Assembly: GCA_017396025.1 (NCBI GenBank)
Contig: JAFQNF010000010.1
Location: 1 to 64,000, forward strand
Source of the DNA: a bacterium
GTDB taxonomy: Bacteria > Cyanobacteriota > Vampirovibrionia > Gastranaerophilales > Gastranaerophilaceae
Length of the DNA stretch: 64,000 nucleotides
Reading direction: 5' to 3'
Positions 1 through 64,000 of the stretch are shown here, one piece after another (the stretch's first letter is position 1; the number at the start of each line of letters is the position of its first letter). Both the position numbers and the translations under genes were made by a program. Below the pieces are notes generated by a model, which ran no database searches, was not told the origin of the DNA, and worked only from the letters and a program-made list of their open reading frames with translations.

Positions 1-164
1 AATTCAACTGTACCAGGGCTATTTTTAGCTAATTTGTATGCTTCTGCTACAGATTTTACTTGTTCTACATTATTTCCAAAGAATGGAGCAGTTAATGTTG
101 CTCTTGCAGGAGACATTATTTTATGCAATTCTTCTGAGTTTGAAAAATATTCAATAGTACTCAT
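1..164 (-). CDS. Unidentified protein, N-terminal part only
   Basis: The coding frame begins with ATG at 164-162 and runs off the left edge of the window. A good Shine-Dalgarno (AAGGAGAAA) lies just upstream on the minus strand. The visible 54 residues start MSTIEYFSNSEELHKIM and contain a basic Ala-rich stretch followed by Ala-Pro-Phe-Phe-Gly. I do not recognise the family. The gene follows oadB on the same strand but is separated from it by a hairpin terminator, so it probably has its own promoter. It could belong to the same C4-acid metabolism, but nothing in the visible part proves this. Confidence 0.7.
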   Translation of the reverse strand, partial: MSTIEYFSNSEELHKIMSPARATLTAPFFGNNVEQVKSVAEAYKLAKNSPGTVE

Positions 165-190
165 TTTTCTTTTTCTCCTTTCTGTGAGTA

Positions 191-196
191 ATTATA
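191..196 (-). promoter_or_regulatory. Possible -10 box for the edge gene
   Basis: A perfect TATAAT on the minus strand lies 26 bases upstream of the start codon of the edge gene and downstream of the oadB terminator. No clear -35 hexamer is present at 16-18 bases, so the call is weak. Confidence 0.35.
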
Positions 197-221
197 ATAT
201 TTCAACATAATATTCTAAGTT

Positions 222-248
222 AAAAGGCCGGAGGCGAATACCTCCGGC
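222..248 (-). terminator. Intrinsic terminator after oadB
   Basis: A perfect 8-bp GC-rich stem (GCCGGAGG / CCTCCGGC, loop of 6) lies just after the oadB stop codon. On the minus strand it is followed by CTTTTAA. Confidence 0.8.
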
Positions 249-257
249 TAAAGTATT

Positions 258-1445
258 TTAGTGTGGGATTAAAGCAAGTAATACACCAGCAGCAACTGCT
301 GAACCGATTACGCCTGCTACGTTTGGTCCCATTGCGTGCATCAATAAGAAGTTTTGAGGATTTGCCTCTAAACCAACTTTGTTAGCTACACGTGCTGCCA
401 TTGGAACTGCTGATACACCAGCTGAACCAATAAGCGGATTGATTTTTTCTTTTAAGAATAAATTCATTATTTTTGCCATTATCAAGCCTGCTGCAGTCGC
501 TAATGAGAATGCAAGAATACCTAATAATAAGATTTTTAATGTTTCAATAGTTAAGAAGTGGTCTGCTTGTAATTTTGAACCAACTGTTAAACCTAAGAAA
601 ATAGTTACAATGTTGATTAGAGCATTTTGCATAGTATCAGATAATCTATCAACTACACCACATTCTTTACATAAGTTACCGAAAGTTAATGCACCAACTA
701 ATGGACAAGCTGAAGGTAAGAAGATTAAACAAAGAACTAAAACTGCAATTGGGAACACAATTTTTTCTCTTTTTGAAACTTCTCTAGCTTGTTTCATAAC
801 GATTTTACGTTCAGCTTCTGTTGTTAATAATTTCATAATTGGTGGTTGAATTACAGGAACTAATGCCATATAAGAATATGCCGCAACAGCAATTGAACCT
901 AATAGTTCTTGTTTTAATTTAGATGTTACATAGATAGATGTTGGACCATCAGCACCACCAATGATACCGATAGAACCAGCTGCTTGCATATCAAATCCAA
1001 GAACAATAGCTAAAAGTAATGCACCAAAGATGCCGAATTGAGCTGCACCACCTAATAACAACGTTTTAGGGTTTGCGATTAATGGACCAAAGTCTGTCAT
1101 AGCACCAACACCCATAAAGATGATAAGTGGGAACAAGCCTTTATCAATACCAGCAGCAAAGATAATACCTAAAAATCCATTTGGACCAGCAATTTCTTCA
1201 CCCAATGGCATTGGAATATTTGATAAAATACCACCAAAAGCAATTGGGACTAATAATAATGGTTCATACTGTTTTTTAATACCTAACCATAGTAAGAAAC
1301 AACAAATAAGAATCATTATTGGTTGACCAAAGTGAACTAAGAACTGGTCAACACAAGTACCTTCAACTTGTTGCATAGCCGATTGCATAAAGTTATAAAT
1401 ACCTGTTGATTGCCAAAGTTGTGTTAAACCATCTGTTAATTGCAT
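258..1445 (-). CDS. oadB: Sodium-pumping decarboxylase beta subunit (OadB/GcdB/MmdB family)
   Basis: This is the integral membrane carboxybiotin decarboxylase that couples release of CO2 from carboxybiotin to export of Na+. The 395-residue protein is full length for the family and very hydrophobic. It shows the family hallmarks [13 protein letters not shown] (residues about 157-169), with the Asp known to be essential for Na+ translocation, [19 protein letters not shown] in the C-terminal third, and [18 protein letters not shown] near the end. It lies 11 bases downstream of oadA in the order birA-oadG-oadA-oadB. The family also serves methylmalonyl-CoA and glutaconyl-CoA decarboxylases. The oxaloacetate assignment rests on the neighbouring OadA-type carboxyltransferase. 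Confidence 0.95.
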
Positions 1446-1456
1446 AATTTAACCTC

Positions 1457-3265
1457 CTAGCCTACTGTTGCCAATACTTGACCAGTCGCAATTTTATCAT
1501 TTTGACCTACTGCAATAGAAGTAACTGTACCAGTTACAGGAGCTTTGATTGGAGTTTCCATTTTCATAGCTTCAATAACCATAATTTCTTCATTTTCTTC
1601 TACGCTATCGCCAACTGATTTTAATACTCTTAATACAGCACCAGGCATTGGAGCTTTAACTTCTGTACCTTCGCCTGTTGCAGCAGCAGCTGAAGTTTCT
1701 TCAATACCGTCTTTAACATCGATAGAGTATTCTTTACCATTAACAATTGCTTTACCATTTTCAAATTTAACGCCATATTTTTTACCATTAACTGTAACTG
1801 TGCAAGCGTCAGAATTTGAAGCAGCAGGAGCAGCAGCTTGTGCTTTTTGAGCTGATTTGTTAACAGAAACTTGACCTTTACCTAACAAGAAGTCAATACC
1901 TTTATCAACGTTACCATCTTTACAAGCAGCAGCGATAAATAAGTTTTCATCTGTTACAGGAAGACCTGCTGCAACTAATCTAGCTTCAGCCGCTTTAATA
2001 CCCTTTTCTGGGTCTTTTTCATTAAGATCAACAACTTTTTCAGTTGTAGGTTCCATATTTAATTTTTCGCTAGCCCATTTTACTAACTCAGGATCTGGTT
2101 CACAAGGTGTTTTACCGAAGTAACCTAATAACATTTTTGCATAACCAGGGTTAGCTTGTACCCAAGGACCTTGAACAGCATTCAAGAATGCTTGTTGAGC
2201 ATAGAATTGAGAAACTGGAGTAACAGAAGTTGCGTAACCGCCTCTTTCTACACATTCTTTCATAGCTGCGATTAAAGCTGGGAATTTATCTAACATACCC
2301 ATATCTTTTAATTGGTTAACAGTTGTAGCTGTTGCACCACCAGGTAATGGAGCTTGGATTAAAATTGGGTTAACAGCTAAAGAGATAGGATCTAGAGGAT
2401 AATCTTTCATACATTCTTTGAAGATTTCTTCTGTTTCCATAACTTTTTGAATATCTAAACCTAAATCGTACTCAGTACCTTTTAATGCGTGCCACATAGA
2501 AATAATATCTGGTTGACCTGTACCACCAGAAACTGGTTTCATAGCCAAGTCAATACCATCAGCACCACCATCTAAAGCAGCCAAGTATGCAGCTAAACCT
2601 GTACCAGCTGTTTCGTGAGAGTGGAATCTAATATGAGCATCTTGACCAAGAATTTCACGAGCCATTTTAATTGTTTCGTAAACTTTTCTTGGGTTTGATG
2701 TACCAGAAGCATCTTTAAATGCTAATGAATCAAATGGAATACCAGCATCTAAGATGTTTCTTAAAACTTTTTCGTAGAATGCAACATCATGAGCACCTTC
2801 ACAACCATATGGTAATTCCATCATTGTGATTGTTACTTCGTGTTGTAAACCATGTTTTTTAATGCTGTTTGCAGAATCAATTAAGTTGTTAACATCGTTT
2901 AATGCATCAAAGTTTCTGATAACATTAACGCCATGTTTTGCAAACATTTTAGCGTGTAAGTCGATAACGTCACGTGGTTGTGAATTTAAACCAACAACGT
3001 TAACACCACGAGATAATGATTGTAATTTTACGTCAGGGCCAACTGCTGCTCTGATTTTATCCATAGTTTCAAATGCGTTTTCATTGCAGAAGAAAATAGG
3101 AGCTTGAAATCTAGCGCCACCAGCTGTTTCAAAATGTTTGATACCTGCGTTAACTGCTGCTTGAAGAGCAGGAATGAAATCATCAACAAGAACTTTAGCA
3201 CCATAAATAGATTGGAATCCATCTCTGAAAGAAGTATCCATAACTTTAATTAATTTTTTTGCCAT
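1457..3265 (-). CDS. oadA: Oxaloacetate decarboxylase alpha subunit / biotin carboxyltransferase
   Basis: This protein transfers CO2 from oxaloacetate to its own biotin, giving pyruvate. The 602 residues contain an N-terminal TIM-barrel carboxyltransferase (DTSFRDGFQS at 10-19, FKDASGTSNP near 183 with the metal-site Lys, FHSHETAG near 213), a conserved carboxylase middle domain, an Ala-rich linker and a C-terminal biotinyl domain with EAMKMETP near 568. The Lys of AMKM is the biotin site. The barrel reads DTSFRDGFQS rather than the DTTLRDAHQS of Klebsiella-type OadA, and resembles the variant I recall from epsilonproteobacteria. It lies between oadG and oadB and is likely modified by the ligase encoded at the head of the operon. 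Confidence 0.93.
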   Translation of the reverse strand: MAKKLIKVMDTSFRDGFQSIYGAKVLVDDFIPALQAAVNAGIKHFETAGGARFQAPIFFCNENAFETMDKIRAAVGPDVKLQSLSRGVNVVGLNSQPRDVIDLHAKMFAKHGVNVIRNFDALNDVNNLIDSANSIKKHGLQHEVTITMMELPYGCEGAHDVAFYEKVLRNILDAGIPFDSLAFKDASGTSNPRKVYETIKMAREILGQDAHIRFHSHETAGTGLAAYLAALDGGADGIDLAMKPVSGGTGQPDIISMWHALKGTEYDLGLDIQKVMETEEIFKECMKDYPLDPISLAVNPILIQAPLPGGATATTVNQLKDMGMLDKFPALIAAMKECVERGGYATSVTPVSQFYAQQAFLNAVQGPWVQANPGYAKMLLGYFGKTPCEPDPELVKWASEKLNMEPTTEKVVDLNEKDPEKGIKAAEARLVAAGLPVTDENLFIAAACKDGNVDKGIDFLLGKGQVSVNKSAQKAQAAAPAASNSDACTVTVNGKKYGVKFENGKAIVNGKEYSIDVKDGIEETSAAAATGEGTEVKAPMPGAVLRVLKSVGDSVEENEEIMVIEAMKMETPIKAPVTGTVTSIAVGQNDKIATGQVLATVG

Positions 3266-3297
3266 TTTCTTTCCCTCTTATGTCTTAATCTACCTAA

Positions 3298-3516
3298 TTA
3301 CTTTCTTAATTTAGCTGCTGCAATTGCAATTGCAACCTCTAAATCGCCTGCTGCTGTTTTAACCGCTGTTTTTACAGCTTGTACTTCAGCAGGGAACAAT
3401 TTGTTTAAATATCCAACAACTACTCCCAAAAATGCAACAACTGCCCAAAGAATAATCAAGAAACTAAACACAGTTCCCATACCAACAGCCATTGTTGCAA
3501 TACCATCATTTAACAT
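3298..3516 (-). CDS. oadG: Oxaloacetate decarboxylase gamma subunit-like small membrane protein
   Basis: This 72-residue protein has one N-terminal membrane segment (about residues 8-37: a Gly-Met-Gly start, then a Phe/Leu/Ile/Val-rich stretch) followed by an amphipathic Ala/Val/Lys tail. That layout is typical of OadG, which anchors the alpha subunit to the beta subunit and helps assemble the pump. The start codon overlaps the end of the biotin ligase gene by 7 bases, and oadA follows 32 bases downstream. Sequence alone identifies OadG poorly. Size, topology and position between birA and oadA carry the call. Confidence 0.8.
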   Translation of the reverse strand: MLNDGIATMAVGMGTVFSFLIILWAVVAFLGVVVGYLNKLFPAEVQAVKTAVKTAAGDLEVAIAIAAAKLRK

Positions 3517-4259
3517 AAAACATCTCCTGTTATTATCTTACATTCGTTATTTAACTCATCAACCGCAACCAATAGTCCTTCATCATCTATTGATTTTGCA
3601 AAATATGGTTTCTTTTCCCCAGCTTCTCTGATTAAGATATTCTTTCCTAAGAACCCACATCTGTTGATGTACTCAGTCTTAATATATTCAAAACCGCCTT
3701 GTATAAAAGCGTCATAGTTTTCAAAAAATTCATCACAAATTTTTCTAAGTATTTTTTCAACATCATATTGTTGTCCTGTTAAAAACCCGATAGATGTTGC
3801 ATTTTGGTCAATATTATCTAAAGTTTCTTTTCTCAAATTAACATTCAAACCAAGACCTAAAACAATACCTTCAATTTTATTGTTTGCCATACAAGACTCA
3901 GCCAAAATGCCTGATATTTTGGCATTTTCCACCAATATATCATTAGGCCATTTTATACTTGGTTTTAATGAAAATTCTTTTTCAAGAACCTTGCAAACCA
4001 CAACTGAAAGATATTGAGTTAAATTAGGGAAAGGATAATTAGTAACATTTTCTGGTTTTAAAATTATGGACATATAAATATTTTCAGAATCATCGCAAAC
4101 CCAATGTCTATCGAATCTTCCGCGACCAGAACTTTGATGAGGAGCAAAAACAATGGATTTGTCATCAAAAGCAGCTATATGTTCAAGTGCATAAGTGTTT
4201 GTTGATGGGATTTCCTCTAGTGTTACTATTGTATATTTCGACATGTCATTTTTAACCAT
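3510..4259 (-). CDS. birA: Biotin--[acetyl-CoA-carboxylase] ligase, BirA type without DNA-binding domain
   Basis: It makes biotinyl-AMP and attaches biotin to the Lys of carboxylase biotinyl domains. The catalytic domain shows SSGRGRFDR (biotinyl-AMP loop), IKWPNDI, KISGILAE and GLGLNVN in the right order. There is no N-terminal helix-turn-helix, so this is a monofunctional ligase rather than a repressor. It heads the oadG-oadA-oadB operon, which supplies an obvious substrate (OadA). I place the start at ATG 4259. A TTG at 4265 and an ATG at 4244 are also in frame. None has a Shine-Dalgarno, and a -10-like TATAAA lies 7 bases upstream of 4259, so the message may be leaderless. Confidence 0.92.
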   Translation of the reverse strand: MVKNDMSKYTIVTLEEIPSTNTYALEHIAAFDDKSIVFAPHQSSGRGRFDRHWVCDDSENIYMSIILKPENVTNYPFPNLTQYLSVVVCKVLEKEFSLKPSIKWPNDILVENAKISGILAESCMANNKIEGIVLGLGLNVNLRKETLDNIDQNATSIGFLTGQQYDVEKILRKICDEFFENYDAFIQGGFEYIKTEYINRCGFLGKNILIREAGEKKPYFAKSIDDEGLLVAVDELNNECKIITGDVLC

Positions 4260-4307
4260 AATCAAATTTATACTAACACAAACAAAATTTAATTTACATT
4301 TAAAAAT

Positions 4308-4721
4308 TTACATTTTTGTTAAAAAAGGCATAAGCTTTTCAAACATATATTTCATGGCTAGTTTATTATAGATTAGAAGGGCTTTTGAGATACATTCAAC
4401 CCCATATTTTTGAGCTATAAATTCGATATTACTCATCGCTGAAACCATAATAATATGAGTCCTTGAATATGACGAAATTTTCTGTACATTTTCAACAAAC
4501 CATTCACCAGCAAGCAAGGGCTCATAATCCATTTCCATTTGCAAATCAGTAATAATCAATGTAAAAGGATTTTCAATGTTATGACGAACAACATCTACTG
4601 CTTCTGTTGCCGAACTAGCAGTCACAATTTCAAAAAAGTCCCCATACATTTCTTCTATTAGTTCTTGATGAAAATACCTCCAAGCAGAAGTATCATCCAC
4701 AATTAAAATTTTCTCCTTCAT
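4308..4721 (-). CDS. Stand-alone response-regulator receiver domain
   Basis: The protein starts MKEKILIVDDT and consists of one CheY-like receiver domain of 137 residues. It has the acidic pair Asp-Asp in strand 1, the phosphorylation Asp in IITDLQM, Ser in MVSAM at the Thr/Ser position and Lys in ISKAL. There is no output domain, so it must act through a partner. No histidine kinase is nearby. A longer GTG start at 4736 is possible, but ATG 4721 is preferred because a strong promoter (TTGAGA-N16-TATAAT) places the expected transcription start on this ATG. Confidence 0.85.
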   Translation of the reverse strand: MKEKILIVDDTSAWRYFHQELIEEMYGDFFEIVTASSATEAVDVVRHNIENPFTLIITDLQMEMDYEPLLAGEWFVENVQKISSYSRTHIIMVSAMSNIEFIAQKYGVECISKALLIYNKLAMKYMFEKLMPFLTKM

Positions 4722-4727
4722 AATTAG

Positions 4728-4755
4728 ATTATACACAAGTATAATAAATTCTCAA
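4728..4755 (-). promoter_or_regulatory. Sigma70-type promoter of the receiver gene, apparently leaderless
   Basis: On the minus strand TTGAGA (4755-4750) and TATAAT (4733-4728) are 16 bases apart. Only 6 bases separate the -10 box from the ATG at 4721, so the expected start of transcription falls on or beside the start codon. Confidence 0.65.
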
Positions 4756-4825
4756 AAAATTAATAAAAAATCGCATTTTTCCAATCAAAAAAACAAGTAT
4801 AATCAATAAAAAAGTTGGAAAAGTT

Positions 4826-4990
4826 ATGAAAATATTTGATTATTTCAAAGAAGTAAAAGAAAAAATAAATAAAATAAACAACTATGTCTCTAACCCAATA
4901 AATTATGAAGACATAAAGAATCCATTTTACTCAACACTTCCAAAAACCTACGTTTGGATTGATGATGAAAATAACAAAACTAATCTATAG
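4826..4990 (+). CDS. Small hypothetical protein (54 residues)
   Basis: An open frame begins ATG at 4826 and ends TAG at 4988-4990. It encodes a charged, Lys/Asn-rich peptide starting MKIFDYFKEVKEKINKINNY. A TATAAT box (4798-4803) and a weak GGAAAAG Shine-Dalgarno precede it. The end overlaps the end of the convergent glycosyltransferase gene by 11 bases. I recognise no family. It could be a chance reading frame, but the upstream signals and its otherwise empty location favour a real gene. Confidence 0.45.
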   Translation: MKIFDYFKEVKEKINKINNYVSNPINYEDIKNPFYSTLPKTYVWIDDENNKTNL

Positions 4991-5939
4991 TTTTTTCTAC
5001 TATATATCTTGGTCTTGCCTTTGTTTCTTGGAACAATTGACCCAAATATTCGGCAATAACTCCAAGACATAAAATTTGAATACCACCAACGACCCCAACA
5101 ACAACAACAATTGTTGCCCAACCAGGAACTGTATTTTGTCTTATATAATGGTCATAAATTGCACTCAAACCAATAATAAAACTGACAACTGACATCAAAA
5201 AACCAATACAAGTAACGAGCCTTAATGGAATCAAACTAAAAGATGTTATTCCACTTAAAGCCAAAGTCAGTAAGGAAAATGTTGTGAATTTTGAAGTACC
5301 AATTGTGCGTGGTTTTACATCAAAATATACATATTCTTTTTTAAAACCAAGTTCTTGGAACATTCCACGTAAGAACAAATTAGTTTCTTTAAACTGAGCC
5401 AAAGCGCCAGCAGCTTCTGATCCTATTAAACGATAATCAGAATGATTCATTTTTATTTTTACACCCAAAATATTCATCAACTTATAAAAAGCTAGTGCAG
5501 AATATTTTTTAAACAAACCATCGGTATTTCTATCGTTTCTAATACCACAAACTATTTGCGCACCATCTTTGTACTTTTGAACAAATTCTCTTATCTTATT
5601 TTCATCTTGTTGTAAATCAGCATCAATAGTAATGAAACAATCAGGATTATATTTTCTTGATTCTGTTAACCCAGCCAAAATAGCTTTTTGATTTCCAAAA
5701 TTTCTACTAAATTTGATGCCTTTTACCTTGCCCACGTTTTCACTTGAAACTTTTTCAATTAATTCCCAAGTTTTGTCATTACTTCCATCGTCAACATAAA
5801 AAATAAAGCTATTATCAGAAATAACATTATCAACAACAAGTTCGTTTAAAACTTCTAACAACCTTTTTGTTGTAGATTGAATACATTCCTCTTCGTTAAA
5901 GCAAGGAACAATTACTGATAAAATCGGCATTTCTGACAT
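4980..5939 (-). CDS. Family 2 glycosyltransferase with C-terminal membrane anchor (GtrB/DPM1-like)
   Basis: It probably transfers a sugar from a nucleotide sugar to polyprenyl phosphate at the inner membrane. The GT2 domain shows SVIVPCFNEEE near the N-terminus, VDDGSNDKT, SRNFGNQKAIL and the metal-binding ITIDADLQQ. Two membrane segments follow in the last 90 residues, and the tail GVIAEYLGQLF is typical of GtrB/ArnC/DPM1-type enzymes. I chose ATG 5939 because AAGGTGG sits 7 bases upstream; a GTG at 5948 would sit on the Shine-Dalgarno itself. It is divergent from a YdjC-type deacetylase. Such pairs commonly modify lipid-linked sugars, which suggests cell-envelope glycan modification. Confidence 0.9.
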   Translation of the reverse strand: MSEMPILSVIVPCFNEEECIQSTTKRLLEVLNELVVDNVISDNSFIFYVDDGSNDKTWELIEKVSSENVGKVKGIKFSRNFGNQKAILAGLTESRKYNPDCFITIDADLQQDENKIREFVQKYKDGAQIVCGIRNDRNTDGLFKKYSALAFYKLMNILGVKIKMNHSDYRLIGSEAAGALAQFKETNLFLRGMFQELGFKKEYVYFDVKPRTIGTSKFTTFSLLTLALSGITSFSLIPLRLVTCIGFLMSVVSFIIGLSAIYDHYIRQNTVPGWATIVVVVGVVGGIQILCLGVIAEYLGQLFQETKARPRYIVEKTID

Positions 5940-5989
5940 ACTATCCACCTTTTATGCTACAATTCAATAATAAAGTATATTAATGGAAT

Positions 5990-6805
5990 ATGCAAATGAA
6001 AAAACTAATTATAAACGCAGATGATTTTGGAATTTCAGAAGAGACTAATTTGGCAATAAAGCAAGGCTTTGAAGAAGGAATAATCACATCGACCAGTTTA
6101 ATTGCCAATATGGACGCATTTAATCACGCTATTTTTGAAGTTTTACCGACAATTAAAAGCATTGATGTTGGTTTTCACTTTAATATAATTGAAGGGAAAA
6201 GCCTTACAAATCAGCCAATGTTATGTAATAAAAATGGTTTTTTTAATAAAAGTTACTTGCAAATAATTTTACTATCATTCAACAAAGAGTTTTTGAAACA
6301 AGTAGAAATTGAATTCAGAGCACAAATAGAAAAAGTTCTTGAACATTGCAAAATATCACATATTGACTCGCACGTTCATACACACGCAATTCCCAATATT
6401 TTTAAACTGGTTTCTACACTAGCAAAAGAATATAACATTCCTTATGTTCGAACACAAAAAGAAAAACCATATATTGTATGGAAAGAATCATTTAACATTA
6501 AATTTGCAGTTAATATTCTAAAAAACATATTGTTGAATACATTCACCCAAATAAACAGAAAAACAGTAAAAACAAACGACTTTTTTATTGGCGTTCTATA
6601 TACTGGGATTATGAACGAAGAAACAATAAAAAAGGGACTAAGCAAAATAAAAGAAGAAAATTCTATAACAGAAGTTATTTTTCACCCAACAATTGATGAA
6701 ACAAAGAAAAATAATTATAAGGAATTTTTAATAACTAAAAACCCGAGTTTCAAAGATTTTCTTCAAAACTCAGGTTTTTCCCAATCTACATTCTATGATA
6801 ATTAA
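5990..6805 (+). CDS. YdjC/ChbG/HpnK-family carbohydrate deacetylase
   Basis: This 271-residue hydrolase of the YdjC family removes acetyl groups from N-acetylated sugars. Visible motifs are INADDFGIS (metal-binding Asp pair), VGFHFNI, HIDSHVHTH (metal-binding His cluster) and a late IFHPTID. There is no signal peptide, so it acts in the cytoplasm. It is divergent from a membrane-anchored GT2 glycosyltransferase (51 bases between start codons). This matches the GT2-deacetylase pairing seen in lipid-linked sugar and hopanoid pathways (HpnI/HpnK type), though no hopanoid genes are in the window. The start at 5990 has an in-frame ATG two codons later, and no clear Shine-Dalgarno supports either. 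Confidence 0.88.
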   Translation: MQMKKLIINADDFGISEETNLAIKQGFEEGIITSTSLIANMDAFNHAIFEVLPTIKSIDVGFHFNIIEGKSLTNQPMLCNKNGFFNKSYLQIILLSFNKEFLKQVEIEFRAQIEKVLEHCKISHIDSHVHTHAIPNIFKLVSTLAKEYNIPYVRTQKEKPYIVWKESFNIKFAVNILKNILLNTFTQINRKTVKTNDFFIGVLYTGIMNEETIKKGLSKIKEENSITEVIFHPTIDETKKNNYKEFLITKNPSFKDFLQNSGFSQSTFYDN

Positions 6806-8784
6806 TGTTTCGGAAGTACTAACTCAGCAATTTTTTCTTTTGAATATTTCGCAGCAAATAGATTAACAATCATATCTGCCTTATCCGTATCAAGTTTACC
6901 ATCTGGCGTTTTGCAAACTTTTATCATTTCTATAACTTCTGGCAATGACGCATCTTGTATATACATATCCCATAGAATTTGAGCCAATTTGCTATCAACT
7001 CTATTATCATCACCGTAGCAATTAATGATGCCTTCTTCTATTGTTGGAATAGCTTCTCCGGCTTTACCCATAATTGCACATATTCCAGTAGCATCATCAC
7101 TAACTGTTCCATCTTTATCACGAGAAAATGTCATAACTTGTGCCGCCACATTTATGAAGTCGTCACCTTTTTCTCGAGCCGATTCATCTTCAAAATAAAT
7201 CGTTGCAAGGTCATAGAGCATTTCCATTTCATTCTCTCCAAACTCCCCACCTGGTTTTTTCATCAGGTCAATAAGTCTTATAAGATTTTCGTTTTTAGAG
7301 AAATATGGAAGACAAAGCATTATAATATCTTTTGCATCTTCGCTTTCTCTCATCGCATCTAAAAGAGAACAAACTTCTTTACCAGCAATAACATATGAAG
7401 TTAAATCACAAACTGTTTGAACATCATTTTGGTTATATTTACCATTTTCATCAATTCTGCAAGCATCTACAAGCATTGGCACATCATCGCTTAATGCACC
7501 AGATTCTCTTATAGTTTTAATTGTATTTAATCTTTCAACATTAATTGTTCCATTTGGATTTATACAAGACTCCATAACATTAAATAGTCCATTATAAACC
7601 AAACCGATTTTTCTTAATTGAGAAGCAACTCTTACATATTTATTATCAATTTCACCATTTTTATCTGTATATTTTGATGCAAATTCTAGTAACATGTCAT
7701 CTTCAATAGATGCAACTAACTGGTCATATCTTTCTTTTGTAACTTTATAGTTTTCTCCTTCTACCGGTGTTGAATATGTAAGTATTCCATCTTTGAAAAC
7801 CATTTTCTTGTCGCCGAAGTTGAAAACACTAACGCCTAAAAGGTTTATCTGGTTTTTTCTTTCATTATTTTCATTATCCCTAGTTGAGAATAATGATTTT
7901 TTCAATGAGGCAACAGAACTAACAGCTTTTTGAGAAATTTCTCTTTCTCCAGTATCAGGATTTACTACAGACAATGCATTCATTATCTTAAAGACAGAGC
8001 CTGTTTCTACTTTTGCATTATGCAATTTCAACAAAGATTCTCTAACAGAATCTTTATCCGCAAAATTTCCTGTTAAATATTGAGCATACTTAACTGCATC
8101 AAGATCACTTAACCCAGACGAAATCAAACCAATAGTTTCATCAAGCAAAGCAAAATCTACACAATCTTTACCTTTTTCTTTGTCAAAATAGGTAAACGTA
8201 TCAATATGCTCACACATTCTTGCACTAGACACACCAACACTGGCAAGCCTAGATACAATTTCTGCTTTATCAATATCAACAGAACCAGCTTCGCTATTTT
8301 TACATTTAGCTAAAATATTTTTGACATGGTATAAACAATCTTCCTTTCCTTGCAAAGAAACAAATATTTTCTCTGCTCCAGGGTCAAGAAGTCCATTATC
8401 GTTCTTACACGAATTTAAAAGTTCATACAACCTATCATCTGGTTTTTGTTGCTGAGCAACACCAGTCTTAATAACTGGTGCATAATATGCATTTGCAATT
8501 AAATTGATTTTAGTTGTTGTTAGCTGTTCTTTTACAGCTTTTTCTCTTTCTGCAATCCACCTTTCTTCACTAGGCAGTTTTTCTTTTTTTGCAAGAGCCT
8601 TTAATTGAACCAATAAATCTAGTTCTTCTTGCATAACAACAGGCGCATTAGCAAAATCAGTCTTTTCTGTCTTTGCTTTAAAATCCCTATATTTAGTTTT
8701 TAACCTTGTGAAATCACTAGTTCTTCCAGTCGCGAACCTTATTTCACCTGTTTGTTGAGATTTACCTATTTTAAAATCACTCAT
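6802..8784 (-). CDS. Large repeat protein with a 35-residue solenoid-like repeat
   Basis: I recognise no named family for this 660-residue protein. From about residue 125 it contains a recurring unit with the signature Cys/Tyr-x(2-4)-Asp/Asn-Gly-x-x-Asp/Asn followed by an amphipathic helix ending in Leu. Anchors fall near residues 126, 161, 372, 407, 442, 508, 553, 589 and 624. Many neighbours are exactly 35 apart (126/161, 372/407/442, 589/624), as expected for an alpha-alpha solenoid used in protein binding. There is no signal peptide or membrane segment. The start at ATG 8784 is chosen for AAGGTG 7 bases upstream; a GTG at 8814 would add ten unlikely residues. The end overlaps the convergent deacetylase gene by 4 bases. 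Confidence 0.85.
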   Translation of the reverse strand: MSDFKIGKSQQTGEIRFATGRTSDFTRLKTKYRDFKAKTEKTDFANAPVVMQEELDLLVQLKALAKKEKLPSEERWIAEREKAVKEQLTTTKINLIANAYYAPVIKTGVAQQQKPDDRLYELLNSCKNDNGLLDPGAEKIFVSLQGKEDCLYHVKNILAKCKNSEAGSVDIDKAEIVSRLASVGVSSARMCEHIDTFTYFDKEKGKDCVDFALLDETIGLISSGLSDLDAVKYAQYLTGNFADKDSVRESLLKLHNAKVETGSVFKIMNALSVVNPDTGEREISQKAVSSVASLKKSLFSTRDNENNERKNQINLLGVSVFNFGDKKMVFKDGILTYSTPVEGENYKVTKERYDQLVASIEDDMLLEFASKYTDKNGEIDNKYVRVASQLRKIGLVYNGLFNVMESCINPNGTINVERLNTIKTIRESGALSDDVPMLVDACRIDENGKYNQNDVQTVCDLTSYVIAGKEVCSLLDAMRESEDAKDIIMLCLPYFSKNENLIRLIDLMKKPGGEFGENEMEMLYDLATIYFEDESAREKGDDFINVAAQVMTFSRDKDGTVSDDATGICAIMGKAGEAIPTIEEGIINCYGDDNRVDSKLAQILWDMYIQDASLPEVIEMIKVCKTPDGKLDTDKADMIVNLFAAKYSKEKIAELVLPKH

Positions 8785-9018
8785 GCAAAACACCTTAGCG
8801 CGTGCGAAGTGCACACTCCTTTACTTTCCGAATTATATATACTTACTTACGGTAAAAAACGTAAAAACTTTAATTCTATTTCCGTTTTTTTTATTTATGG
8901 TTACATTTATTTACAATATTTTTGTAAAGAAACGTAAATGATTATCCTTTTTTTGTAAATTCAAAAAATTCAGAATTCTTTTTCAACTCGGAGTATGAAT
9001 CATAAAAAGGTAAAAGAA

Positions 9019-9339
9019 ATGTTAAACTCAGAAAAAAAAGTAACAATTGAATGGATTAACAAAAAAGACGAGAATAAAACAAACATGTCTAATCCATTAA
9101 GAAGCCACAATGATAAAAATAAATTATCAATCATGGTTTCTCAAATTTTAAGCGAAGAAATTCCTCAATTGAAAAACAATTCGTTATTACATGACTTAGT
9201 TCTATACTCTTTACTAGAGAAAATGAACACTGTACAAACGATAGAAAATGTTTTATCATATATAAAAGAAAGCGATGCAAAAACAGTGCAAGACGTATCT
9301 TTTAGAAATGGAGAAATTCGTATTAAATGTTCAACTTAA
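9019..9339 (+). CDS. Small hypothetical protein, first of a related overlapping pair
   Basis: The protein is 106 residues, Lys/Asn/Ser-rich at the N-terminus and helical later, with no known domain. I chose ATG 9019 because AAAGG lies 8 bases upstream. An ATG at 8995 is in frame, but its GGAG is only one base away. The C-terminal half (KLSIMVSQILSEEIPQLKN... then a Leu-rich helix) resembles the next gene product, suggesting an old tandem duplication. Its stop overlaps the next start by 13 bases, so the two are translationally coupled. The function is unknown. The pair sits just upstream of hsp20 but is separated from it by a strong hairpin. Confidence 0.75.
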   Translation: MLNSEKKVTIEWINKKDENKTNMSNPLRSHNDKNKLSIMVSQILSEEIPQLKNNSLLHDLVLYSLLEKMNTVQTIENVLSYIKESDAKTVQDVSFRNGEIRIKCST

Positions 9340-9635
9340 AACAATTTAAGCTTGTAAAGAACTTAAAAACAAAGCCTCAAACAGGATGGCTTAGTTTCTC
9401 TTCCTTGAGAAAAAACCAAACTAGAAACGAATTTCTTGATTCAGTAATTACTGATAACAAATTTGTTCAAGAAGATTTGAAGCTTAGAGCAATGGTTGAA
9501 GAAATGCTTCAAAAAGAATTTCCTGAACGAATTAAAGATAAAAAAAATTATGATTTCCTTGTCGATTCAGTTGTTAACAAGCTAAAACAAAAACAGCTTG
9601 GTAACGTAGCTCCATTAGAAGAAAATTTAAACTAA
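9327..9635 (+). CDS. Small hypothetical protein, second of a related overlapping pair
   Basis: This 102-residue basic protein has no recognised domain. Its middle part (LKLRAMVEEMLQKEFPERI, then a Val/Lys-rich helix) aligns loosely with the C-terminal half of the preceding product. Both share a Met-Val-x-x-x-Leu-x-x-Glu-[Ile/Phe]-Pro core. The start lies inside the end of the upstream gene (13-base overlap, different frame). A co-transcribed pair of related small proteins may form a heterodimer, but that is only an inference. Confidence 0.72.
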   Translation: MFNLKQFKLVKNLKTKPQTGWLSFSSLRKNQTRNEFLDSVITDNKFVQEDLKLRAMVEEMLQKEFPERIKDKKNYDFLVDSVVNKLKQKQLGNVAPLEENLN

Positions 9636-9654
9636 AATTAAACTATTGTCATAG

Positions 9655-9669
9655 ACAATGTGACATTGT
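9655..9669. promoter_or_regulatory. Palindromic operator-like site upstream of hsp20
   Basis: ACAATGT-G-ACATTGT is a perfect 7+7 inverted repeat around one base. The core GTGACATTGT occurs again at 9703-9712. A possible -35 (TTGATT, 9669-9674) abuts the palindrome. The site does not match CIRCE or other heat-shock operators I know. Confidence 0.45.
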
Positions 9670-9693
9670 TGATTAGTTTATTTTAATACAAGA

Positions 9694-9730
9694 ATATATC
9701 GAGTGACATTGTGTTACTCGATATATTTTT
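9694..9730 (+). terminator. Long hairpin between the small-gene pair and hsp20
   Basis: Arms ATATATCGAGT (9694-9704) and ACTCGATATAT (9716-9726) pair perfectly and extend inward to about 14 bp. Five T follow. The hairpin ends 5 bases before the hsp20 Shine-Dalgarno (AGGAGAG). It may terminate the upstream operon or act as a 5'-leader element controlling hsp20 translation. Confidence 0.6.
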
Positions 9731-9743
9731 ATAGGAGAGAAAA

Positions 9744-10205
9744 ATGAAATATCTAATTAGAAAACCAGACACATTTTTAAATACACTGAACGAAGATATA
9801 AATGCAATTTTACAAAAAAGTTTTGATAACATTTTCCCAGAATATATTTTCCACAAAGAACTAAATGGAATGGCAATGCCTGTCGACGTAAAAGAATACG
9901 ATGATAATTATTGTTTAAAAGTAGAACTTCCCGGAATAAACAAAGAAGATATTAATATCGATATTAATAAATCATACGTAAAGATAGAAGCAAAAAAAGA
10001 ATTTGAAAAAGAAGAAGAAGACAAAAAACACAAATACCACAAATCAGAATTTAGATATGGCAACTATTCAAGAACATTATATTTCCCGTATGAAATAGAT
10101 CCAAACACATCAACAGCAGAATTAAAAAAAGGAATTCTTGAAATCAAACTACCCAAAATACAACTTGAAAATAAAGAAACTAAAAAATTAGAAATTAAAG
10201 ACTAA
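9744..10205 (+). CDS. Small heat-shock protein, Hsp20/alpha-crystallin family
   Basis: This is an ATP-independent holdase that binds unfolding proteins as large oligomers in the cytoplasm. At 153 residues it has a short N-terminal arm, an alpha-crystallin domain beginning near residue 45 (MPVDVKEYDD, then LKVELPGINKEDI) and the diagnostic AELKKGILEIKLPK near the end. A Glu/Lys-rich loop with His residues sits in the middle. AGGAGAG supports the start. The leader carries a palindrome and a stable hairpin, so expression is probably controlled by temperature or stress. Three bases downstream the next gene begins, forming an operon with a small ACT-like protein and a flavoprotein. Confidence 0.95.
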   Translation: MKYLIRKPDTFLNTLNEDINAILQKSFDNIFPEYIFHKELNGMAMPVDVKEYDDNYCLKVELPGINKEDINIDINKSYVKIEAKKEFEKEEEDKKHKYHKSEFRYGNYSRTLYFPYEIDPNTSTAELKKGILEIKLPKIQLENKETKKLEIKD

Positions 10206-10208
10206 AAA

Positions 10209-10448
10209 ATGACTATCATATTAGGAATAAAACTACCTAATAAATTAAATAATGCAGTTGAATTTCAAAAAATACTTACTGATTTCAACTGCATTATAAA
10301 AATGCGAATAGGCATGAATAATTCCTCTATTTTTTGTTCATCATCAGGAATTATCCTTTTACAAATTGACGATAAGCCAGAGGCTGTAATGTTAGAAAAA
10401 ACATTACTTGAAATTAGCGAAATAGAAATACAAAGAATGGTTTTTTAA
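10209..10448 (+). CDS. Small ACT-like protein (TM1266/hydrogenase-regulator-like)
   Basis: The protein is 79 residues. The pattern of an initial beta strand (TIILGIKL), a helix, then FNCIIKMRIGMN, a second strand SGIILLQIDD, another helix and a final strand EIQRMVF resembles the ferredoxin-like fold of the TM1266 family, annotated as iron-only hydrogenase system regulators, and the C-terminal domain of NikR. The likeness is in pattern, not strong identity, and it could be another ACT-like protein. It is wedged between hsp20 (3-base gap) and the flavoprotein gene (1-base gap), so the three are almost certainly co-transcribed. Confidence 0.65.
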   Translation: MTIILGIKLPNKLNNAVEFQKILTDFNCIIKMRIGMNNSSIFCSSSGIILLQIDDKPEAVMLEKTLLEISEIEIQRMVF

Positions 10449-10449
10449 A

Positions 10450-11814
10450 ATGACAGAAAAAATTGTAATTATCGGCGGAGGAGCAGCTGGTCCAAAAACA
10501 GCGGCAAAACTCAGACGTGAAAATAAAAATTTCGAAATAGATTTATACACTCAAGAAGATATAATTTCATATTCTGCTTGTGGTTTACCATATTACATTG
10601 AAAACATAATACAAAGTAGTGAAACATTGATAATAAGAACCCCTGATGACTTTAAAAAACAAAATATTAATATACATTTAAAACAGAGATGTCTAAGTAT
10701 TAATACCGCAGAGCAAAATGTACTTATAGAAGACTTAATTTCCCAAAAGCAATACAAAGTAAGTTACGACATACTTGTTTTAGCAACTGGTGCAACACCA
10801 ATTATTCCAAACATAAAAGGAATAAATTTAAAAAATATTTTTCCACTTAGAACAATTCAAGATGGCATAAACATAAAAAACAAAATGCTGAACTCAAAAA
10901 AAGCTGTTCTACTAGGTGGAGGATACATTTCAATTGAAGTTATGGAGGCATTAGTACACAACAATATTCAAGTAACTTTAATAGAAAAAAATTCACAAAT
11001 TCTAAATATGTTCGACTCTGATTTTGCTCAGTTTATTACAGACTACATTATAGGAAAAAACCCTGGACAAGTAAGTATATTAACGAATGAAGAAATAATA
11101 GAATTTGTAGGAAATGAAAACAATGAGGTTATCAAAGTAATAACTTCTTCTGGGAAAATAATAGAAACCGACTTTGTAGTTTTAGGCACTGGCGTTCGTC
11201 CAAATACTGATTTTTTACAAGGAAGCAACATAAAACTTGGTGTAAATAACAGCATAAAGGTTGATAAAACAATGAAAACATCAAAATACAACATTTATGC
11301 TGCTGGCGATTGTTGCGAGAAATTCAACCTTGCAACTAACAAATACACTTGGGTTCCAATGGGGTCTACAGCAAACAAAGAAGGCAGATGTGCCGCTTTA
11401 AATATTGCAGGAAATAACTGTCTTTTTGATGGCATTTTAAACTCCACTATTACAAGATATTTTGATTTGACAATTTCTATAATAGGAATTAGTTATAAAG
11501 AAGCAATTGAACTTGGCTATCAACCAGAATTTGCAATAGTTACAAAAAAAGATAAAGCTGGATATATGCCTAATTCTGGCACATTGACATTAAAACTTAT
11601 TGCAGACAAAAATACACACACAATTATTGGCATTCAAGGAATTGGTGATGGAGACGTAAATCAAAGAATAAACACAGTAATTCCAGCAATAATTAGCAAA
11701 ACAAAACTAGAATCATTTATGGATTTAGATTTACCCTATGCCCCACCTTATTCTCCAGCAATAGACCCTGTCCTAAATGCAGCTCAGATTATTTATCATA
11801 AAATTTGTAGTTAA
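10450..11814 (+). CDS. CoA-disulfide reductase / NADH oxidase family flavoprotein
   Basis: A pyridine-nucleotide-disulfide oxidoreductase of 454 residues. It shows the FAD-binding VIIGGGAAGPKTA at the N-terminus, a single redox Cys in SYSACGLPYY (about residue 44), TGATPIIP, the NAD(P)H-binding AVLLGGGYISIE near residue 155, the second FAD motif YAAGDC near 280 and a C-terminal dimerisation domain. The single active Cys with CGLPYY is the mark of CoA-disulfide reductases and water- or peroxide-forming NADH oxidases; which reaction applies cannot be told from sequence. The context (hsp20 before it; peroxiredoxin, NifX-like and rubrerythrin genes after it) suggests redox stress protection. Confidence 0.88.
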   Translation: MTEKIVIIGGGAAGPKTAAKLRRENKNFEIDLYTQEDIISYSACGLPYYIENIIQSSETLIIRTPDDFKKQNINIHLKQRCLSINTAEQNVLIEDLISQKQYKVSYDILVLATGATPIIPNIKGINLKNIFPLRTIQDGINIKNKMLNSKKAVLLGGGYISIEVMEALVHNNIQVTLIEKNSQILNMFDSDFAQFITDYIIGKNPGQVSILTNEEIIEFVGNENNEVIKVITSSGKIIETDFVVLGTGVRPNTDFLQGSNIKLGVNNSIKVDKTMKTSKYNIYAAGDCCEKFNLATNKYTWVPMGSTANKEGRCAALNIAGNNCLFDGILNSTITRYFDLTISIIGISYKEAIELGYQPEFAIVTKKDKAGYMPNSGTLTLKLIADKNTHTIIGIQGIGDGDVNQRINTVIPAIISKTKLESFMDLDLPYAPPYSPAIDPVLNAAQIIYHKICS

Positions 11815-11817
11815 AAA

Positions 11818-11843
11818 AAATCCGAAGATTTCTCTTCGGATTT
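11818..11843. terminator. Bidirectional terminator between convergent genes
   Basis: The stem AAATCCGAAG / CTTCGGATTT has a 6-base loop, preceded by an A run and followed by T residues. It lies between the convergent flavoprotein and CtpA genes. Confidence 0.8.
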
Positions 11844-11847
11844 AAAA

Positions 11848-13074
11848 CTAATTATTTACAACTTTTTCATTTTGTATCATTTGAAGCATAATTTCCTGAG
11901 CTTTTTTCAGTTGTACATCATCTTTATCTTTTACATTTTGTTCTGTGAATTTAACTTCAATATCTGGAGCAATACCTTTCTTATTAATATCTGTTCCATT
12001 TGGTGTTAAATATTTTTGAATTGTAATATTCATGCCAGCCCCAAATGGCAATAAACTTTTAACTTCTTGAACCAAACCCTTACCAAATGTATTTTCTCCA
12101 ATTAAAATAGCTCTTTGGTTATCCTTTAAAGCACCAGATAAAATCTCGCTAGCAGAGGCACTTCCACCATTAATTAAAACAACAAGTGGCTGTGTTGAAA
12201 AATATTTTCTTGTTGAACGAGATGTATCTTTATACCCATCTCTATCGACAGTGCTTACAATAATTTCTCCATCTAAAAACAAATCTGCAATATATACAGC
12301 ATTATTTAAAAGCCCACCAGTATTTCCTCTAAGGTCAATGATAATGCCGTCTTTATCTTTATAATCAACCATCATCTTCTTAAAATCAGAAGAAACATTT
12401 CTTCCCATAAAAGAACTTAACCTTATATAGCCAATTTTTTCATCAAGCTTAAAATTTTCTGGAGTTTTTGAAGAAATCGATTTGATTTTTATTTCATCTC
12501 TAATAATTTTATAAATCTTGTTTTCTTGACCCTTACGTTTAATTAAAAGTTCTACAGTTGTACCTTTTTCACCTCTAATAGCATCAGCAGCCTTATCAAT
12601 AGACATATCTTTAGTTGAAACGCCATCAATAGAAAGTATTTCATCTTCTGCAAGCAATCCAGCTTTTTCGCCTGGAGTATCTTCAAGAGGAGAAATGATT
12701 AAAACTTTTCCATCTCTTGCACCTATTTGGACACCTATTCCATACAAAGATGCTTTAATTGCATTTTTTTCTTCTGTAAATTCAGAAGGAGTTAAAAATC
12801 TTGTATATCTATCATTCAAACTAGCAATCATAGTATTTATTGCAATATAAGAATCCTCTGGTGTTTTGATTTTATCGTCATATTTATGACGCCATCTTGA
12901 CCAATCCTGTCCATTATTTGTTTGATCAATATATTTTGCATTAACAAGCTTCCAGACCATATCATATAGTTCTGCGTCTGTTTGAGCTAATGCTGTATTA
13001 CTTCTACAACAAAAAACACCAACAATTAAAAGGGATAATGCTATCAATGCCGAGTTTCTAAAAAATTTTTTCAC
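11848..13074 (-). CDS. ctpA: C-terminal processing peptidase, S41 family, exported
   Basis: A serine protease that trims or degrades envelope proteins from their C-termini. The 408 residues comprise a signal peptide (about 1-30, Leu/Ile/Val-rich, ending near ALAQ), a PDZ domain (GIGVQIG, then EKAGLLAEDEILSIDG) and the S41 catalytic core. The nucleophile Ser lies in GGSASASEI and the general-base Lys in ENTFGKGLVQ. The region DLRGNTGGLLN is typical of CtpA. The start is GTG at 13074 with AAGGAGAG upstream. Organisation and motifs resemble cyanobacterial and other bacterial CtpA. The gene is alone in its transcription unit, convergent with the flavoprotein operon. Confidence 0.93.
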   Translation of the reverse strand: MKKFFRNSALIALSLLIVGVFCCRSNTALAQTDAELYDMVWKLVNAKYIDQTNNGQDWSRWRHKYDDKIKTPEDSYIAINTMIASLNDRYTRFLTPSEFTEEKNAIKASLYGIGVQIGARDGKVLIISPLEDTPGEKAGLLAEDEILSIDGVSTKDMSIDKAADAIRGEKGTTVELLIKRKGQENKIYKIIRDEIKIKSISSKTPENFKLDEKIGYIRLSSFMGRNVSSDFKKMMVDYKDKDGIIIDLRGNTGGLLNNAVYIADLFLDGEIIVSTVDRDGYKDTSRSTRKYFSTQPLVVLINGGSASASEILSGALKDNQRAILIGENTFGKGLVQEVKSLLPFGAGMNITIQKYLTPNGTDINKKGIAPDIEVKFTEQNVKDKDDVQLKKAQEIMLQMIQNEKVVNN

Positions 13075-13190
13075 AACTCTCTCCTTATTCTTTCTAATTA
13101 TAATATAAAATTTCGCTTTGTTGTATAAGACTTTTCATTAAAAATAAAGTTTCATTCATAAACAATTAGGGGATTATTATTTTACAAATA

Positions 13191-13205
13191 CGACATAAAA
13201 TGTCG
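13191..13205. promoter_or_regulatory. Palindrome over the peroxiredoxin leader
   Basis: CGACAT-AAA-ATGTCG is a perfect 6+6 inverted repeat ending 4 bases before the GGAGG of the peroxiredoxin gene. It could be an operator or a small mRNA hairpin affecting ribosome access. It does not match the PerR box. Confidence 0.4.
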
Positions 13206-13219
13206 AAAAAGGAGGTTTT

Positions 13220-13669
13220 ATGAATTATTTAAATATCGAACTAGAAGGAATTAACGAAAATGGAGAAAAAGCATCCTATATGCTAGTTGATTTTAAAGGA
13301 GAAAATATAATTTTATATTTTTATCCAGAAGACGATACCCCTGTTTGCACAAAAGAAGCACAAGATTTCAGAGATTCCTTAAATGAGTTAAAGAAATATG
13401 CAGAAATAATTGGGGTCAGCAAAAATATAATAGAAGAGCATATTGAATTTCAAAAGAATCATAAATTAAATTTTAAAATATTCTCAGATAATCAAAATAA
13501 ATTAAAAAATGCATTCAAAGAACACTTAACATCAAGCACAGATATTCATCGTTCAACATTTATTTTAGATGGAGACGGGGAAATAATAAAATCTTGGGAA
13601 AAAGTAGATGTAGATGAACATATTAAAGAAATTGTAGAATTCTTTAAAAGTAAAGAATTCAATTCTTGA
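13220..13669 (+). CDS. Bcp/PrxQ-type peroxiredoxin, apparently one-Cys
   Basis: It reduces hydrogen peroxide and organic hydroperoxides through a peroxidatic Cys. The motif FYPEDDTPVCTKEAQDF near residue 35 matches the Bcp/PrxQ active site (Thr-x-x-Cys). Where many Bcp proteins carry a resolving Cys five residues later, this one has Gln, so it must use an outside thiol or another route. The 149 residues span the thioredoxin fold, including RSTFILDGDGEI with the active-site Arg. AAAGGAGG lies 7 bases before the ATG. The following NifX-like gene starts 65 bases later behind its own promoter. With rubrerythrin it forms a peroxide-defence set. Confidence 0.92.
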   Translation: MNYLNIELEGINENGEKASYMLVDFKGENIILYFYPEDDTPVCTKEAQDFRDSLNELKKYAEIIGVSKNIIEEHIEFQKNHKLNFKIFSDNQNKLKNAFKEHLTSSTDIHRSTFILDGDGEIIKSWEKVDVDEHIKEIVEFFKSKEFNS

Positions 13670-13676
13670 TTTTGTA

Positions 13677-13706
13677 TTGACACTATCAAATCAATATCAT
13701 ATGATT
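13677..13706 (+). promoter_or_regulatory. Strong sigma70 promoter with palindrome over the -10 box
   Basis: TTGACA (13677-13682), a 17-base spacer and TATGAT (13700-13705) make a near-consensus promoter. The palindrome ATCATATGAT (13697-13706) lies exactly across the -10 element. Ribbon-helix-helix proteins often bind such short sites, so the RHH domain encoded just downstream may repress this promoter. Confidence 0.75.
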
Positions 13707-13734
13707 TTATTACAATAGGAAACAAAACTTATCA

Positions 13735-14346
13735 ATGAAAAATAGAAATAACAACTGGGGCGGCAAAAGAGAATGTGCGGGAAGAAAAAGAACCTGCTTA
13801 AAAAAAGTACCATTTAACCGCAGAATTGATGAGAAAATTCTAATAATACTAAAAGAATACGCAAAAAAATACAATTTAACAGAAACAGAAGCATTAGAAA
13901 GCGCAATATTATTACAAACAAATATAGATAAAAGAAGAGGAGGAAAAAATATGAAAATTGCAATTCCTACACTAGAAGGCAAATTATGTGCACATTTTGG
14001 GCACTGTGAATCATTCACATTTGTTGATGTAAATCCAGAAACAAATGAAATTTTAAATATTCTAAACACTGCCCCAGAAGAAGGTATTTCTTGCCAAAGT
14101 GCAGCTTGGATCGCAGCTCAAGGTGCAAATATAGTACTAGCTGGCGGTATGGGTGGAAGACCTCTTGCAACATTAGTTCAAAATGGTGTTGAAGTCGTAA
14201 CAGGATGCCCAGAGTTAGAAATCAATGAAATTGTGAAATTATATTTGACAAATACATTAGAAACAGGCGAAAATACATGTGGACATGATGAAAATCATAA
14301 ATGCGGTAATCATTCAGAAGGTCATCATTGTGGTCATCACCACTAG
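13735..14346 (+). CDS. Ribbon-helix-helix domain joined to NifX/NifB-type FeMo-cofactor domain
   Basis: The 203-residue frame has two parts. Residues 1-72 are basic, with WGGKRECAGRK then KVPFNRRIDEKILIIL, a pattern of RHH/CopG-type DNA-binding proteins. Residues 73-203 form a dinitrogenase iron-molybdenum cofactor domain (MKIAIPTLEGKLCAHFGHC, then GISCQSAAW, VLAGGMGGRPL, GVEVVTGCP) and a His/Cys-rich tail likely to bind metal. An excellent AGAGGAGG lies 7 bases before the internal in-frame ATG at 13951, so the metal domain is probably also made alone (131 residues). No nitrogenase genes are present. Stand-alone members of this family occur in many anaerobes. Rubrerythrin follows 12 bases later. 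Confidence 0.85.
   Translation: MKNRNNNWGGKRECAGRKRTCLKKVPFNRRIDEKILIILKEYAKKYNLTETEALESAILLQTNIDKRRGGKNMKIAIPTLEGKLCAHFGHCESFTFVDVNPETNEILNILNTAPEEGISCQSAAWIAAQGANIVLAGGMGGRPLATLVQNGVEVVTGCPELEINEIVKLYLTNTLETGENTCGHDENHKCGNHSEGHHCGHHH
13936..13953 (+). promoter_or_regulatory. Internal ribosome binding site and second start
   Basis: AGAGGAGG followed by AAAAAAT and ATG (13951) lies in frame inside the RHH-NifX gene, between the two domains. It is stronger than any signal in front of the first ATG (13735). Confidence 0.75.
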
Positions 14347-14358
14347 AAAGAGTTTATT

Positions 14359-14898
14359 ATGGATTTAAAAGGAACAAAAACAGAAAAAAATCTTATGGAA
14401 GCATTTGCTGGTGAGTCTCAAGCTCGCAACAAATACACTTATTATGCTTCTAAAGCAAAAAAAGATGGCTATGTTCAAATTAGCAAGATATTTGAAGAAA
14501 CAGCAAACAACGAAAAAGAACACGCAAAAATCTGGTTCAAATACTTACACGGCGGAACAATTGCGTCAACAATGGAAAACTTAGAAGATGCAGCAAACGG
14601 CGAAAATTATGAATGGACAGATATGTATGCAAGATTTGCAAAAGAAGCAAAAGAAGAAGGTTTTGACGAATTGGCTGTTTTATTTGAAGCTGTTGCAAAA
14701 ATAGAAAAACATCACGAAGAAAGATACAGAAAACTTTTGGCCGCAATTAAAGAAAAAACCGTTTTCGAAAAAGATAAAGATATCATTTGGGAATGTTCAA
14801 ACTGCGGACACCTTCACGTTGGACTTAAAGCTCCTGAATTATGCCCTGTTTGTAAACATCCGCAAGCATATTTCTTTGAAAAAGCAAATAACTATTAA
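14359..14898 (+). CDS. rbr: Rubrerythrin
   Basis: A diiron peroxidase that reduces hydrogen peroxide with electrons from rubredoxin or NADH systems in anaerobes. The 179 residues contain a four-helix ferritin-like domain with paired iron-ligand motifs ([11 protein letters not shown] with Glu, [10 protein letters not shown] with ExxH, and [10 protein letters not shown] with ExxH) and a C-terminal rubredoxin-like domain with two CxxC pairs (ECSNCGH and LCPVCKH). It is 12 bases downstream of the NifX-like gene and probably shares its promoter at 13677. A clear terminator follows. Confidence 0.96.
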
Positions 14899-14925
14899 AA
14901 AAAGGCCCTTATTCGGGCCTTTTTT
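14899..14925. terminator. Terminator after rubrerythrin
   Basis: The hairpin AAAGGCCC / GGGCCTTTT is flanked by A and T runs and works in both directions between convergent genes. Confidence 0.85.
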
Positions 14926-17047
14926 ATATTTCATATTTGACTAAATACTTTCTTAAATTAGAAAGATTATCTGACATATCATGCCAAGCAGAGTATATAT
15001 CCATTGGAATACCAAACATATGTTCTGGGAAGGTTTTATAATCTATTGTCGGATGAAAACCTAATTTTTCTTCCATCGTTTTCACCGCAATTTTTGGTGT
15101 ACTACTATTTTTTAAAATGTCACTCATTGCGTCTATATCATAACTAACGAAGTAGCCCATTTTTTCCCAAGATTTTATCGTTTCAAGGTATCCTAACAAT
15201 TCTTTTTTATAATTCCTATCATTATTTCTGCCACCAATCCAAGTATTATTAACACAAAGTTTTCCAACACTTTCAATTACTTTTTCAGCAATATCACCAG
15301 CACTACCAGTATGCCTTGTAGGCTTTATTCCATTAGAATCACAGAATGTCTTCCAAGCTGAATAATTTTTTATTGCATCATCAATATCATTTCCTTTATT
15401 TTTCCCATAGCTAAACATACCAATTGGTCCATCAGCCTGCATGTGAGAATAACCCATCTTTTCTATTACGCTTGGAACAATATCATGAGGGTACATAGAA
15501 CTTTCAAGAAGTTTTACACCTTTAATACCTTCATAATCTGTAATGTTTACTTCCCCAGCTTCTAATTCTGGATTGTATTTAACAATAACAGAACCTTCTG
15601 GTATTTTTACAGAGCCATTTGTATATAAATCATTTGGCATACCTTCTATAAATTTACCTTGAGCATTAATCTTACAAGTAGATTCATAAGGCATAATTAA
15701 AGAATAATTGCATATATCCCAAGAACCACCCCTATGTTCAGTAACGGCATGATTCAATGTAAAATGCACGCTATTTCTAGATCCACCCAGTTTGTCCCTT
15801 GTTGATAAAATCATGCCATTTTCTGGCTGATACTTAGTCATATGAACAAGCATTAAAGAATTTGAATCAATATTTCTTGGATTTAGAGGTGTAGGATTTG
15901 TATTTGTAGGGACTAAATCCACATTGCTATTTTTAATAGCACGAACTGTTTTTAAAAACGGATCATTATTTATTTTATCAAGAATAACGCTTGAACCAAC
16001 AATACCTTTTTTAAAGTCCTGTTCCTTTTTACAATATTCTACTATTTTTAAAATTGGTGTATTTTCATCAGATAACAACTCTGAAATAATTTTTTCCGTC
16101 TTATTATTTGTTTGTGAAAGAATACCCAAAAGTGAGTTAACATCCAAATCAGGACGTTTTTTTAATTCTTTCAGCATATTCTTATAAGATTCAACATTGT
16201 CAATATCAATATCACTTAATAATGTTTCCAAGTCATAATCTTTAAGCACAACAGGATAATTTTTTATTTCCTTCAAAATTTCAAGTTGTGGAATAACAGT
16301 TTCTCTATGTATATAATTTTTTTCAAAGAAAGAAAATGATTCCTTGCTCATCATTCCTTTTGTTTTGAATTTAAGTTCAGTAGATAAACTTTCGAAAGAA
16401 CGCCCTGTCTTCGCAATACTCTCATCGACTCTAGCTTGATAATTCTCATATTCTTCATCATTCATATTAGCAAATTTGTTCAAACGATGCGAATTATCTA
16501 TTTCTACAGGGTTTAATAACCCACGTTTTTTAAGAATCAAAACAGTTTTAGGGTCATAATTTCCCAGTGCAATACTTAAAGGAGAAACAAAACCTTGAGA
16601 CGATTTTGAACTCAATATTCCCGACAATGCATCAAAAGCATCTGCACCTTCTTTTGAATAAAAATATCCTTTTTTCACAATTCCGTTAGGAGAATTAACA
16701 TTACCACTCATCAAAGTTTTTATATTTTCAAGGTGTCTGTCTATATTCTCATAGTCCAACTTATCCAAATTCGAAAAGAGTTCTGAATACATGGAAATAT
16801 CATACTTATCATTTTTCAGAAAATCCTTTAAAATCCTTTCAACTTGTTCTGGAGTATATACTTTTTTCGAAGTTTGAGATGCCATTTTAACAGACGCAAC
16901 ACCATAACTAGAAGCCGCAATATCTGCTTTTTGAAAAGAAGAACCAGAATCTACTTTCTGCGTAGATGTTTCCTTCACCGATTCCGAACTTTTACCTTTA
17001 GTTGAACCCAAACCTTTCAACAATTGAGTAAAATTAATATCAAACAT
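14924..17047 (-). CDS. Large uncharacterised protein with conserved-looking C-terminal domain
   Basis: The protein is 707 residues with no signal peptide. The first 80 residues are Ser/Lys-rich and low-complexity, followed by a long helical region. From about residue 395 a compact globular domain begins: SLMLVHMTKYQPENG, then LGGSRNSVHFTLNHAVTEH, GGSWDICNYSLIMPYES, and later SHMQADGPIGMFSY. The first half of this domain recalls hypothetical proteins of host-associated bacteria, but I cannot name a family. It is possibly an effector or an enzyme acting on protein. The last codons reach into the rubrerythrin terminator. Start ATG 17047 is the first in frame; no strong Shine-Dalgarno is visible, so the true start could lie further in. 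Confidence 0.7.
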   Translation of the reverse strand: MFDINFTQLLKGLGSTKGKSSESVKETSTQKVDSGSSFQKADIAASSYGVASVKMASQTSKKVYTPEQVERILKDFLKNDKYDISMYSELFSNLDKLDYENIDRHLENIKTLMSGNVNSPNGIVKKGYFYSKEGADAFDALSGILSSKSSQGFVSPLSIALGNYDPKTVLILKKRGLLNPVEIDNSHRLNKFANMNDEEYENYQARVDESIAKTGRSFESLSTELKFKTKGMMSKESFSFFEKNYIHRETVIPQLEILKEIKNYPVVLKDYDLETLLSDIDIDNVESYKNMLKELKKRPDLDVNSLLGILSQTNNKTEKIISELLSDENTPILKIVEYCKKEQDFKKGIVGSSVILDKINNDPFLKTVRAIKNSNVDLVPTNTNPTPLNPRNIDSNSLMLVHMTKYQPENGMILSTRDKLGGSRNSVHFTLNHAVTEHRGGSWDICNYSLIMPYESTCKINAQGKFIEGMPNDLYTNGSVKIPEGSVIVKYNPELEAGEVNITDYEGIKGVKLLESSMYPHDIVPSVIEKMGYSHMQADGPIGMFSYGKNKGNDIDDAIKNYSAWKTFCDSNGIKPTRHTGSAGDIAEKVIESVGKLCVNNTWIGGRNNDRNYKKELLGYLETIKSWEKMGYFVSYDIDAMSDILKNSSTPKIAVKTMEEKLGFHPTIDYKTFPEHMFGIPMDIYSAWHDMSDNLSNLRKYLVKYEI

Positions 17048-17113
17048 TATAAGAACACTCTTTTTTCTTTATAATTTATTTCTTCCCTTAAATTATCTTT
17101 TTTAAACTTTGCT

Positions 17114-17143
17114 AAAAAAAAAGAACCCTTTGAGGTTCCTTTT
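17114..17143 (-). terminator. Terminator after tyrS
   Basis: A GAACC/GGTTC stem is followed by nine T on the minus strand, just downstream of the tyrS stop codon. Confidence 0.75.
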
Positions 17144-17159
17144 TAGTTCTAATTATTTT

Positions 17160-18377
17160 TTACTTTTTTAAAATAACCTTATGATAAATTTTCTTACCCT
17201 TTTTTATTTTTACTCCATCTTTAAGAGCGTCAACAGTCAGTTTAGTAGCCAAATCAGAAACTTTTTGTTCTTCAACGCTAACACCACCTTGTTGAATTAG
17301 TTTTTTTGCTTCACCACGACTAGCACAAAGTTTGGTTTCTACTAAAACATCAATCAACAAAATTCCATCACCATCAACATTTAATTCAGTAGTTGGCATA
17401 TTAGAATCATCACCGCCACCAGCAAATAATGCCTTTGCTGATTGTTGTGCAATTTCAGCTTCTTCTTTTCCATGAACAAGAGCTGTTAATTCATAAGCCA
17501 ATATTTCCTTGGCTTTATTTAATTCAGCACCTTGCCAAGATTCCATTTTCTTTATTTCTTCTAATGGCAAGAAAGTAAGCATTCTAATACATTTTAAAAC
17601 ATCATCATCTTCGACATTCCTCCAATATTGATAGAAGTCATAAACGGATGTTTTATTCTTATCCAACCAAACAGCCCCAGATGCTGTTTTACCCATCTTT
17701 TTACCTTGTGAATTCATTAATAAAGTAATTGTCATAGAATGGGCATCTTTGCCAGTTTTTCTTCTAATCAAATCAGAACCAGCAAGCATATTTGACCATT
17801 GGTCATCTCCACCGAATTGAAGATTACAATTATAATTTTCATTTAGATAATAAAAATCATAAGCTTGCATAATCATATAATTGAATTCTAAAAAGCTTAA
17901 ACCCTTTTCCATTCTTTGTTTATAGCATTCAGCACGAAGCATATTGTTAACAGAAAAACAAGCACCAACTTCTCTTAAAAGTTCAATATAATTTAAATTT
18001 AAAAGCCAATCAGCATTGTTAACCATAACAGCCTTATCATCACCAAATTCTATAAATCTTTCCATTTGTTTTTTAAAGCATTCACAATTATGGTCAATCA
18101 TTTCTTTTGTCATCATAGAACGCATATCAGTTCTACCTGATGGGTCTCCTATATGACCAGTACCTCCACCAATTAATACTATTGGTTTATTGCCAGCCAT
18201 TTGTAATCTTTTCATCAAACATAGAGCCATAAAGTGACCAACATGCAAAGAATCTGCAGTTGGGTCAAAACCAATATAAAAACGCGCATTGCCAGAATTA
18301 ATTAAATCTTTTACTTGTTGTTCATTTGTAATTTGCGCAATTAGTTGTCGTTCTTGTAATTCTTCAAAAATTCCCAT
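17160..18377 (-). CDS. tyrS: Tyrosyl-tRNA synthetase
   Basis: It activates tyrosine and loads tRNA-Tyr. The 405-residue class I synthetase shows the HIGH-type motif LHVGHFMALC near residue 44, GGGTGHIGDPSGR, the tyrosine pocket region (MIMQAYDFYYL, GGDDQWSNM) and the KMSKS loop as KMGKTASGAVWLD near 230. A C-terminal S4 RNA-binding domain occupies the last 65 residues (CASRGEAKKLIQQGGVSV). The length is normal. Start ATG 18377 has AAGGA upstream. The gene stands alone with its own terminator. Confidence 0.97.
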   Translation of the reverse strand: MGIFEELQERQLIAQITNEQQVKDLINSGNARFYIGFDPTADSLHVGHFMALCLMKRLQMAGNKPIVLIGGGTGHIGDPSGRTDMRSMMTKEMIDHNCECFKKQMERFIEFGDDKAVMVNNADWLLNLNYIELLREVGACFSVNNMLRAECYKQRMEKGLSFLEFNYMIMQAYDFYYLNENYNCNLQFGGDDQWSNMLAGSDLIRRKTGKDAHSMTITLLMNSQGKKMGKTASGAVWLDKNKTSVYDFYQYWRNVEDDDVLKCIRMLTFLPLEEIKKMESWQGAELNKAKEILAYELTALVHGKEEAEIAQQSAKALFAGGGDDSNMPTTELNVDGDGILLIDVLVETKLCASRGEAKKLIQQGGVSVEEQKVSDLATKLTVDALKDGVKIKKGKKIYHKVILKK

Positions 18378-18473
18378 TTATAACATTCCTTTTTATTAAT
18401 TCAATCTTAATAAAAGCAATTATTTTTATCAAGTAAATACAAACATAAGTTTAAAAATAAACAAGGATGATTT

Positions 18474-18512
18474 ATGTTATTATTAAGAAAATTGTGTTTT
18501 GGGGAAGGATAA
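18474..18512 (+). other. Possible 12-codon leader reading frame before the acetyltransferase
   Basis: An ATG at 18474 with AAGGATG upstream opens a 12-codon frame (MLLLRKLCFGEG) that stops at 18510-18512, three bases before the acetyltransferase ATG. It could couple translation of the two frames. It could equally be chance. Confidence 0.25.
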
Positions 18513-18515
18513 TCA

Positions 18516-19085
18516 ATGCTAACAGAATATCAAAAACAGCAAACAGGGAAATGGTATAATTCGAACGATAAAGAAATTCAAGCACTTCAACAGAAATCAA
18601 GAAAATTGATGCAAATGTTCAATAATGAACTTAATGCAGATAAACGTTCTAAAATTTTAAAAGAATGGATTAAAGATGCAGGAAAAGAGTGCTATATTGA
18701 ACCACCTGTATTTATAGATTTCGGTTGTCATGTTAGTTTAGGAGAAAAAGTTTACTTAAACACTGGTTGTACTTTTTTAGATTCCGCAACGGTTTCAATT
18801 GGTGACTATACTTTGATAGGACCAAATGTTCAGTTTTTAACACCAGAACACCCATTGCAACCAGAACAAAGAGTTAAAAGCATAATTGAAGAACAGGAAA
18901 TTGAAATAGCAAAACCTATCAAGATAGGAAAAGGTTGCTGGATTTGTTCAGGTGCAATTATTTTTCCAGGCGTAACTATTGGTGATGGAGTAACAATTGG
19001 AGCAGGAAGCGTGGTTACAAATGATATTCCACCAAGATGTTTAGCTTACGGAAACCCTTGTAAAGTTGTCAAATATTTTGATTAA
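18516..19085 (+). CDS. Maltose/galactoside O-acetyltransferase-like hexapeptide enzyme
   Basis: It transfers acetyl from acetyl-CoA to a sugar hydroxyl (Maa/LacA/NodL family). The 189 residues have an N-terminal helical Mac domain (KQQTGKWYNSNDKEI), then a left-handed beta helix with hexapeptide repeats (VSIGDYTLIGPNV; IKIGKGCWICSGAIIFPGV; VTIGDGVTIGAGSVV). The catalytic His lies in FLTPEHPL, and the usual tail RCLAYGNPCKVVK is present. Length and motifs are standard. The start follows AAGGA by 6 bases. The substrate cannot be told. Free maltose or glucose is usual, which would fit the glucan-handling genes near 47-60 kb. Confidence 0.92.
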   Translation: MLTEYQKQQTGKWYNSNDKEIQALQQKSRKLMQMFNNELNADKRSKILKEWIKDAGKECYIEPPVFIDFGCHVSLGEKVYLNTGCTFLDSATVSIGDYTLIGPNVQFLTPEHPLQPEQRVKSIIEEQEIEIAKPIKIGKGCWICSGAIIFPGVTIGDGVTIGAGSVVTNDIPPRCLAYGNPCKVVKYFD

Positions 19086-19162
19086 TATTTAAAATATTCG
19101 CTTTGTATCGCGACTCTTCGGTCGCTCGTTCAATCTTCATTATTCATTATTTAAACAATAAA

Positions 19163-19184
19163 AAACAGACCCAAAGGTCTGTTT
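19163..19184 (+). terminator. Terminator after the acetyltransferase
   Basis: AAACAGACC / GGTCTGTTT is a perfect 9-bp stem with a CAAA loop, lying in the gap before the RecQ segment. Confidence 0.7.
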
Positions 19185-19196
19185 CTATTGTTTAAA

Positions 19197-19240
19197 TGGC
19201 GGGGTTGACGCATCAAGATTCGAACTTTTTGAAAGATATT
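19197..19240 (-). pseudogene. Degenerate tRNA 3' end (tRNA-Asp-like tail)
   Basis: On the minus strand the sequence reads GTTCGAATC, a short stretch, then CCCCGCCA, like a T-loop and acceptor end. The outer 13 bases equal those at the 3' end of tRNA-Asp (22753). The T-stem does not pair and no anticodon arm follows, so it is not a functional tRNA. Confidence 0.5.
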
Positions 19241-19342
19241 ACGAACATATAAACAATACCCCTGTAACCCGAAAGATATGCTATCTCATATCTTCACTAA
19301 GGATGGTTGCATAAGAATTTTCTAATGTCATAGACTTTGCAA

Positions 19343-19355
19343 TATAATATATAAT
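19343..19355 (+). promoter_or_regulatory. -10 element directly before the RecQ start
   Basis: TATAAT (19343-19348) lies 7 bases before ATG 19356. Another TATAAT directly abuts the ATG. No Shine-Dalgarno is present, so the transcript is probably leaderless. The -35 region is weak. Confidence 0.5.
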
Positions 19356-21368
19356 ATGATTAACAGAAATTGGCATAAGACAAATCTTAAAAATATATTT
19401 TCATTTAATAATTTTTATGACAGACAATGGGAAGTTATTGAAAAATTATTAAATGGGGAAAGAGTGTTATTGGTTGAAAAAACATCTTTTGGTAAATCAT
19501 TGTGCTTTCAATATACTGGGAAATACTTGTATGATAATGACAATGGAATGGCAATTATATTTTGTCCATTAATTGCTTTAATGAGAAATCAGATACAAAT
19601 TTTAAAAGATAAAGGAATAAATGCGGAGTCCCTTAATTCTGAACAAACTCCAGAACAAAATAATGAAATTATGAATAAAGCACTGCGGGGAGAAATTTCA
19701 TTATTATACATTGCACCAGAAAGACAAGAATCTCTTGAATGGATAGAATTTATAAGAAAAGTTAAAATATCAATGGTTGTAATTGATGAAGCTCATTGTA
19801 TTTCAACTTGGGGACATGATTTTAGACCAAATTACAAAAGAATTATAGATGTTGTTAAACTACTTCCTACAAATATGCCAGTATTAGCAGTTACAGCAAC
19901 AGCAACAAATAAGGTCGCTGATGATATTGCAACACAATTAGGCAATAATGTATGTATAATGAGAGGTGCTTTAAATCGTGAGAATTTTGAATTATCTGTT
20001 ATAAATGTAAAATCAGAAGATGAGAAAATGCTAAAAATAGCAACAATTCTAAAAAATATAACAGGCACTGGAATAATATATACAGGTACAAGAGCAAATA
20101 CTCAAATCTATTCAGATTGGTTAAAATATTTAGGAGTATCATCTATGCATTATAATGCAGGTATTGGTGCTGAAAATAGGACATCTGTTGAAAATTCTTT
20201 TTACAACAATGAATACAAAGTAATAGTTTCGACTTGCGCTTTTGGTATGGGTATTGATAAACCTGATGTACGATTTATAATTCATACACAAATTACAGAT
20301 TCTTTATTGCAATATTATCAAGAAATTGGTCGTGCAGGTAGAGATGGAAATCCTGCAAAAATCATATTGTTTAATAAAGAAGAAGATAAGAAATTAAGAC
20401 AAAGATTTATTGTTCAATCAAAGCCATCTAAATCAATTTATATTAGAACTATTGAATCAATAAAACAAAAAATAGGTACATTGCATAATTTAATTAAAGA
20501 AATGAATGTAAAACAAAATCAAATGCAAGTAATATTACAAGATTTAGTTGAACAAGATATTATTTATAAGGATGGTCGAAATTACATTTATAAAAATAAT
20601 GATGCAAAATTCGATTATAACAGATTTCAAGCGCTTAAAGATTATAAGTCTTCTGAATTGGATAAAATGATAGAATATACTACGATTTCAACTTGCAGAA
20701 TGAAATACCTTTGCAATTATTTAGAAGATAAAACAGTGGAAGAATGTAAGAAATGTGATAATTGCAAAAGAATTTCATTATCGTTTAACATTGAAAACGA
20801 ATTACTTGAAAAATTAATAGATTTTAAATCACATTATTTTATTGAGGAATATATAGGCAGCAAAGATATCGATAAGGCAATACGTGTAGTATCCTCATCA
20901 TATTATGGGACTTCGAATATTGGCGAAATTATTCACCACTGCAAATATGAAAATGGTGGTGATTTTCCAAAAGAATGTGTAGATAGAGTTGTTTTGGCAT
21001 ATAAAAAATATTATAAACAGCATGACTTAATATTATTTGTTCCTCCAACTATATCTGGTAAATTGGTAGAAAATTTCGCTAAAAAGGTAGCACAGAAACT
21101 AAACATACCATTCTCTGATGCTTTAATAAAGAATAGAGAAACTAAACCTCAAAAAGAATGTGTAAGTGCTATAACAAAGAATGCTAATTTAAAAGATGCT
21201 TTTGATGTTAAGGATTTAAATATTATCAAAGACAAGAATATATTATTAATTGATGATATTATAGATAATGGGGCGACAATAAAAAATATAGCAAAATATT
21301 TGCTACAAAATGGAGCCAAAAAAGTAGATGCTCTTGTTATAGCAAAAACATTAATTGGTGATGAATAA
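19356..21368 (+). CDS. RecQ-family helicase fused to a ComF-like phosphoribosyltransferase
   Basis: The 670-residue protein has three parts. The helicase core (about 1-350) has Walker A KTSFGKS near 43, DEAHCISTWGHDFRPNY at 144-160 and motif VI YQEIGRAGRDG near 321. A RecQ-type zinc region has Cys 447, 453, 464, 467 and 470 (ECKKCDNCKR). The C-terminal 130 residues form a type I phosphoribosyltransferase with the PRPP loop LLIDDIIDNGAT at 630-641, like ComFC. Walker A differs from housekeeping RecQ (usually TGAGKS), and the HRDC domain is replaced by the transferase. It overlaps the DprA-like gene (TAATG) and lies next to tRNA-Asp. RecQ, ComF-like and DprA-like parts together suggest processing of incoming or damaged DNA, perhaps anti-phage. 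That role is inferred. Confidence 0.88.
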   Translation: MINRNWHKTNLKNIFSFNNFYDRQWEVIEKLLNGERVLLVEKTSFGKSLCFQYTGKYLYDNDNGMAIIFCPLIALMRNQIQILKDKGINAESLNSEQTPEQNNEIMNKALRGEISLLYIAPERQESLEWIEFIRKVKISMVVIDEAHCISTWGHDFRPNYKRIIDVVKLLPTNMPVLAVTATATNKVADDIATQLGNNVCIMRGALNRENFELSVINVKSEDEKMLKIATILKNITGTGIIYTGTRANTQIYSDWLKYLGVSSMHYNAGIGAENRTSVENSFYNNEYKVIVSTCAFGMGIDKPDVRFIIHTQITDSLLQYYQEIGRAGRDGNPAKIILFNKEEDKKLRQRFIVQSKPSKSIYIRTIESIKQKIGTLHNLIKEMNVKQNQMQVILQDLVEQDIIYKDGRNYIYKNNDAKFDYNRFQALKDYKSSELDKMIEYTTISTCRMKYLCNYLEDKTVEECKKCDNCKRISLSFNIENELLEKLIDFKSHYFIEEYIGSKDIDKAIRVVSSSYYGTSNIGEIIHHCKYENGGDFPKECVDRVVLAYKKYYKQHDLILFVPPTISGKLVENFAKKVAQKLNIPFSDALIKNRETKPQKECVSAITKNANLKDAFDVKDLNIIKDKNILLIDDIIDNGATIKNIAKYLLQNGAKKVDALVIAKTLIGDE

Positions 21369-22294
21369 TGGAAGAAAATGAATATACATATTGGATAGCA
21401 ATAGCACACTTACCAAGGTGGACACAAGAAAAAATTAATAATCTTGTGATAAAGATAATACATGATGAAAAAATTACACTTAGGGATTTTTTTGAATGCG
21501 ATAATGTTATATTAAGAGATAGATTTAATCTTACAGATAAAGAAATCAGTGATATTAATGATATTAAAATTAAATTACCAAATCTAGCATTTCTTAATGA
21601 AAGGTTATTGAATGAAGGATACAAAATAATCCCAATTAATTCTGAATTGTATCCAAAGACAATGAAAGAAAATTTAAAGGTTAAGTATTCACCTACAATT
21701 ATTTATACGAAAGGCGATGTAAAAATATTACAAGAAGATTCTGTTGCTATTGTCGGGTCGAGAGATGCTAACGAAGATGCTTTAAATTTTACAGATAATA
21801 TTTCAAAGAAAATGTCAGACGAGTATAAAGTTGTTGTAAGTGGCTTTGCAAAAGGTGTTGATAGGCAATCTCTTGATTCTTCAATTAAGTATAATGGAAA
21901 TAGTATAATTGTTCTTCCTCAGGGAATTTTAACCTTTGATAGTGGGTTTAGGAAATATTATAGTCAAATTAATAATGGTGGAGTAATCGTTCTAAGTACA
22001 TTTCCACCTGAAGCAGGCTGGGCAACTGGATTAGCAATGGCAAGGAATAGATATATCTATGGGCTTGCAAAGGAAATTTATGTCGCCCAAACAAGTAATT
22101 CTGGTGGCACATGGGCAGGTGCAACAGACGGATTAAAAAAAGGAAGAAACGTTTTTATATATTATCCAAACAACGATAAACATAGTCCAGCATATGAATT
22201 AATTAAATTGGGAGCTAAACCCATTGACTATAATGGTAATTTATTAAATATTGATATTCCACAAGACACTCAACAATTAAAATTGTTTTCATAA
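21368..22294 (+). CDS. DprA/Smf-like SLOG-fold protein
   Basis: The 308-residue protein has the DprA layout: an N-terminal helical region (1-70), a linker with PINSELYPKTM, then a Rossmann-like SLOG domain (AIVGSRDANED at 127-137; VVVSGFAKGVDRQ at 155-167; ARNRYIYGLAKEIYVAQ at 225-241; SGGTWAGATDGLKKGRNVF). There is no C-terminal winged helix. DprA proteins load RecA on single-stranded DNA in transformation, while SLOG relatives sense nucleotides in immune systems. The start overlaps the stop of the RecQ fusion gene, so the two are translationally coupled. It is more divergent than a housekeeping DprA and is probably dedicated to its RecQ partner. Confidence 0.85.
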   Translation: MEENEYTYWIAIAHLPRWTQEKINNLVIKIIHDEKITLRDFFECDNVILRDRFNLTDKEISDINDIKIKLPNLAFLNERLLNEGYKIIPINSELYPKTMKENLKVKYSPTIIYTKGDVKILQEDSVAIVGSRDANEDALNFTDNISKKMSDEYKVVVSGFAKGVDRQSLDSSIKYNGNSIIVLPQGILTFDSGFRKYYSQINNGGVIVLSTFPPEAGWATGLAMARNRYIYGLAKEIYVAQTSNSGGTWAGATDGLKKGRNVFIYYPNNDKHSPAYELIKLGAKPIDYNGNLLNIDIPQDTQQLKLFS

Positions 22295-22347
22295 AGCCAA
22301 ACAATGTTATTAAATTAATATCCAAGAAATCAAGTATAAATACTGAT

Positions 22348-22590
22348 TTAAAAATTAATGTTTTTAGAAATATGTTTTCGTATTATATTTTCTACATCAA
22401 TTTGTAGTTCAGGGCAATATTCTTCAAAGTATTTTACCATTTGTTTCCTTGCAACATTGGTCAACCAAGTTGCATATAAAACCATTCGTTTTTGTTTCAT
22501 TTTTTCTGATTCTTCTTGCCCTCTATGTAGATGTAGATGTAGATGTATTGTGTATTCATCTACTTTTAAACTTAAACTCTTTTTGTTCAT
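22348..22590 (-). CDS. Small hypothetical protein (80 residues)
   Basis: It starts MNKKSLSLKVDEY and runs into an alternating His-Leu stretch (HLHLHLH) encoded by a hexanucleotide repeat, followed by a basic helix. A strong AGGAGG lies 6 bases before ATG 22590 and a TATAAA just before that, so it is very likely expressed. No family is recognised. The His-rich segment might bind metal. It lies convergent to the DprA-like gene inside the tRNA-Asp-bounded segment, so it may be a third member of that module. Confidence 0.75.
   Translation of the reverse strand: MNKKSLSLKVDEYTIHLHLHLHRGQEESEKMKQKRMVLYATWLTNVARKQMVKYFEEYCPELQIDVENIIRKHISKNINF
22525..22547. repeat. Hexanucleotide tandem repeat ATGTAG (about 4 copies)
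   Basis: Nearly four copies of ATGTAG lie inside the small minus-strand gene and encode the repeated His-Leu pairs. Gain or loss of a unit would keep the frame. Confidence 0.7.
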
Positions 22591-22630
22591 CGTTGTCCTC
22601 CTATTTTATAAACATAATAAAATATCAAGA

Positions 22631-22649
22631 GGATTAACGAGGTTCGAAC
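22631..22649 (-). pseudogene. Second tRNA-tail-like fragment
   Basis: The plus strand reads GGATTAACGAGGTTCGAAC, close to GGGACCGACGAGGCTCGAAC at the 3' end of tRNA-Asp 120 bases away. No other tRNA parts are recognisable. Confidence 0.35.
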
Positions 22650-22718
22650 TTACTAAAACCCAATAATAGAAACAAAATAAACCCAAAACACAATCTATAA
22701 AAGCAAAATCAACGCATT

Positions 22719-22748
22719 AAAAAAGTCCTGTAATAACAGGACTTTTTT
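22719..22748. terminator. Terminator after tRNA-Asp
   Basis: The stem AAAAAAGTCCTGT / ACAGGACTTTTTT with an AATA loop ends 4 bases from the tRNA-Asp 3' end. Confidence 0.8.
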
Positions 22749-22752
22749 TAAA

Positions 22753-22830
22753 TGGCGGGACCGACGAGGCTCGAACTCGCGACCTCCTGCGTGACAGGCA
22801 GGCACTCTAACCAAACTGAGCTACGATCCC
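22753..22830 (-). tRNA. tRNA-Asp (anticodon GTC)
   Basis: The cloverleaf folds completely. The acceptor stem GGGATCG pairs with CGGTCCC. The anticodon stem CCTGC/GCAGG has loop CTGTCAC, giving GTC. The T-arm is GCGAG-TTCGAGC-CTCGT. The 3' CCA is encoded. The 3' end borders the RecQ/DprA segment and a partial copy of it lies 3.5 kb away. Confidence 0.95.
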
Positions 22831-22951
22831 AACTGCAAAATCATTATAAGCAGAACAAAAAAAAATTGCAACACTTTAATTCAATTTTATTTTACTAATT
22901 ATTTTTTTACACTATAATTTTCTTATATACACGATTTTTAAGAGGCGAATT

Positions 22952-24979
22952 ATGAACAAATATTTGTTGGAAATAGGTACAGAAGAACTAGCATATAAGT
23001 TTATTCCATCTGCAATGGAACAATTAAAAACAGAATTTACAAAAGCTTTAGAAGAAAATGAAATTAAATTTGCAGATATAAAAATATATGCAACCCCAAG
23101 AAGATTAACTGTTTTAATTGAAGATTTACCAGAAAAACAAGAAGATGTTTTAAAAACAGTTAAAGGTCCTATTGCAACTGTTGCTTATGATGAAAACGGT
23201 AATTTAACAAAAGCAGCACTTGGTTTTGCAAATAAAAATAATATCGCCCCAGAAAATTTATTTAAACAAGATAATTACGTTTGGGCAAAAATCGAACAAA
23301 AAGGAAAGAATACAAAAGACATTTTAAAAGAAATTGCACCAGCAATTATTTTAAAATTAAAAGGTACTCACTTTATGCGTTGGGCAGACTTAGATATTAA
23401 ATTCCAACGCCCTATCAGATGGATTGTATCTTTATTTAATAATGAAGTAATTGAATTTGAAATTGCAAATGTTAAAGCTTCAAACAAATCTCGTGGACAC
23501 AGATTTTCAAAGACAGAAGTAGAAATTTCAAATCCAGATTCTTATTTGGCTATTCTTGAAGACGCAAATGTAATTGCAGATGTTGAAAAAAGAAAAGCAG
23601 AAATTGTTAAACTTGCAACAGCAAAAGCAAAAGAAATCAATGCAGATATTGTTATTGATGATGAACTTTTAAATGAAGTAACCTTTATTACAGAATGGCC
23701 AATTCCTGTTATCTGTTCTTTTGAAGAAAAATATCTTCAAATTCCAGAAAAAGTTTGTGTAACAGTTATGGCAGTTCACCAAAGATATTTCCCACTATAT
23801 AAAGACGGAAAACTTTTAAATAAATTTATAACTATAAGCAACTTTGTAGGTGATACTTTTGATAACATTAAAGCAGGTAATGAAAGAGTTGTTAGAGCTA
23901 GACTTGAAGACGCAATTTTCTTTGTTAACGAAGACACTCAAAAACCTCTTGTTGCATACTTAGAAGACTTAAAGGGCGTAACATTCCAAAAAGGGTTCGG
24001 TTCTGTTTACGATAAAACTCAAAGAATTTGCACTCTTTCAAAAACAATTGCAAAAGAACTTAATGCACCTATTGCTGATGTTGAAAGAACAGCTCTTCTT
24101 TGCAAAGCTGATTTAGTTACAAAATTGGTATTTGAATTTACAGAACTACAAGGATACATTGGTGCAGATTATGCACTTAGAAGTGGCGAATCTAAAGAAG
24201 TTTCAGAAGGTATTAAAGAACACTATTTTCCACTAAATGCAGAATCAGAAGTAGCTTCAAATATTGAAGGTCAAATTGTTGGTATTGCTGATAAAATAGA
24301 TACCGTTGTTACTGTATTTGCTGATGGAAAAAAGATTTCAGGTTCACAAGACCCATTAGGTGTTAGACGTGCAACTCTTGGTATCTTAAAAACAGTTCTA
24401 CAAAAAGGTCTTGATATTAACCTTACAGAACTTCTAAAACAAACTATTGAATTATTACCTGTTGAAGTTCAAGATAAAACAGCATTATTCAACACAGTAA
24501 AAGAATTTTTTGAACAAAGACTAATAATTTTACTTTCAGATAAATACAAACACGATGTTTTAGAAGCTTGTATTAGCGAAAAAGATGTACTTTCTAACTT
24601 AAAAGACTTTATCAATAGATTAAATATTGTTTCTAACATAATAAAGAAAGATAATTATGCGCAATTCCATGAAGGCGTTAACAGAATTATCAGAATTATC
24701 AAGAATGAAAAAGAATTTGGAACTATTAATACAGCATTATTAAATAATCAAAGCGAAAAAAATCTTTGGGATGTAGCTTCAGTTATAAATGAAAATGAGT
24801 TATCCTATGAAGCACTTGAAGAAAAACTAACAAACATCGTTCCATATATTTCTGAATTCTTTGAAAATGTACTTGTTATGGATAAAGATGAAGCAATAAA
24901 ACAAAATAGAATAAATATGCTAAATGCAATCAAACAAAAATTTGCTGTAATTGCAGACTTTAGCAAAATCGTATTCTAA
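22952..24979 (+). CDS. glyS: Glycyl-tRNA synthetase beta subunit
   Basis: This is the large subunit of the alpha2beta2 glycyl-tRNA synthetase and contributes tRNA binding. The 675 residues begin MNKYLLEIGTEELAYKF, the family's typical start, followed by YATPRRLTVLI, then RWIVSLFN, ITEWPIPVIC, VTVMAVHQRYFPLY and a C-terminal anticodon-binding DALR-like region. The length is normal. The alpha subunit (glyQ) is not in the window and is often adjacent elsewhere. GAGGCG lies 6 bases before the ATG and a TATAAT at 22913-22918. The gene stands alone between tRNA-Asp and a bidirectional terminator. Confidence 0.96.
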   Translation: MNKYLLEIGTEELAYKFIPSAMEQLKTEFTKALEENEIKFADIKIYATPRRLTVLIEDLPEKQEDVLKTVKGPIATVAYDENGNLTKAALGFANKNNIAPENLFKQDNYVWAKIEQKGKNTKDILKEIAPAIILKLKGTHFMRWADLDIKFQRPIRWIVSLFNNEVIEFEIANVKASNKSRGHRFSKTEVEISNPDSYLAILEDANVIADVEKRKAEIVKLATAKAKEINADIVIDDELLNEVTFITEWPIPVICSFEEKYLQIPEKVCVTVMAVHQRYFPLYKDGKLLNKFITISNFVGDTFDNIKAGNERVVRARLEDAIFFVNEDTQKPLVAYLEDLKGVTFQKGFGSVYDKTQRICTLSKTIAKELNAPIADVERTALLCKADLVTKLVFEFTELQGYIGADYALRSGESKEVSEGIKEHYFPLNAESEVASNIEGQIVGIADKIDTVVTVFADGKKISGSQDPLGVRRATLGILKTVLQKGLDINLTELLKQTIELLPVEVQDKTALFNTVKEFFEQRLIILLSDKYKHDVLEACISEKDVLSNLKDFINRLNIVSNIIKKDNYAQFHEGVNRIIRIIKNEKEFGTINTALLNNQSEKNLWDVASVINENELSYEALEEKLTNIVPYISEFFENVLVMDKDEAIKQNRINMLNAIKQKFAVIADFSKIVF

Positions 24980-25004
24980 AAGAAAAAACAAATATAAAAT
25001 AAAA

Positions 25005-25030
25005 AAAGGCTGATTTTAAAATCAGCCTTT
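25005..25030. terminator. Bidirectional terminator after glyS
   Basis: AAAGGCTGATTTT / AAAATCAGCCTTT is a perfect palindrome between convergent genes. It covers the last codons of the HEAT-like gene. Confidence 0.8.
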
Positions 25031-26251
25031 TAAATTTTCTATTATTGCTTTTATATTGTCATTTGTTATTCGAGATAAAATACTATCAAAGTTTATTCCA
25101 TCTGTGGCATTTAATGCTTTCAACGCAGTTAAAGCCTCACAAACTACAATTTCATTTTCACTACCAATAAGCACTTTCAAATCATCAACAGCTTCAACAA
25201 TTCCAAATTCTTCAACAATCTGAATAACTTCTAAAATTCTGTCATCAGATGCTTTTAATTCTTTTAAAACAATATGCTTTTGCATATTCCAATATTCAAC
25301 ACTTTGTGCCTGTAATAACTTTTGAATAGAAGAAATTTCGTGTTTTGTATCTTTATCTTCGTCAAAAATATATTCTTGGTTTTCACTGAATAATTTAAAC
25401 TTTGCATAAGCTTTCAAAAGAACCTCGGCAATTTTACCTGAGTTTTCATTCTCAAACTTGTTTTTATTGATTAAATATTCAAGTATTTCATACAATTCAA
25501 ATTGGAAAATATCACTTAAAGGTAATATTTCACCCAAGCCTGAAAGAATATTATCTATTACAACAAGTGCATCAATTGAATTTTCAGAGTTCAATAATTC
25601 TACCAAACTTACAATATATGGAATTTGACCAGCAATATTTTCTGGCATTTTTGATTTTTTCAATGCTGAAAAAATTTCTTTTAAAGGATAATTTCTACCA
25701 TATGCAACAAAGAACTTTACTGCTTTAAGTTGTTCAAAATCATCTTCAGAATTCAAATTGCTCAATGCTATTTCAAAAGAAATATCATCGTGCATTTGTC
25801 CAAGAGCTTCTGCCGCATTATAACTCAAAGACTCATCATTAGAAAAAGCAGCCTTGCTAAGCAATTCAATAGCTACTGTATCAGGTATATATGAAAAATA
25901 TTTTGCAGCATAGGCTTTTTGATCGTTAGTACCTTTTTCAAGCAGTTCAAAAATTGTATCTGTTAAATCTTCATTAGCGTGTTTTGCCAAAATAGAAGCA
26001 AACAAATCATCATAATGACAAGAATAAATATCAAAGAACTTTATAAGATTCAAGAAATTTTCTTTGTTTACAGCTTTTTCAATTCTTTTACAAACATTAT
26101 TTCTAACAAAATCAAATAAAAAATCCGATTTAGCAACAAGTTCACTAAAAAAACGAACATCAGCATTATTTACAAGATAAACAGCTGCTTCTTGAGCTTT
26201 TTGTTCATCTTTTGCTGTTAAATTTTTTAAATACAAATCAATATTAGTCAT
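25022..26251 (-). CDS. HEAT-repeat-like protein
   Basis: The 409 residues are almost all helical, with repeating pairs typical of HEAT/armadillo arrays: AAKYFSYIPDTVAIELLSKA, SYNAAEALGQM, AVKFFVAYG, VVCEALTALKAL. It has no signal peptide, membrane segment or enzyme motif. It is probably a cytoplasmic scaffold or binding protein. The identity of its partner is unknown. A strong promoter lies directly upstream, and only 6 bases separate its -10 box from the ATG, with no Shine-Dalgarno, so the message looks leaderless. Confidence 0.8.
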   Translation of the reverse strand: MTNIDLYLKNLTAKDEQKAQEAAVYLVNNADVRFFSELVAKSDFLFDFVRNNVCKRIEKAVNKENFLNLIKFFDIYSCHYDDLFASILAKHANEDLTDTIFELLEKGTNDQKAYAAKYFSYIPDTVAIELLSKAAFSNDESLSYNAAEALGQMHDDISFEIALSNLNSEDDFEQLKAVKFFVAYGRNYPLKEIFSALKKSKMPENIAGQIPYIVSLVELLNSENSIDALVVIDNILSGLGEILPLSDIFQFELYEILEYLINKNKFENENSGKIAEVLLKAYAKFKLFSENQEYIFDEDKDTKHEISSIQKLLQAQSVEYWNMQKHIVLKELKASDDRILEVIQIVEEFGIVEAVDDLKVLIGSENEIVVCEALTALKALNATDGINFDSILSRITNDNIKAIIENLKG

Positions 26252-26257
26252 AAAGCT

Positions 26258-26286
26258 ATTATATAGGCAAAAGATAAGTTTTACAA
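26258..26286 (-). promoter_or_regulatory. Sigma70 promoter of the HEAT-like gene, apparently leaderless
   Basis: TTGTAA (26286-26281), a 17-base spacer and TATAAT (26263-26258) lie on the minus strand. The ATG starts 6 bases after the -10 box. Confidence 0.7.
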
Positions 26287-26288
26287 GA

Positions 26289-26316
26289 AAAACCCCCGAA
26301 TTTCTTCGAGGGTTTT
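26289..26316. terminator. Terminator after the first SLH gene
   Basis: AACCCCCGAA / TTCGAGGGTT with one mismatch is flanked by A and T runs, so it can act in both directions. It follows the SLH gene on the minus strand. Confidence 0.7.
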
Positions 26317-26335
26317 TTCTTATTTTTAAATTTTA

Positions 26336-27688
26336 TTATTCTTGAACTGTTGTAGTTGTTACTGTTTCTGTTGTAACTTGCTGAACATAGTCATTATATA
26401 AACTACAATCAACTTTTAACTCAACTAAAACATCTTCGTTAGCTCTAGCTTTAAAGTTTACACCAGGAGTTAACCAACCAGTTAATAAACCAACACCAGC
26501 ACCAACTGGGAAACCAATTGCCATACCATCACCTGATCTATGGTTTGCTTCACCAACAGGTAAACCGATAGCAACACCACCAACAGTTGCACCAGCAACA
26601 GTGTATTCTAATGGTTTTAACCATTTATTTTCACTTAAAACGCCTTCTTTATTATTTAATACCCTTGCGATAAATGGATATTCATTGCCATTTGGGAATA
26701 CCATTTTTTCAAAGTGTAAATATACTTCTGTATTTTTGTTAATCCAATCTTTGTGTCTTAATTCAGCAACAGTTGCATATAATTTTGTGTTAGCAGGAAT
26801 AACAAGAGTTCCTTCGATTGTTCTAACATCTTTTTTGAAGTAGAAAGGAACTACATCACCAACTTTTGCTTTTGTAGAATTGAATTTTTCTAAGAAAGAA
26901 ACTTCAAATACGTTCTTTGCTAAAATAATTCTTCTCAAGTTTGTAATAGAAACTCTATCAACAACAGCAACACCATAATCATCTAAGTGTTCAACTGAAA
27001 GAACATATTCAGCTGGTTCAGCAGGTTCTTCAGGAGCTTGAGCTTTCTTATCATCTTCAACAAGATCTAATGCTTTCATTAATCTTGCTAATAAAACAGC
27101 TGCTTCAGCTCTGTTTAAATCTCTGTTTGGATTTAATTCAGTTTCTAATGGATAGTTTACATATAAACCATATTTAATAGCCTTAGAGAAAGGTCTCATA
27201 CCCCACTCAGGCATTTGTTGATAGTCAGCAAATTGAGTCAAATTAGAAGTATCAACATCTGTATCTTTTGTAATATGGCTCATAATAGACGCTGTTTCAG
27301 TTTTTGTAATAAATCTTTGTGGTTTGAATTCACCATCTGTATAACCATAAATCAAACCAAATTGATCTGATCTTGCAATATGTTCATAACCAAAAGTTTC
27401 TGTTGTAACGTCAGAATAATTTGGATGAGCTGTGATTGGCGCTTGAGACAAACCTAATGCTCTTAATAACCACTCTGTCCATTCAACCCTTGTTACTTTA
27501 TCCAAAGGTCTATATGTTTTATCTTCATACACAGGAACGATAGATTTTGTAACTACGTCCTCAATTTCTTCTGCTGCCCAATAATCATCAGGAATATCGG
27601 TATAGTCCTTAGCGAATGCAGAAGAGATACCAGTTAACAGCAACGTAACAGTTAAAAATACTGCTGCTAAATTCTTTCTAAAATTCAT
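26336..27688 (-). CDS. Secreted S-layer-homology (SLH) domain protein
   Basis: The 450 residues begin with a signal peptide (1-26, ending ISSAFA). Three SLH-like modules follow: DYTDIPDDYWAAEEIEDVV; NYSDVTTETFGYEHIARSDQFGLIYGYTDGEFKP (read over two segments); FADYQQMPEWGMRPFSKAIKYGL. SLH domains attach proteins to cell-wall polymer or, in cyanobacteria, anchor outer-membrane proteins. The C-terminal half has a beta domain (GTLVIPANTKLYATV) and a Gly-rich stretch. The protein at 40530-41789 is a clear paralogue with the same order of parts. GAGGT precedes the ATG. It is divergent from a secreted TPR protein. Confidence 0.88.
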   Translation of the reverse strand: MNFRKNLAAVFLTVTLLLTGISSAFAKDYTDIPDDYWAAEEIEDVVTKSIVPVYEDKTYRPLDKVTRVEWTEWLLRALGLSQAPITAHPNYSDVTTETFGYEHIARSDQFGLIYGYTDGEFKPQRFITKTETASIMSHITKDTDVDTSNLTQFADYQQMPEWGMRPFSKAIKYGLYVNYPLETELNPNRDLNRAEAAVLLARLMKALDLVEDDKKAQAPEEPAEPAEYVLSVEHLDDYGVAVVDRVSITNLRRIILAKNVFEVSFLEKFNSTKAKVGDVVPFYFKKDVRTIEGTLVIPANTKLYATVAELRHKDWINKNTEVYLHFEKMVFPNGNEYPFIARVLNNKEGVLSENKWLKPLEYTVAGATVGGVAIGLPVGEANHRSGDGMAIGFPVGAGVGLLTGWLTPGVNFKARANEDVLVELKVDCSLYNDYVQQVTTETVTTTTVQE

Positions 27689-27739
27689 TTGTACCTCACT
27701 TATACTAATATAAATTACACTATTCCACTTTATACAAAA

Positions 27740-27768
27740 ATTATAAGTTAAAACATATAAATAGGCAA
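27740..27768 (-). promoter_or_regulatory. Sigma70 promoter of the first SLH gene
   Basis: On the minus strand TTGCCT (27768-27763) and TATAAT (27745-27740) are 17 bases apart. Confidence 0.6.
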
Positions 27769-27833
27769 CAAAAGTAGTATTAATAATGTAGAAAAATTAA
27801 ATGTTTATATACGTTTTATCTACAATGCGAAAA

Positions 27834-27862
27834 TTGACGATTAACAGAAAAAAATATATTAT
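27834..27862 (+). promoter_or_regulatory. Sigma70 promoter of the secreted TPR gene
   Basis: TTGACG (27834-27839) and TATTAT (27857-27862) are 17 bases apart. The expected start of transcription leaves a leader of about 85 bases before ATG 27955. Confidence 0.7.
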
Positions 27863-27954
27863 TTTGTTATATTTTTTAATCAATGGTTTTAACAATTCAA
27901 TTTTGTGGAATTTCAAGTATATTGCATTTTTCTAAACACGAAGAAGGAGAATTT

Positions 27955-29667
27955 ATGAAATTAGATAAAAAAGCTATATCTAAAGCATTGTGTCTTAGCG
28001 CTGTTTGCTGTGTTTTATTAACAAACGTTGCATATGCTAATGATAAAACCAATTGCGAAAATGTACAAACAGCATCAATAGCTGTAAACACTACAGATGC
28101 ATACTACAAAGTAATTGAACAAAAAAATGTTTATGCTGAAGAAAAAAACCCATTTTTAGAAAAAGAATATTTAGACAAAGCAAAAGTAATTGCCGACAAA
28201 TTTCCAAATGACAAAAGTATCCAACGCAATTATCACGAAAATCTTTCAAATTTTTATTCAAACTATGGAAATAGTTATGCCACTGTTGCAGAACTAGAAA
28301 AAGCATTAAAATACTTAGATACAAACGATATAGATGCATCTATTTCCATGTACAACCAACTTGCAAGATACTATGCAGAAGTCAATGATTATGAAAAAGC
28401 TGATTTGATGCTAAAAAAGAAAGCGAAAATATTAAAGAACAATAAACACCTAGAATACAAAGTTGGCGATTATGCAACAAGAATGTACCATTATATAGGA
28501 CAAGGTAAGCTTTCTGTAGTATTGCCAGCATATACAGAAGGAAAAAGCATTTTAGACAAGAATAATTTTGAAAACAAAGACTTATATTTCGAATTAAACG
28601 AACCATTAATTTCATACTATTTAACCACATATAATGTAAATAGTGCAAAAACTGCACTAGACTATCATCTTAACTTGGCAAAAAAAGAAAAAAGAAATGA
28701 TTTAAAAAGTTTCGTACTCGGCGAATATGTAACATACTACGGAATTATGCAAGACCTTGACAGTGCAAAAAAATTACAAAAGGCATTACTTAACACAAAT
28801 AAAAAGTTATATGACAAAAACAGTACTGGAAACGTAGATGGTGTTGCGACTCAAATAAATTATTATCAATGGATTGGCGATTCAGAAAAAGCTGAAAAAT
28901 TAGCAATAAAAAATGCTAACTACGCAGAACAATTTAAAGATATTGCACCAGTTGTTTATGCAAACACATTAAAACAACTTGCACAAGTGAAGTTAGACTC
29001 AAAGAAAATTGCAGAAGCCTTATCAGCGGTAAAAGAAGCAAAACAAAATTATTTAATTGCACTACCTAAAAACTCTCTAAATATATATGAAACCGAAAAA
29101 CTTACTGGTGACATTTATATGTCTATTGGCGATATAGAGCAGGGTATCAAACATTATGAAACTGCAAAAAATATATTAAATAAAACAGTTAAAAATCCAT
29201 TTAACAATCATATTGATATATACAAAAACTTAGCAGACGCATATAGCCAAAATGGCAACACAGAAAAAGCTATAACTGAAATAAATAAAGCAATAAATGT
29301 TGCAACTTCTACATATGGTGAAAACAATATCAGAACTTTATGGCTACAACTTGATAAAGCAAACATTTATAAGAATGGTGAACAATGTGTTTTAGCAAAA
29401 AATCAAATAAACAATATCTTAGATAAAGTAAATGCTAAAAAAGTTTCAGACCCATTTGATATTGAGTTCCAATGTTACATGTTCTTAGCATATGATGATT
29501 TTGACAAAGGAAACTATGATGATGCATTAGCAAACGCAACAAAAGCACTTCAAAATCCATTCAGAGATGAGAACAAAGATGGCGCTGATGCTTTAATTTC
29601 AGAAATATATAAGGCACAAGATAAAAAGTTAAAATCATTAAAACACAAAATAAAATCAAAAATATAA
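27955..29667 (+). CDS. Secreted TPR-repeat protein
   Basis: I place the start at ATG 27955, after AAGGAG. An ATG at 27883 in the same frame lacks a ribosome site and would bury the signal peptide. The 570 residues begin MKLDKKAISKALCLSAVCCV with a signal peptide ending near VAYA. The rest is tetratricopeptide-like helix pairs: ATVAELEKALKYLDTND, then DYEKADLMLKKKA, LAQVKLDSKKIAEALSAVKEA, GDIEQGIKHYETAKNIL, GNTEKAITEINKAINVA. It probably works in the periplasm as a protein-binding scaffold. No enzyme motif is seen. Confidence 0.88.
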   Translation: MKLDKKAISKALCLSAVCCVLLTNVAYANDKTNCENVQTASIAVNTTDAYYKVIEQKNVYAEEKNPFLEKEYLDKAKVIADKFPNDKSIQRNYHENLSNFYSNYGNSYATVAELEKALKYLDTNDIDASISMYNQLARYYAEVNDYEKADLMLKKKAKILKNNKHLEYKVGDYATRMYHYIGQGKLSVVLPAYTEGKSILDKNNFENKDLYFELNEPLISYYLTTYNVNSAKTALDYHLNLAKKEKRNDLKSFVLGEYVTYYGIMQDLDSAKKLQKALLNTNKKLYDKNSTGNVDGVATQINYYQWIGDSEKAEKLAIKNANYAEQFKDIAPVVYANTLKQLAQVKLDSKKIAEALSAVKEAKQNYLIALPKNSLNIYETEKLTGDIYMSIGDIEQGIKHYETAKNILNKTVKNPFNNHIDIYKNLADAYSQNGNTEKAITEINKAINVATSTYGENNIRTLWLQLDKANIYKNGEQCVLAKNQINNILDKVNAKKVSDPFDIEFQCYMFLAYDDFDKGNYDDALANATKALQNPFRDENKDGADALISEIYKAQDKKLKSLKHKIKSKI

Positions 29668-29671
29668 AAAT

Positions 29672-29697
29672 AAAAAGCCTCCAAACGGAGGCTTTTT
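29672..29697. terminator. Bidirectional terminator
   Basis: AAAAAGCCTCC / GGAGGCTTTTT with an AAAC loop lies between convergent genes. Confidence 0.85.
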
Positions 29698-29698
29698 A

Positions 29699-30562
29699 TT
29701 ATATATCATCTTCTATATTACGAACATCAAACAAATCTAATAATGTTTGAACAGCTGTTTTTCCAATGTTTTGCACAGTAACTTTTATTGGTTTTTGTTT
29801 AATACCATCAAACCATTGCTTAGGACTAGCAAAAATTTCTTTAATTCCAGTTAAGAATTTTGCACTAGATGTTTTCAATTGTGGAACATTTACTTTTAAT
29901 AATTTAAACGACTCAACATTAGATAAAGTGCCTGCACCAACTTCTAACAAACCTTGTCCAATTCTTTCATATGCATCTTTTGCTTCAGAATCTTTTTTAG
30001 CATTTTTGGCTTCTTTAGAAGAATTCAATATAGTTTTAACCCCATTGCCAACCAAATTAACTCCAGTTAAAATACCAAGAACCGCAACAGGCATTGCAGT
30101 AATAGGATTTGATGCTAACGCAGCAAGAACAAGCCCTGTACCTACTGTTTTAGCCAATCTTTTTGGGTTTGTAAAAATATTATATACAGTACCAGCAAAT
30201 GCTTTTCCAGCACCCTCTGTAACATTTACCACCTTAGAAAGAAAACTTATCTTACCATCATTTTTTTTATCAGTACATTTATTGTCAGAAAGTAACCATT
30301 CTTCTATAGGATTTAATGATGGCTTACCTAATCTAGGAAACCATCTAGAAACAAACTTATCAAAAGAACTTGTTGCTTTCCCTTGAGCATTTCCAATCGT
30401 TGTACCTAAAACTGTTTGTTCATTACACTTTGAACTACGTAAAAAACAATCCTTGCTTGATACATATTTTTTTATCTGATTAAGCTTACTTTCCTTAAGT
30501 TTTTTCTTATTTTCCTTGATATCAAAAGCTTTTGCGCTTTGTTCAACTGCATTTATAAACAC
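29699..30562 (-). CDS. Uncharacterised protein of the DGKISF family (member 1)
   Basis: The 287 residues have no named domain. A basic N-terminus is followed by DGKISFLSKVVNVTEG, then NIFTNPKRLAKTV, two hydrophobic Gly/Ala-rich segments (about residues 140-175) and DAYERIGQGLLEVGAGTL. The same order occurs in the product of 42137-43274 (DGKISFGEKLVN, NIFSSPKNIA, hydrophobic segments, AWKDMGSGTFTVGAS), so the two are paralogues. The hydrophobic part may insert in a membrane. The start is probably GTG at 30562, with a weak AAAGG upstream. Function unknown. Confidence 0.72.
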   Translation of the reverse strand: MFINAVEQSAKAFDIKENKKKLKESKLNQIKKYVSSKDCFLRSSKCNEQTVLGTTIGNAQGKATSSFDKFVSRWFPRLGKPSLNPIEEWLLSDNKCTDKKNDGKISFLSKVVNVTEGAGKAFAGTVYNIFTNPKRLAKTVGTGLVLAALASNPITAMPVAVLGILTGVNLVGNGVKTILNSSKEAKNAKKDSEAKDAYERIGQGLLEVGAGTLSNVESFKLLKVNVPQLKTSSAKFLTGIKEIFASPKQWFDGIKQKPIKVTVQNIGKTAVQTLLDLFDVRNIEDDI

Positions 30563-30650
30563 TAATCAAATTACCTTTAATACTTACTTATGTATATAAA
30601 AACAATCAGCAAAAGGTAATTTACAAAAAATGAAACTTTGTTAAAAACTT

Positions 30651-31451
30651 TTAATCAAATCTTACATTAGAAATAGCTTTAGGATTATAAACAGCATAAC
30701 AAGAATCAAATCTTGAGCTGCCATAAGCCATATCATAACCAAGTTCATCAACAATCATATTTCGCGTATATTCATACAAAACTCTTCTTGCAACATTATG
30801 TTCATGTTTAGCAGTTCCATATCCGTTTGATGACAAACCAATAAAACTAGCTATATCTGATGTAGCACTAGACTCTGTAATTCTATCAAAATATGGACCA
30901 TCAACAATTGCACATTTTCCTTTACAATCAGCTGTTAAAACAGCACTATTGTATTCTCTTGCAGAACCATATGAAGAAGAGAAGTAAAAACCAGGACCAA
31001 ACTGTGTTCTCGAAATTTTATTTACATCAAAACCATTTTTAATTATTTTATCTGCAACCTCGGTTGTCCATGTTGCGTGATATAAACTTGTATCAACATC
31101 ACAGTCTCGAATAATAGATGATGTAACAGCTTCTTTTATTGTCATTTTCTTTATTTCGCCATTAGAAGTGGCAATATCAAACTTTGTATTATCAAGGTAA
31201 CATTTCAAACGCTCATCCAATTTACCATCTGAATCAAAACAAACATCATAAATTTTATTGTAATATTCGTTTCCCAATTCTTCCTGTTTTTGCCAGTCCA
31301 TATCAAATCTATCTAGGTCAGCATATAATGCTGGATTTGGAAGTTGATTTTCAACACCCATTGTTTTTGGGCAATTTGAACATCCGAATGATTTTTGTTT
31401 TCCAATATTATTAATAGAATAAATACCTAAATTTTGGATAGAGACTTTCAT
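30651..31451 (-). CDS. PARP-like ADP-ribosyltransferase domain protein with SFG N-terminus
   Basis: The 266 residues begin MKVSIQNLGI and reach KSFGCSNC, the short N-terminal signature shared with several neighbours. From about residue 120 a PARP-type fold is visible: SLYHATWTTEVADKIIKNGF with the NAD-binding His125, then TQFGPGFYFSSSYGSAREY with Tyr156, and near the end DSCYAVYNPKAISN. In PARPs the last strand carries the catalytic Glu (EYIVYD); here Cys occupies that place, so the enzyme would be a mono-transferase or inactive. AGGTGA supports the start. No signal peptide. It could be an effector delivered to other cells; that is inferred. Confidence 0.72.
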   Translation of the reverse strand: MKVSIQNLGIYSINNIGKQKSFGCSNCPKTMGVENQLPNPALYADLDRFDMDWQKQEELGNEYYNKIYDVCFDSDGKLDERLKCYLDNTKFDIATSNGEIKKMTIKEAVTSSIIRDCDVDTSLYHATWTTEVADKIIKNGFDVNKISRTQFGPGFYFSSSYGSAREYNSAVLTADCKGKCAIVDGPYFDRITESSATSDIASFIGLSSNGYGTAKHEHNVARRVLYEYTRNMIVDELGYDMAYGSSRFDSCYAVYNPKAISNVRFD

Positions 31452-31614
31452 TTTTCACCTATAATTCGTACACGCATATGAAAAACTCAGGAATTAAAAT
31501 TATTGCCACCATACAGCGCAATGTTGTTAACAATAATTCACATAGAATATTCTAAAAAGTAAATTAAATTATTAAAAAATTTTTTATTTATATAAATAAA
31601 AGGTAAGGAAAAAC

Positions 31615-33174
31615 ATGTTTAATTCGCTAAATAGCGTATATACAAACTTTAGGGTTAATAATTATGCAAATATCAAAACTAGTTTGCCAAAACTAGGGCA
31701 ATTAACTTGTGATACTGTAAGTTTCAAAGGGATATCTCCTCATCAATACAAATCCAGTTTCGATTTTATGGCATCAAATGCAAAAGAATTTACAAGCGGG
31801 AAACTTTCAAACGAAAAATCGCCAAGTAAAATTCAAGATGCAACAAAAAAATATTTAGAATCAAATGACTCTTATAAAAAACCAGTGTTAGCATCAAAAG
31901 ATAATAATACTTTTTGTCCTGTTTATACAGAAAAATTAAAAGACGAAATTATATCTACTATTAACAAAACAAGAAATGAAACATTTACTGTTTGGAACAA
32001 TTTTTTGGAAAATGGAAAAACAGACGATAATAGTTTATCTCAAGAAGAAAAAATTTTATTCGACAAAATAAAACGAAATCCAACACTTAAATTTGTAATT
32101 TGGAACGCTCTTTCTTCAAATATTGGAGTAGATAATAGGCATATACCTCTACCATTAGATACAAAAACATTGGCAGACACTATAAATTTCTTTGAGAAAA
32201 AAGATATAGAATTGCAAAATGAAAAATCTAAAATAAATACATTTAGAACATCTCAAGCAAGAAATCCAAAATCTTTCAATGATGTTTATGCTTCAAAACT
32301 AATTGAAAATACACTGTATTCGATTATTGGGAACAAAAATAATACTGGATTTGCAATATTTGATGAAAACGGAAAGAAAATAGATAATCCAACAGAATCA
32401 ACAATAAAAGATGCTCCAAATGGTTTATGGGTACAAATACCAAAAGCGACCTCTACATATGCACCATACGCTGTTTCTGTCGTTGAAAATTTAAGTCACG
32501 AAAATTGGTGTACTCGTTCAAGAAGCGACAAAGCAAGTGCCGCAATCCAAGATGGCAATTTCTATATTTATCTTGAAAGAGATAACAGACAATACAAGCC
32601 TGCACTTGGAATTACATCTGAAAGAACTGGCAAATTAGCAAAGATTCAAGGTGTAAAAAATGACAATACTATAGATCAAAAATATTTTGATACAATTCAA
32701 AGTTTTTTACTAAATAACAACCATATTAAAGAAAATGGTCAAAACATCAACTGCTGTTCTGGCAAAGACGATGAAGGTCCAGACCTATATGGTTCTTACT
32801 TGATAATGAAGGAAAAACAGGACTATCCAGAATTTGCGAAAGCAATAGAAAAAAAAGATTATAAAACCTTCTTAACACATATAAACGATATAGCTGCAAG
32901 AACAAATCCAAAAGCAAAAGCAGAAATAACTGCTAATGAAAATGGAATGTTAACTATAAAAAATTACAATTCAACACTTTCTTTCAATGGTAACATCGCT
33001 GTTTCATTATCAGATTTTGGAATAGATGAAATAGATTTATTAAAACATATAAAAATTGCAACCGGGAAAGTAAACACAAAAACTTCACCAGTTGCGACAC
33101 TCCCTAAAAGAACTTTAAAAGTAACAAATTCTGGCAACAATCTATACGAAACAATACTAAAAGAATGGCAATAG
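31615..33174 (+). CDS. PcfJ-like domain protein with SFKG N-terminus (tandem copy 1)
   Basis: The 519 residues have an N-terminal segment ending TVSFKG (36-39), a long helical region and a globular domain near 270-350: SVVENLSHENWCTRSR, DGNFYIYLERD, then LAKIQGVKNDN. The Trp-Cys-Thr, Gly-x-x-Tyr-Ile-Tyr-Leu and Ile-Gln-Gly-x-x-Asn-Asp blocks occur in the order seen in PcfJ-type domains of conjugative elements, whose biochemical role is unclear. The next gene is a diverged copy. AAGGA lies 6 bases before the ATG. No signal peptide or membrane segment is present. An effector role is possible but unproven. Confidence 0.75.
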   Translation: MFNSLNSVYTNFRVNNYANIKTSLPKLGQLTCDTVSFKGISPHQYKSSFDFMASNAKEFTSGKLSNEKSPSKIQDATKKYLESNDSYKKPVLASKDNNTFCPVYTEKLKDEIISTINKTRNETFTVWNNFLENGKTDDNSLSQEEKILFDKIKRNPTLKFVIWNALSSNIGVDNRHIPLPLDTKTLADTINFFEKKDIELQNEKSKINTFRTSQARNPKSFNDVYASKLIENTLYSIIGNKNNTGFAIFDENGKKIDNPTESTIKDAPNGLWVQIPKATSTYAPYAVSVVENLSHENWCTRSRSDKASAAIQDGNFYIYLERDNRQYKPALGITSERTGKLAKIQGVKNDNTIDQKYFDTIQSFLLNNNHIKENGQNINCCSGKDDEGPDLYGSYLIMKEKQDYPEFAKAIEKKDYKTFLTHINDIAARTNPKAKAEITANENGMLTIKNYNSTLSFNGNIAVSLSDFGIDEIDLLKHIKIATGKVNTKTSPVATLPKRTLKVTNSGNNLYETILKEWQ

Positions 33175-33228
33175 CAAAAAAAAACATGTTCATACCTTTT
33201 GTTAGTATAATTTCCCAAGGTATAAATT

Positions 33229-34809
33229 ATGTTAATATCTTCGTTTCAAAATATACATAATAATAATTTTTATAATTTAAACAAAAGCTTCACAAAAAGA
33301 CCTCAACTTGGAGCTGATACTTTTGTCAGTTTTCATGGTTCAAAAAGACAACCTCCAGAAAACAAAAAACCAATAGAACCAAATAAAAATAAAAAAATCA
33401 CAATAGCCGCAGAAAAAACAAATAGACACCACAGGGCGCCTGTTGTTTCACAATTTAGTTCTATACCAGCAAAAGTAGTACTTCCATCACACGTTGCAAC
33501 TGACGTAAAAGAATACGAAGTAATGATGGTAAATAAAGCACGAAAAGACACACTAAATCATTGGTTTACATCTTTAGAAGAAATAACCGCTGGCAAAAAA
33601 AATTCAACATTAAAAGAAAGCCTAAGTGAACATCCAGATTTAAAACTTTTTGTACTTTCATCTTTAACAACATCACTACAAGATTCAAACAGAATAATCC
33701 CTTCACCATTTGACGAAAAAGCACTTGAAGAAACTGTTCAAGAATGTTTTTTTGACAAGGATGGAAATTATATGAGTTCGCCAAACATAACACCAACAAA
33801 ATTTATGGCGCAATACAATTCAACTCTTATTGAAAATACAATTAATGAAATAATCACAAACCCATCTTTTGAGAACCATATAATATATGAAAAAGAAGGT
33901 AAACCAATCGAAAAAACACCTAATTTATCCGCTAAAGATTTTTCTTCACTATGGGTAAAAATACCAAAATCACGTTTTTCACCACCAAGTGCAGGAGAAG
34001 TTTCTGTTGTTGAGAATTTAAGCAATCCAAACTGGTGTACTCGTTCCAGATTTAACAAAGCAAAAGAAGTAATTAAAGATGGTCATTTCTATATATATTT
34101 AGAAAGAAATGCACAACAACAATGGTCATCAAAAGCAGCAATTACAACATATAATGGCAGAATTTCACAAATCCAAGGAAAGAAGAATGACAACTTTATC
34201 CCTTCATCAATGAGGCACATTGTATCAACATTTCTTTCTTCTATCAACGCAATTTCAAATGACAAAAAAAACAATATACAAAAAAATTTAAAATGTGAAT
34301 CTGGTTATAATTCAGAGTTGCCATTTGCATACACACAATTATTAATAAGCCAAAAATTAGCAGAAGTAACAAAAGTTGAAGATACTTCAAAAACAACTTC
34401 TCTAAGTTCCGCAATAAAAAACCAAGATAGTTTTTCTGCATTAAAAATTTTATACCCATCATCGTACGTTCAACGATTAGAAAATGGAAAAATATCACTT
34501 CTTAGTTACAAACCAATTGTCCATATAGATGATAAATCATCAATAATACCGATTTCTTTGTTAAATATTAACGAAAATTTCTTACTAAAAGATGTAGAAG
34601 AAGTAAGAGGAAATATCAATATTGCAGATTCAAAATTAGATAAATTCCCTCCATCATTAAAAAGAGTTAGCGGGAAACTAACACTTTCAAAAGAGCAATA
34701 TGAAAGATTTGGAGAGTATATTAATAAAAATTTTGAATACAAAGGCATTATCACAAAAAGACAAAACCAAAGAGAAATTTACATAATCTCTGAATTAAGA
34801 AAGAAATAA
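33229..34809 (+). CDS. PcfJ-like domain protein with SFHG N-terminus (tandem copy 2)
   Basis: The 526 residues show the same plan as the preceding gene product: N-terminal segment ending VSFHG (33-37), helical region, then SVVENLSNPNWCTRSR (WCT at 269-271), DGHFYIYLERN and ISQIQGKKNDN. Unlike copy 1 it ends in a leucine-rich-like stretch (VRGNINIADSKLDKFPPSL, then RVSGKLTLS), similar in rhythm to bacterial effector LRRs. The gap to copy 1 is 54 bases. AAGG and a TATAAT box sit just upstream. The two probably arose by tandem duplication and then diverged in their tails. Confidence 0.75.
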   Translation: MLISSFQNIHNNNFYNLNKSFTKRPQLGADTFVSFHGSKRQPPENKKPIEPNKNKKITIAAEKTNRHHRAPVVSQFSSIPAKVVLPSHVATDVKEYEVMMVNKARKDTLNHWFTSLEEITAGKKNSTLKESLSEHPDLKLFVLSSLTTSLQDSNRIIPSPFDEKALEETVQECFFDKDGNYMSSPNITPTKFMAQYNSTLIENTINEIITNPSFENHIIYEKEGKPIEKTPNLSAKDFSSLWVKIPKSRFSPPSAGEVSVVENLSNPNWCTRSRFNKAKEVIKDGHFYIYLERNAQQQWSSKAAITTYNGRISQIQGKKNDNFIPSSMRHIVSTFLSSINAISNDKKNNIQKNLKCESGYNSELPFAYTQLLISQKLAEVTKVEDTSKTTSLSSAIKNQDSFSALKILYPSSYVQRLENGKISLLSYKPIVHIDDKSSIIPISLLNINENFLLKDVEEVRGNINIADSKLDKFPPSLKRVSGKLTLSKEQYERFGEYINKNFEYKGIITKRQNQREIYIISELRKK

Positions 34810-34863
34810 GATTAAAAAACATGATATAATCACAGTGTGACTTATATAAGGTAGAGAGATTTT

Positions 34864-35367
34864 ATGAAAAAAGTATTAATTGCTATTTTGGGATTGATTT
34901 TAACATCCAATGTTGTTTTTGCTGCAAAAGATATTTCAACACCCAAAGTTTTGCTAACAAAAATTGGAATGACAAAATTAACAAAAGGGGAAGCATTCAA
35001 ATACCCATTACAAGATGGCGCAATATTGGAATGTTATGCAAAAAGGGTTGATGGAAGCATTGATGATTTTGAAGAATATAACGACTATTTTGTAATGAAA
35101 AATGGAAATTTATATTCAAACACAATGCATAAATACTATAAGCCAGAAAAAACACATATTATGAAAAAAGTGGATAGAGTGAAATTAACAAATAAAAAAC
35201 AAACATTAAAAATGTACGATCCACTTTGGGAACCATCAATCAGACACCACTTTAGAACTATTAAAATAAATACTCAAACAGGTGAATATTATATGAAAGG
35301 AATCCAAGATAATTGGGCTTGGTATAGAAACATAACTGCAACAGGTTATTGTAGAGTTAAACCATAA
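34864..35367 (+). CDS. Secreted hypothetical protein
   Basis: The 167 residues have a clear signal peptide (MKKVLIAILGLILTSNVVFA, cleavage after Ala20). The mature part is basic and rich in Lys, Tyr and Trp, with no recognised domain. A Shine-Dalgarno-like GGTAGAGAG and a TATAAT at 34825-34830 precede it, and a strong terminator follows, so it is a single-gene unit. It is probably periplasmic or outer-membrane associated. Function unknown. Confidence 0.8.
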   Translation: MKKVLIAILGLILTSNVVFAAKDISTPKVLLTKIGMTKLTKGEAFKYPLQDGAILECYAKRVDGSIDDFEEYNDYFVMKNGNLYSNTMHKYYKPEKTHIMKKVDRVKLTNKKQTLKMYDPLWEPSIRHHFRTIKINTQTGEYYMKGIQDNWAWYRNITATGYCRVKP

Positions 35368-35383
35368 AAACAAAATATTCAAA

Positions 35384-35412
35384 AAAAGACGGTTTTAAAA
35401 ACCGTCTTTTTT
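35384..35412 (+). terminator. Terminator of the secreted-protein gene
   Basis: AAAAGACGGTTTT / AAAACCGTCTTTT is a long palindrome ending in a T run. Confidence 0.85.
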
Positions 35413-35508
35413 ACTATAAAAATTCTCCAAAAGAGTTAGCCTAACACAGCGATGTAAAAAATTTTAAATATGTCAATATAAAAAAGGAAAGGAATATGGA
35501 GGTATCTT

Positions 35509-35733
35509 ATGAATATTTTACGCTATACTGCCTATGCTTTAGTTTTAATTGGGGCAATAAATTGGGGACTAATTGGGATATTTGGATTCAACCTTGTTAG
35601 CCTAATTTTTGGAGATATGACGTTACTTGCAAGAATAATATATTCACTTGTTGGTATTTCAGCAGTTGCAACAATGTTTTTGCAACCAAACTGCGATATG
35701 CATAACGACGAATATTGCAAATGTGATGTGTAA
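35509..35733 (+). CDS. DUF378 family small membrane protein
   Basis: The 74 residues form two membrane segments with the family signature LVLIGAINWGLIGIFGFN followed by LARIIYSLVGISAVATMF. A Cys-rich tail (CDMHNDEYCKC) could bind metal. DUF378 proteins (YuzA in Bacillus) have no known function. GGAGG lies 6-8 bases before the ATG and a terminator follows, so it is a single-gene unit. Confidence 0.9.
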   Translation: MNILRYTAYALVLIGAINWGLIGIFGFNLVSLIFGDMTLLARIIYSLVGISAVATMFLQPNCDMHNDEYCKCDV

Positions 35734-35743
35734 ATAACTAAAA

Positions 35744-35773
35744 AAAAAGCGGGTAGAAATTACCCGCTTTTTT
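35744..35773 (+). terminator. Terminator of the DUF378 gene
   Basis: AAAAAAGCGGGTA / TACCCGCTTTTTT with a 5-base loop. Confidence 0.88.
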
Positions 35774-35873
35774 ATTCTTAATTATTAAGAGAATACAAGC
35801 TATTCTTAGTTTTTTGTTTATAAATTTATTATCTGGGCACAATATAAAAGTGAAGAAAAAAAAGGATAATAAA

Positions 35874-36347
35874 ATGAGAATTAAAAAAGGATTATCTTGT
35901 ATTCTGGTAGGTAGTGTTTTCCTAGGTTTTTGTTATTTTATGATTAAAATGGACGAGAACAGAATGACAAACTTAGACTCCAGTACAAATTCAATAAAAA
36001 CAACTTACACAACAAAAAAAAGTAAAGATTCTATAATGTACACTCCGCATTTTACATATATTGTAAATGGACAAAAATATGTGTGTACATCAAACTTTTC
36101 ATCTAGTATTAAACCATCAACAAAACCTAGAAAAATCTTTTATAATTCTCAAGATCCACAAGATTGTTACCCACAAAAAGAAACATTAGAAAATACATTT
36201 TTTTATGTTTTCCTAATTTTCCCAATATTATTCATAATTGTAGGATTTGCATCAATTTTCGGACTTATACCAGAACAAACAGAGCAATATCCTCAAATGG
36301 GCACAAAAAATCGTCTAAAAGATGAAGAATATTATAATCAAAAATAG
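35874..36347 (+). CDS. DUF3592-like membrane protein
   Basis: The start at ATG 35874 is chosen for AAGGATAATAAA just upstream; a start at 35814 would add twenty Lys-rich residues in front of the first membrane segment. The 157 residues have two membrane segments (about 8-24 and 108-130) enclosing an extracytoplasmic part with YTPHFTYIVNGQKYVC and IFYNSQDPQDCYP, the layout of DUF3592 (PF12158-like) proteins. Function unknown. Position between DUF378 and the ADP-ribosyltransferase gene gives no clear hint. Confidence 0.75.
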   Translation: MRIKKGLSCILVGSVFLGFCYFMIKMDENRMTNLDSSTNSIKTTYTTKKSKDSIMYTPHFTYIVNGQKYVCTSNFSSSIKPSTKPRKIFYNSQDPQDCYPQKETLENTFFYVFLIFPILFIIVGFASIFGLIPEQTEQYPQMGTKNRLKDEEYYNQK

Positions 36348-36382
36348 AGCAATTTTCATTTTTTACAATATTTTATGAATGT

Positions 36383-37105
36383 ATGAAAAACGATTATTTC
36401 AAAACAAATTTTGAAAAATATGATAAACCAATTTCGAATCTTAATTCAAAAGATTGCGAAGATTGGGCTCCGAGCAAATTAATGAGTGTATTTTCAAGAT
36501 ACACTCAAAATAGCTATTTTGAACAAATTAATAATGCTTTAAGAAGTGGATACACTGAAAGTATATTAGTTAATGATGATATTGAAGCATTGGATAAACT
36601 TTTTAAACTAGTTCCAAATAAACTAAAAAATAAGACACCAATGACAGTATATAGAGGTGCACTTTTAACAAAAGAACTCGATGACATTTTGCAAGGAAAA
36701 TCAAAAACAGATATTTACACAGAAAAAGCCTTTGTTTCAACATCAAAAAGCAAACAAGTTGCAAAACAATTTGCAATGTACGGAGATAAAATAATACTAG
36801 AAATAGAACTTCCCCAAAACACAACTTTTATCGAAGATTCTATGTTGCCATCACACGCTCGTTCAAGAATGAGCAGTGAAGAGGAAGTATTATTGCCACG
36901 AAACGCTCAATTTAAAATAACGGGTTTTGACCCAAAAACAAGAATAGTAAAAGCAATATATTTAGGACAAAAACAGCCACTAGAAATGCCCGAAATTTTT
37001 GAATATTCTGGAAGCGATATGCTAAGTAATTTAAACAAAAATCTTTTAATAATTGATAAAGAACCAATGAAAAACAATATTCATAAAAAAGATATTAATG
37101 AATAA
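36383..37105 (+). CDS. R-S-E type mono-ADP-ribosyltransferase
   Basis: The 240-residue protein shows all three catalytic blocks of ADP-ribosylating exoenzymes in order and spacing: MTVYRGALL with Arg91 (NAD binding), KAFVSTSKS with Ser-Thr-Ser at 119-121, and SSEEEVLLPRNAQF with the Glu-x-Glu pair at 166-168. Glu-x-Glu is the pattern of arginine-specific transferases and related C2/C3-type toxins. No signal peptide is present, so it is either an intracellular modifier or exported by a non-Sec route. No immunity gene or hydrolase is evident beside it. No clear Shine-Dalgarno precedes the ATG. Confidence 0.85.
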   Translation: MKNDYFKTNFEKYDKPISNLNSKDCEDWAPSKLMSVFSRYTQNSYFEQINNALRSGYTESILVNDDIEALDKLFKLVPNKLKNKTPMTVYRGALLTKELDDILQGKSKTDIYTEKAFVSTSKSKQVAKQFAMYGDKIILEIELPQNTTFIEDSMLPSHARSRMSSEEEVLLPRNAQFKITGFDPKTRIVKAIYLGQKQPLEMPEIFEYSGSDMLSNLNKNLLIIDKEPMKNNIHKKDINE

Positions 37106-37196
37106 AAAGAATTATCATAAAACAATCTTAACAATTTTGTTTTACCATTAGAATTACTGCAATATTTAATATAATAATTTACTATATAACAGTCTC

Positions 37197-37931
37197 TCAA
37201 GATTGGAATAGAAAATTAACTTTAGTAATATCCTGTTCTGTCAATTTGTATTGTTTTATCCTATTATGATATTCCTTAAGCCAAATATATTTAGATTGTA
37301 TATTTTTTTGGGTTTCATATTTTTGAATTTTATCTTCAATAAAGTTTTCGAGGGGAATTCTACAACACATATTAACAAACTTTTCTCTTATTAAATAATT
37401 AACATAATATTTAGAGTCATTTAGATCTTTTACAATCAATATATCATACGGTGCTTGTATCTCATCTAAAATAACATTATCTATTTCAATACGAGGAAAT
37501 ATAGTTTCTTTTTCACCTTTAACTGCCTTTTGATATGCTTCGCCCACAATCAAATTCTCTTTTTGATTATGAACAAATCTGCCCTTAGTCAAATAGCCTC
37601 TCATCAAAATTTTTGCATTTGCCGCATCATGATATATCATATTACTTTGCAAATAAAACAAAAATAGAATCAATGGTTCAAGGGTTTTAGATGAAACAAT
37701 AATACAATCTGAAATTACAGTAATTTCAAGATCTGATTTTTGTTCTAGATATAATTCTAATAGAAGCTTATGGTAATATTCATTTACAACATGAAATGCA
37801 TCTTGACTTGTTAAATTAAATTTAGCATCATAATACTCATTAAATTTAAAATCATTAACCATACTAGAGAAACCTAGCACATCTACAAATGCAATGTATT
37901 TTTCTTTTTGATATTCAATCTTATCTATCAC
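37197..37931 (-). CDS. Nucleotidyl-cyclase-fold protein
   Basis: The 244 residues resemble the cyclase/GGDEF fold: YIAFVDVLGFSSM (Asp17, first metal position), EITVISDCIIVSS (Asp75), then ILMRGYLTKGRFVHN and VGEAYQKAVKGE followed by FPRIEI. Widely spread bacterial hypotheticals share this order. Class III cyclase active residues beyond the metal Asp pair are not obvious, so nucleotide synthesis cannot be claimed. The start is GTG 37931 with GAGGT upstream. It is on the same strand as a HEPN-like gene 170 bases away, and the two may form a signalling or defence pair. Confidence 0.65.
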   Translation of the reverse strand: MIDKIEYQKEKYIAFVDVLGFSSMVNDFKFNEYYDAKFNLTSQDAFHVVNEYYHKLLLELYLEQKSDLEITVISDCIIVSSKTLEPLILFLFYLQSNMIYHDAANAKILMRGYLTKGRFVHNQKENLIVGEAYQKAVKGEKETIFPRIEIDNVILDEIQAPYDILIVKDLNDSKYYVNYLIREKFVNMCCRIPLENFIEDKIQKYETQKNIQSKYIWLKEYHNRIKQYKLTEQDITKVNFLFQS

Positions 37932-38100
37932 TATTTAAAAACCTCTAAATTATATTTGGCAAATTTCACTCAACACAATATTTCAGTCAAATTTTTTACC
38001 AAACATTTGAAAAGTTTAGTTAAAAATTTAATTTTTTCATTTCATACACAGAATAATTATAGCTAAAAATGGTAAGAATATAAAACAAAACATCCAAACA

Positions 38101-38853
38101 CTATAAATTTGTTCCATCAAAAAATTTGTTTATAAATTCAATAATCATAGAAGAATTCTTAATTATTTGAGTATGAATATTTACCCGAGGTGCTTTTTCA
38201 CAAAAGGAATGCGTAAAAAAAGGATAGTTATGGCAAAATTTCAATTGTTCTTTTTCAATCTTTTTTGCTTGTTTTTGTTTTTTATTTTTTAATGATTCTA
38301 ATTTTTTATTTTCTAACTTCATATATTCTTCATAATCAAAAATATATGAAGGAGGAACATATAATGGAATCCTATGACAAAGAGAATGTCTAAAGGTTTT
38401 ACATTCTTTTTCATACCACTCAGAAAAAGAATTTTTTTGTCTATTATCTAAATAAGAATTAAAGTCATTAGAAAAAAATTGTTTTATCCGTTCATTTGTA
38501 ATTTTTACCTTTAGATTTTCCAAGTCTAAATTTTTTTCAAAATTAATAATCCAAAGCAAATTATCAATTATACCATAAATATTTACAAAAAAAGACTGTA
38601 TAAATATATCTAATTCGTCTAATTCATCTTCTTTTAATAATTCGGTTCTGTCTGGCGGAAAAATTTCGAATATTCTTTTGCAACAAAATTTTAAAATAGA
38701 AATTCGTCTACCATATCCTTGTTGCAGATATTCAATAGCATTACTATCTTTCAATTTGATTTTAATCATAAAATCAAGACATTCAGTGTATTGTGACATA
38801 ACACACATGAATTCTTCATTGATTTCTTCAATTATTTCTTCCGTATACCACAT
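38101..38853 (-). CDS. HEPN-like helical protein
   Basis: The 250 residues are nearly all helical. The central motif TFRHSLCHRIPLYVPP contains Arg155-x4-His160, the spacing of HEPN-domain nucleases, followed by a His-Arg-Ile-Pro-Leu-Tyr-Val-Pro-Pro block I recall in a widespread family of hypotheticals. A Lys/Glu coiled-coil stretch follows near 178-205. If HEPN, it might cut RNA. It lies between the cyclase-fold gene and a membrane-protein gene on the same strand. The gap upstream is only 16 bases, so it is likely in an operon with the membrane protein. Confidence 0.6.
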   Translation of the reverse strand: MWYTEEIIEEINEEFMCVMSQYTECLDFMIKIKLKDSNAIEYLQQGYGRRISILKFCCKRIFEIFPPDRTELLKEDELDELDIFIQSFFVNIYGIIDNLLWIINFEKNLDLENLKVKITNERIKQFFSNDFNSYLDNRQKNSFSEWYEKECKTFRHSLCHRIPLYVPPSYIFDYEEYMKLENKKLESLKNKKQKQAKKIEKEQLKFCHNYPFFTHSFCEKAPRVNIHTQIIKNSSMIIEFINKFFDGTNL

Positions 38854-38869
38854 TTCTAATTAAGCACTT

Positions 38870-39982
38870 TTAAACTGGATTATTTTCTTTATAACGAATT
38901 ACTTCATTTTCTATTTCTTCTTCTACTTTTTCTATACCTTTAGATTTAAATTCATCCCATAACTTATTCAAATCATATTTAACATAATAAACACCTTGCT
39001 CATCTGAATATGTAAACCATTCACAATGTTCATATGGCAATTCTTCTATCTTTTTATAATTCGTACAATTAACTTTACCCAAATTGTAAGTTCCATCCTT
39101 GTATTGTTTTGAAATACAATAATTTTGTGCTATTTGATATTGTTTATTTGGCTCAACAAAACCAATTAACAAGTCAGACATTGTATATAAGCCGTCATCC
39201 ATATTCTCAAACGCAATAATCCTTTGTTTCTCAGTTAAACTTTGAAACTTGTACAAATTAAATAAATCCCACTTTTTGGAAAACAAAAGTTCAGTTTCTG
39301 GATACTGTTTTTCTGCAAGAAAATTTTCGGGAACTAATTCATTTACATATCGTCTACTTTTTTCTTGAATTTTCTTATAATCACTATCAAAGAATATATT
39401 TGGATACATTTTGGCAAAAGTAGAAATCTTTTCACTAACAAGATTCTTTTTCATCTTATCAAAAGACATACAATATGCTTTTTTCGTTATATCTTCATCA
39501 TACGAATATTTTTTATACAATGCATAATCATTTTCATATACCTGAATAAATTCACTTTTATGACTACTTTTATAATATGAAATAGGGTTCATTTTATATT
39601 TCTTCTGAAATTCATCAAAAAGTTTATTCATATACTGAGAGGTTTTATAAAATGAATTTTCAAACAAATTGATATATTCTTCTGGAATATATCCTGTTTC
39701 AGAGCAAAAATCTCTAATAATATCTGTATTCCCATAAACAACACCATATATAAGTATTGCTTCTTCAAGTTCTCTTTGTGACTTTTCTGATATAGTCACA
39801 GGATTTTTAGTATCAGTTTTTATTATTTTTTGAACTATTGTTTTTGAAAAGTCTTTTACCCCAAAAAGTATAAAGAAGAAAACAATTATAAAAATAATGG
39901 ATAAAAGAATACGAAAAAGAACATTTTTATCAGATTTCTTTTTATTATTATCACTTAAACCTTTTTCTTTATCTGAATTCAT
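38870..39982 (-). CDS. Membrane-anchored hypothetical protein
   Basis: About 370 residues from ATG 39982 (a GTG three codons earlier at 39991 is also possible). A Lys/Asp-rich cytoplasmic N-terminus is followed by one membrane segment (LFRILLSIIFIIVFFFILFG) and a large charged, Tyr-rich outer domain with no family I know. It is not a signal peptide, since the segment is long and lacks a cleavage site. It lies directly upstream of the HEPN-like gene and probably shares its transcript. Confidence 0.75.
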   Translation of the reverse strand: MNSDKEKGLSDNNKKKSDKNVLFRILLSIIFIIVFFFILFGVKDFSKTIVQKIIKTDTKNPVTISEKSQRELEEAILIYGVVYGNTDIIRDFCSETGYIPEEYINLFENSFYKTSQYMNKLFDEFQKKYKMNPISYYKSSHKSEFIQVYENDYALYKKYSYDEDITKKAYCMSFDKMKKNLVSEKISTFAKMYPNIFFDSDYKKIQEKSRRYVNELVPENFLAEKQYPETELLFSKKWDLFNLYKFQSLTEKQRIIAFENMDDGLYTMSDLLIGFVEPNKQYQIAQNYCISKQYKDGTYNLGKVNCTNYKKIEELPYEHCEWFTYSDEQGVYYVKYDLNKLWDEFKSKGIEKVEEEIENEVIRYKENNPV

Positions 39983-40160
39983 AATACTCACACATCCATT
40001 ATTTTATATAAAAATTTATATAAAAATAATAGCATTTTGTATATTAAATACAATAGGAATATCCAAAATTACTTGTATAAAACAAGATTCAAAACTCTAC
40101 TTGTTTCACAAACACTAAGGAATCAGAATAAAAAGGGATTCAATGCAAGTTATTTCAAAC

Positions 40161-40192
40161 AAAAAAGACGGATTTTAAAATCCGTCTTTTTT
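40161..40192 (-). terminator. Terminator after tRNA-Leu
   Basis: AAAAAAGACGGATTTT / AAAATCCGTCTTTTTT is a long palindrome 5 bases from the tRNA-Leu 3' end. Confidence 0.8.
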
Positions 40193-40196
40193 GATA

Positions 40197-40280
40197 TGGT
40201 GGGCGTGAAGAGACTCGAACTCCCATGCCGAAGGCGCTTGATCCTAAGTCAAGTGCGTCTACCAATTTCGCCACACGCCC
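40197..40280 (-). tRNA. tRNA-Leu (anticodon TAG)
   Basis: The acceptor GGGCGTG pairs with CACGCCC. The anticodon stem CTTGA/TCAAG encloses CTTAGGA, giving TAG. A long variable arm (CGCCTTCGGCAT) marks a class II tRNA, and the T-arm is GGGAG-TTCGAGT-CTCTT. The 3' CCA is encoded. Confidence 0.95.
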
Positions 40281-40333
40281 ATTGCTTATATTTTTAATTT
40301 ATCATAAAAAAATCAAAGGTCAATAATAAAAAA

Positions 40334-40406
<73 letters not shown>

Positions 40407-40457
40407 ATCCGCAAATTATTATTATACAAACATGTTTTTTATACAAGTTCGATTTTA

Positions 40458-40486
40458 TTGCATGAAAAAAATTATTATTATATAAT
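40458..40486 (+). promoter_or_regulatory. Sigma70 promoter of the second SLH gene
   Basis: TTGCAT (40458-40463) and TATAAT (40481-40486) are exactly 17 bases apart, 43 bases upstream of ATG 40530. Confidence 0.75.
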
Positions 40487-40529
40487 TTACTTGATTAGTT
40501 TAGTTTTTACTTTACGATTGGAGAGAAAA

Positions 40530-41789
40530 ATGAAAAAGATTTTAGCTATGTTTGCTGTAGTTTTCATGTTAACTTCTTTCAATGCTGCAAATGCTGACGT
40601 TTATAAAGATGTTCCAGCAGATTATTGGGCTAACAAAGAAATCACAGCAGTTGTTAATGACGGTATTCTTTCTCTAGATAAAAAAGCATTTTATCCTGAA
40701 AAAGATGTTACAAGATCAGATTTCAACACAGCGCTTTTAAAGACTTTAGGTCACAGAACAGCTACAATTATTGAAGAAAATCCATTCTCAGATGTAACAT
40801 CTTCAAGAGCTGACTACGGTGATATCTTATTATCATCTAAATTAGGTTTAATCTATGGCTACAACGATGGCACATTTAAACCAGATAGAGTTATGACTAA
40901 AGCAGAAGCTGCTTCTGTTATCAGCCATATCACAAAAGATTACAAAGGTAATGTTAAATCTTTAAACCCATTTGAAGATAAAGCAGATATTCCAGCTTGG
41001 GCTACTCGTCAATATGCTAAAACTATTGACCTTGGCGTTTATGTAAACTACCCAGATGCTGACGAATTATTACCAAACAAAAAATTAAACAGAGCTGAAG
41101 CTGCTGTATTATTACACAAACTAAAACAACAAATCGGCGCTGTTAAAGAACAATATGTAAGCAAAGAAACTCTTCTTTCTACAGAACACTTAGATGTTAC
41201 AAGCAAAGCAGAAGTTGATGAAGTTAAAGTTACAAGCGCAAACAAAATCGTTTTAGCTAAAAACATCATCAAAGGTTACTTCTACACATACTTCACATCT
41301 AAAGATGCAAAAGTTGGCGATGTAGTTACATTCACAGCTAAAGAAGACATCTTCACAAAAGAAGGTACATTAGTAATTCCTGCAAAAACAACAATGAAAG
41401 CAAAAATTACTTCTATTGAACCTAAAAAATGGTGGAACAAAAATGATAAAGTTACTGTAGAATTCGAAACAATGACTTTACCTTCAGGTGTTACTGTTCC
41501 ATTCAAAGCTAACGTATTAAACAACAACGGTGTATTAACAGAAAACAGATGGGCAAAACCTGTTGGTTATACATTAGGTGGTGCTTTAGTTGGTGCTGGC
41601 GCTGGTATTGGTATTGCTAATATGAAAGGCCACGACGATAGCACAGACTCTGGTGTTGCTATCGGTGCTCCTGTTGGTGCTGGTGTTGGTCTATTAACAG
41701 GTTTAACAACTCCTGGTAGAACATACAAAGCAAACGACGGCGACTATGTATGGTTAGAATTAACTCAAGATTTAGTAATTCCTAACTAG
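40530..41789 (+). CDS. Secreted S-layer-homology (SLH) domain protein, paralogue
   Basis: The start is ATG 40530, preceded by GGAGAG and a promoter at 40458. An in-frame extension to 40365 would run through the tRNA-Lys gene. The 419 residues have a signal peptide ending NAANA, three SLH-like modules (VYKDVPADYWANKEI; PFSDVTSSRADYGDILLSS with LGLIYGYNDGTFKP; PFEDKADIPAWATRQYAK), a beta domain (GTLVIPAKTTMKAKI) and a Gly-rich tail (GAPVGAGVGLLTGL). The last block is almost shared with the SLH protein at 26336-27688. Codon use (many GCT/GGT codons) suggests high expression. It probably links the envelope layers. Confidence 0.92.
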   Translation: MKKILAMFAVVFMLTSFNAANADVYKDVPADYWANKEITAVVNDGILSLDKKAFYPEKDVTRSDFNTALLKTLGHRTATIIEENPFSDVTSSRADYGDILLSSKLGLIYGYNDGTFKPDRVMTKAEAASVISHITKDYKGNVKSLNPFEDKADIPAWATRQYAKTIDLGVYVNYPDADELLPNKKLNRAEAAVLLHKLKQQIGAVKEQYVSKETLLSTEHLDVTSKAEVDEVKVTSANKIVLAKNIIKGYFYTYFTSKDAKVGDVVTFTAKEDIFTKEGTLVIPAKTTMKAKITSIEPKKWWNKNDKVTVEFETMTLPSGVTVPFKANVLNNNGVLTENRWAKPVGYTLGGALVGAGAGIGIANMKGHDDSTDSGVAIGAPVGAGVGLLTGLTTPGRTYKANDGDYVWLELTQDLVIPN

Positions 41790-41808
41790 TCTTAGTTAAA
41801 TCAATTTT

Positions 41809-41839
41809 AAAAGCCTCTTGATTCAATCAGGAGGCTTTT
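41809..41839 (+). terminator. Terminator of the second SLH gene
   Basis: AAAAGCCTC / GAGGCTTTTTT around an imperfect inner stem (TTGATTCAATCA). Confidence 0.82.
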
Positions 41840-41849
41840 TTACATGGGG

Positions 41850-41878
41850 TTGAAATATATTTTTGTTCTTGCTATATT
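41850..41878 (+). promoter_or_regulatory. Sigma70 promoter of rpsU
   Basis: TTGAAA (41850-41855) and TATATT (41873-41878) are 17 bases apart, 43 bases before the rpsU start. Confidence 0.65.
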
Positions 41879-41921
41879 TCTATCATAAAGATAAGAAATT
41901 AATGAAGGTGGTGAAAAGCTA

Positions 41922-42095
41922 ATGCCAGAAGTAAGAGTAGGAGATAACGAAAGTATCGAAAGCGCTTTAAAGAGATTTAAAAAGAAAATCCAAAAAGCAG
42001 GTATCCTTTCTGAAATCAAACGTCGTGAACGTTACGAAAAACCTAGCATTAAGAAAAAACGCAAATCTGAAGCAGCTCGCAAAAGACGCGTTTAA
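41922..42095 (+). CDS. rpsU: Small ribosomal subunit protein bS21
   Basis: A 57-codon gene starting [19 protein letters not shown], with a strongly basic C-terminus ([14 protein letters not shown]). This is the usual S21 layout; the protein helps the 30S subunit bind mRNA near the anti-Shine-Dalgarno. AAGGTGGTG lies upstream of the ATG, a promoter at 41850 and a terminator directly after, so it is a single-gene unit. Confidence 0.95.
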
Positions 42096-42104
42096 TATAG
42101 ATTT

Positions 42105-42135
42105 AAAAAAGGGAACTTTAATAGTTCCCTTTTTT
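42105..42135. terminator. Bidirectional terminator after rpsU
   Basis: AAAAAAGGGAACT / AGTTCCCTTTTTT with a short loop lies between convergent genes. Confidence 0.88.
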
Positions 42136-42136
42136 A

Positions 42137-43274
42137 TTATTTATTCTTTGGTTTAAATAAGCCAAACGTATTAAATACATCTTTTACTTTTGAGCCTAAT
42201 GATGGTTTTGCCACCTTTTGAGATTTTTGAGCTGCGCTCGCCGCTTCAAGTTTTGCTTTGTATGAATCTTTAATTACTTCTGTAATTGGTTTTGGTGTTG
42301 TATCAATTTTTATAACTTTTCCATCTTTTCCAATTATTTCCGTCACATTAACAGCGCTAGGAGTCACTTTTGTTTCTACTGGCGTTGCACCAGCCATAGA
42401 CTCTGGCAATTCAATAACTGGACTTGGAGTTGATGGTGGAGGCAATTCTATAACATCAGGAGTTGTAGACTTTGGTGCTTCCAACAATTTTACTTCCTTT
42501 CCAGCTGGCAATTGTTTTATTTCTTGAGCTGCTGGAAGTTCAGGAGTTACTGCTTTTTTACCAGAAGGAAGTTGTGGTCTTGCTTCAGATGATTCAACAT
42601 AAATAACATTATCATTATTTACGTGAACTGTAGGTTTTTTAATTGAAGCAATTATTTTAGAAATATTAGCATAGCCAGTTTTATATGCTGTTTTTGCATA
42701 TTTCGGTAAATCAGTTAGACATTTACCAGCTGCTTTCCAAGCAGACATTCCTTGAGTGTTAACCCCAACTGCTTTTAATGAAGCTTTTGCACCAGCAACA
42801 GATGCACCAACAGTAAATGTACCAGAACCCATATCTTTCCAAGCTTCAGCTGCCTGAGCATCAGTTACTGCATTACTTTGTTTTTGAATACCTTTAGCAA
42901 TTTGAATACCACCACCAATAATACCTGCGCCAACCATTACTGGAGCAGCTGCACCACCTGTTATAACAATAAGAGCTGCAGCACCAAGAGCAGATAAAGC
43001 AGTAATAGCAATATTTTTAGGAGAAGAAAATATGTTCTTAATAGGAGCAACAAGTCCTTTTCCAAAGTTAACTAATTTTTCGCCAAAGCTGATTTTACCA
43101 TCATCCATACCATCTTTTGAAAGATATACATCTGATTTCAAATTATATGATTGAAGTCTCATATCTCTATCAACTTCAGCTAATACAGAGTTCCCAAAGT
43201 AGCGTCTTTCAGCTGCTTGAGCTCTACATTTTTCTGCCATTAATTCTTTTGTATTTATACTTAAATAAGACATA
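42137..43274 (-). CDS. Uncharacterised protein of the DGKISF family (member 2)
   Basis: From ATG 43274 the protein has 378 residues. It shows DGKISFGEKLVNFGKG, then NIFSSPKNIAITAL, two hydrophobic Gly/Ala-rich segments, AWKDMGSGTFTVGASVAGA, and a Pro/Lys/Glu-rich low-complexity region (about 240-330) with repeated LPAGK and VIELP units. The first half matches the order of blocks in 29699-30562. The Pro-rich part could span the periplasm, as in TonB-like linkers, but no TonB domain follows. Function unknown. It is convergent with rpsU. Confidence 0.75.
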
Positions 43275-43350
43275 AACCAACCCAAAAATTACTAACCGTA
43301 TTTATATAAAGTTATTTTTTCAAAAGAAATTGCTCTTTTATAAAAAAATG

Positions 43351-44256
43351 TTAATCATTTCCTTTCAAACCGCTCATCTGCGCTATTTCTTCAGGAGTAC
43401 ATTTAACATATCTACCATTTTCATCAAATTTATAAGCAATTATTTCTGGTTCATTTAATTTTGCAATTAATTTCATAGCCTTCTTTTTATCATACTGACG
43501 TGTTCCATCTTTTTTCTTTATTTCAACATCATCTGCAGAAAACAAATAATATCCTTTAATTTTTTTCGTTTTACCACTTAACACGTTATAAACAGAAACA
43601 CGAGAACAGCCAAGTTCTTCAATAAGTGCTGTTTGATTAGCGAACTTCATTTGTTTTCCAGCTTCATCAACCGCATATAACGCTGTTTCTATTGGGTTAG
43701 AAGAAAGAATCTGTTGTATTTTTTTCGATTCAACAATAATAGAACCATCTTGCATAATTGTTTCAACTTTAGATGCTTTTACAATAGTATGTCCTGCAAT
43801 AGTCTTAACCTCGCCATCATAAACCTCAGCGATTGAAACTTCTTTTCTTCCCAAGCCTTTTGCAAGCGCTTCTCTATCTAAATATTTTTTATATTTACCA
43901 TTAACATCAATTGCGTAAACAGCTTTAGGATAAGCTTTTTTCTGTAGCAATCTTGCTACCTTTTGCATATCAAAATATAATGTACCATTTGCACCGATTT
44001 TTTCTAGATCACGAGCATAGGCAACAACATAATTATCTACCATATTTACTCGACCCGCCAAACTTGCATTAATCAAAGGAAGATTCATACCTGTTTTTGC
44101 AGACATATCAGCTAAAGACTCAAATCTTTCACAATTCATATCTTTATCTATTCTGTAAACAGCTTCTTTACCAAAACTTACAGAAGAAACCTGTGCAATA
44201 TTTGCACTTTTCAATGGATACTTATACATATTTAATGCAATCGGCGGAATCTTCAT
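43351..44256 (-). CDS. Protein with tandem NUMOD/IENR1-like repeats and SFG N-terminus
   Basis: The 301 residues begin MKIPPIALNMYKYPLKSANI and reach SVSFGKEAVY (the shared N-terminal signature). Three full copies and one partial copy of an 80-residue unit follow, starting near 32, 111, 191 and 271. Each reads [Val/Leu]-Tyr-x-[Ile/Val]-Asp-x-x-Gly, then a short helix pair like LAKGLGRKEVSIAEVYDGEV, then a Gly-Tyr/His strand and DGS/NGT plus a basic helix. This resembles the NUMOD/IENR1 DNA-binding motifs of homing endonucleases, but no nuclease domain is present. It may bind DNA at several half-sites. Just upstream on the strand is rex. Confidence 0.72.
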   Translation of the reverse strand: MKIPPIALNMYKYPLKSANIAQVSSVSFGKEAVYRIDKDMNCERFESLADMSAKTGMNLPLINASLAGRVNMVDNYVVAYARDLEKIGANGTLYFDMQKVARLLQKKAYPKAVYAIDVNGKYKKYLDREALAKGLGRKEVSIAEVYDGEVKTIAGHTIVKASKVETIMQDGSIIVESKKIQQILSSNPIETALYAVDEAGKQMKFANQTALIEELGCSRVSVYNVLSGKTKKIKGYYLFSADDVEIKKKDGTRQYDKKKAMKLIAKLNEPEIIAYKFDENGRYVKCTPEEIAQMSGLKGND

Positions 44257-44292
44257 AATACTGTATTTAACACCGATAAATATATTTTTTGC

Positions 44293-44913
44293 TTACACAT
44301 TAAGATTTACTGTAAATTGCAAAAAGTTACCAATTAAATTTTCATTCCAAACTTGGACATCTTTTGGAACAGACAACACACACGGCGTAAAATTCCAAAT
44401 ATACTTTATTCCAGCATTAATAAGATAATCAGAAACATCTTGAGCATGCTGTCTTGGAACAGTAAGAATAGCTATTTTGGCATCATATTTTTTTGCATAT
44501 TTTGGAAATTCATTCAGATTAAAAATTTCTTTACCGTTAATCATAGAACCAATTTTTTCTGGAGAATTATCAAATAAAGCAGAAATATTAAATCCATAAG
44601 CTTCAAAATTATCATATTTTGCAAGTGCCATTCCTAAATTACCAGCACCTATAATAAAAGCCGTTTTAACTTCTTTGAATTTTAAAGTCTGTTCTATTAA
44701 AATTTTTAATTCTTTCGCCTTATAGCCAACTTTACATTTTCCTTTGTAGTTCAAAAGAGCAATATCCTTACGAACTTGAGTATTATCAACATGTAATAAT
44801 TCTGCAATTTGAGGACTTGAAATATATTCTATACCCTTTTCAATATAATCCGTCAAAATACTATGATATAAAGTTAATCTATTAATTACTTTATCTGAAA
44901 GAGTTTTTTTCAT
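44293..44913 (-). CDS. rex: Redox-sensing transcriptional repressor Rex
   Basis: Rex represses fermentation genes until NADH rises. The 206 residues have an N-terminal winged helix (TLYHSILTDYIEKGIEYISS, then IAELLHVDNTQVRKDIALL) and a Rossmann NADH domain with AFIIGAGNLGMALA near residue 84, then ALFDNSPEKIG and a C-terminal swapped helix. It lies directly downstream of adhE, a classic Rex target, on the same strand, with a hairpin in between. I could not find a convincing Rex operator in front of adhE. Confidence 0.95.
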   Translation of the reverse strand: MKKTLSDKVINRLTLYHSILTDYIEKGIEYISSPQIAELLHVDNTQVRKDIALLNYKGKCKVGYKAKELKILIEQTLKFKEVKTAFIIGAGNLGMALAKYDNFEAYGFNISALFDNSPEKIGSMINGKEIFNLNEFPKYAKKYDAKIAILTVPRQHAQDVSDYLINAGIKYIWNFTPCVLSVPKDVQVWNENLIGNFLQFTVNLNV

Positions 44914-44930
44914 AACCTAACCTCATCAAA

Positions 44931-44965
44931 AAAGAAGAGGAACGTTTATCACGTTCCTCTTTCTG
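44931..44965 (-). terminator. Hairpin between adhE and rex
   Basis: AGAGGAACGT / ACGTTCCTCT is a perfect 10-bp stem, followed on the minus strand by TCTTTTTT. It probably terminates or attenuates adhE transcription before rex. Confidence 0.75.
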
Positions 44966-44975
44966 AACTATCTAA

Positions 44976-47588
44976 CTACACAACACCATTATATGCGTCA
45001 ATGTAAATTTGTTTAATATCAGCCAATAATGGATATACTGGGTTTGCACCTGTACATTGGTCATCATAAGCTAATTCAACTAATTCATCTAGGTTGTCCA
45101 TAAATGTCTTTTCATCAACCCCAAAATCTTTAATAGAATTTGGAAGATTAATAGCTTTCATCAATGTATCAACAGCATTAATTAATAACTCAACTTTTTC
45201 ATCATCATTTTTACCACCAAGATTAAGTTCGTCAGCAATTTGACCAAATTTAACCTTTGCATTTGGGAATTTATATTGTGGGAATGTAGCTTGTTTTTTA
45301 GGCGCATCAGACGCATTGAATTTCATAATTTGTCTGATTAATAATGCATTAGCTACACCGTGTGGTACATGATACATAGCACCAAGTTTGTGAGCCATAG
45401 AGTGACATAAGCCCAAGAATGAATTAGAGAATGCCATACCTGCGATTGTTGCAGCATAGTGCATTTTTTCTCTAGCAATTGGGTCTGAAGCACCATTAGT
45501 GTATGATCTTTCTAAATATTTGAATACTAATTTAATAGCTTCTAATGCATTAGAATTTGTAAAGTTTGTAGCCATACAAGATACATATGCTTCAATTGAG
45601 TGAACTAATGCATCAATACCTGATGCAGAAGTTAGACCTTTTGGCATACTATCTACAAAGTTAGGGTCAACAATCGCCATATTAGGTGTTAGAGCATAAT
45701 CAGCAATAGCGTATTTAACTTGCGCTTCTTCATCCGTAATAATAGAGAATGGTGTTACTTCTGAACCAGTACCAGATGTTGTAGGAATAGCAACCATAAT
45801 AGCTTTTTTACCCAAATCAGGAATAGCACAAATTCTTTTTCTGATATCCATAAATCTCATAGCAATATCTTCGAAGTTTGTATCTGGTTGTTCATACATT
45901 AACCACATAATTTTTGCAGCATCCATTGGAGAACCACCACCTAATGCAATAATCACATCTGGTTCAAATGGTCTTAAAATAGTTAATGCTTGGTTAATTG
46001 TAGATAATGTTGGATCTGGTTTAACATCAAAAAATACTTCATGTTCAATACCAATTTCATCTAAAACTTTTGTGATAGTATCTACTGCACCAGAATTAAA
46101 TAAAAATCTATCTGTTACAATAAATGCTCGTTTTTTGCCTTCTAATTCACGAAGAGCTAAATCTGTAGCACCTCTTTTAAAGTAAATTTTAGATGGAACT
46201 TTAAACCACAACATATTTTCTCTCCTTTCAGCAACGGTTTTGTAGTTCAATAAATTTTCAACGCCTACGTTGCCTGAAACAGCATTTTTGCCCCAAGAAC
46301 CGCAGCCTAAAGTTAAAGATGGTTCTAACTTAAAGTTATATAAATCACCAATACCACCTTGTGAAGATGGAGAGTTAATTAAAACTCTACAAGTTGGCAT
46401 TTTTTCAGCATATTCATTAATTCTAACTTGAGAACGTTCATCCGTATATAAAACAGCAGTATGACCAGCACCACCTTTATAAACAAGCTCATAAGCCATT
46501 TCAGCAGCTTCTTCATAATTTGCAGCTCTATACATTGATAAGATTGGAGATAATTTTTCTCTTGAGAATGGATCTTCCCAATCTACAGATGGTCTTTCTG
46601 CTAATAAAATTTTCGCATCTACAGGTACTTCAAAACCTGCCAATTGTGCAATTTTATAAGCTGGCTGTCCAACAATATTTGGATGAGCAGTACCACGTTT
46701 TGGATCGATAAATGGTAAATCAATCATTTTTTGTTGTTCAGCTTCACTTACTAAATAAGCACCTCTATATTGGAATTCCTTTTTTACTTCTTCATAAACA
46801 CTGTCTACAACAATAACAGCTTGTTCTGAAGCACAAATCATACCATTATCAAATGTTTTTGACATTAAAATTGAAGAAACAGCCATTTTAATATCTGCGG
46901 TTTCATCAATCACAGCAGAAGTATTACCAGGACCTACACCTAGAGCTGGGTTACCAGATGAGTATGCAGCTTTAACCATGCCAGGACCACCTGTTGCCAA
47001 AATGCAATCAATTGAAGAAGATGTCATTAAACCATTAGTTAATTCTAATGATGGAACATCAATCCAACCAATAATATCTTCTGGAGCACCTGCTTTAACA
47101 GCAGCATCTAAAACCAATTTAGCAGCTGTAATTGTGCAGTTTTTTGCTCTTGGGTGTGGAGAGAAAATGATACCATTTCTAGTTTTTAGCGCAATTAACG
47201 CTTTAAATATTGCAGTGGAAGTTGGGTTTGTTGTTGGAATAACTCCAGCAATAACACCTAAAGGTTCTGCAACAATTTTAATACCATTTGCTTTATCTTC
47301 TCTAATAATGCCACAAGTCTTAGCATGTTTATGTTTGTTATAAATATATTCAGAAGCGTAATGATTTTTAATTATTTTATCTTCTAAAACTCCCATACCA
47401 GTTTCTTCTACAGCCATTCTTGCAAGAGATATGCGTGCTTTATTTGCAGCTGTAGCAGCTGCTTTAAAAATAGCATCAACTTGTTCTTGAGAATAAGTTT
47501 CAAAAATCTTTTGGGCTTTTCTAACTCTAGAAATCAATTCTTCCAATTGTTCTATTGTTTCAACTACTTTTACTGTTTCTGTAGTCAT
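44976..47588 (-). CDS. adhE: Bifunctional acetaldehyde-CoA / alcohol dehydrogenase AdhE
   Basis: It reduces acetyl-CoA to acetaldehyde and then ethanol, regenerating two NAD+. The 870 residues are full length. The N-terminal aldehyde dehydrogenase half shows the catalytic Cys in NGMICASEQAVIVV (about 248) and GGAGHTAVLYT. The C-terminal iron alcohol dehydrogenase half (from about 455) shows ALGGGSPMDAAKIMW, TTSGTGSEVTPFS, HSIEAYVS and HSMAHKLGAMYHVPHG with the metal His residues. AAGGAG precedes the ATG. Regulation by the adjacent Rex is likely. The enzyme implies mixed-acid or ethanol fermentation. Confidence 0.97.
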   Translation of the reverse strand: MTTETVKVVETIEQLEELISRVRKAQKIFETYSQEQVDAIFKAAATAANKARISLARMAVEETGMGVLEDKIIKNHYASEYIYNKHKHAKTCGIIREDKANGIKIVAEPLGVIAGVIPTTNPTSTAIFKALIALKTRNGIIFSPHPRAKNCTITAAKLVLDAAVKAGAPEDIIGWIDVPSLELTNGLMTSSSIDCILATGGPGMVKAAYSSGNPALGVGPGNTSAVIDETADIKMAVSSILMSKTFDNGMICASEQAVIVVDSVYEEVKKEFQYRGAYLVSEAEQQKMIDLPFIDPKRGTAHPNIVGQPAYKIAQLAGFEVPVDAKILLAERPSVDWEDPFSREKLSPILSMYRAANYEEAAEMAYELVYKGGAGHTAVLYTDERSQVRINEYAEKMPTCRVLINSPSSQGGIGDLYNFKLEPSLTLGCGSWGKNAVSGNVGVENLLNYKTVAERRENMLWFKVPSKIYFKRGATDLALRELEGKKRAFIVTDRFLFNSGAVDTITKVLDEIGIEHEVFFDVKPDPTLSTINQALTILRPFEPDVIIALGGGSPMDAAKIMWLMYEQPDTNFEDIAMRFMDIRKRICAIPDLGKKAIMVAIPTTSGTGSEVTPFSIITDEEAQVKYAIADYALTPNMAIVDPNFVDSMPKGLTSASGIDALVHSIEAYVSCMATNFTNSNALEAIKLVFKYLERSYTNGASDPIAREKMHYAATIAGMAFSNSFLGLCHSMAHKLGAMYHVPHGVANALLIRQIMKFNASDAPKKQATFPQYKFPNAKVKFGQIADELNLGGKNDDEKVELLINAVDTLMKAINLPNSIKDFGVDEKTFMDNLDELVELAYDDQCTGANPVYPLLADIKQIYIDAYNGVV

Positions 47589-47691
47589 AATGTTTCGGCT
47601 CCTTTTCGTGAATAAAATCTCTATTTATAATACATCATAAATTTCCATGAAAGTCAACGAAATCAGATATTAAAAATATATAAAGAAACAA

Positions 47692-47727
47692 AAAGAGCCG
47701 CTATCAATTTCTTGATAACGGCTCTTT
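47692..47727 (-). terminator. Terminator after the GH77-like gene
   Basis: AGAGCCG-x-TATCAA / TTGATA-x-CGGCTCT with one mismatch is followed by TTTTTG on the minus strand. Confidence 0.8.
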
Positions 47728-47742
47728 CTCTTAATGACTATT

Positions 47743-49599
47743 TTATGCGTTCAGAATAGTTCTATCCGCTTCTTCTGTTGTCATTGGTCCTTGTTGTTTT
47801 AGTATATTTGCGAAATGCTCTAATTTATGAGTTAAAGTAGATGGTCTACCAAACTGTTTTGCTTTTAAAGCTTTAGCTAATGCATCCGCAGTATTTAGTC
47901 CTCTACCTTTTGCCAAGTTCTCATGATATTGTTTTTCATAATCTCTTGGTGCACGGTATGACCAGTTTCCATCTGTTGTATTTGGAACATTGATTCTTCT
48001 TCTTGAACCGAATAAATCAGGAAGTGTTGCAAACTGATTTTTTGTAGTAAACAGTTCTGCATATACAGCTTCAGATAGTTTAGCAGGAGATGAAGACAAT
48101 TCTGCAGGGTTTAAATGCAAGTCGTAAGCCAAATAACCAGAACGTTCACGACCATTTTCTACTTGTTCCATTAAACTATAATCATCATGTGTTCCAGGTC
48201 CAATTGTATACTCTCCTGGCTTCATATTTTGATATTTGTTATCACCACGAGATTCATAATATTTTACTCTACCCCAGTTATCACCACCATATCTAGTGAT
48301 ATGAATTAGAGTTGTACCTAAACCTTTTACAGCATCTAAAGAATCATAAGAATTACCACCTAATAATTCTAAGAAAATTTTATCGTGAGCTACTTTATTT
48401 TTATCTGCAGCCTTTAGAACTATGTCTTTAATGATTTTTCTTCCACCATTTGGAACTCGTGGTTGATGAATTAATTTGTGACCTAATTTGTTACCATTGT
48501 TATCAAATACAGATTGACCTTTATTTGTCCAAGGTTCACAAATTAATGGGTTAATCAATTGCCAAGCAGCATCAATTCTTACACCATCATAACGTTTGAA
48601 GAATGTATCAAATTTATTATATAAAAGTTCTCCTGCTTCACCATTTAATTCTTCAAAGTTAATTGCAGGGGACCAGCAAGAAAACTTACCGCTATCAAGT
48701 TCGCAACCAAATTCATATGTTGGATAAAATGCTGATTTATGAGCCCAAAAATCTTTTTGAGAAAAACCAATTTGGCAATCACCATAAATATCTATACCTT
48801 GTTTGTTAAACTCAGCTTTAGATTCTTTTTGTTGTTTATCAGCAATAAATTGAACAAATTGTTCAAAATCAACAACATTATTGCCAGCTTCATCTTTCAC
48901 ATATTTTAACTGAGCAATTCTTTCTTGATCGCCTTGTTTTGTTGCAAATATATTTTGGTCTCTTTGTGACCAATTTCGCATATCCCCAGAACCATTTGCA
49001 ATTGCAGCAGCTTCAAATAAAGCATCGCGTTCTACCCAATATGCATTATCTTTTTTAAACTTATCAAAATCTTTCTTCATAGGTGAAGTTTCATCAAGTT
49101 TTTGAAAACGTGCATATGCTTTTCTAAGCATTGCTTTTTGACCATCTGGAGCAAATACATTATCGTATTTTACATTGTCATGGTCAGTAGTTCTTTGCAT
49201 ATAATCAGATTTCATATCTGCAGGTGTCAACAATTTACCGTATGATTCACCTTGTAATTTTGTCAAATCAATAATATGCATACCTAGCGAAAAACCTGTT
49301 CCTGAATATGGAGAACGAACATAATTTGAAATTTCACCTTGAGGTTGTAATTGAATTGAATTTACGCCACACATTGTTTTCAACAAACCTGCCATTTTTT
49401 GTGCATCAGTTGAAAAACTTGTACCAATACCTGTATCATTTTTAGCTGTTGGAACACTAAAATCAAAAACAGTTGCAGTTGTTTTATCAATACCTAATTG
49501 TTTTCTTGCATCATTTAATGTTTTTTCATACTCTTTTTTTTCTGGCGTTGTTAAAGCTCTACCAAAAGACGCCGATGATTGAATGCTAGCAATTTTCAT
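47743..49599 (-). CDS. GH77-like 4-alpha-glucanotransferase with SFG N-terminus
   Basis: About 618 residues from ATG 49599 (AGGAG 6 bases upstream). The N-terminus SIQSSASFGRAL carries the shared SFG signature. The catalytic part resembles MalQ/amylomaltase: SNYVRSPYSGTGFS, GIDIYGDCQIG, KRYDGVRIDAAWQL with the likely nucleophile Asp, KIFLELLGGN with the likely acid Glu, and GPGTHDDYSLM. It would transfer maltodextrin chains during glycogen breakdown. The protein is divergent and longer than usual MalQ cores, so the activity needs proof. It fits with the GT5 glycogen-synthase-like gene 8 kb away. Confidence 0.72.
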   Translation of the reverse strand: MKIASIQSSASFGRALTTPEKKEYEKTLNDARKQLGIDKTTATVFDFSVPTAKNDTGIGTSFSTDAQKMAGLLKTMCGVNSIQLQPQGEISNYVRSPYSGTGFSLGMHIIDLTKLQGESYGKLLTPADMKSDYMQRTTDHDNVKYDNVFAPDGQKAMLRKAYARFQKLDETSPMKKDFDKFKKDNAYWVERDALFEAAAIANGSGDMRNWSQRDQNIFATKQGDQERIAQLKYVKDEAGNNVVDFEQFVQFIADKQQKESKAEFNKQGIDIYGDCQIGFSQKDFWAHKSAFYPTYEFGCELDSGKFSCWSPAINFEELNGEAGELLYNKFDTFFKRYDGVRIDAAWQLINPLICEPWTNKGQSVFDNNGNKLGHKLIHQPRVPNGGRKIIKDIVLKAADKNKVAHDKIFLELLGGNSYDSLDAVKGLGTTLIHITRYGGDNWGRVKYYESRGDNKYQNMKPGEYTIGPGTHDDYSLMEQVENGRERSGYLAYDLHLNPAELSSSPAKLSEAVYAELFTTKNQFATLPDLFGSRRRINVPNTTDGNWSYRAPRDYEKQYHENLAKGRGLNTADALAKALKAKQFGRPSTLTHKLEHFANILKQQGPMTTEEADRTILNA

Positions 49600-49676
49600 C
49601 ACATACTCCTAATTTATAAAAAGACCTGTCTATATAATACCTGTAAAAATATTTTTTGCTATTTAAAACATTAATC

Positions 49677-49705
49677 TTAACAAAATAGCGAAAATATGGT
49701 ATCTT
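49677..49705 (+). promoter_or_regulatory. Sigma70-like promoter of the NSS transporter gene
   Basis: TTAACA (49677-49682) and TATCTT (49700-49705) are 17 bases apart, 26 bases before ATG 49732. Confidence 0.5.
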
Positions 49706-49731
49706 TTTTGTGTAAAAACTAGGGTGATATT

Positions 49732-51033
49732 ATGGAAAAAGATAGACAGCAATGGAGTTCTCACATTAGCTTTATTATAGCAACTGTTGGCAGTGCAGTT
49801 GGACTTGGAAATATATGGCGTTTCCCCTATATTATGGGAGAAAATGGTGGTGCAATATTTCTTTTAACATATTTACTGTTAATTGGATTTTTATGCGTAA
49901 TTCCGTTATGCTGTGAACTCCTTATTGGCAAAATTCATAGAACTGATACAGTAAGCGCATTTGAAAAAATAAATCCAAAATTCAAATGGTTTGGTTGGCT
50001 TTGTATTTTAACAGTACTATTGATTCCTTGTTTTTACTTTGTAGTTGGGGGCTGGATTATAAATTATATTTGGATATTTTTATCAAATAATATCCCTGAT
50101 AATTTTACTAACTATTTTTCATCTTTTAGTTCCCAAACATGGGTTCCCTGCATACTAACACTATTTTTCTTATTTCTTACAGCAATTTTTCCATATAAAG
50201 GTGTAAATAAGGGAATAGAAAAAGCAAATAATATAATGATGCCAATGTTTGTCATTATGTTATTTATTATGGCTTTATATGCAATAAGTCTCCCTGGCGC
50301 AAAAGAAGGTTTGACATTTATGTTCAAACCAGATTTTTCTCAATTTGATAAACAAATGATTTTAACTGCGCTAGGACAAGCTTTATTTACACTAAGTATT
50401 GGAATGGGAGCAGTCCTCACATACGGTAGTTATATGCGTGAAGATACAAACATTGTTAAATCTGCATATACCCTAATTATTTGTGACACATTAATTGCTA
50501 TAACTGCTGGAGTTATGATATTCCCTATAGTATTTTCTTTTGGTGTTACGCCGAGTGCTGGTGCTACATTAGCATTTATTTCATTACCAGAAATGTTTGC
50601 GCAATTACCATTCCCAACATTTTTTGGATTTATCTTTTTCGTTTTGCTATTTTTTGCTGCAATTACATCAGGCATAAGTATGCTTGAAACAGCAATAGCA
50701 TCATTCATAAATCAGTTCAAAATGACAAGAGAAAAAGCAACAATAATAACAAGTTCTATTATCGCTATTATAAGCATTCCTGCTACATTATCATTTAGCA
50801 TTTTGGGTGATTTTAAACTTTTAGGTAAGACTTTTTTCGATTTCCTAGATTATGCGACCTCAAATATTTTATTACCATTCAATACTTTGTTAATATGTTT
50901 AATTGCAGGATGGTGTATAAAAAGTTTATGGAAAGACAACTTTGGAGAAACTTTCTTTGGATATGCATTTAACATTCTATTAAAGTTTATCGCGCCAATT
51001 GTCTTAATTTTCGTTTTAATATCTGGAATATAA
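49732..51033 (+). CDS. Sodium-dependent amino-acid symporter, NSS/SNF family
   Basis: The 433-residue membrane protein takes up an amino acid (often Trp, Tyr or Met) with Na+. TM1 carries the family signature TVGSAVGLGNIWRFPYIMGENGGAIF. TM6 shows ALGQALFTLSIGMGAVLTYGSY. Eleven membrane segments can be counted, typical of short bacterial NSS members lacking TM12. The start follows AGGGTGAT. It would use the Na+ gradient made by the oxaloacetate decarboxylase pump. Its stop codon abuts the stop of the convergent HlyD gene with no base between. Confidence 0.93.
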   Translation: MEKDRQQWSSHISFIIATVGSAVGLGNIWRFPYIMGENGGAIFLLTYLLLIGFLCVIPLCCELLIGKIHRTDTVSAFEKINPKFKWFGWLCILTVLLIPCFYFVVGGWIINYIWIFLSNNIPDNFTNYFSSFSSQTWVPCILTLFFLFLTAIFPYKGVNKGIEKANNIMMPMFVIMLFIMALYAISLPGAKEGLTFMFKPDFSQFDKQMILTALGQALFTLSIGMGAVLTYGSYMREDTNIVKSAYTLIICDTLIAITAGVMIFPIVFSFGVTPSAGATLAFISLPEMFAQLPFPTFFGFIFFVLLFFAAITSGISMLETAIASFINQFKMTREKATIITSSIIAIISIPATLSFSILGDFKLLGKTFFDFLDYATSNILLPFNTLLICLIAGWCIKSLWKDNFGETFFGYAFNILLKFIAPIVLIFVLISGI

Positions 51034-52077
51034 TTAACGAACTTTTATACTTTCATCTAAGTACTTAATTAAAGGATAGATAAAGAATTCGATAATTCTT
51101 CTTTTTCCAATATTAATTTCGTTTGTTGTAGACATACCAGTTTTTATCGATTGTTCTTTTCCTTCAACCATTAATGTTGTATTTTGTGGTTTTACATATA
51201 CTTCATAAACTGGTCCTAGACGTTCATCTTCAATACTATTCACGCCAACAATAGTTACAACACCCTTTAAAATACCGTATTTTTGGAAATTAAATGTATC
51301 AACTTTTACAGAAACATCCATTCCTTCTTCAATAAATCCAATATCTTGGTTCATAACTTTTGCTTTTACCATTAGTTCACAATCTTTTGGAACAATTGTC
51401 ATAAGTTCTTGTGCTGGAGTTACAACCCCACCAATAGTATGAATTTCAACCTTATTAACATAACCATCAATCGGTGCTTTTATTGTTTGAATTAATTTTT
51501 CTAATTGTTCTTTCCTATTGTTTAATTCTGTATATGAAGCTTCAAGAGAATTTAATTCGTGAGCCAACGTAGCAGCAGTTTGAACAGCTTCATCATAATT
51601 AGATTTTGCAATTATATCTTTTACACTTTCTAGTCTTATTTTTCTATCATTCGCAATTGAAAGTTTTATTTTTGTAGCAGCAATTTGTTCAGAAACCTTT
51701 GCCTGTTCTTCTGCAATGTTATTCAATTCTAATCCAGGTTCATGTTCTGCAGGATTAATAATTGTTAAAATTTGGTCTTTTTCAACATAATCACCTTCTT
51801 TAACAAGAATTGATGAAACAACACCTTTATCTAATGATTGCACAACTTTTTGTTCGCCAGCAGGAATAACAATACCACGCGCAGTAACAACAACATCAAC
51901 TTTTCCAAAATACATCCAAGCTGATGCCAACACAATAAATGAAATTACCAACCAAAATATTGTATGCCCTAGTGGGTTAATTGGACTCTGCTCAATTTCT
52001 GCAAGTAAAGGTTCAAATTCATGTGCATCATTTTCTTTATATAATAGAAAACTCTTTATCTTATCTAATAGTTTCAA
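51034..52077 (-). CDS. HlyD-family membrane fusion protein of type I secretion
   Basis: It links the inner-membrane ABC exporter to TolC. The 347 residues have a cytoplasmic N-terminus, one membrane segment (TIFWLVISFIVLASAWMYFG, about 39-58), a biotinyl/lipoyl-like half (VVVTARGIVIPAGEQKVV, then VSSILVKEGDYVEKDQILTI), a coiled-coil hairpin (150-205, Glu/Lys-rich), the second lipoyl half (TIKAPIDGYVNKVEIHTIGG) and a beta-barrel end. It is the last gene of tolC-ABC-hlyD, 15 bases after the ABC gene. Confidence 0.93.
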   Translation of the reverse strand: MKLLDKIKSFLLYKENDAHEFEPLLAEIEQSPINPLGHTIFWLVISFIVLASAWMYFGKVDVVVTARGIVIPAGEQKVVQSLDKGVVSSILVKEGDYVEKDQILTIINPAEHEPGLELNNIAEEQAKVSEQIAATKIKLSIANDRKIRLESVKDIIAKSNYDEAVQTAATLAHELNSLEASYTELNNRKEQLEKLIQTIKAPIDGYVNKVEIHTIGGVVTPAQELMTIVPKDCELMVKAKVMNQDIGFIEEGMDVSVKVDTFNFQKYGILKGVVTIVGVNSIEDERLGPVYEVYVKPQNTTLMVEGKEQSIKTGMSTTNEINIGKRRIIEFFIYPLIKYLDESIKVR

Positions 52078-52092
52078 TGTTTCATCTCCTAA

Positions 52093-54222
52093 TTATGTTT
52101 GAGATAGATACAATTTTTTATAGTATCCGTCATGTTGTAATAGTTGTTCGTGAGTTCCAATTTCAACTATTCTTCCCTCGTCAAAACATACGATTAAATC
52201 GCAGTCTACAATTGTTGATAATCTATGCGCAATAATTAAAGTTGTTCTTCCTTTTGTAATCATTGCCAAATTATCTCTTATAATTTTTTCTGATTCATAG
52301 TCTAGCGCAGATGTTGCTTCGTCAAAAATCAAAATTCTTGGATCTGTAATTAAAGCACGAGCAATCGCAATTCTTTGTTTTTGACCACCAGATAAGCTAG
52401 AACCTCTTTCACCAACTTGAGTATCATAACCTTTTGGAAGTTTAGATATAAACTCGTGAGCTCCAGAAATTCTTGCAACATTAATAACTGCTTCCATTGG
52501 CATATTTGGTCTTGGTAAAACAATATTTTCTTTTATAGTACCAGAGAATAAATAGTTTTCTTGAAGAACAATACCAATATTGGTTCTTAACCACATAGGA
52601 TCTATATTTCTAATATCAATTCCATCAATATAGATAGTACCTTCTGATGGATAATACAATCTTTGAATAAGCTTTGTTAATGTTGATTTTCCGCTTCCAC
52701 TTCTTCCAACAATACCAACTCTTAACCCTGGTTTAATTTCCAAATTAACATTATTCAATACATTTGGAAGTTCAACATTATACTTAAATGATAAATTATC
52801 AAGTTTAATATGACCTTGAACATTTCTCATTGTCACTGCTGTTTCTGATTGAACTTCTAATGGGCTATTTAAAATATCACCAATTCTATCAACCGCCAAC
52901 AATGTTTGTTGGAATTCATTCCACAAGTTAACAAGTCTAAGAGTTGGAGCACTAAATTGACCTGCAAACATTTGGAATGCAATTAATTGACCAATTGTAA
53001 GCTTATTTTCAATTACAAGTAAAACACCTGTATATAAAATAGCAATAGTCATAGCTTTTTGTAAGAACTTAGTAATTGAGCCTGTAAAATTACCCATAAT
53101 TGCCAAGTTAAAACCTGATTTAACGTATTTGCCCAGTTTATCTTCCCATTTTCTAAACATTGAGCCTTCAACGCCTAATGATTTTACTGTTTGAATACCA
53201 GTTATAGACTCAACCAAATAAGAGTTTGACTGTGCTCCCATTTGGAATTTATCTTCCAAGCGTGCTCTTAATTCTGGCGTTACAAGCAAGAAAATTATTC
53301 CAATCAATGCAATAAAAGCAAGTGCAATCATTGTTAGTTTAACACTGTACATAAGCATTACAACAACAAAAACAACAGAGAATAATAAATCAATTAATAC
53401 AGAAACCGATTTATCTGTAATAAATTCTCTAATTCTATCTAATTCTCTAACTCTTGCTGCAATATTACCAACTTGTCTATTTTCAAAGTAAACATAATAT
53501 AATCTAAGCAAATGTTTGAACAATTTAGAACCTAATTTTGCGTCAATTTTATTTGTTGTATGTATAAAAATATAGTTTCTAGCTAAATTCAATAAAAGTT
53601 CAAAGATAGAGACAAAAATAAATGCAAAGGCTAAAACATTTAATGTTGAAATTGTTCTGTGAACAAGTACTTTATCTAAAATTACCTGAGTAAATAACGG
53701 TGTTACCAAACCAAATAATTGAATTACAAAAGAACCTAAAAGAACTTGTCCTACAATTTTTTTGTATTTCAAAATTTCAACAAAAAACCATTTAAAGCCA
53801 AATTTTACTTCATCATTAAATAATTTATGTTTTAAGATAATAACAAAATCTTGCAAATTTTCCTGTAATTCAGACATTTTAACAGCTTTTGGAGTTTGTT
53901 CACGCGGGTCTAAAATCATAACCTTATCTTCATCTTGCTTAATTGCCAAAACAACAAGATACACATCATCTTTTTGTCTAACAATAGCTGGCAATGGATA
54001 TTTTGGTTGAATATTTTTTAAACCTAAATTTTTCTTTTTGATTTTAAATCCTGAATTTTGTGCAATTCTTATTATCTCCTCAGGAGAAACATCTGCTGAT
54101 TCAATGCCATAATTCCTAACAATTGAACGCATATCAATATCAATTTGATTGAATTTTGCCACAACTTCCAGAGATATTAAGCCCGTATTGTATAATTTCT
54201 TTTGCTCTTTTTGTTCATCCAT
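52093..54222 (-). CDS. Type I secretion ABC exporter with C39-like domain (HlyB/LapB type)
   Basis: The 709-residue half-transporter has an N-terminal C39-peptidase-like domain (1-125) in which the catalytic Cys is missing (SLEVVAKFNQIDID where a Cys would be), so it binds but does not cut the substrate, as in HlyB. Six membrane segments follow, then the ATPase: Walker A IVGRSGSGKST, signature SLSGGQKQRIAIARAL, Walker B ILIFDEATSALD and switch IIAHRLST. It lies 15 bases after tolC and 15 before hlyD. The substrate is probably a large RTX- or adhesin-like protein, but none is encoded in the window. Confidence 0.94.
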   Translation of the reverse strand: MDEQKEQKKLYNTGLISLEVVAKFNQIDIDMRSIVRNYGIESADVSPEEIIRIAQNSGFKIKKKNLGLKNIQPKYPLPAIVRQKDDVYLVVLAIKQDEDKVMILDPREQTPKAVKMSELQENLQDFVIILKHKLFNDEVKFGFKWFFVEILKYKKIVGQVLLGSFVIQLFGLVTPLFTQVILDKVLVHRTISTLNVLAFAFIFVSIFELLLNLARNYIFIHTTNKIDAKLGSKLFKHLLRLYYVYFENRQVGNIAARVRELDRIREFITDKSVSVLIDLLFSVVFVVVMLMYSVKLTMIALAFIALIGIIFLLVTPELRARLEDKFQMGAQSNSYLVESITGIQTVKSLGVEGSMFRKWEDKLGKYVKSGFNLAIMGNFTGSITKFLQKAMTIAILYTGVLLVIENKLTIGQLIAFQMFAGQFSAPTLRLVNLWNEFQQTLLAVDRIGDILNSPLEVQSETAVTMRNVQGHIKLDNLSFKYNVELPNVLNNVNLEIKPGLRVGIVGRSGSGKSTLTKLIQRLYYPSEGTIYIDGIDIRNIDPMWLRTNIGIVLQENYLFSGTIKENIVLPRPNMPMEAVINVARISGAHEFISKLPKGYDTQVGERGSSLSGGQKQRIAIARALITDPRILIFDEATSALDYESEKIIRDNLAMITKGRTTLIIAHRLSTIVDCDLIVCFDEGRIVEIGTHEQLLQHDGYYKKLYLSQT

Positions 54223-54237
54223 AATAGATTATGCCTT

Positions 54238-55626
54238 TTAGTATGTTGTTATTATTTCTATTCCTTTTAGAGTTGCAATTGCAGTTGATGATGTTTTTTC
54301 ATAATCAATCATTTGTTCAAGCACTTGAACTCTTGTATCATTTAATTCAATTGGTGTGATAATTTGTTTTTCTGCCAATCGCTTCGTAGATTTTTCTTTA
54401 TCCATAAGCTCTTCTAAAAGCTCATTTCCCTTTTCAACTTGGTTTTCAAGATACATCAAATTACTTCTCATTGTAGAAAGCCTTGTCATTAATTCAGCAA
54501 TTGCTTTATCTCTTTTTACAATTTGTTGTTGCAAAGCAATGGATGCTTTTTGAACAGCAGCACTTGTTTTAAACCCATCAAAAACAGGCATAATAACAGA
54601 AGCCCCAACAGTCCAGTTTGACGGACTTGTATCATCAATTGCATCCCTATAACTTGAATGGTCTGAACCATAAACATAATATCGAGAATAAGCATTTACT
54701 TTTGGCAAGTAATTCTTTTTAGCAATTCTAAGTTCTAGTTCCTTCTTTTTTAGTTCTTTTTCTTGAATTTGCCAAGTTATACTTTTTGTATAATCATTGG
54801 ATTCCATTGGATCAAAATCTGGTTTTTTAAATTCTGAAACCGTGATGTTTTCAAAATCGTAATTTTCACCAGTGTAGAAAGAAATCCAATTCAACGATTC
54901 AATTGCTATAGATGTTAGTTCAGAAATTCTTTTTTCTATTTGTTTGACCTTAATTTTTTGGTCATTTAACTCTGTTTTAGAAAGTTCTTTCGCTTGAAAC
55001 AAGCGCTCTTTCATTTTTAAAGTATCTTGTTCAAGAGCTAAAATTTCTTTGTTTATATCAAGTTGTTTTTTTGTAATTAAAAGCTTGCAATAGCTATCTG
55101 TAAGGGTTAAACCAAGTTCTTGAAGTTGTTCTTTTACAAGAAGCTCTTTCACTTTGGTATCTTCTTTCATAATATCAAGGTTATTTTTTCGGATACCAAA
55201 ATCAAAAACATTGTAACTTAGTGTTATACCCAAAATAGATTGAAATCTTGTATATGGATTAATAAAACTATCGCCAACTGTCGTAACTGTTGATGTTGTA
55301 TAGTCTTTGAAATTCTTTGTATATTCAGTTCCTGCGGTTGCAACTATTTTAGGGAAATATTCCGAACGAGCGTCTCTGATTCCTTGCTTCGCAATTAATA
55401 TCTCAAAATCAGCAATTTTAATATCATAAGCGTGTTTTTTTGCTTTTTCTGTAATATCTTCAAAAGTAATTTTTCCTGAAATTAGTTTTTCAGGTTCTTT
55501 TTCAATTACAACAGCATTTTTTTCATCTTCTTTTATTGTTTCTTCCACTGCAAATGAAACTAGGCTAGAATTTAATAAAAATATTGATAAAAAATATATT
55601 AAAAATTTCTTTGAAAAATTACTCAT
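54238..55626 (-). CDS. TolC-family outer-membrane channel protein
   Basis: It forms the outer-membrane exit duct of the type I system. The 462 residues have a signal peptide (KKFLIYFLSIFLLNSSLVSF, cleavage near AVEE), long amphipathic helices and two repeats with the family order (ITEKAKKHAYDIKIADFEI; LGITLSYNVFDFGIRKNN; VGASVIMPVFDGFKTSAAV). It is direct evidence for an outer membrane. It heads the operon with the ABC exporter and HlyD-type adaptor. Confidence 0.93.
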   Translation of the reverse strand: MSNFSKKFLIYFLSIFLLNSSLVSFAVEETIKEDEKNAVVIEKEPEKLISGKITFEDITEKAKKHAYDIKIADFEILIAKQGIRDARSEYFPKIVATAGTEYTKNFKDYTTSTVTTVGDSFINPYTRFQSILGITLSYNVFDFGIRKNNLDIMKEDTKVKELLVKEQLQELGLTLTDSYCKLLITKKQLDINKEILALEQDTLKMKERLFQAKELSKTELNDQKIKVKQIEKRISELTSIAIESLNWISFYTGENYDFENITVSEFKKPDFDPMESNDYTKSITWQIQEKELKKKELELRIAKKNYLPKVNAYSRYYVYGSDHSSYRDAIDDTSPSNWTVGASVIMPVFDGFKTSAAVQKASIALQQQIVKRDKAIAELMTRLSTMRSNLMYLENQVEKGNELLEELMDKEKSTKRLAEKQIITPIELNDTRVQVLEQMIDYEKTSSTAIATLKGIEIITTY

Positions 55627-55718
55627 TCTCTGACTTTAAACAATGTGATACAACTTTACCTACCTACTAAAAATAGTAGCACATAAAGAGGGTATTTTCT
55701 AATCTTGTAAACAATCTT

Positions 55719-56927
55719 TTACATAAGTTTTGCAACGCTTCTAACATATTCTATATGTTTAGGCAATAAGTCTTGCAGATTATAATTTTCAATAATTGTT
55801 TGTCTTGCATTTTCTCTCATTGATTGCATTGCATCTTTGTTATCAAGCGCATATTCAATTTTTGCGACTTGCTCATCGACATCATAAAAATCAAATAGTA
55901 AGCCTTGTTTACCATCTTGAATAAACTCTTTTACTGGTTCTGTTGATGAAGCAACAATAGGACAAGCACAGCTCATAGCATCTAACAATGACCAAGATGC
56001 TACAAATGGATATGTTAAATAAACATGGGCAGATGTTATTTGAAGTAAGTTAACATATTCATTAAATGGTAACCCACCTACAAAGTGAACTCTATTTAAA
56101 TCCAAATCCAACTGTTCTAACATTAGCTTTTTATATGTTGTATTCGCTAATTGTGGACCATAACAAACTCTATCTTCACCACCAATAATAACTTGCAAAT
56201 TTGGACGTTTTTTTAATAACTTTTCAGTCGCCTTCATAAATTCAGGGAATCCACGATATGCTTCCATTCCACGAGTTGCATAAGTTATTACTTCATCATT
56301 TCTTGTTAAAGTAATATTTTTATCTTTAACTAAGAATTTTGCATTTTCATCTGGTTTACAGAAATCAGTATTAATTCCATCATGCATAACTTTAATTTTA
56401 TAATGGAATTCCTTTGGAAATTGTTTTAATTGAAACTTTGTAGGACATAAACCAGCATCACAACTATATAAATCAATTAAAAGATGTGCATTTTTTGCAC
56501 GTAATTTTGCCCAGTCATCAATAGTAACTTCTCTTTTATCAAAGCCAACATCACCATTATATTTATCATAAAACCATTCAAAATAACAAAGTAGAGGAAC
56601 ATCTGGGAATACATCTTTCATAAACATTGTTTGACCCCAAGTATGACCAAATATAATATCAGGCTTAAAACCTTGTTCTTTTAAATGAATAGCCGCTTCT
56701 GCACAAGATTGTCCGTGGTTAACACACTCTTCATAGAAACGTAAGTATCTATGACAATCATCAGGAACTTCCCTTTTTAATTTATAATGAACCTTCAAAA
56801 TATTATTTAAATGAGTTGTATCATTATTTGTTATAAAAACGACCCTATTATTTGGATTACTAGCCAATGCTGGAGCCAAATGTCTAAATTGAGCAGGAAA
56901 ATTTCTGTGTAAAAATAATATATTCAT
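55719..56927 (-). CDS. Family 4 glycosyltransferase
   Basis: The 402 residues have the GT-B fold. The N-terminal domain begins MNILFLHRNFPAQFRHLAPAL and contains IIFGHTWGQTMFM. The C-terminal domain shows VIIGGEDRVCYGP, then VHFVGGLPFNEYVNLLQ and the sugar-nucleotide loop ASWSLLDAMSCACPIVAS, a variant of the usual Glu-rich GT4 motif. The cytoplasmic enzyme probably builds surface or storage glycan. The sugar cannot be told. It lies between the type I secretion operon and the GT5 gene, on the same strand, with a terminator separating it from the latter. Confidence 0.88.
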   Translation of the reverse strand: MNILFLHRNFPAQFRHLAPALASNPNNRVVFITNNDTTHLNNILKVHYKLKREVPDDCHRYLRFYEECVNHGQSCAEAAIHLKEQGFKPDIIFGHTWGQTMFMKDVFPDVPLLCYFEWFYDKYNGDVGFDKREVTIDDWAKLRAKNAHLLIDLYSCDAGLCPTKFQLKQFPKEFHYKIKVMHDGINTDFCKPDENAKFLVKDKNITLTRNDEVITYATRGMEAYRGFPEFMKATEKLLKKRPNLQVIIGGEDRVCYGPQLANTTYKKLMLEQLDLDLNRVHFVGGLPFNEYVNLLQITSAHVYLTYPFVASWSLLDAMSCACPIVASSTEPVKEFIQDGKQGLLFDFYDVDEQVAKIEYALDNKDAMQSMRENARQTIIENYNLQDLLPKHIEYVRSVAKLM

Positions 56928-56970
56928 TGTGCTTCTCCTATATTATTTTTAGCATATTTCACCGAAAATA

Positions 56971-57000
56971 AAAAGAGCCTCTATATTAGAGGCTCTTTTT
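56971..57000 (-). terminator. Terminator after the GT5 gene
   Basis: AAGAGCCTCT / AGAGGCTCTT with a 5-base loop is followed by T residues on both strands. Confidence 0.83.
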
Positions 57001-57013
57001 ATTTATATTCCAT

Positions 57014-59929
57014 CTATACATATTGAGAAAAATGTTGGAACAAGTTACCACTTGGTAATCCAGCTGCAGCAGTTGCAGAAACAGGAGCTTGCGCAACTTG
57101 TCTTTGTTCTTGTGGTACCTGTTGTTGAACAACTGGTGTTGAAGCTGCTTTTGCTTCAGCTGCTTTTTTCGCTTTCTTTTGTGAAAGTTTTGAAGCAATA
57201 AACGCAACCGCTGCGCCACCAACAGCTGCGGCAGCACCTACAATTAACATATTACGTTTATTTGTCGCAACAACTTTTGTAATTTTGTTTTCCAACATAG
57301 ATATTTGTGATTGTAAGCCTTCTTGATCAACTAATTTTTGCTGTAAAGTTTCAATTTGTTTTCTAAGATCAGCTTCAGGGCCTCTTACTCCTGCCTTTTT
57401 AAGTTTTCCTAAAATAAACGGAACAGAAGCTGCAAGTGCTCCAAGTGTATATCTTTCTGCACGATCATTTAAGTCTGTTTTTTGTTCTCTTTCAATTGTT
57501 GTATCAATAAAATCGTCGCTCTTTGCAATTACATCTTGTTTAGTTGGTTCAGAATAATCTGATTCCATATGTAATTTTTTATACATTTCAAAGCTTGATT
57601 CATTTGTAGGGTGAAGGTTTGCATTTCCCTTCCAATCAGTTCTTAATGCTTTTAAATTTTCAAACATTTTTGCTTTTGTATCTGCATCAGTTTGGCTAAA
57701 TGCACTAATTGCTTGTGCAGTTTCTGCTTTTAATATGCCATCTTTTAAATCTCTAGCAAAACCTGCATATTTAAATGAATAATCCTTAGAAAGTTCATCC
57801 CAATCATCCCAACCTTTTGGTAAATCTTTACCTTCACCAATTTCTAATTTTAGTTGTTCTTTCCTTGCGTGCATAAACTCAGAATATTCTGATGCAAATG
57901 TTTTAAATAAAGAATCATCATATCCATTTTCTGTAGCAAAGCAAGGGAATTCTTTTTGAACTTGTTCTTTTGCTTCTTCTTTTCCATCAACATATGCATC
58001 AACTATTAATTGAACTTGAGATTTTAACAGGTCAAATTCATGTTGAGTCTTAAATGAAGTCGCTTTTTCTGCTTCTCCAGCATTTCGTGGATCAAAGTTC
58101 TTTTGTTTGAAACCTTGAGTATTTGTTACGATTGGAGTGCAATAATACTTCATAGCTTCAATATCTGTTAAGCCGCAAGGTTCAAATCTTGATGTGAATA
58201 ATGCAGCATCAGCAGCACTTGCTAGTGCATAAGAAGGAGCCCAACCATCAATATGAACTACTCGGCCTTGAAGGTCAGGATCTTTTAGCATTTCAGTAAT
58301 TTTCTTTTCAACACGTTCAGATTCATTATTACCTTTTACAAGACCAGCACCAACTACTAAAATTGCATTTTTACCTTCTGGTGTTTTTGCGAATTTTTCA
58401 AATGCATCTGTTGCAATATCGAAGCCTTTTTGCGTATCTAATCTACCCCAGCTTACAAACAATGGCACTTCATCGCCTTTTCCTTGCTTGATTAAATCCA
58501 TTAATTCTGTACGAATAGTTGGACCTTCATAAATACCAGCAGCTTCTGGGTTGATATTTGCTTTTCTTGCTTTATCTCCAGTAACAATACTTATATCTTT
58601 TGCTGAAAATCTTTCTAATAGTTTTAGTTTATTTCCATTTTTAACTTCACGCATTTGTGCATATGTCGCATTTTTTGGATACACATCAAATGCTGGGAAT
58701 TTTTTTCCATCTACATCGTAACAATCTTCTTTATATGTATTAATTGGAAGAGGAAGAGTTGGATCAACTGATGGGTCTTCTAATGGATTTAAAATACCGT
58801 TAAATACACCATCTGCGTGTAACTTTTTAGCAGTTTGGTGAATATTGTGTGCTGCTTGTGGGTTTGTTGCAATAGCATCAGCATAATCTTCAGCAACTAC
58901 ACTAAATGCTTTAACAAAACCTTGACCATTAGCTCTTTCTTTACTTGCATGGTGAAGAGCGATTTGAGTAGCACTAGCTGTTCCTGTTTCATCAAGAGTT
59001 TCCCTTACAAATGGAGCAAAATATTCATCACCCAATAGACCTTGTTGATAAATTGGGTCAGCTTCAATTTTTTTAATTTGTTCAGGTGTAGCACCCAAGT
59101 TAACAAACATATTTTGCATTGAAGTTTCACCACAATATCCTGGTCCTAGGTTGTGACCCACATGAGTAGTCTTAATTTCATCATAATCTTTATCTTTTGC
59201 TACTGCTTTTTGAACAATAAATTCATGAGTATATGCTGTTTGAGAGTCAGAACAAACAACAGTCGCAGGGTCAAACCCTTCTTTACTTTTAACTAATTCT
59301 GGCAACAATTCAACAAAAGCTCTAGAGTTTTTCGCATATGGATCTCCGTTCCAGCTGTTTGTTTTTGCTTTTGCACCAGATGCGTATGCATAAGCTGTTC
59401 CACCTTTTGGTGCCTGATATGGTTTTTCAAATTCACCTGTTGTTTCATCAAATACGAAGTAATGGACTTTTTCTTCCTCATCTCTCAAATTAAACAACAT
59501 AATTTTGTTGTCTGTTTTATCTCCCCATTGCATATTTTTTTCTGCAACAAGGTCAAGTGTCATAAGCTTATTACCAACTTTTAAAACATAGTCGTTACCT
59601 TCTTTTCTTGGTACAACTTTGCCAGTTTTTTCATCTCTTACCCCGCCATAATATGGAGATACAACAACTTCGTTCTTTGGGTCTAATAATAATCCGTAGT
59701 CTTTCATAACTACACCAACACCACCAGCTTTAGAATACGGCGCAACTTCAGCACCATAGAAGATGGCTTGTTCTTTGTTTCTTCCCTTAAAACTTACTGG
59801 AGAAGCAAAATATTCAGACATGGAAACTACTCTTAATCCACCTCTGTTTTGTTGAACATTTTCTGCATTTATTTTTACTGTCTTTTTCGCTGCAGATACG
59901 GGCATAGCCCCAATTGAACTAATTTTCAT
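57014..59929 (-). CDS. GT5 glycogen/starch-synthase-like protein with membrane-anchor tail and SFKG N-terminus
   Basis: The 971 residues are about twice the normal glycogen synthase length. Residues 1-50 end in ASPVSFKGRNKEQ (shared N-terminal signature). The GT5 core follows: AEVAPYSKAGGVGVVMKDY near 65-83 (ADP-glucose site), GHNLGPGYCGE, VSWGRLDTQKGFDIA near 490 and SRFEPCGLTDIEAMKYY near 580. After residue 740 come a helical region, a coiled coil and a hydrophobic Gly/Ala segment (about 894-915), then a Lys/Ala/Gln tail. The layout suggests glucan synthesis held at a membrane. AGGTG precedes the ATG. Glucosyl donor and product are inferred. Confidence 0.85.
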   Translation of the reverse strand: MKISSIGAMPVSAAKKTVKINAENVQQNRGGLRVVSMSEYFASPVSFKGRNKEQAIFYGAEVAPYSKAGGVGVVMKDYGLLLDPKNEVVVSPYYGGVRDEKTGKVVPRKEGNDYVLKVGNKLMTLDLVAEKNMQWGDKTDNKIMLFNLRDEEEKVHYFVFDETTGEFEKPYQAPKGGTAYAYASGAKAKTNSWNGDPYAKNSRAFVELLPELVKSKEGFDPATVVCSDSQTAYTHEFIVQKAVAKDKDYDEIKTTHVGHNLGPGYCGETSMQNMFVNLGATPEQIKKIEADPIYQQGLLGDEYFAPFVRETLDETGTASATQIALHHASKERANGQGFVKAFSVVAEDYADAIATNPQAAHNIHQTAKKLHADGVFNGILNPLEDPSVDPTLPLPINTYKEDCYDVDGKKFPAFDVYPKNATYAQMREVKNGNKLKLLERFSAKDISIVTGDKARKANINPEAAGIYEGPTIRTELMDLIKQGKGDEVPLFVSWGRLDTQKGFDIATDAFEKFAKTPEGKNAILVVGAGLVKGNNESERVEKKITEMLKDPDLQGRVVHIDGWAPSYALASAADAALFTSRFEPCGLTDIEAMKYYCTPIVTNTQGFKQKNFDPRNAGEAEKATSFKTQHEFDLLKSQVQLIVDAYVDGKEEAKEQVQKEFPCFATENGYDDSLFKTFASEYSEFMHARKEQLKLEIGEGKDLPKGWDDWDELSKDYSFKYAGFARDLKDGILKAETAQAISAFSQTDADTKAKMFENLKALRTDWKGNANLHPTNESSFEMYKKLHMESDYSEPTKQDVIAKSDDFIDTTIEREQKTDLNDRAERYTLGALAASVPFILGKLKKAGVRGPEADLRKQIETLQQKLVDQEGLQSQISMLENKITKVVATNKRNMLIVGAAAAVGGAAVAFIASKLSQKKAKKAAEAKAASTPVVQQQVPQEQRQVAQAPVSATAAAGLPSGNLFQHFSQYV

Positions 59930-60024
59930 AATACACCTATAAACTCCATTACGACCTTATAAAACATGTAAAACAAATTTTTTGCTAGTGCAACAAAGAA
60001 ATATTTTTTATTAATTTTTCTTTA

Positions 60025-60052
60025 AAAAAAGCTCCCAATTGGGAGCTTTTTT
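60025..60052 (-). terminator. Terminator after pyrG
   Basis: AAAAGCTCCC / GGGAGCTTTT with an AATT loop, A and T runs on both sides. Confidence 0.85.
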
Positions 60053-60071
60053 ATTACTGACTTTTTATTTT

Positions 60072-61697
60072 TTATACTTTTGCAAGTTCTTTGTTTTCCA
60101 CTCTTTTACAAATAGTATCAACTAAACCTGCAAATAATGGATGTGGATTTTCTGGTCTAGATTTAAATTCTGGGTGGAACTGACAAGCCACAAACCAATC
60201 ATTTTGTGGAAGTTCAACCATTTCACAAAGCATTCCATCTGGAGATAAACCAGAGAATACTAATCCCTTGTCTGCAATTTGTTTGCGATATTCATTATTA
60301 ACTTCATATCTATGTCTATGACGTTCAAATATCACATCTGTACCATAAGCTTCTTCTGCTTTTGTTCCTTTTGCAATGTGGCATTCATATTGACCTAAAC
60401 GCATTGTACCGCCATAACCTTCAACGTGTTTTTGTTCAACCATCAAGTCAATTACAGGATATGGAGTGTTTTCATTGAATTCCATAGAGTTAGCATCTTT
60501 CAAACCAACGACATTTCTAGCATATTCAATAACAGCGCATTGCATACCCAAACATAAACCTAAGAATGGCAAGTTATTTTCTCTTGCATATCTAATTACA
60601 TTTAATTTACCTTCAATGCCTCTAATACCAAATCCACCTGGAACAACTAAACCATCAACATCTGCTAACGCTTCTTTTGCTTTTTCAAAATCAATGCAAT
60701 CTTCTGAATTAATCCATTTTATATCAATATTAGCATTGTTTTTATAACCAGCATGTTTAAGTGATTCAACTACAGAAATATAAGCATCTGATAATTTTGT
60801 ATATTTACCAGCAATCGCAACTTTGATTGTTTTTTCTGGATTTTTAATTTTTTGAACTAGTTCTTTCCAAGAATCTAAATTTGGTTTTACATCTGGTACA
60901 AATAATCTTTGAAGTACTACACTAGCCATATTTTGTTCTTCAAGCGCAAGCGGAACTTCGTAGATACTCTTCATATCTCGGCATTCAATAACTGCATCTT
61001 TTGGTACAGAACAGAATAGTGCTAATTTTTCTTTTTCTTTTTTAGGAATTGGTTTTGCTGTTCTACATACAAGAATTTCAGGTTGAATACCATAACTTCT
61101 TAATGTAATTACGCTGTGTTGAGATGGTTTTGTTTTTAACTCACCAGAAGTTGGTAAGTAAGGACAAAGCGTAACGTGAATTGAAATACTATTTCCGAAT
61201 CCAGCTTCTGAACGAAATTGTCTAATTGATTCAATGAAAGGCAAACTTTCAATGTCACCAATAGTACCACCTATTTCTGCAATTAAGAAATCAGGTTTAA
61301 ATTGTTGAGTTGCTTTTTTAATTCTTGATTTGATTTCGTTTGTAATATGTGGAATTGTTTGAACAGTTGCGCCAAGATAATCCCCACGACGTTCTTTATT
61401 AATAACTGTTTGATAAATGCTACCAGATGTAACGTTATTAATTTGACCTAAATCAGTATCTGTAAATCTTTCATAGTGTCCTAAGTCTAAGTCTGTTTCA
61501 GCACCATCGTCAGTTACGAATACTTCACCGTGTTGAAATGGACTCATTGTTCCTGGGTCAACATTAATATATGGGTCAAATTTTTGAATTACAACGCTAA
61601 AACCTCTAGCCTTTAATAAACGACCAAGAGACGCTGCTACAATCCCCTTACCTAGCGAGGATACAACACCGCCTGTTACGAAAATATATTTTGTCAT
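60072..61697 (-). CDS. pyrG: CTP synthase
   Basis: It makes CTP from UTP, ATP and glutamine. The 541-residue protein has the N-terminal synthase ([50 protein letters not shown]) and a C-terminal class I glutaminase ([17 protein letters not shown] with the nucleophile Cys; [10 protein letters not shown] with His-Pro-Glu). Length and motifs are standard. gatC lies 14 bases upstream on the same strand, so the two are probably co-transcribed. Confidence 0.98.
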
Positions 61698-61711
61698 TAT
61701 TCCCTCAATTC

Positions 61712-61993
61712 TTAATTAATCTTTGGTACTCTGAAAAATCCGTCTTCTTCGAACGGAGCATTTGCCATCATTTCTTCTTTTGTTTGTTCATATTTAACAA
61801 CGTCTTCTCTCATAACGTTATACACAGGGATTGGATGTGGCATTGGCTCAATGTTCGTTGTGTCAACTTCGTTCATTTGTTCTACATATTTTAAAATGCT
61901 ACCAAGCTGTTTTGAATACTTTTCAGTTTGTTCTTCTGTAAGTTCAAGTCTTGCAAGCTTAGCAACGTGTTTTACATCATCTGTTCCTATCAT
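61712..61993 (-). CDS. gatC: Aspartyl/glutamyl-tRNA amidotransferase subunit C
   Basis: This small subunit stabilises GatAB, which converts misacylated Glu-tRNA-Gln (or Asp-tRNA-Asn) to the correct amide form. The 93 residues read [20 protein letters not shown], then [20 protein letters not shown] and a C-terminal DGFFRVPKI, all standard. The start at ATG 61993 is chosen for GGAGGAAAGC directly upstream; a codon at 62005 would lie before it. gatA and gatB are not in the window. It heads a unit with pyrG. Confidence 0.95.
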
Positions 61994-62121
61994 GCTTTCC
62001 TCCAATATAAATAAAATTCTAGCATAAGCATGGAAGTCATGACTAATTGTTATATTTATTTTTGATTTGATTTAAATATTTAATGTATAATATACAGAAA
62101 GGTTAGCTTAAAGGGGATTAC

Positions 62122-64000
62122 ATGACATCCGAAACTGTTGTTGATAATAAATTTGCATTTTCTTTTAAGAAAAATAATATAGACGAAATGTTCCATAATT
62201 TAACAGAAAATCCTGTTGGTTGTGAAAAAAAAGATTTTAGATTGATGATTAGTACAATCTATCAACTTGTTGAGGATGAATTTGCCAACACATTCCAAAA
62301 TTCTAGTAACGTAATTAAGAATACTGAATTTTATTTAATTGGCGATGCCAAGAAAAGAGAAGTTTTTGTTACCCCAACAAATAACTTTGATTTTTATTTA
62401 AAGTCAAAAGGTTCTCTTTATAGATTTTCATCTGTTGCTCAAACCGTTGAAGTTAATGGTGAAAAAGTAGATAAAATTGGTTATAAAGTTCCATTAGAAT
62501 TAATTTGGGAATATTTCTCTGGGTTCGATTCAATTGTTGATCATCCAAATGCAACTGAATCTTTTATGGTATTTAATATAATTACTCAGTTTGTAAAAAA
62601 AGTTGTTGAGAAATTATATTTCCTTCCTAAAGTTAATAAAATAGATAATTTCTTTACTATTACTTATGAAATGTTTGCAATTAATGATTTGTTGCAAGAT
62701 TCAATAGATGAAGTTTATACTTTAGATTTTTCTAAAATTTCAAGCGAAAAACATATTGCAGATAAATTAATAGAAGATTATTTAAATTATGTAATTTTCT
62801 TATTTTTAAAATTTAAAGCATACAGATTTAAAGACATAGTATCTTCTGTTCATTTCTTAAAACCAGTAAATAATAAAAGATACATTCGTTCATTAGACTT
62901 AGCAGAAGCAATTAGCGAATGGTTAGATGAAATTTATATTGGTAAATATCCTGTTAGCCCACAACTTGATATTGAAAAGATTGATGAAGATAAGTTCTGT
63001 TTAACAATTTCTGTAAAAGCTAATGATGAAAAATTAAACGAAAAAGAACCACCAAAACAACTTCTTGAAATATACGAAGATGGTACATATTGGGGTTATC
63101 AAAATACATATCTAGTTAATATTGTTGAAAAACAGTTGAACTATACTCTTCGTTATTACAAAGAATTAGAAACGCTCTTTGAAGATGAAGATAATCTAAA
63201 ATTATATTTATCATTGAATGATGTTTATAAATTGATGATTCATACAGCTTATTATTTGAACAAAGCTGGTATTAATATTAACTTCCCACCAAACTTTGGT
63301 AATATTGTTGTTCCTCGTGCATCAATCAACGCAAAAATTAAAACTTCAAGAGAACAAGATGTTGCTGATATATTAAATGGTAAAAGCGGAAATATCAGTT
63401 TATCTAGCATTTTCGATTTTTCCTTCCAAGTTGCAATTGGGGATGAAAAAGTTAGTGTTGATGAATTCGAAAAACTTATCAAAGATGCAAATGGAATTAT
63501 TGAATTCAAAAACAAATATATCCTTATTGACCAAAATGAAGCGCAAGCTATTATCAATAAATTGAAAAATCCAAAGATTGATAAAATTACAAGAATGGAA
63601 ATGTTGCATGCAGCATTTTCTGGTCATTTAAGTGATTACGAATTTGACTATGATGAAGCATTTGCAAATATAGTTAAAGATATTGGTAAATCTGTTGAAG
63701 TAACACCACCAGATGGTTTAAAAGGTGAACTAAGACCATATCAACAAGGTGGTTTAAAATGGCTTTACACGAATACAACAAAAGGCTTTGGTTCTTGTAT
63801 TGCAGATGATATGGGACTTGGTAAAACAATTCAGGTTATTAGTTTAATTCTTAAACTGAAAGAAGAAGGGAAACTTAAAGCACCTGTTCTTGTTGTTTGT
63901 CCAACAACTTTAATGGGTAACTGGATAAAAGAATTAAATATGTTTGCGCCAAGTTTAAAAGCAAGCGCATATCATGGTCCAGAAAGACAACTAGATTTAA
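62122..64000 (+). CDS. SNF2-family DNA helicase/translocase, cut by the window end
   Basis: The frame starts ATG 62122 (AAGGGG 6 bases before) and runs 626 codons to the edge. The N-terminal 520 residues are a long accessory region. The part IFDFSFQVAIGDEKVSVDEF followed by IIEFKNKYILIDQ resembles the bacterial SNF2-associated domain (DUF3670/PF12419 type). The ATPase begins near residue 533: LRPYQQGGLKWLY (Q motif), IADDMGLGKTIQVI (Walker A) and VLVVCPTTLMGNW (motif Ia). It would remodel protein-DNA complexes or RNA polymerase in an ATP-dependent way. The DEAH box and second lobe lie outside the window. Confidence 0.93.
   Translation, partial: MTSETVVDNKFAFSFKKNNIDEMFHNLTENPVGCEKKDFRLMISTIYQLVEDEFANTFQNSSNVIKNTEFYLIGDAKKREVFVTPTNNFDFYLKSKGSLYRFSSVAQTVEVNGEKVDKIGYKVPLELIWEYFSGFDSIVDHPNATESFMVFNIITQFVKKVVEKLYFLPKVNKIDNFFTITYEMFAINDLLQDSIDEVYTLDFSKISSEKHIADKLIEDYLNYVIFLFLKFKAYRFKDIVSSVHFLKPVNNKRYIRSLDLAEAISEWLDEIYIGKYPVSPQLDIEKIDEDKFCLTISVKANDEKLNEKEPPKQLLEIYEDGTYWGYQNTYLVNIVEKQLNYTLRYYKELETLFEDEDNLKLYLSLNDVYKLMIHTAYYLNKAGININFPPNFGNIVVPRASINAKIKTSREQDVADILNGKSGNISLSSIFDFSFQVAIGDEKVSVDEFEKLIKDANGIIEFKNKYILIDQNEAQAIINKLKNPKIDKITRMEMLHAAFSGHLSDYEFDYDEAFANIVKDIGKSVEVTPPDGLKGELRPYQQGGLKWLYTNTTKGFGSCIADDMGLGKTIQVISLILKLKEEGKLKAPVLVVCPTTLMGNWIKELNMFAPSLKASAYHGPERQLDL

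Follow-up and report, generated by a model that had tools for sequence, protein, structure and literature searches.

A PsyrTA (RqlHI) gene pair in a member of the Gastranaerophilaceae, with a predicted sliding-clamp-binding motif at the end of its DprA-like putative antitoxin

The window analysed here, a stretch of 64,000 nucleotides from a Gastranaerophilaceae genome, carries a pair of overlapping genes on the forward strand that lies between two copies of a short repeat, the second of them at a tRNA gene. The features are as follows.

19191..19203, no strand: 13-nt direct repeat, left copy, framing the segment (exact repeat search)
19356..21368, + strand: psyrT (rqlH-like), predicted toxin gene, 670 aa
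21243..21278, + strand: PRPP-binding loop LLIDDIIDNGAT in psyrT, residues 630-641
21368..22294, + strand: psyrA (rqlI-like), predicted antitoxin gene, 308 aa, encoding a DprA-like Rossmann protein without a C-terminal HTH
22274..22288, + strand: QLKLF, predicted sliding-clamp-binding motif in the disordered tail of PsyrA, residues 303-307
22348..22590, - strand: ORF of 80 aa lying between psyrA and the tRNA gene, without a match in Pfam or PADLOC
22747..22759, no strand: 13-nt direct repeat, right copy, overlapping the 3' end of tRNA-Asp (exact repeat search)
22753..22830, - strand: tRNA-Asp(gtc), bounding the segment on its right side (Rfam/tRNA match)

The product of psyrT consists, in order, of a RecQ helicase core, a zinc/winged-helix region and a C-terminal phosphoribosyltransferase, with Pfam matches that all lie above the Pfam cut-offs (DEAD 88.6, Helicase_C 79.8, RecQ_Zn_bind 33.3 and Pribosyltran 45.3 bits). 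The psyrT and psyrA genes overlap in the sequence TAATG at 21366-21370, and PsyrA matches DNA_processg_A (PF02481) at 132.8 bits against a cut-off of 29.6. The initial annotation had described a RecQ core, a zinc region and a PRPP loop in the first gene and a stop/start overlap with a DprA-like gene, and the Pfam domains, the loop at residues 630-641 and the located ORFs bear this out. The fold of the predicted PsyrT model (pLDDT 88.2) also agrees with its identity as PsyrT; the PsyrA model has a pLDDT of 92.3. Residues 360-670 of PsyrT gave 558 database matches, with helicase and transferase Pfam domains both present in most of the 120 listed, and the same gene pair is present in the genomes of relatives. 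Because many homologues carry both domains and the pair recurs, the helicase-transferase fusion is neither a chance event nor an assembly artefact.

The pair is a member of PsyrTA (RqlHI), a family of toxin–antitoxin systems. The first gene matches the PADLOC PsyrT profile at 781 bits over positions 8-688 of 689, and the second matches the PsyrA profile at 239.4 bits over positions 4-299 of 398. The two-gene system proposed earlier holds up as a coupled module that joins a helicase and a ComF-like transferase with a SLOG protein of DprA type, but the near full-length match to PsyrTA rules out a new system. As in PsyrTA/RqlHI of P. syringae and E. coli F11, a RecQ helicase with a C-terminal phosphoribosyltransferase is followed directly downstream by an overlapping DprA-like gene, the arrangement that membership of the family asks for. 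E. coli RqlH requires K49, D148 and D663 (PMC4670107); these align with K47, D144 and D634 of PsyrT, so that all three are kept. Loss of PRPP-site residues in close homologues, which the initial annotation had named as counter-evidence, was not seen: D633, D634 and D637 of the loop are invariant among 56 aligned homologues. When the entire loop was searched for with a more stringent pattern, 14 of the 120 homologues listed were missed.

Unlike E. coli RqlI, a protein of 400 aa in which a C-terminal HTH is usual, the PsyrA of the window has 308 aa and no such HTH, and it stops at position 299 of the 398 in the profile. This domain does not define the antitoxin of PsyrTA, since RqlI(1-320), which lacks it, retains neutralisation (PMC4670107). 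In the E. coli orthologues the toxicity of RqlH depends on the transferase, RqlI neutralises RqlH, binding between the two requires the transferase part, and the reported effects of RqlH are SOS induction and filamentation (PMC4670107). By analogy with these published orthologues, we predict that PsyrT is the toxin and PsyrA the antitoxin of the pair.

Other assignments were tried and rejected. Against the Dpd system, DpdF scored 375 bits in PADLOC versus 781 for PsyrT, NCBIfam DpdF reached 168 of the 550 needed, and the eight neighbouring genes gave no PADLOC match. ShosTA was set aside since the toxin here is fused to RecQ and the second gene scored 112.8 bits for ShosA versus 239.4 for PsyrA. 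As a housekeeping DprA, psyrA falls short of the cut-off for NCBIfam dprA (117.5 bits vs 191.15), and a separate DprA is encoded in the same genome (PF02481, 242 bits).

The repeat pair hints at an old integration event with tRNA-Asp as its site, with two matches to the 13-mer versus 0.05 expected and 1 of 100 shuffles reaching two. Only exact repeats are reported as borders, because, when further copies of the tRNA-Asp 3' end were sought with gaps allowed, their scores fell in the range given by 10 shuffles. An exact 18-nt repeat at one relative's locus (L042) is likewise a suggestive border, and in the close relative G018 (L043) the fetched stretch contains this 18-mer just once. The 80-aa ORF may be cargo or may not be a gene. 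Rfam returned nothing beyond the tRNA, and promoter-like sites numbered 28 versus 26.0 in shuffles.

The distribution of the pair is sporadic. It is found in 5 of the 41 genomes of the genus at sites that differ between genomes, and nowhere in the genus as the single conserved copy at a fixed locus that the initial annotation had set against a defence role. Family-wide, it occurs in 12 of 383 genomes, with two copies lacking the transferase. A PsyrA-like ORF lies downstream of all nine transferase-bearing family copies whose 3' side is visible, and of neither of the two transferase-less copies. Enrichment near defence genes had also been proposed as a check, and PADLOC and Pfam scans of the relatives' neighbours (10 proteins each) placed the pair near Kiwa, restriction-modification or retron-type genes in several relatives; the window copy had no PADLOC match among its 8 neighbours. 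An anti-phage role for the pair is plausible. Experimental evidence for defence by PsyrTA elsewhere is mixed: PMC12409345 reports no detectable protection by one E. coli PsyrTA, and PMC9122126 describes a DprA–PRTase pair that protects against T7 and lambda.

Comparison of PsyrT with phage records gave matches in 25 of 50,697, none covering more than 80% of the query. PsyrA was found in one viral contig (L128) with alignment A1 and in none with alignment A2. One archaeal record of a solo PsyrT (L129) has a changed PRPP loop, but it is the only solo PsyrT seen, too few to suggest that such proteins lose the loop; no DprA is annotated alongside it, and inspection by eye of 1 kb in three forward frames revealed none. 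An archaeal ComF–DprA pair (L130) lacks a PCNA-type motif at its end. The toxin also occurs without an intact partner: RqlH is found without RqlI in nearly all RqlH-bearing Gram-positive bacteria (PMC4670107), and at a Sinorhizobium locus an annotated psyrT lies beside a psyrA broken by stops. The toxin by itself is therefore not lethal in every case.

What is new here is a PsyrA without a C-terminal HTH that ends in a disordered, clamp-type QLKLF. The motif resembles QL(S/D)LF, given as the consensus for binding the bacterial sliding clamp in PMC9690074, and lies in a flexible stretch close to the C-terminus (residues 301-308 have pLDDT below 50 and are disordered in the model). Like the domains, the kept residues and the gene order, the motif and its conservation are read directly from the sequence. 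It stands at the end of 28 of the 30 closest homologues among the matches listed, behind variable residues; P0246 and P0266 were dropped before the position table and scored as misses, and the 28 are related and hence not independent. The background is 3 of 468 ORFs, these being ORFs of at least 150 aa in the fetched loci rather than annotated genes, and 0 of 31 housekeeping DprAs. In the wider PsyrA family, clustered after removal of the fragments P0271 and L088, motif tails number 9 of 27 at 65% identity versus a shuffle mean of 1.19 (18 of 27 lack the strict motif) and 24 of 46 at 80% identity versus 1.43; in these sequences the motif is enriched, not universal. The same kind of motif is present in 11 of 12 DnaE proteins and 9 of 10 Y-family polymerases of the lineage. 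Among ShosA-type proteins, counted without L156 (among housekeeping-like genes) and L159 (unannotated), it is present in two of nine and absent from seven.

From its sequence, the QLKLF tail is predicted to dock on the replication sliding clamp. We lean modestly towards a reading of the whole module as a PsyrTA in which PsyrA holds off the PsyrT transferase and docks on the clamp through QLKLF, as a sensor of the fork; clamp docking, the trigger and the defence role of this copy we infer. The transferase would be silent while PsyrA is bound to it, and the complex, attached by its tail to the clamp, would likely ride with the replication fork, to which PsyrT, translocating on DNA, would carry its transferase. 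If a phage replaced, blocked or stripped the clamp, or the fork collapsed, PsyrA would be drawn off or switch state, leaving the transferase free to poison DNA metabolism, with SOS induction, filamentation and growth arrest, and so to end the infection together with the cell. In the literature examined we found no answer to what triggers PsyrTA or why its toxin is a helicase. A clamp-binding antitoxin tail would tie the helicase and the antitoxin to the replication fork within a single mechanism, and would fit the SOS induction and filamentation reported for RqlH. It would also place the sliding clamp among the host functions that may be under surveillance by bacterial immune systems.

An ordinary PsyrTA, in which QLKLF contacts PsyrT or aids folding and the trigger lies elsewhere, is a serious alternative that we nevertheless regard as rather unlikely. 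PsyrTA membership supports it equally well, the strict motif is missing from many PsyrAs, and single-stranded DNA sensed through the DprA fold could be such a trigger, as DprA proteins bind single-stranded DNA (PMC9122126). However, the motif is disordered in the model and recurs beside very different PsyrT proteins, and the matching E. coli region is dispensable for neutralisation. Three E. coli and Acinetobacter PsyrAs that were checked all lack the strict motif, two having a relaxed QPELF and the third (L093) none. In E. coli RqlI, which has 400 residues, the relaxed QPELF begins at residue 320, in the linker ahead of the HTH; since RqlI(1-320) still neutralises, the motif is not what inhibits there, in keeping with a second partner.

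A module for the uptake or repair of DNA, akin to ComF and DprA and neither toxin–antitoxin nor defence, would account for the RecQ, ComF-like and DprA-like parts, and a link to transformation is discussed in PMC4670107. We consider it improbable, as a separate housekeeping DprA is widespread in the family whereas the pair is sporadic, and in published orthologues the toxin is toxic and is neutralised by its partner. SLOG proteins are nucleotide sensors in other systems, and the initial annotation had suggested a nucleotide signal, made or sensed by the transferase or the SLOG part, for which the intact DprA-type SLOG fold and PRPP loop could speak. Nothing was found in favour of such a signal and it is very improbable, as no separate effector gene was found with the pair among those 8 neighbours, none of which has a PADLOC match, and the published E. 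coli orthologues, a transferase-dependent toxin and a binding antitoxin, act by direct binding (PMC4670107).

The favoured reading, a PsyrA docked on the clamp, might extend to other DprA-like antitoxins. We suggest tentatively, and with somewhat less than even confidence, that PsyrA and at least some ShosA proteins could be replisome sensors that dock on the clamp through QLxLF and hold a RecQ–phosphoribosyltransferase genotoxin in place at the fork, to be released once the host clamp is seized or disabled by a phage. The clamp would then be a guarded host target and PsyrTA its guard. ShosTA likewise has a DprA-like antitoxin of a phosphoribosyltransferase, the best solved fold for PsyrA is ShosA 8zva, and the tail motif is shared by some ShosA-type proteins (the two of nine above). 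However, ShosT has no RecQ helicase, and among the fetched loci its gene order often differs. SocAB of C. crescentus is likewise a toxin–antitoxin system with a clamp-binding motif that links it to the sliding clamp (PMC9690074), but in SocAB it is the toxin, SocB, that binds the clamp and blocks it, whereas in the module proposed here the antitoxin would do the binding. Hachiman HamAB resembles the proposed module in logic, not in membership: a sensor helicase restrains an effector until DNA damage is met, although, unlike PsyrTA, it has a nuclease effector and a different helicase.

The pair of genes in the window is of an already known kind, PsyrTA, which is said to have been first reported by Sberro et al. 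in 2013. The two ORFs proposed in the initial annotation, in which TAATG overlaps the stop of one gene with the start of the next, were borne out:

19356..21368, forward strand, psyrT, ORF of 670 aa
21368..22294, forward strand, psyrA, ORF of 308 aa

So too were the proposed fusion of RecQ with a phosphoribosyltransferase and the DprA-like partner, as Pfam placed DEAD, Helicase_C, RecQ_Zn_bind and Pribosyltran in the first gene, all above cut-offs, and DNA_processg_A in the second. PADLOC identified the genes as PsyrT (781 bits, profile positions 8-688 of 689) and PsyrA (239 bits, 4-299 of 398). The closest PDB folds to the PsyrT model (mean pLDDT 88.2) were RecQ catalytic cores, and those to the PsyrA model (pLDDT 92.3) were ShosA 8zva and pneumococcal DprA 3uqz. 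E. coli residues K49, D148 and D663 align to K47, D144 and D634 of the window PsyrT; the allele aligned was that of EC958 (698 aa, and 400 aa counted from the second start), whose lengths equal those given for F11 in PMC4670107, the residue mapping being made on the EC958 and not the F11 sequence. We assign the pair to PsyrTA because of the PADLOC matches, the orthology to RqlH and RqlI, and the retention of these E. coli residues.

According to PMC4670107, PsyrT and PsyrA are orthologues of E. coli RqlH and RqlI, respectively. When RqlI is absent, RqlH induces the SOS response, and cells filament and lose growth; these effects depend on the transferase domain and D663, and RqlI neutralises RqlH. 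RqlI co-precipitates with full RqlH and not with the transferase-less RqlH(1-509). Neutralisation is kept by RqlI(1-320), which lacks the HTH; RqlI(1-250) gives partial rescue only, and none in MG1655. Toxicity, neutralisation and binding, published for these orthologues, may by analogy hold for the window pair, to which the present analysis itself adds the sequence facts.

The window PsyrA ends in DTQQLKLFS, a tail that may bind the sliding clamp DnaN. PMC9690074 gives C-terminal QL(S/D)LF as the consensus for bacterial clamp-binding proteins, with much variability tolerated. Among the 30 closest PsyrA homologues in the matches listed (P0241-P0270), 26 carry a terminal Q[LM]x[LIM]F, two end in a six-residue form (QLELNL, QLTINY), and P0246 and P0266 lack the motif. 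Across the 28 motif-bearing proteins Q is invariant and F occurs in 26, and the four positions preceding Q are variable (entropy 2.7 to 3.1 bits). Five-residue forms occurred in the final 12 residues of 3/468 background ORFs, one of them read as RNase HII, and the motif was found in none of 31 housekeeping DprA proteins. A relative's RNase HII-like ORF (locus L103) ends in QLSLL and may be a clamp client too. The positive controls, DnaE and Y-family polymerase, carried the motif in 11 of 12 relatives' loci (about 240 residues before the end) and in 9 of 10 (about 50 residues before it), respectively; thus the lineage's likely clamp clients share the motif word of PsyrA. Residues 301-308 of the window PsyrA fall below pLDDT 50, and this predicted disorder of the tail is what would be expected of a docking motif.

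The tail motif is not universal in the PsyrA family. Its strict form occurs in 24 of 46 tails at 80% clustering (shuffle mean 1.43) and in 9 of 27 at 65% (shuffle mean 1.19, maximum 5 in 500 shuffles), the density at 65% being 3.12 per 1000 residues in tails vs 0.25 in the core. It lies within 25 residues of the end in 9 of 15 phylum-level copies, a set in which one member shares 90% identity with a protein from a Nostoc plasmid; two of the nine (loci L085 and L086) are short, closely related proteins without the HTH region that keep the motif. We infer a mechanism in which the tail would dock on the clamp and the pair would respond to a trigger and act in defence. Against it stand the absence of the motif from part of the family, the lack of detectable protection by one PsyrTA in PMC12409345, and the rule, in PMC4670107, that Gram-positive bacteria having RqlH lack RqlI.

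The TyrS encoded beside the window pair is 93% identical to P0171, named Candidatus Gastranaerophilales bacterium, and a PsyrA named Candidatus Avigastranaerophilus faecigallinarum (P0250) is 74% identical to that of the window. PsyrT was found in 5/41 genus genomes (one copy, in G013, cut by a contig end) and in 12/383 genomes of the family sample (E up to 1e-110), and PsyrA in 19/386 of the phylum sample. Two of the twelve family copies, in G116 and G324, lack the transferase. Each of the nine family copies that bear the transferase and whose 3' side is visible is followed by a PsyrA-like ORF; neither transferase-less copy is. One of the nine is on a G401 contig that may be mis-binned from Bacteroidota, a suspicion based on a TonB-receptor-like neighbour read by eye; this contig (L069:3262-5379) holds a shortened PsyrA of 265 aa. 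Housekeeping DprA is separate from the pair, with a PF02481 match in 58 of 60 family genomes (strong in 56), and lies on contig 43 in the window's own genome.

A variable location, which the initial annotation's reading implied, was also found. In 12 relatives' stretches with tRNA-Asp beside glyS, reaching 0.5 to about 13 kb left of the tRNA, psyrTA, maa and tyrS were absent from all, and therefore the window arrangement is a variable site. An exact 13-nt repeat frames the segment that holds the pair (19191 and 22747, at the tRNA-Asp 3' end; 0.05 matches expected, two reached by 1/100 shuffles). The pair of the relative G021 (L042) has tRNA-Leu on one side and, on the other, 18 nt that exactly repeat the 3' end of that tRNA (4460 and 9450); the stretch covered in G018 shows this sequence once.

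No PADLOC match was obtained among eight neighbours of the window copy; a 707-aa protein at 14924-17047 (reverse strand) has none. In G018 and G021, reading of the neighbours, in place of a profile scan, showed no defence gene next to the pair. In G011 it adjoins KwaA-like (85 bits) and KwaB-like (46 bits) genes by PADLOC, on a stretch that also holds a serine recombinase next to tRNA-His. Upstream of its pair, G274 has a type II restriction enzyme together with two methyltransferases. Other relatives have nearby a retron-type reverse transcriptase (G395), TnsB- and TnsC-like genes (G129) or a type I-like methylase (G013). Outside the lineage, two plasmids carry PsyrTA nested in a defence operon, as if guarding it: type I RM in E. 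coli (L092:511-10590) and BREX in Acinetobacter (L093:1-11004). On a viral contig, L128, whose PsyrA ends in KQSSLFE, the pair lies beside type I RM-like genes, in an apparent row (566-11084), read by eye, of genes for a CD-NTase, a patatin-like protein and a regulator together with PsyrTA and these RM genes. An RM-nested pair on an E. coli chromosome (L097:2501-7272) has psyrT split by an IS3-type element and psyrA annotated intact. In Sinorhizobium (L094:2914-6422) psyrT is annotated as full and the psyrA frame is interrupted by stops, which is therefore evidence against strict addiction.

The pairs appear mosaic. PsyrA proteins of the window, L041, L042 and L068 are 70-77% identical to one another. 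The window PsyrT is 78% (helicase) and 82% (transferase) identical to that of L041; those of L042 and L068, which have an N-terminal HRDC domain, match it at 51-52% (helicase) and 45-52% (transferase). The L068 helicase (G395; 6025-8679) is 71% identical to, and closest to, the transferase-less HRDC RecQ of another family member, L072 (3338-5488), which suggests domain capture. On the simplest reading of these sequences, the antitoxin gene or toxin parts would have been swapped between elements, and PsyrA would therefore serve quite different transferases.

Among related systems, the annotation of a filamentous Pseudomonas phage (L157:148-3987) places ShosTA immediately beside Kiwa (KwaAB), an arrangement to be compared with that of PsyrTA and the KwaAB-like genes in G011. 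On an E. coli plasmid (L163:1606-4212) a RecQ-family gene of great length (4.7 kb) comes directly after a DprA-like gene, the opposite order to PsyrTA, with primase and DnaB-like genes adjoining. Among the papers listed, drawn from literature other than bioRxiv and most subscription journals, no title, abstract opening or passage covered describes PsyrA, RqlI or ShosA as bearing a motif for clamp binding. Two of nine ShosA-type proteins carry the motif (L143, QLSLL, the one member examined with PADLOC, and L165, QLNMF) and seven lack it; ShosA structures are in the PDB (8zva, 9vzo). In E. coli RqlI, the linker preceding the HTH holds a relaxed form, QPELF, starting at residue 320 of 400. RqlI(1-320) keeps only the first residue of QPELF yet neutralises, so QPELF is not the inhibitory part in E. 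coli.
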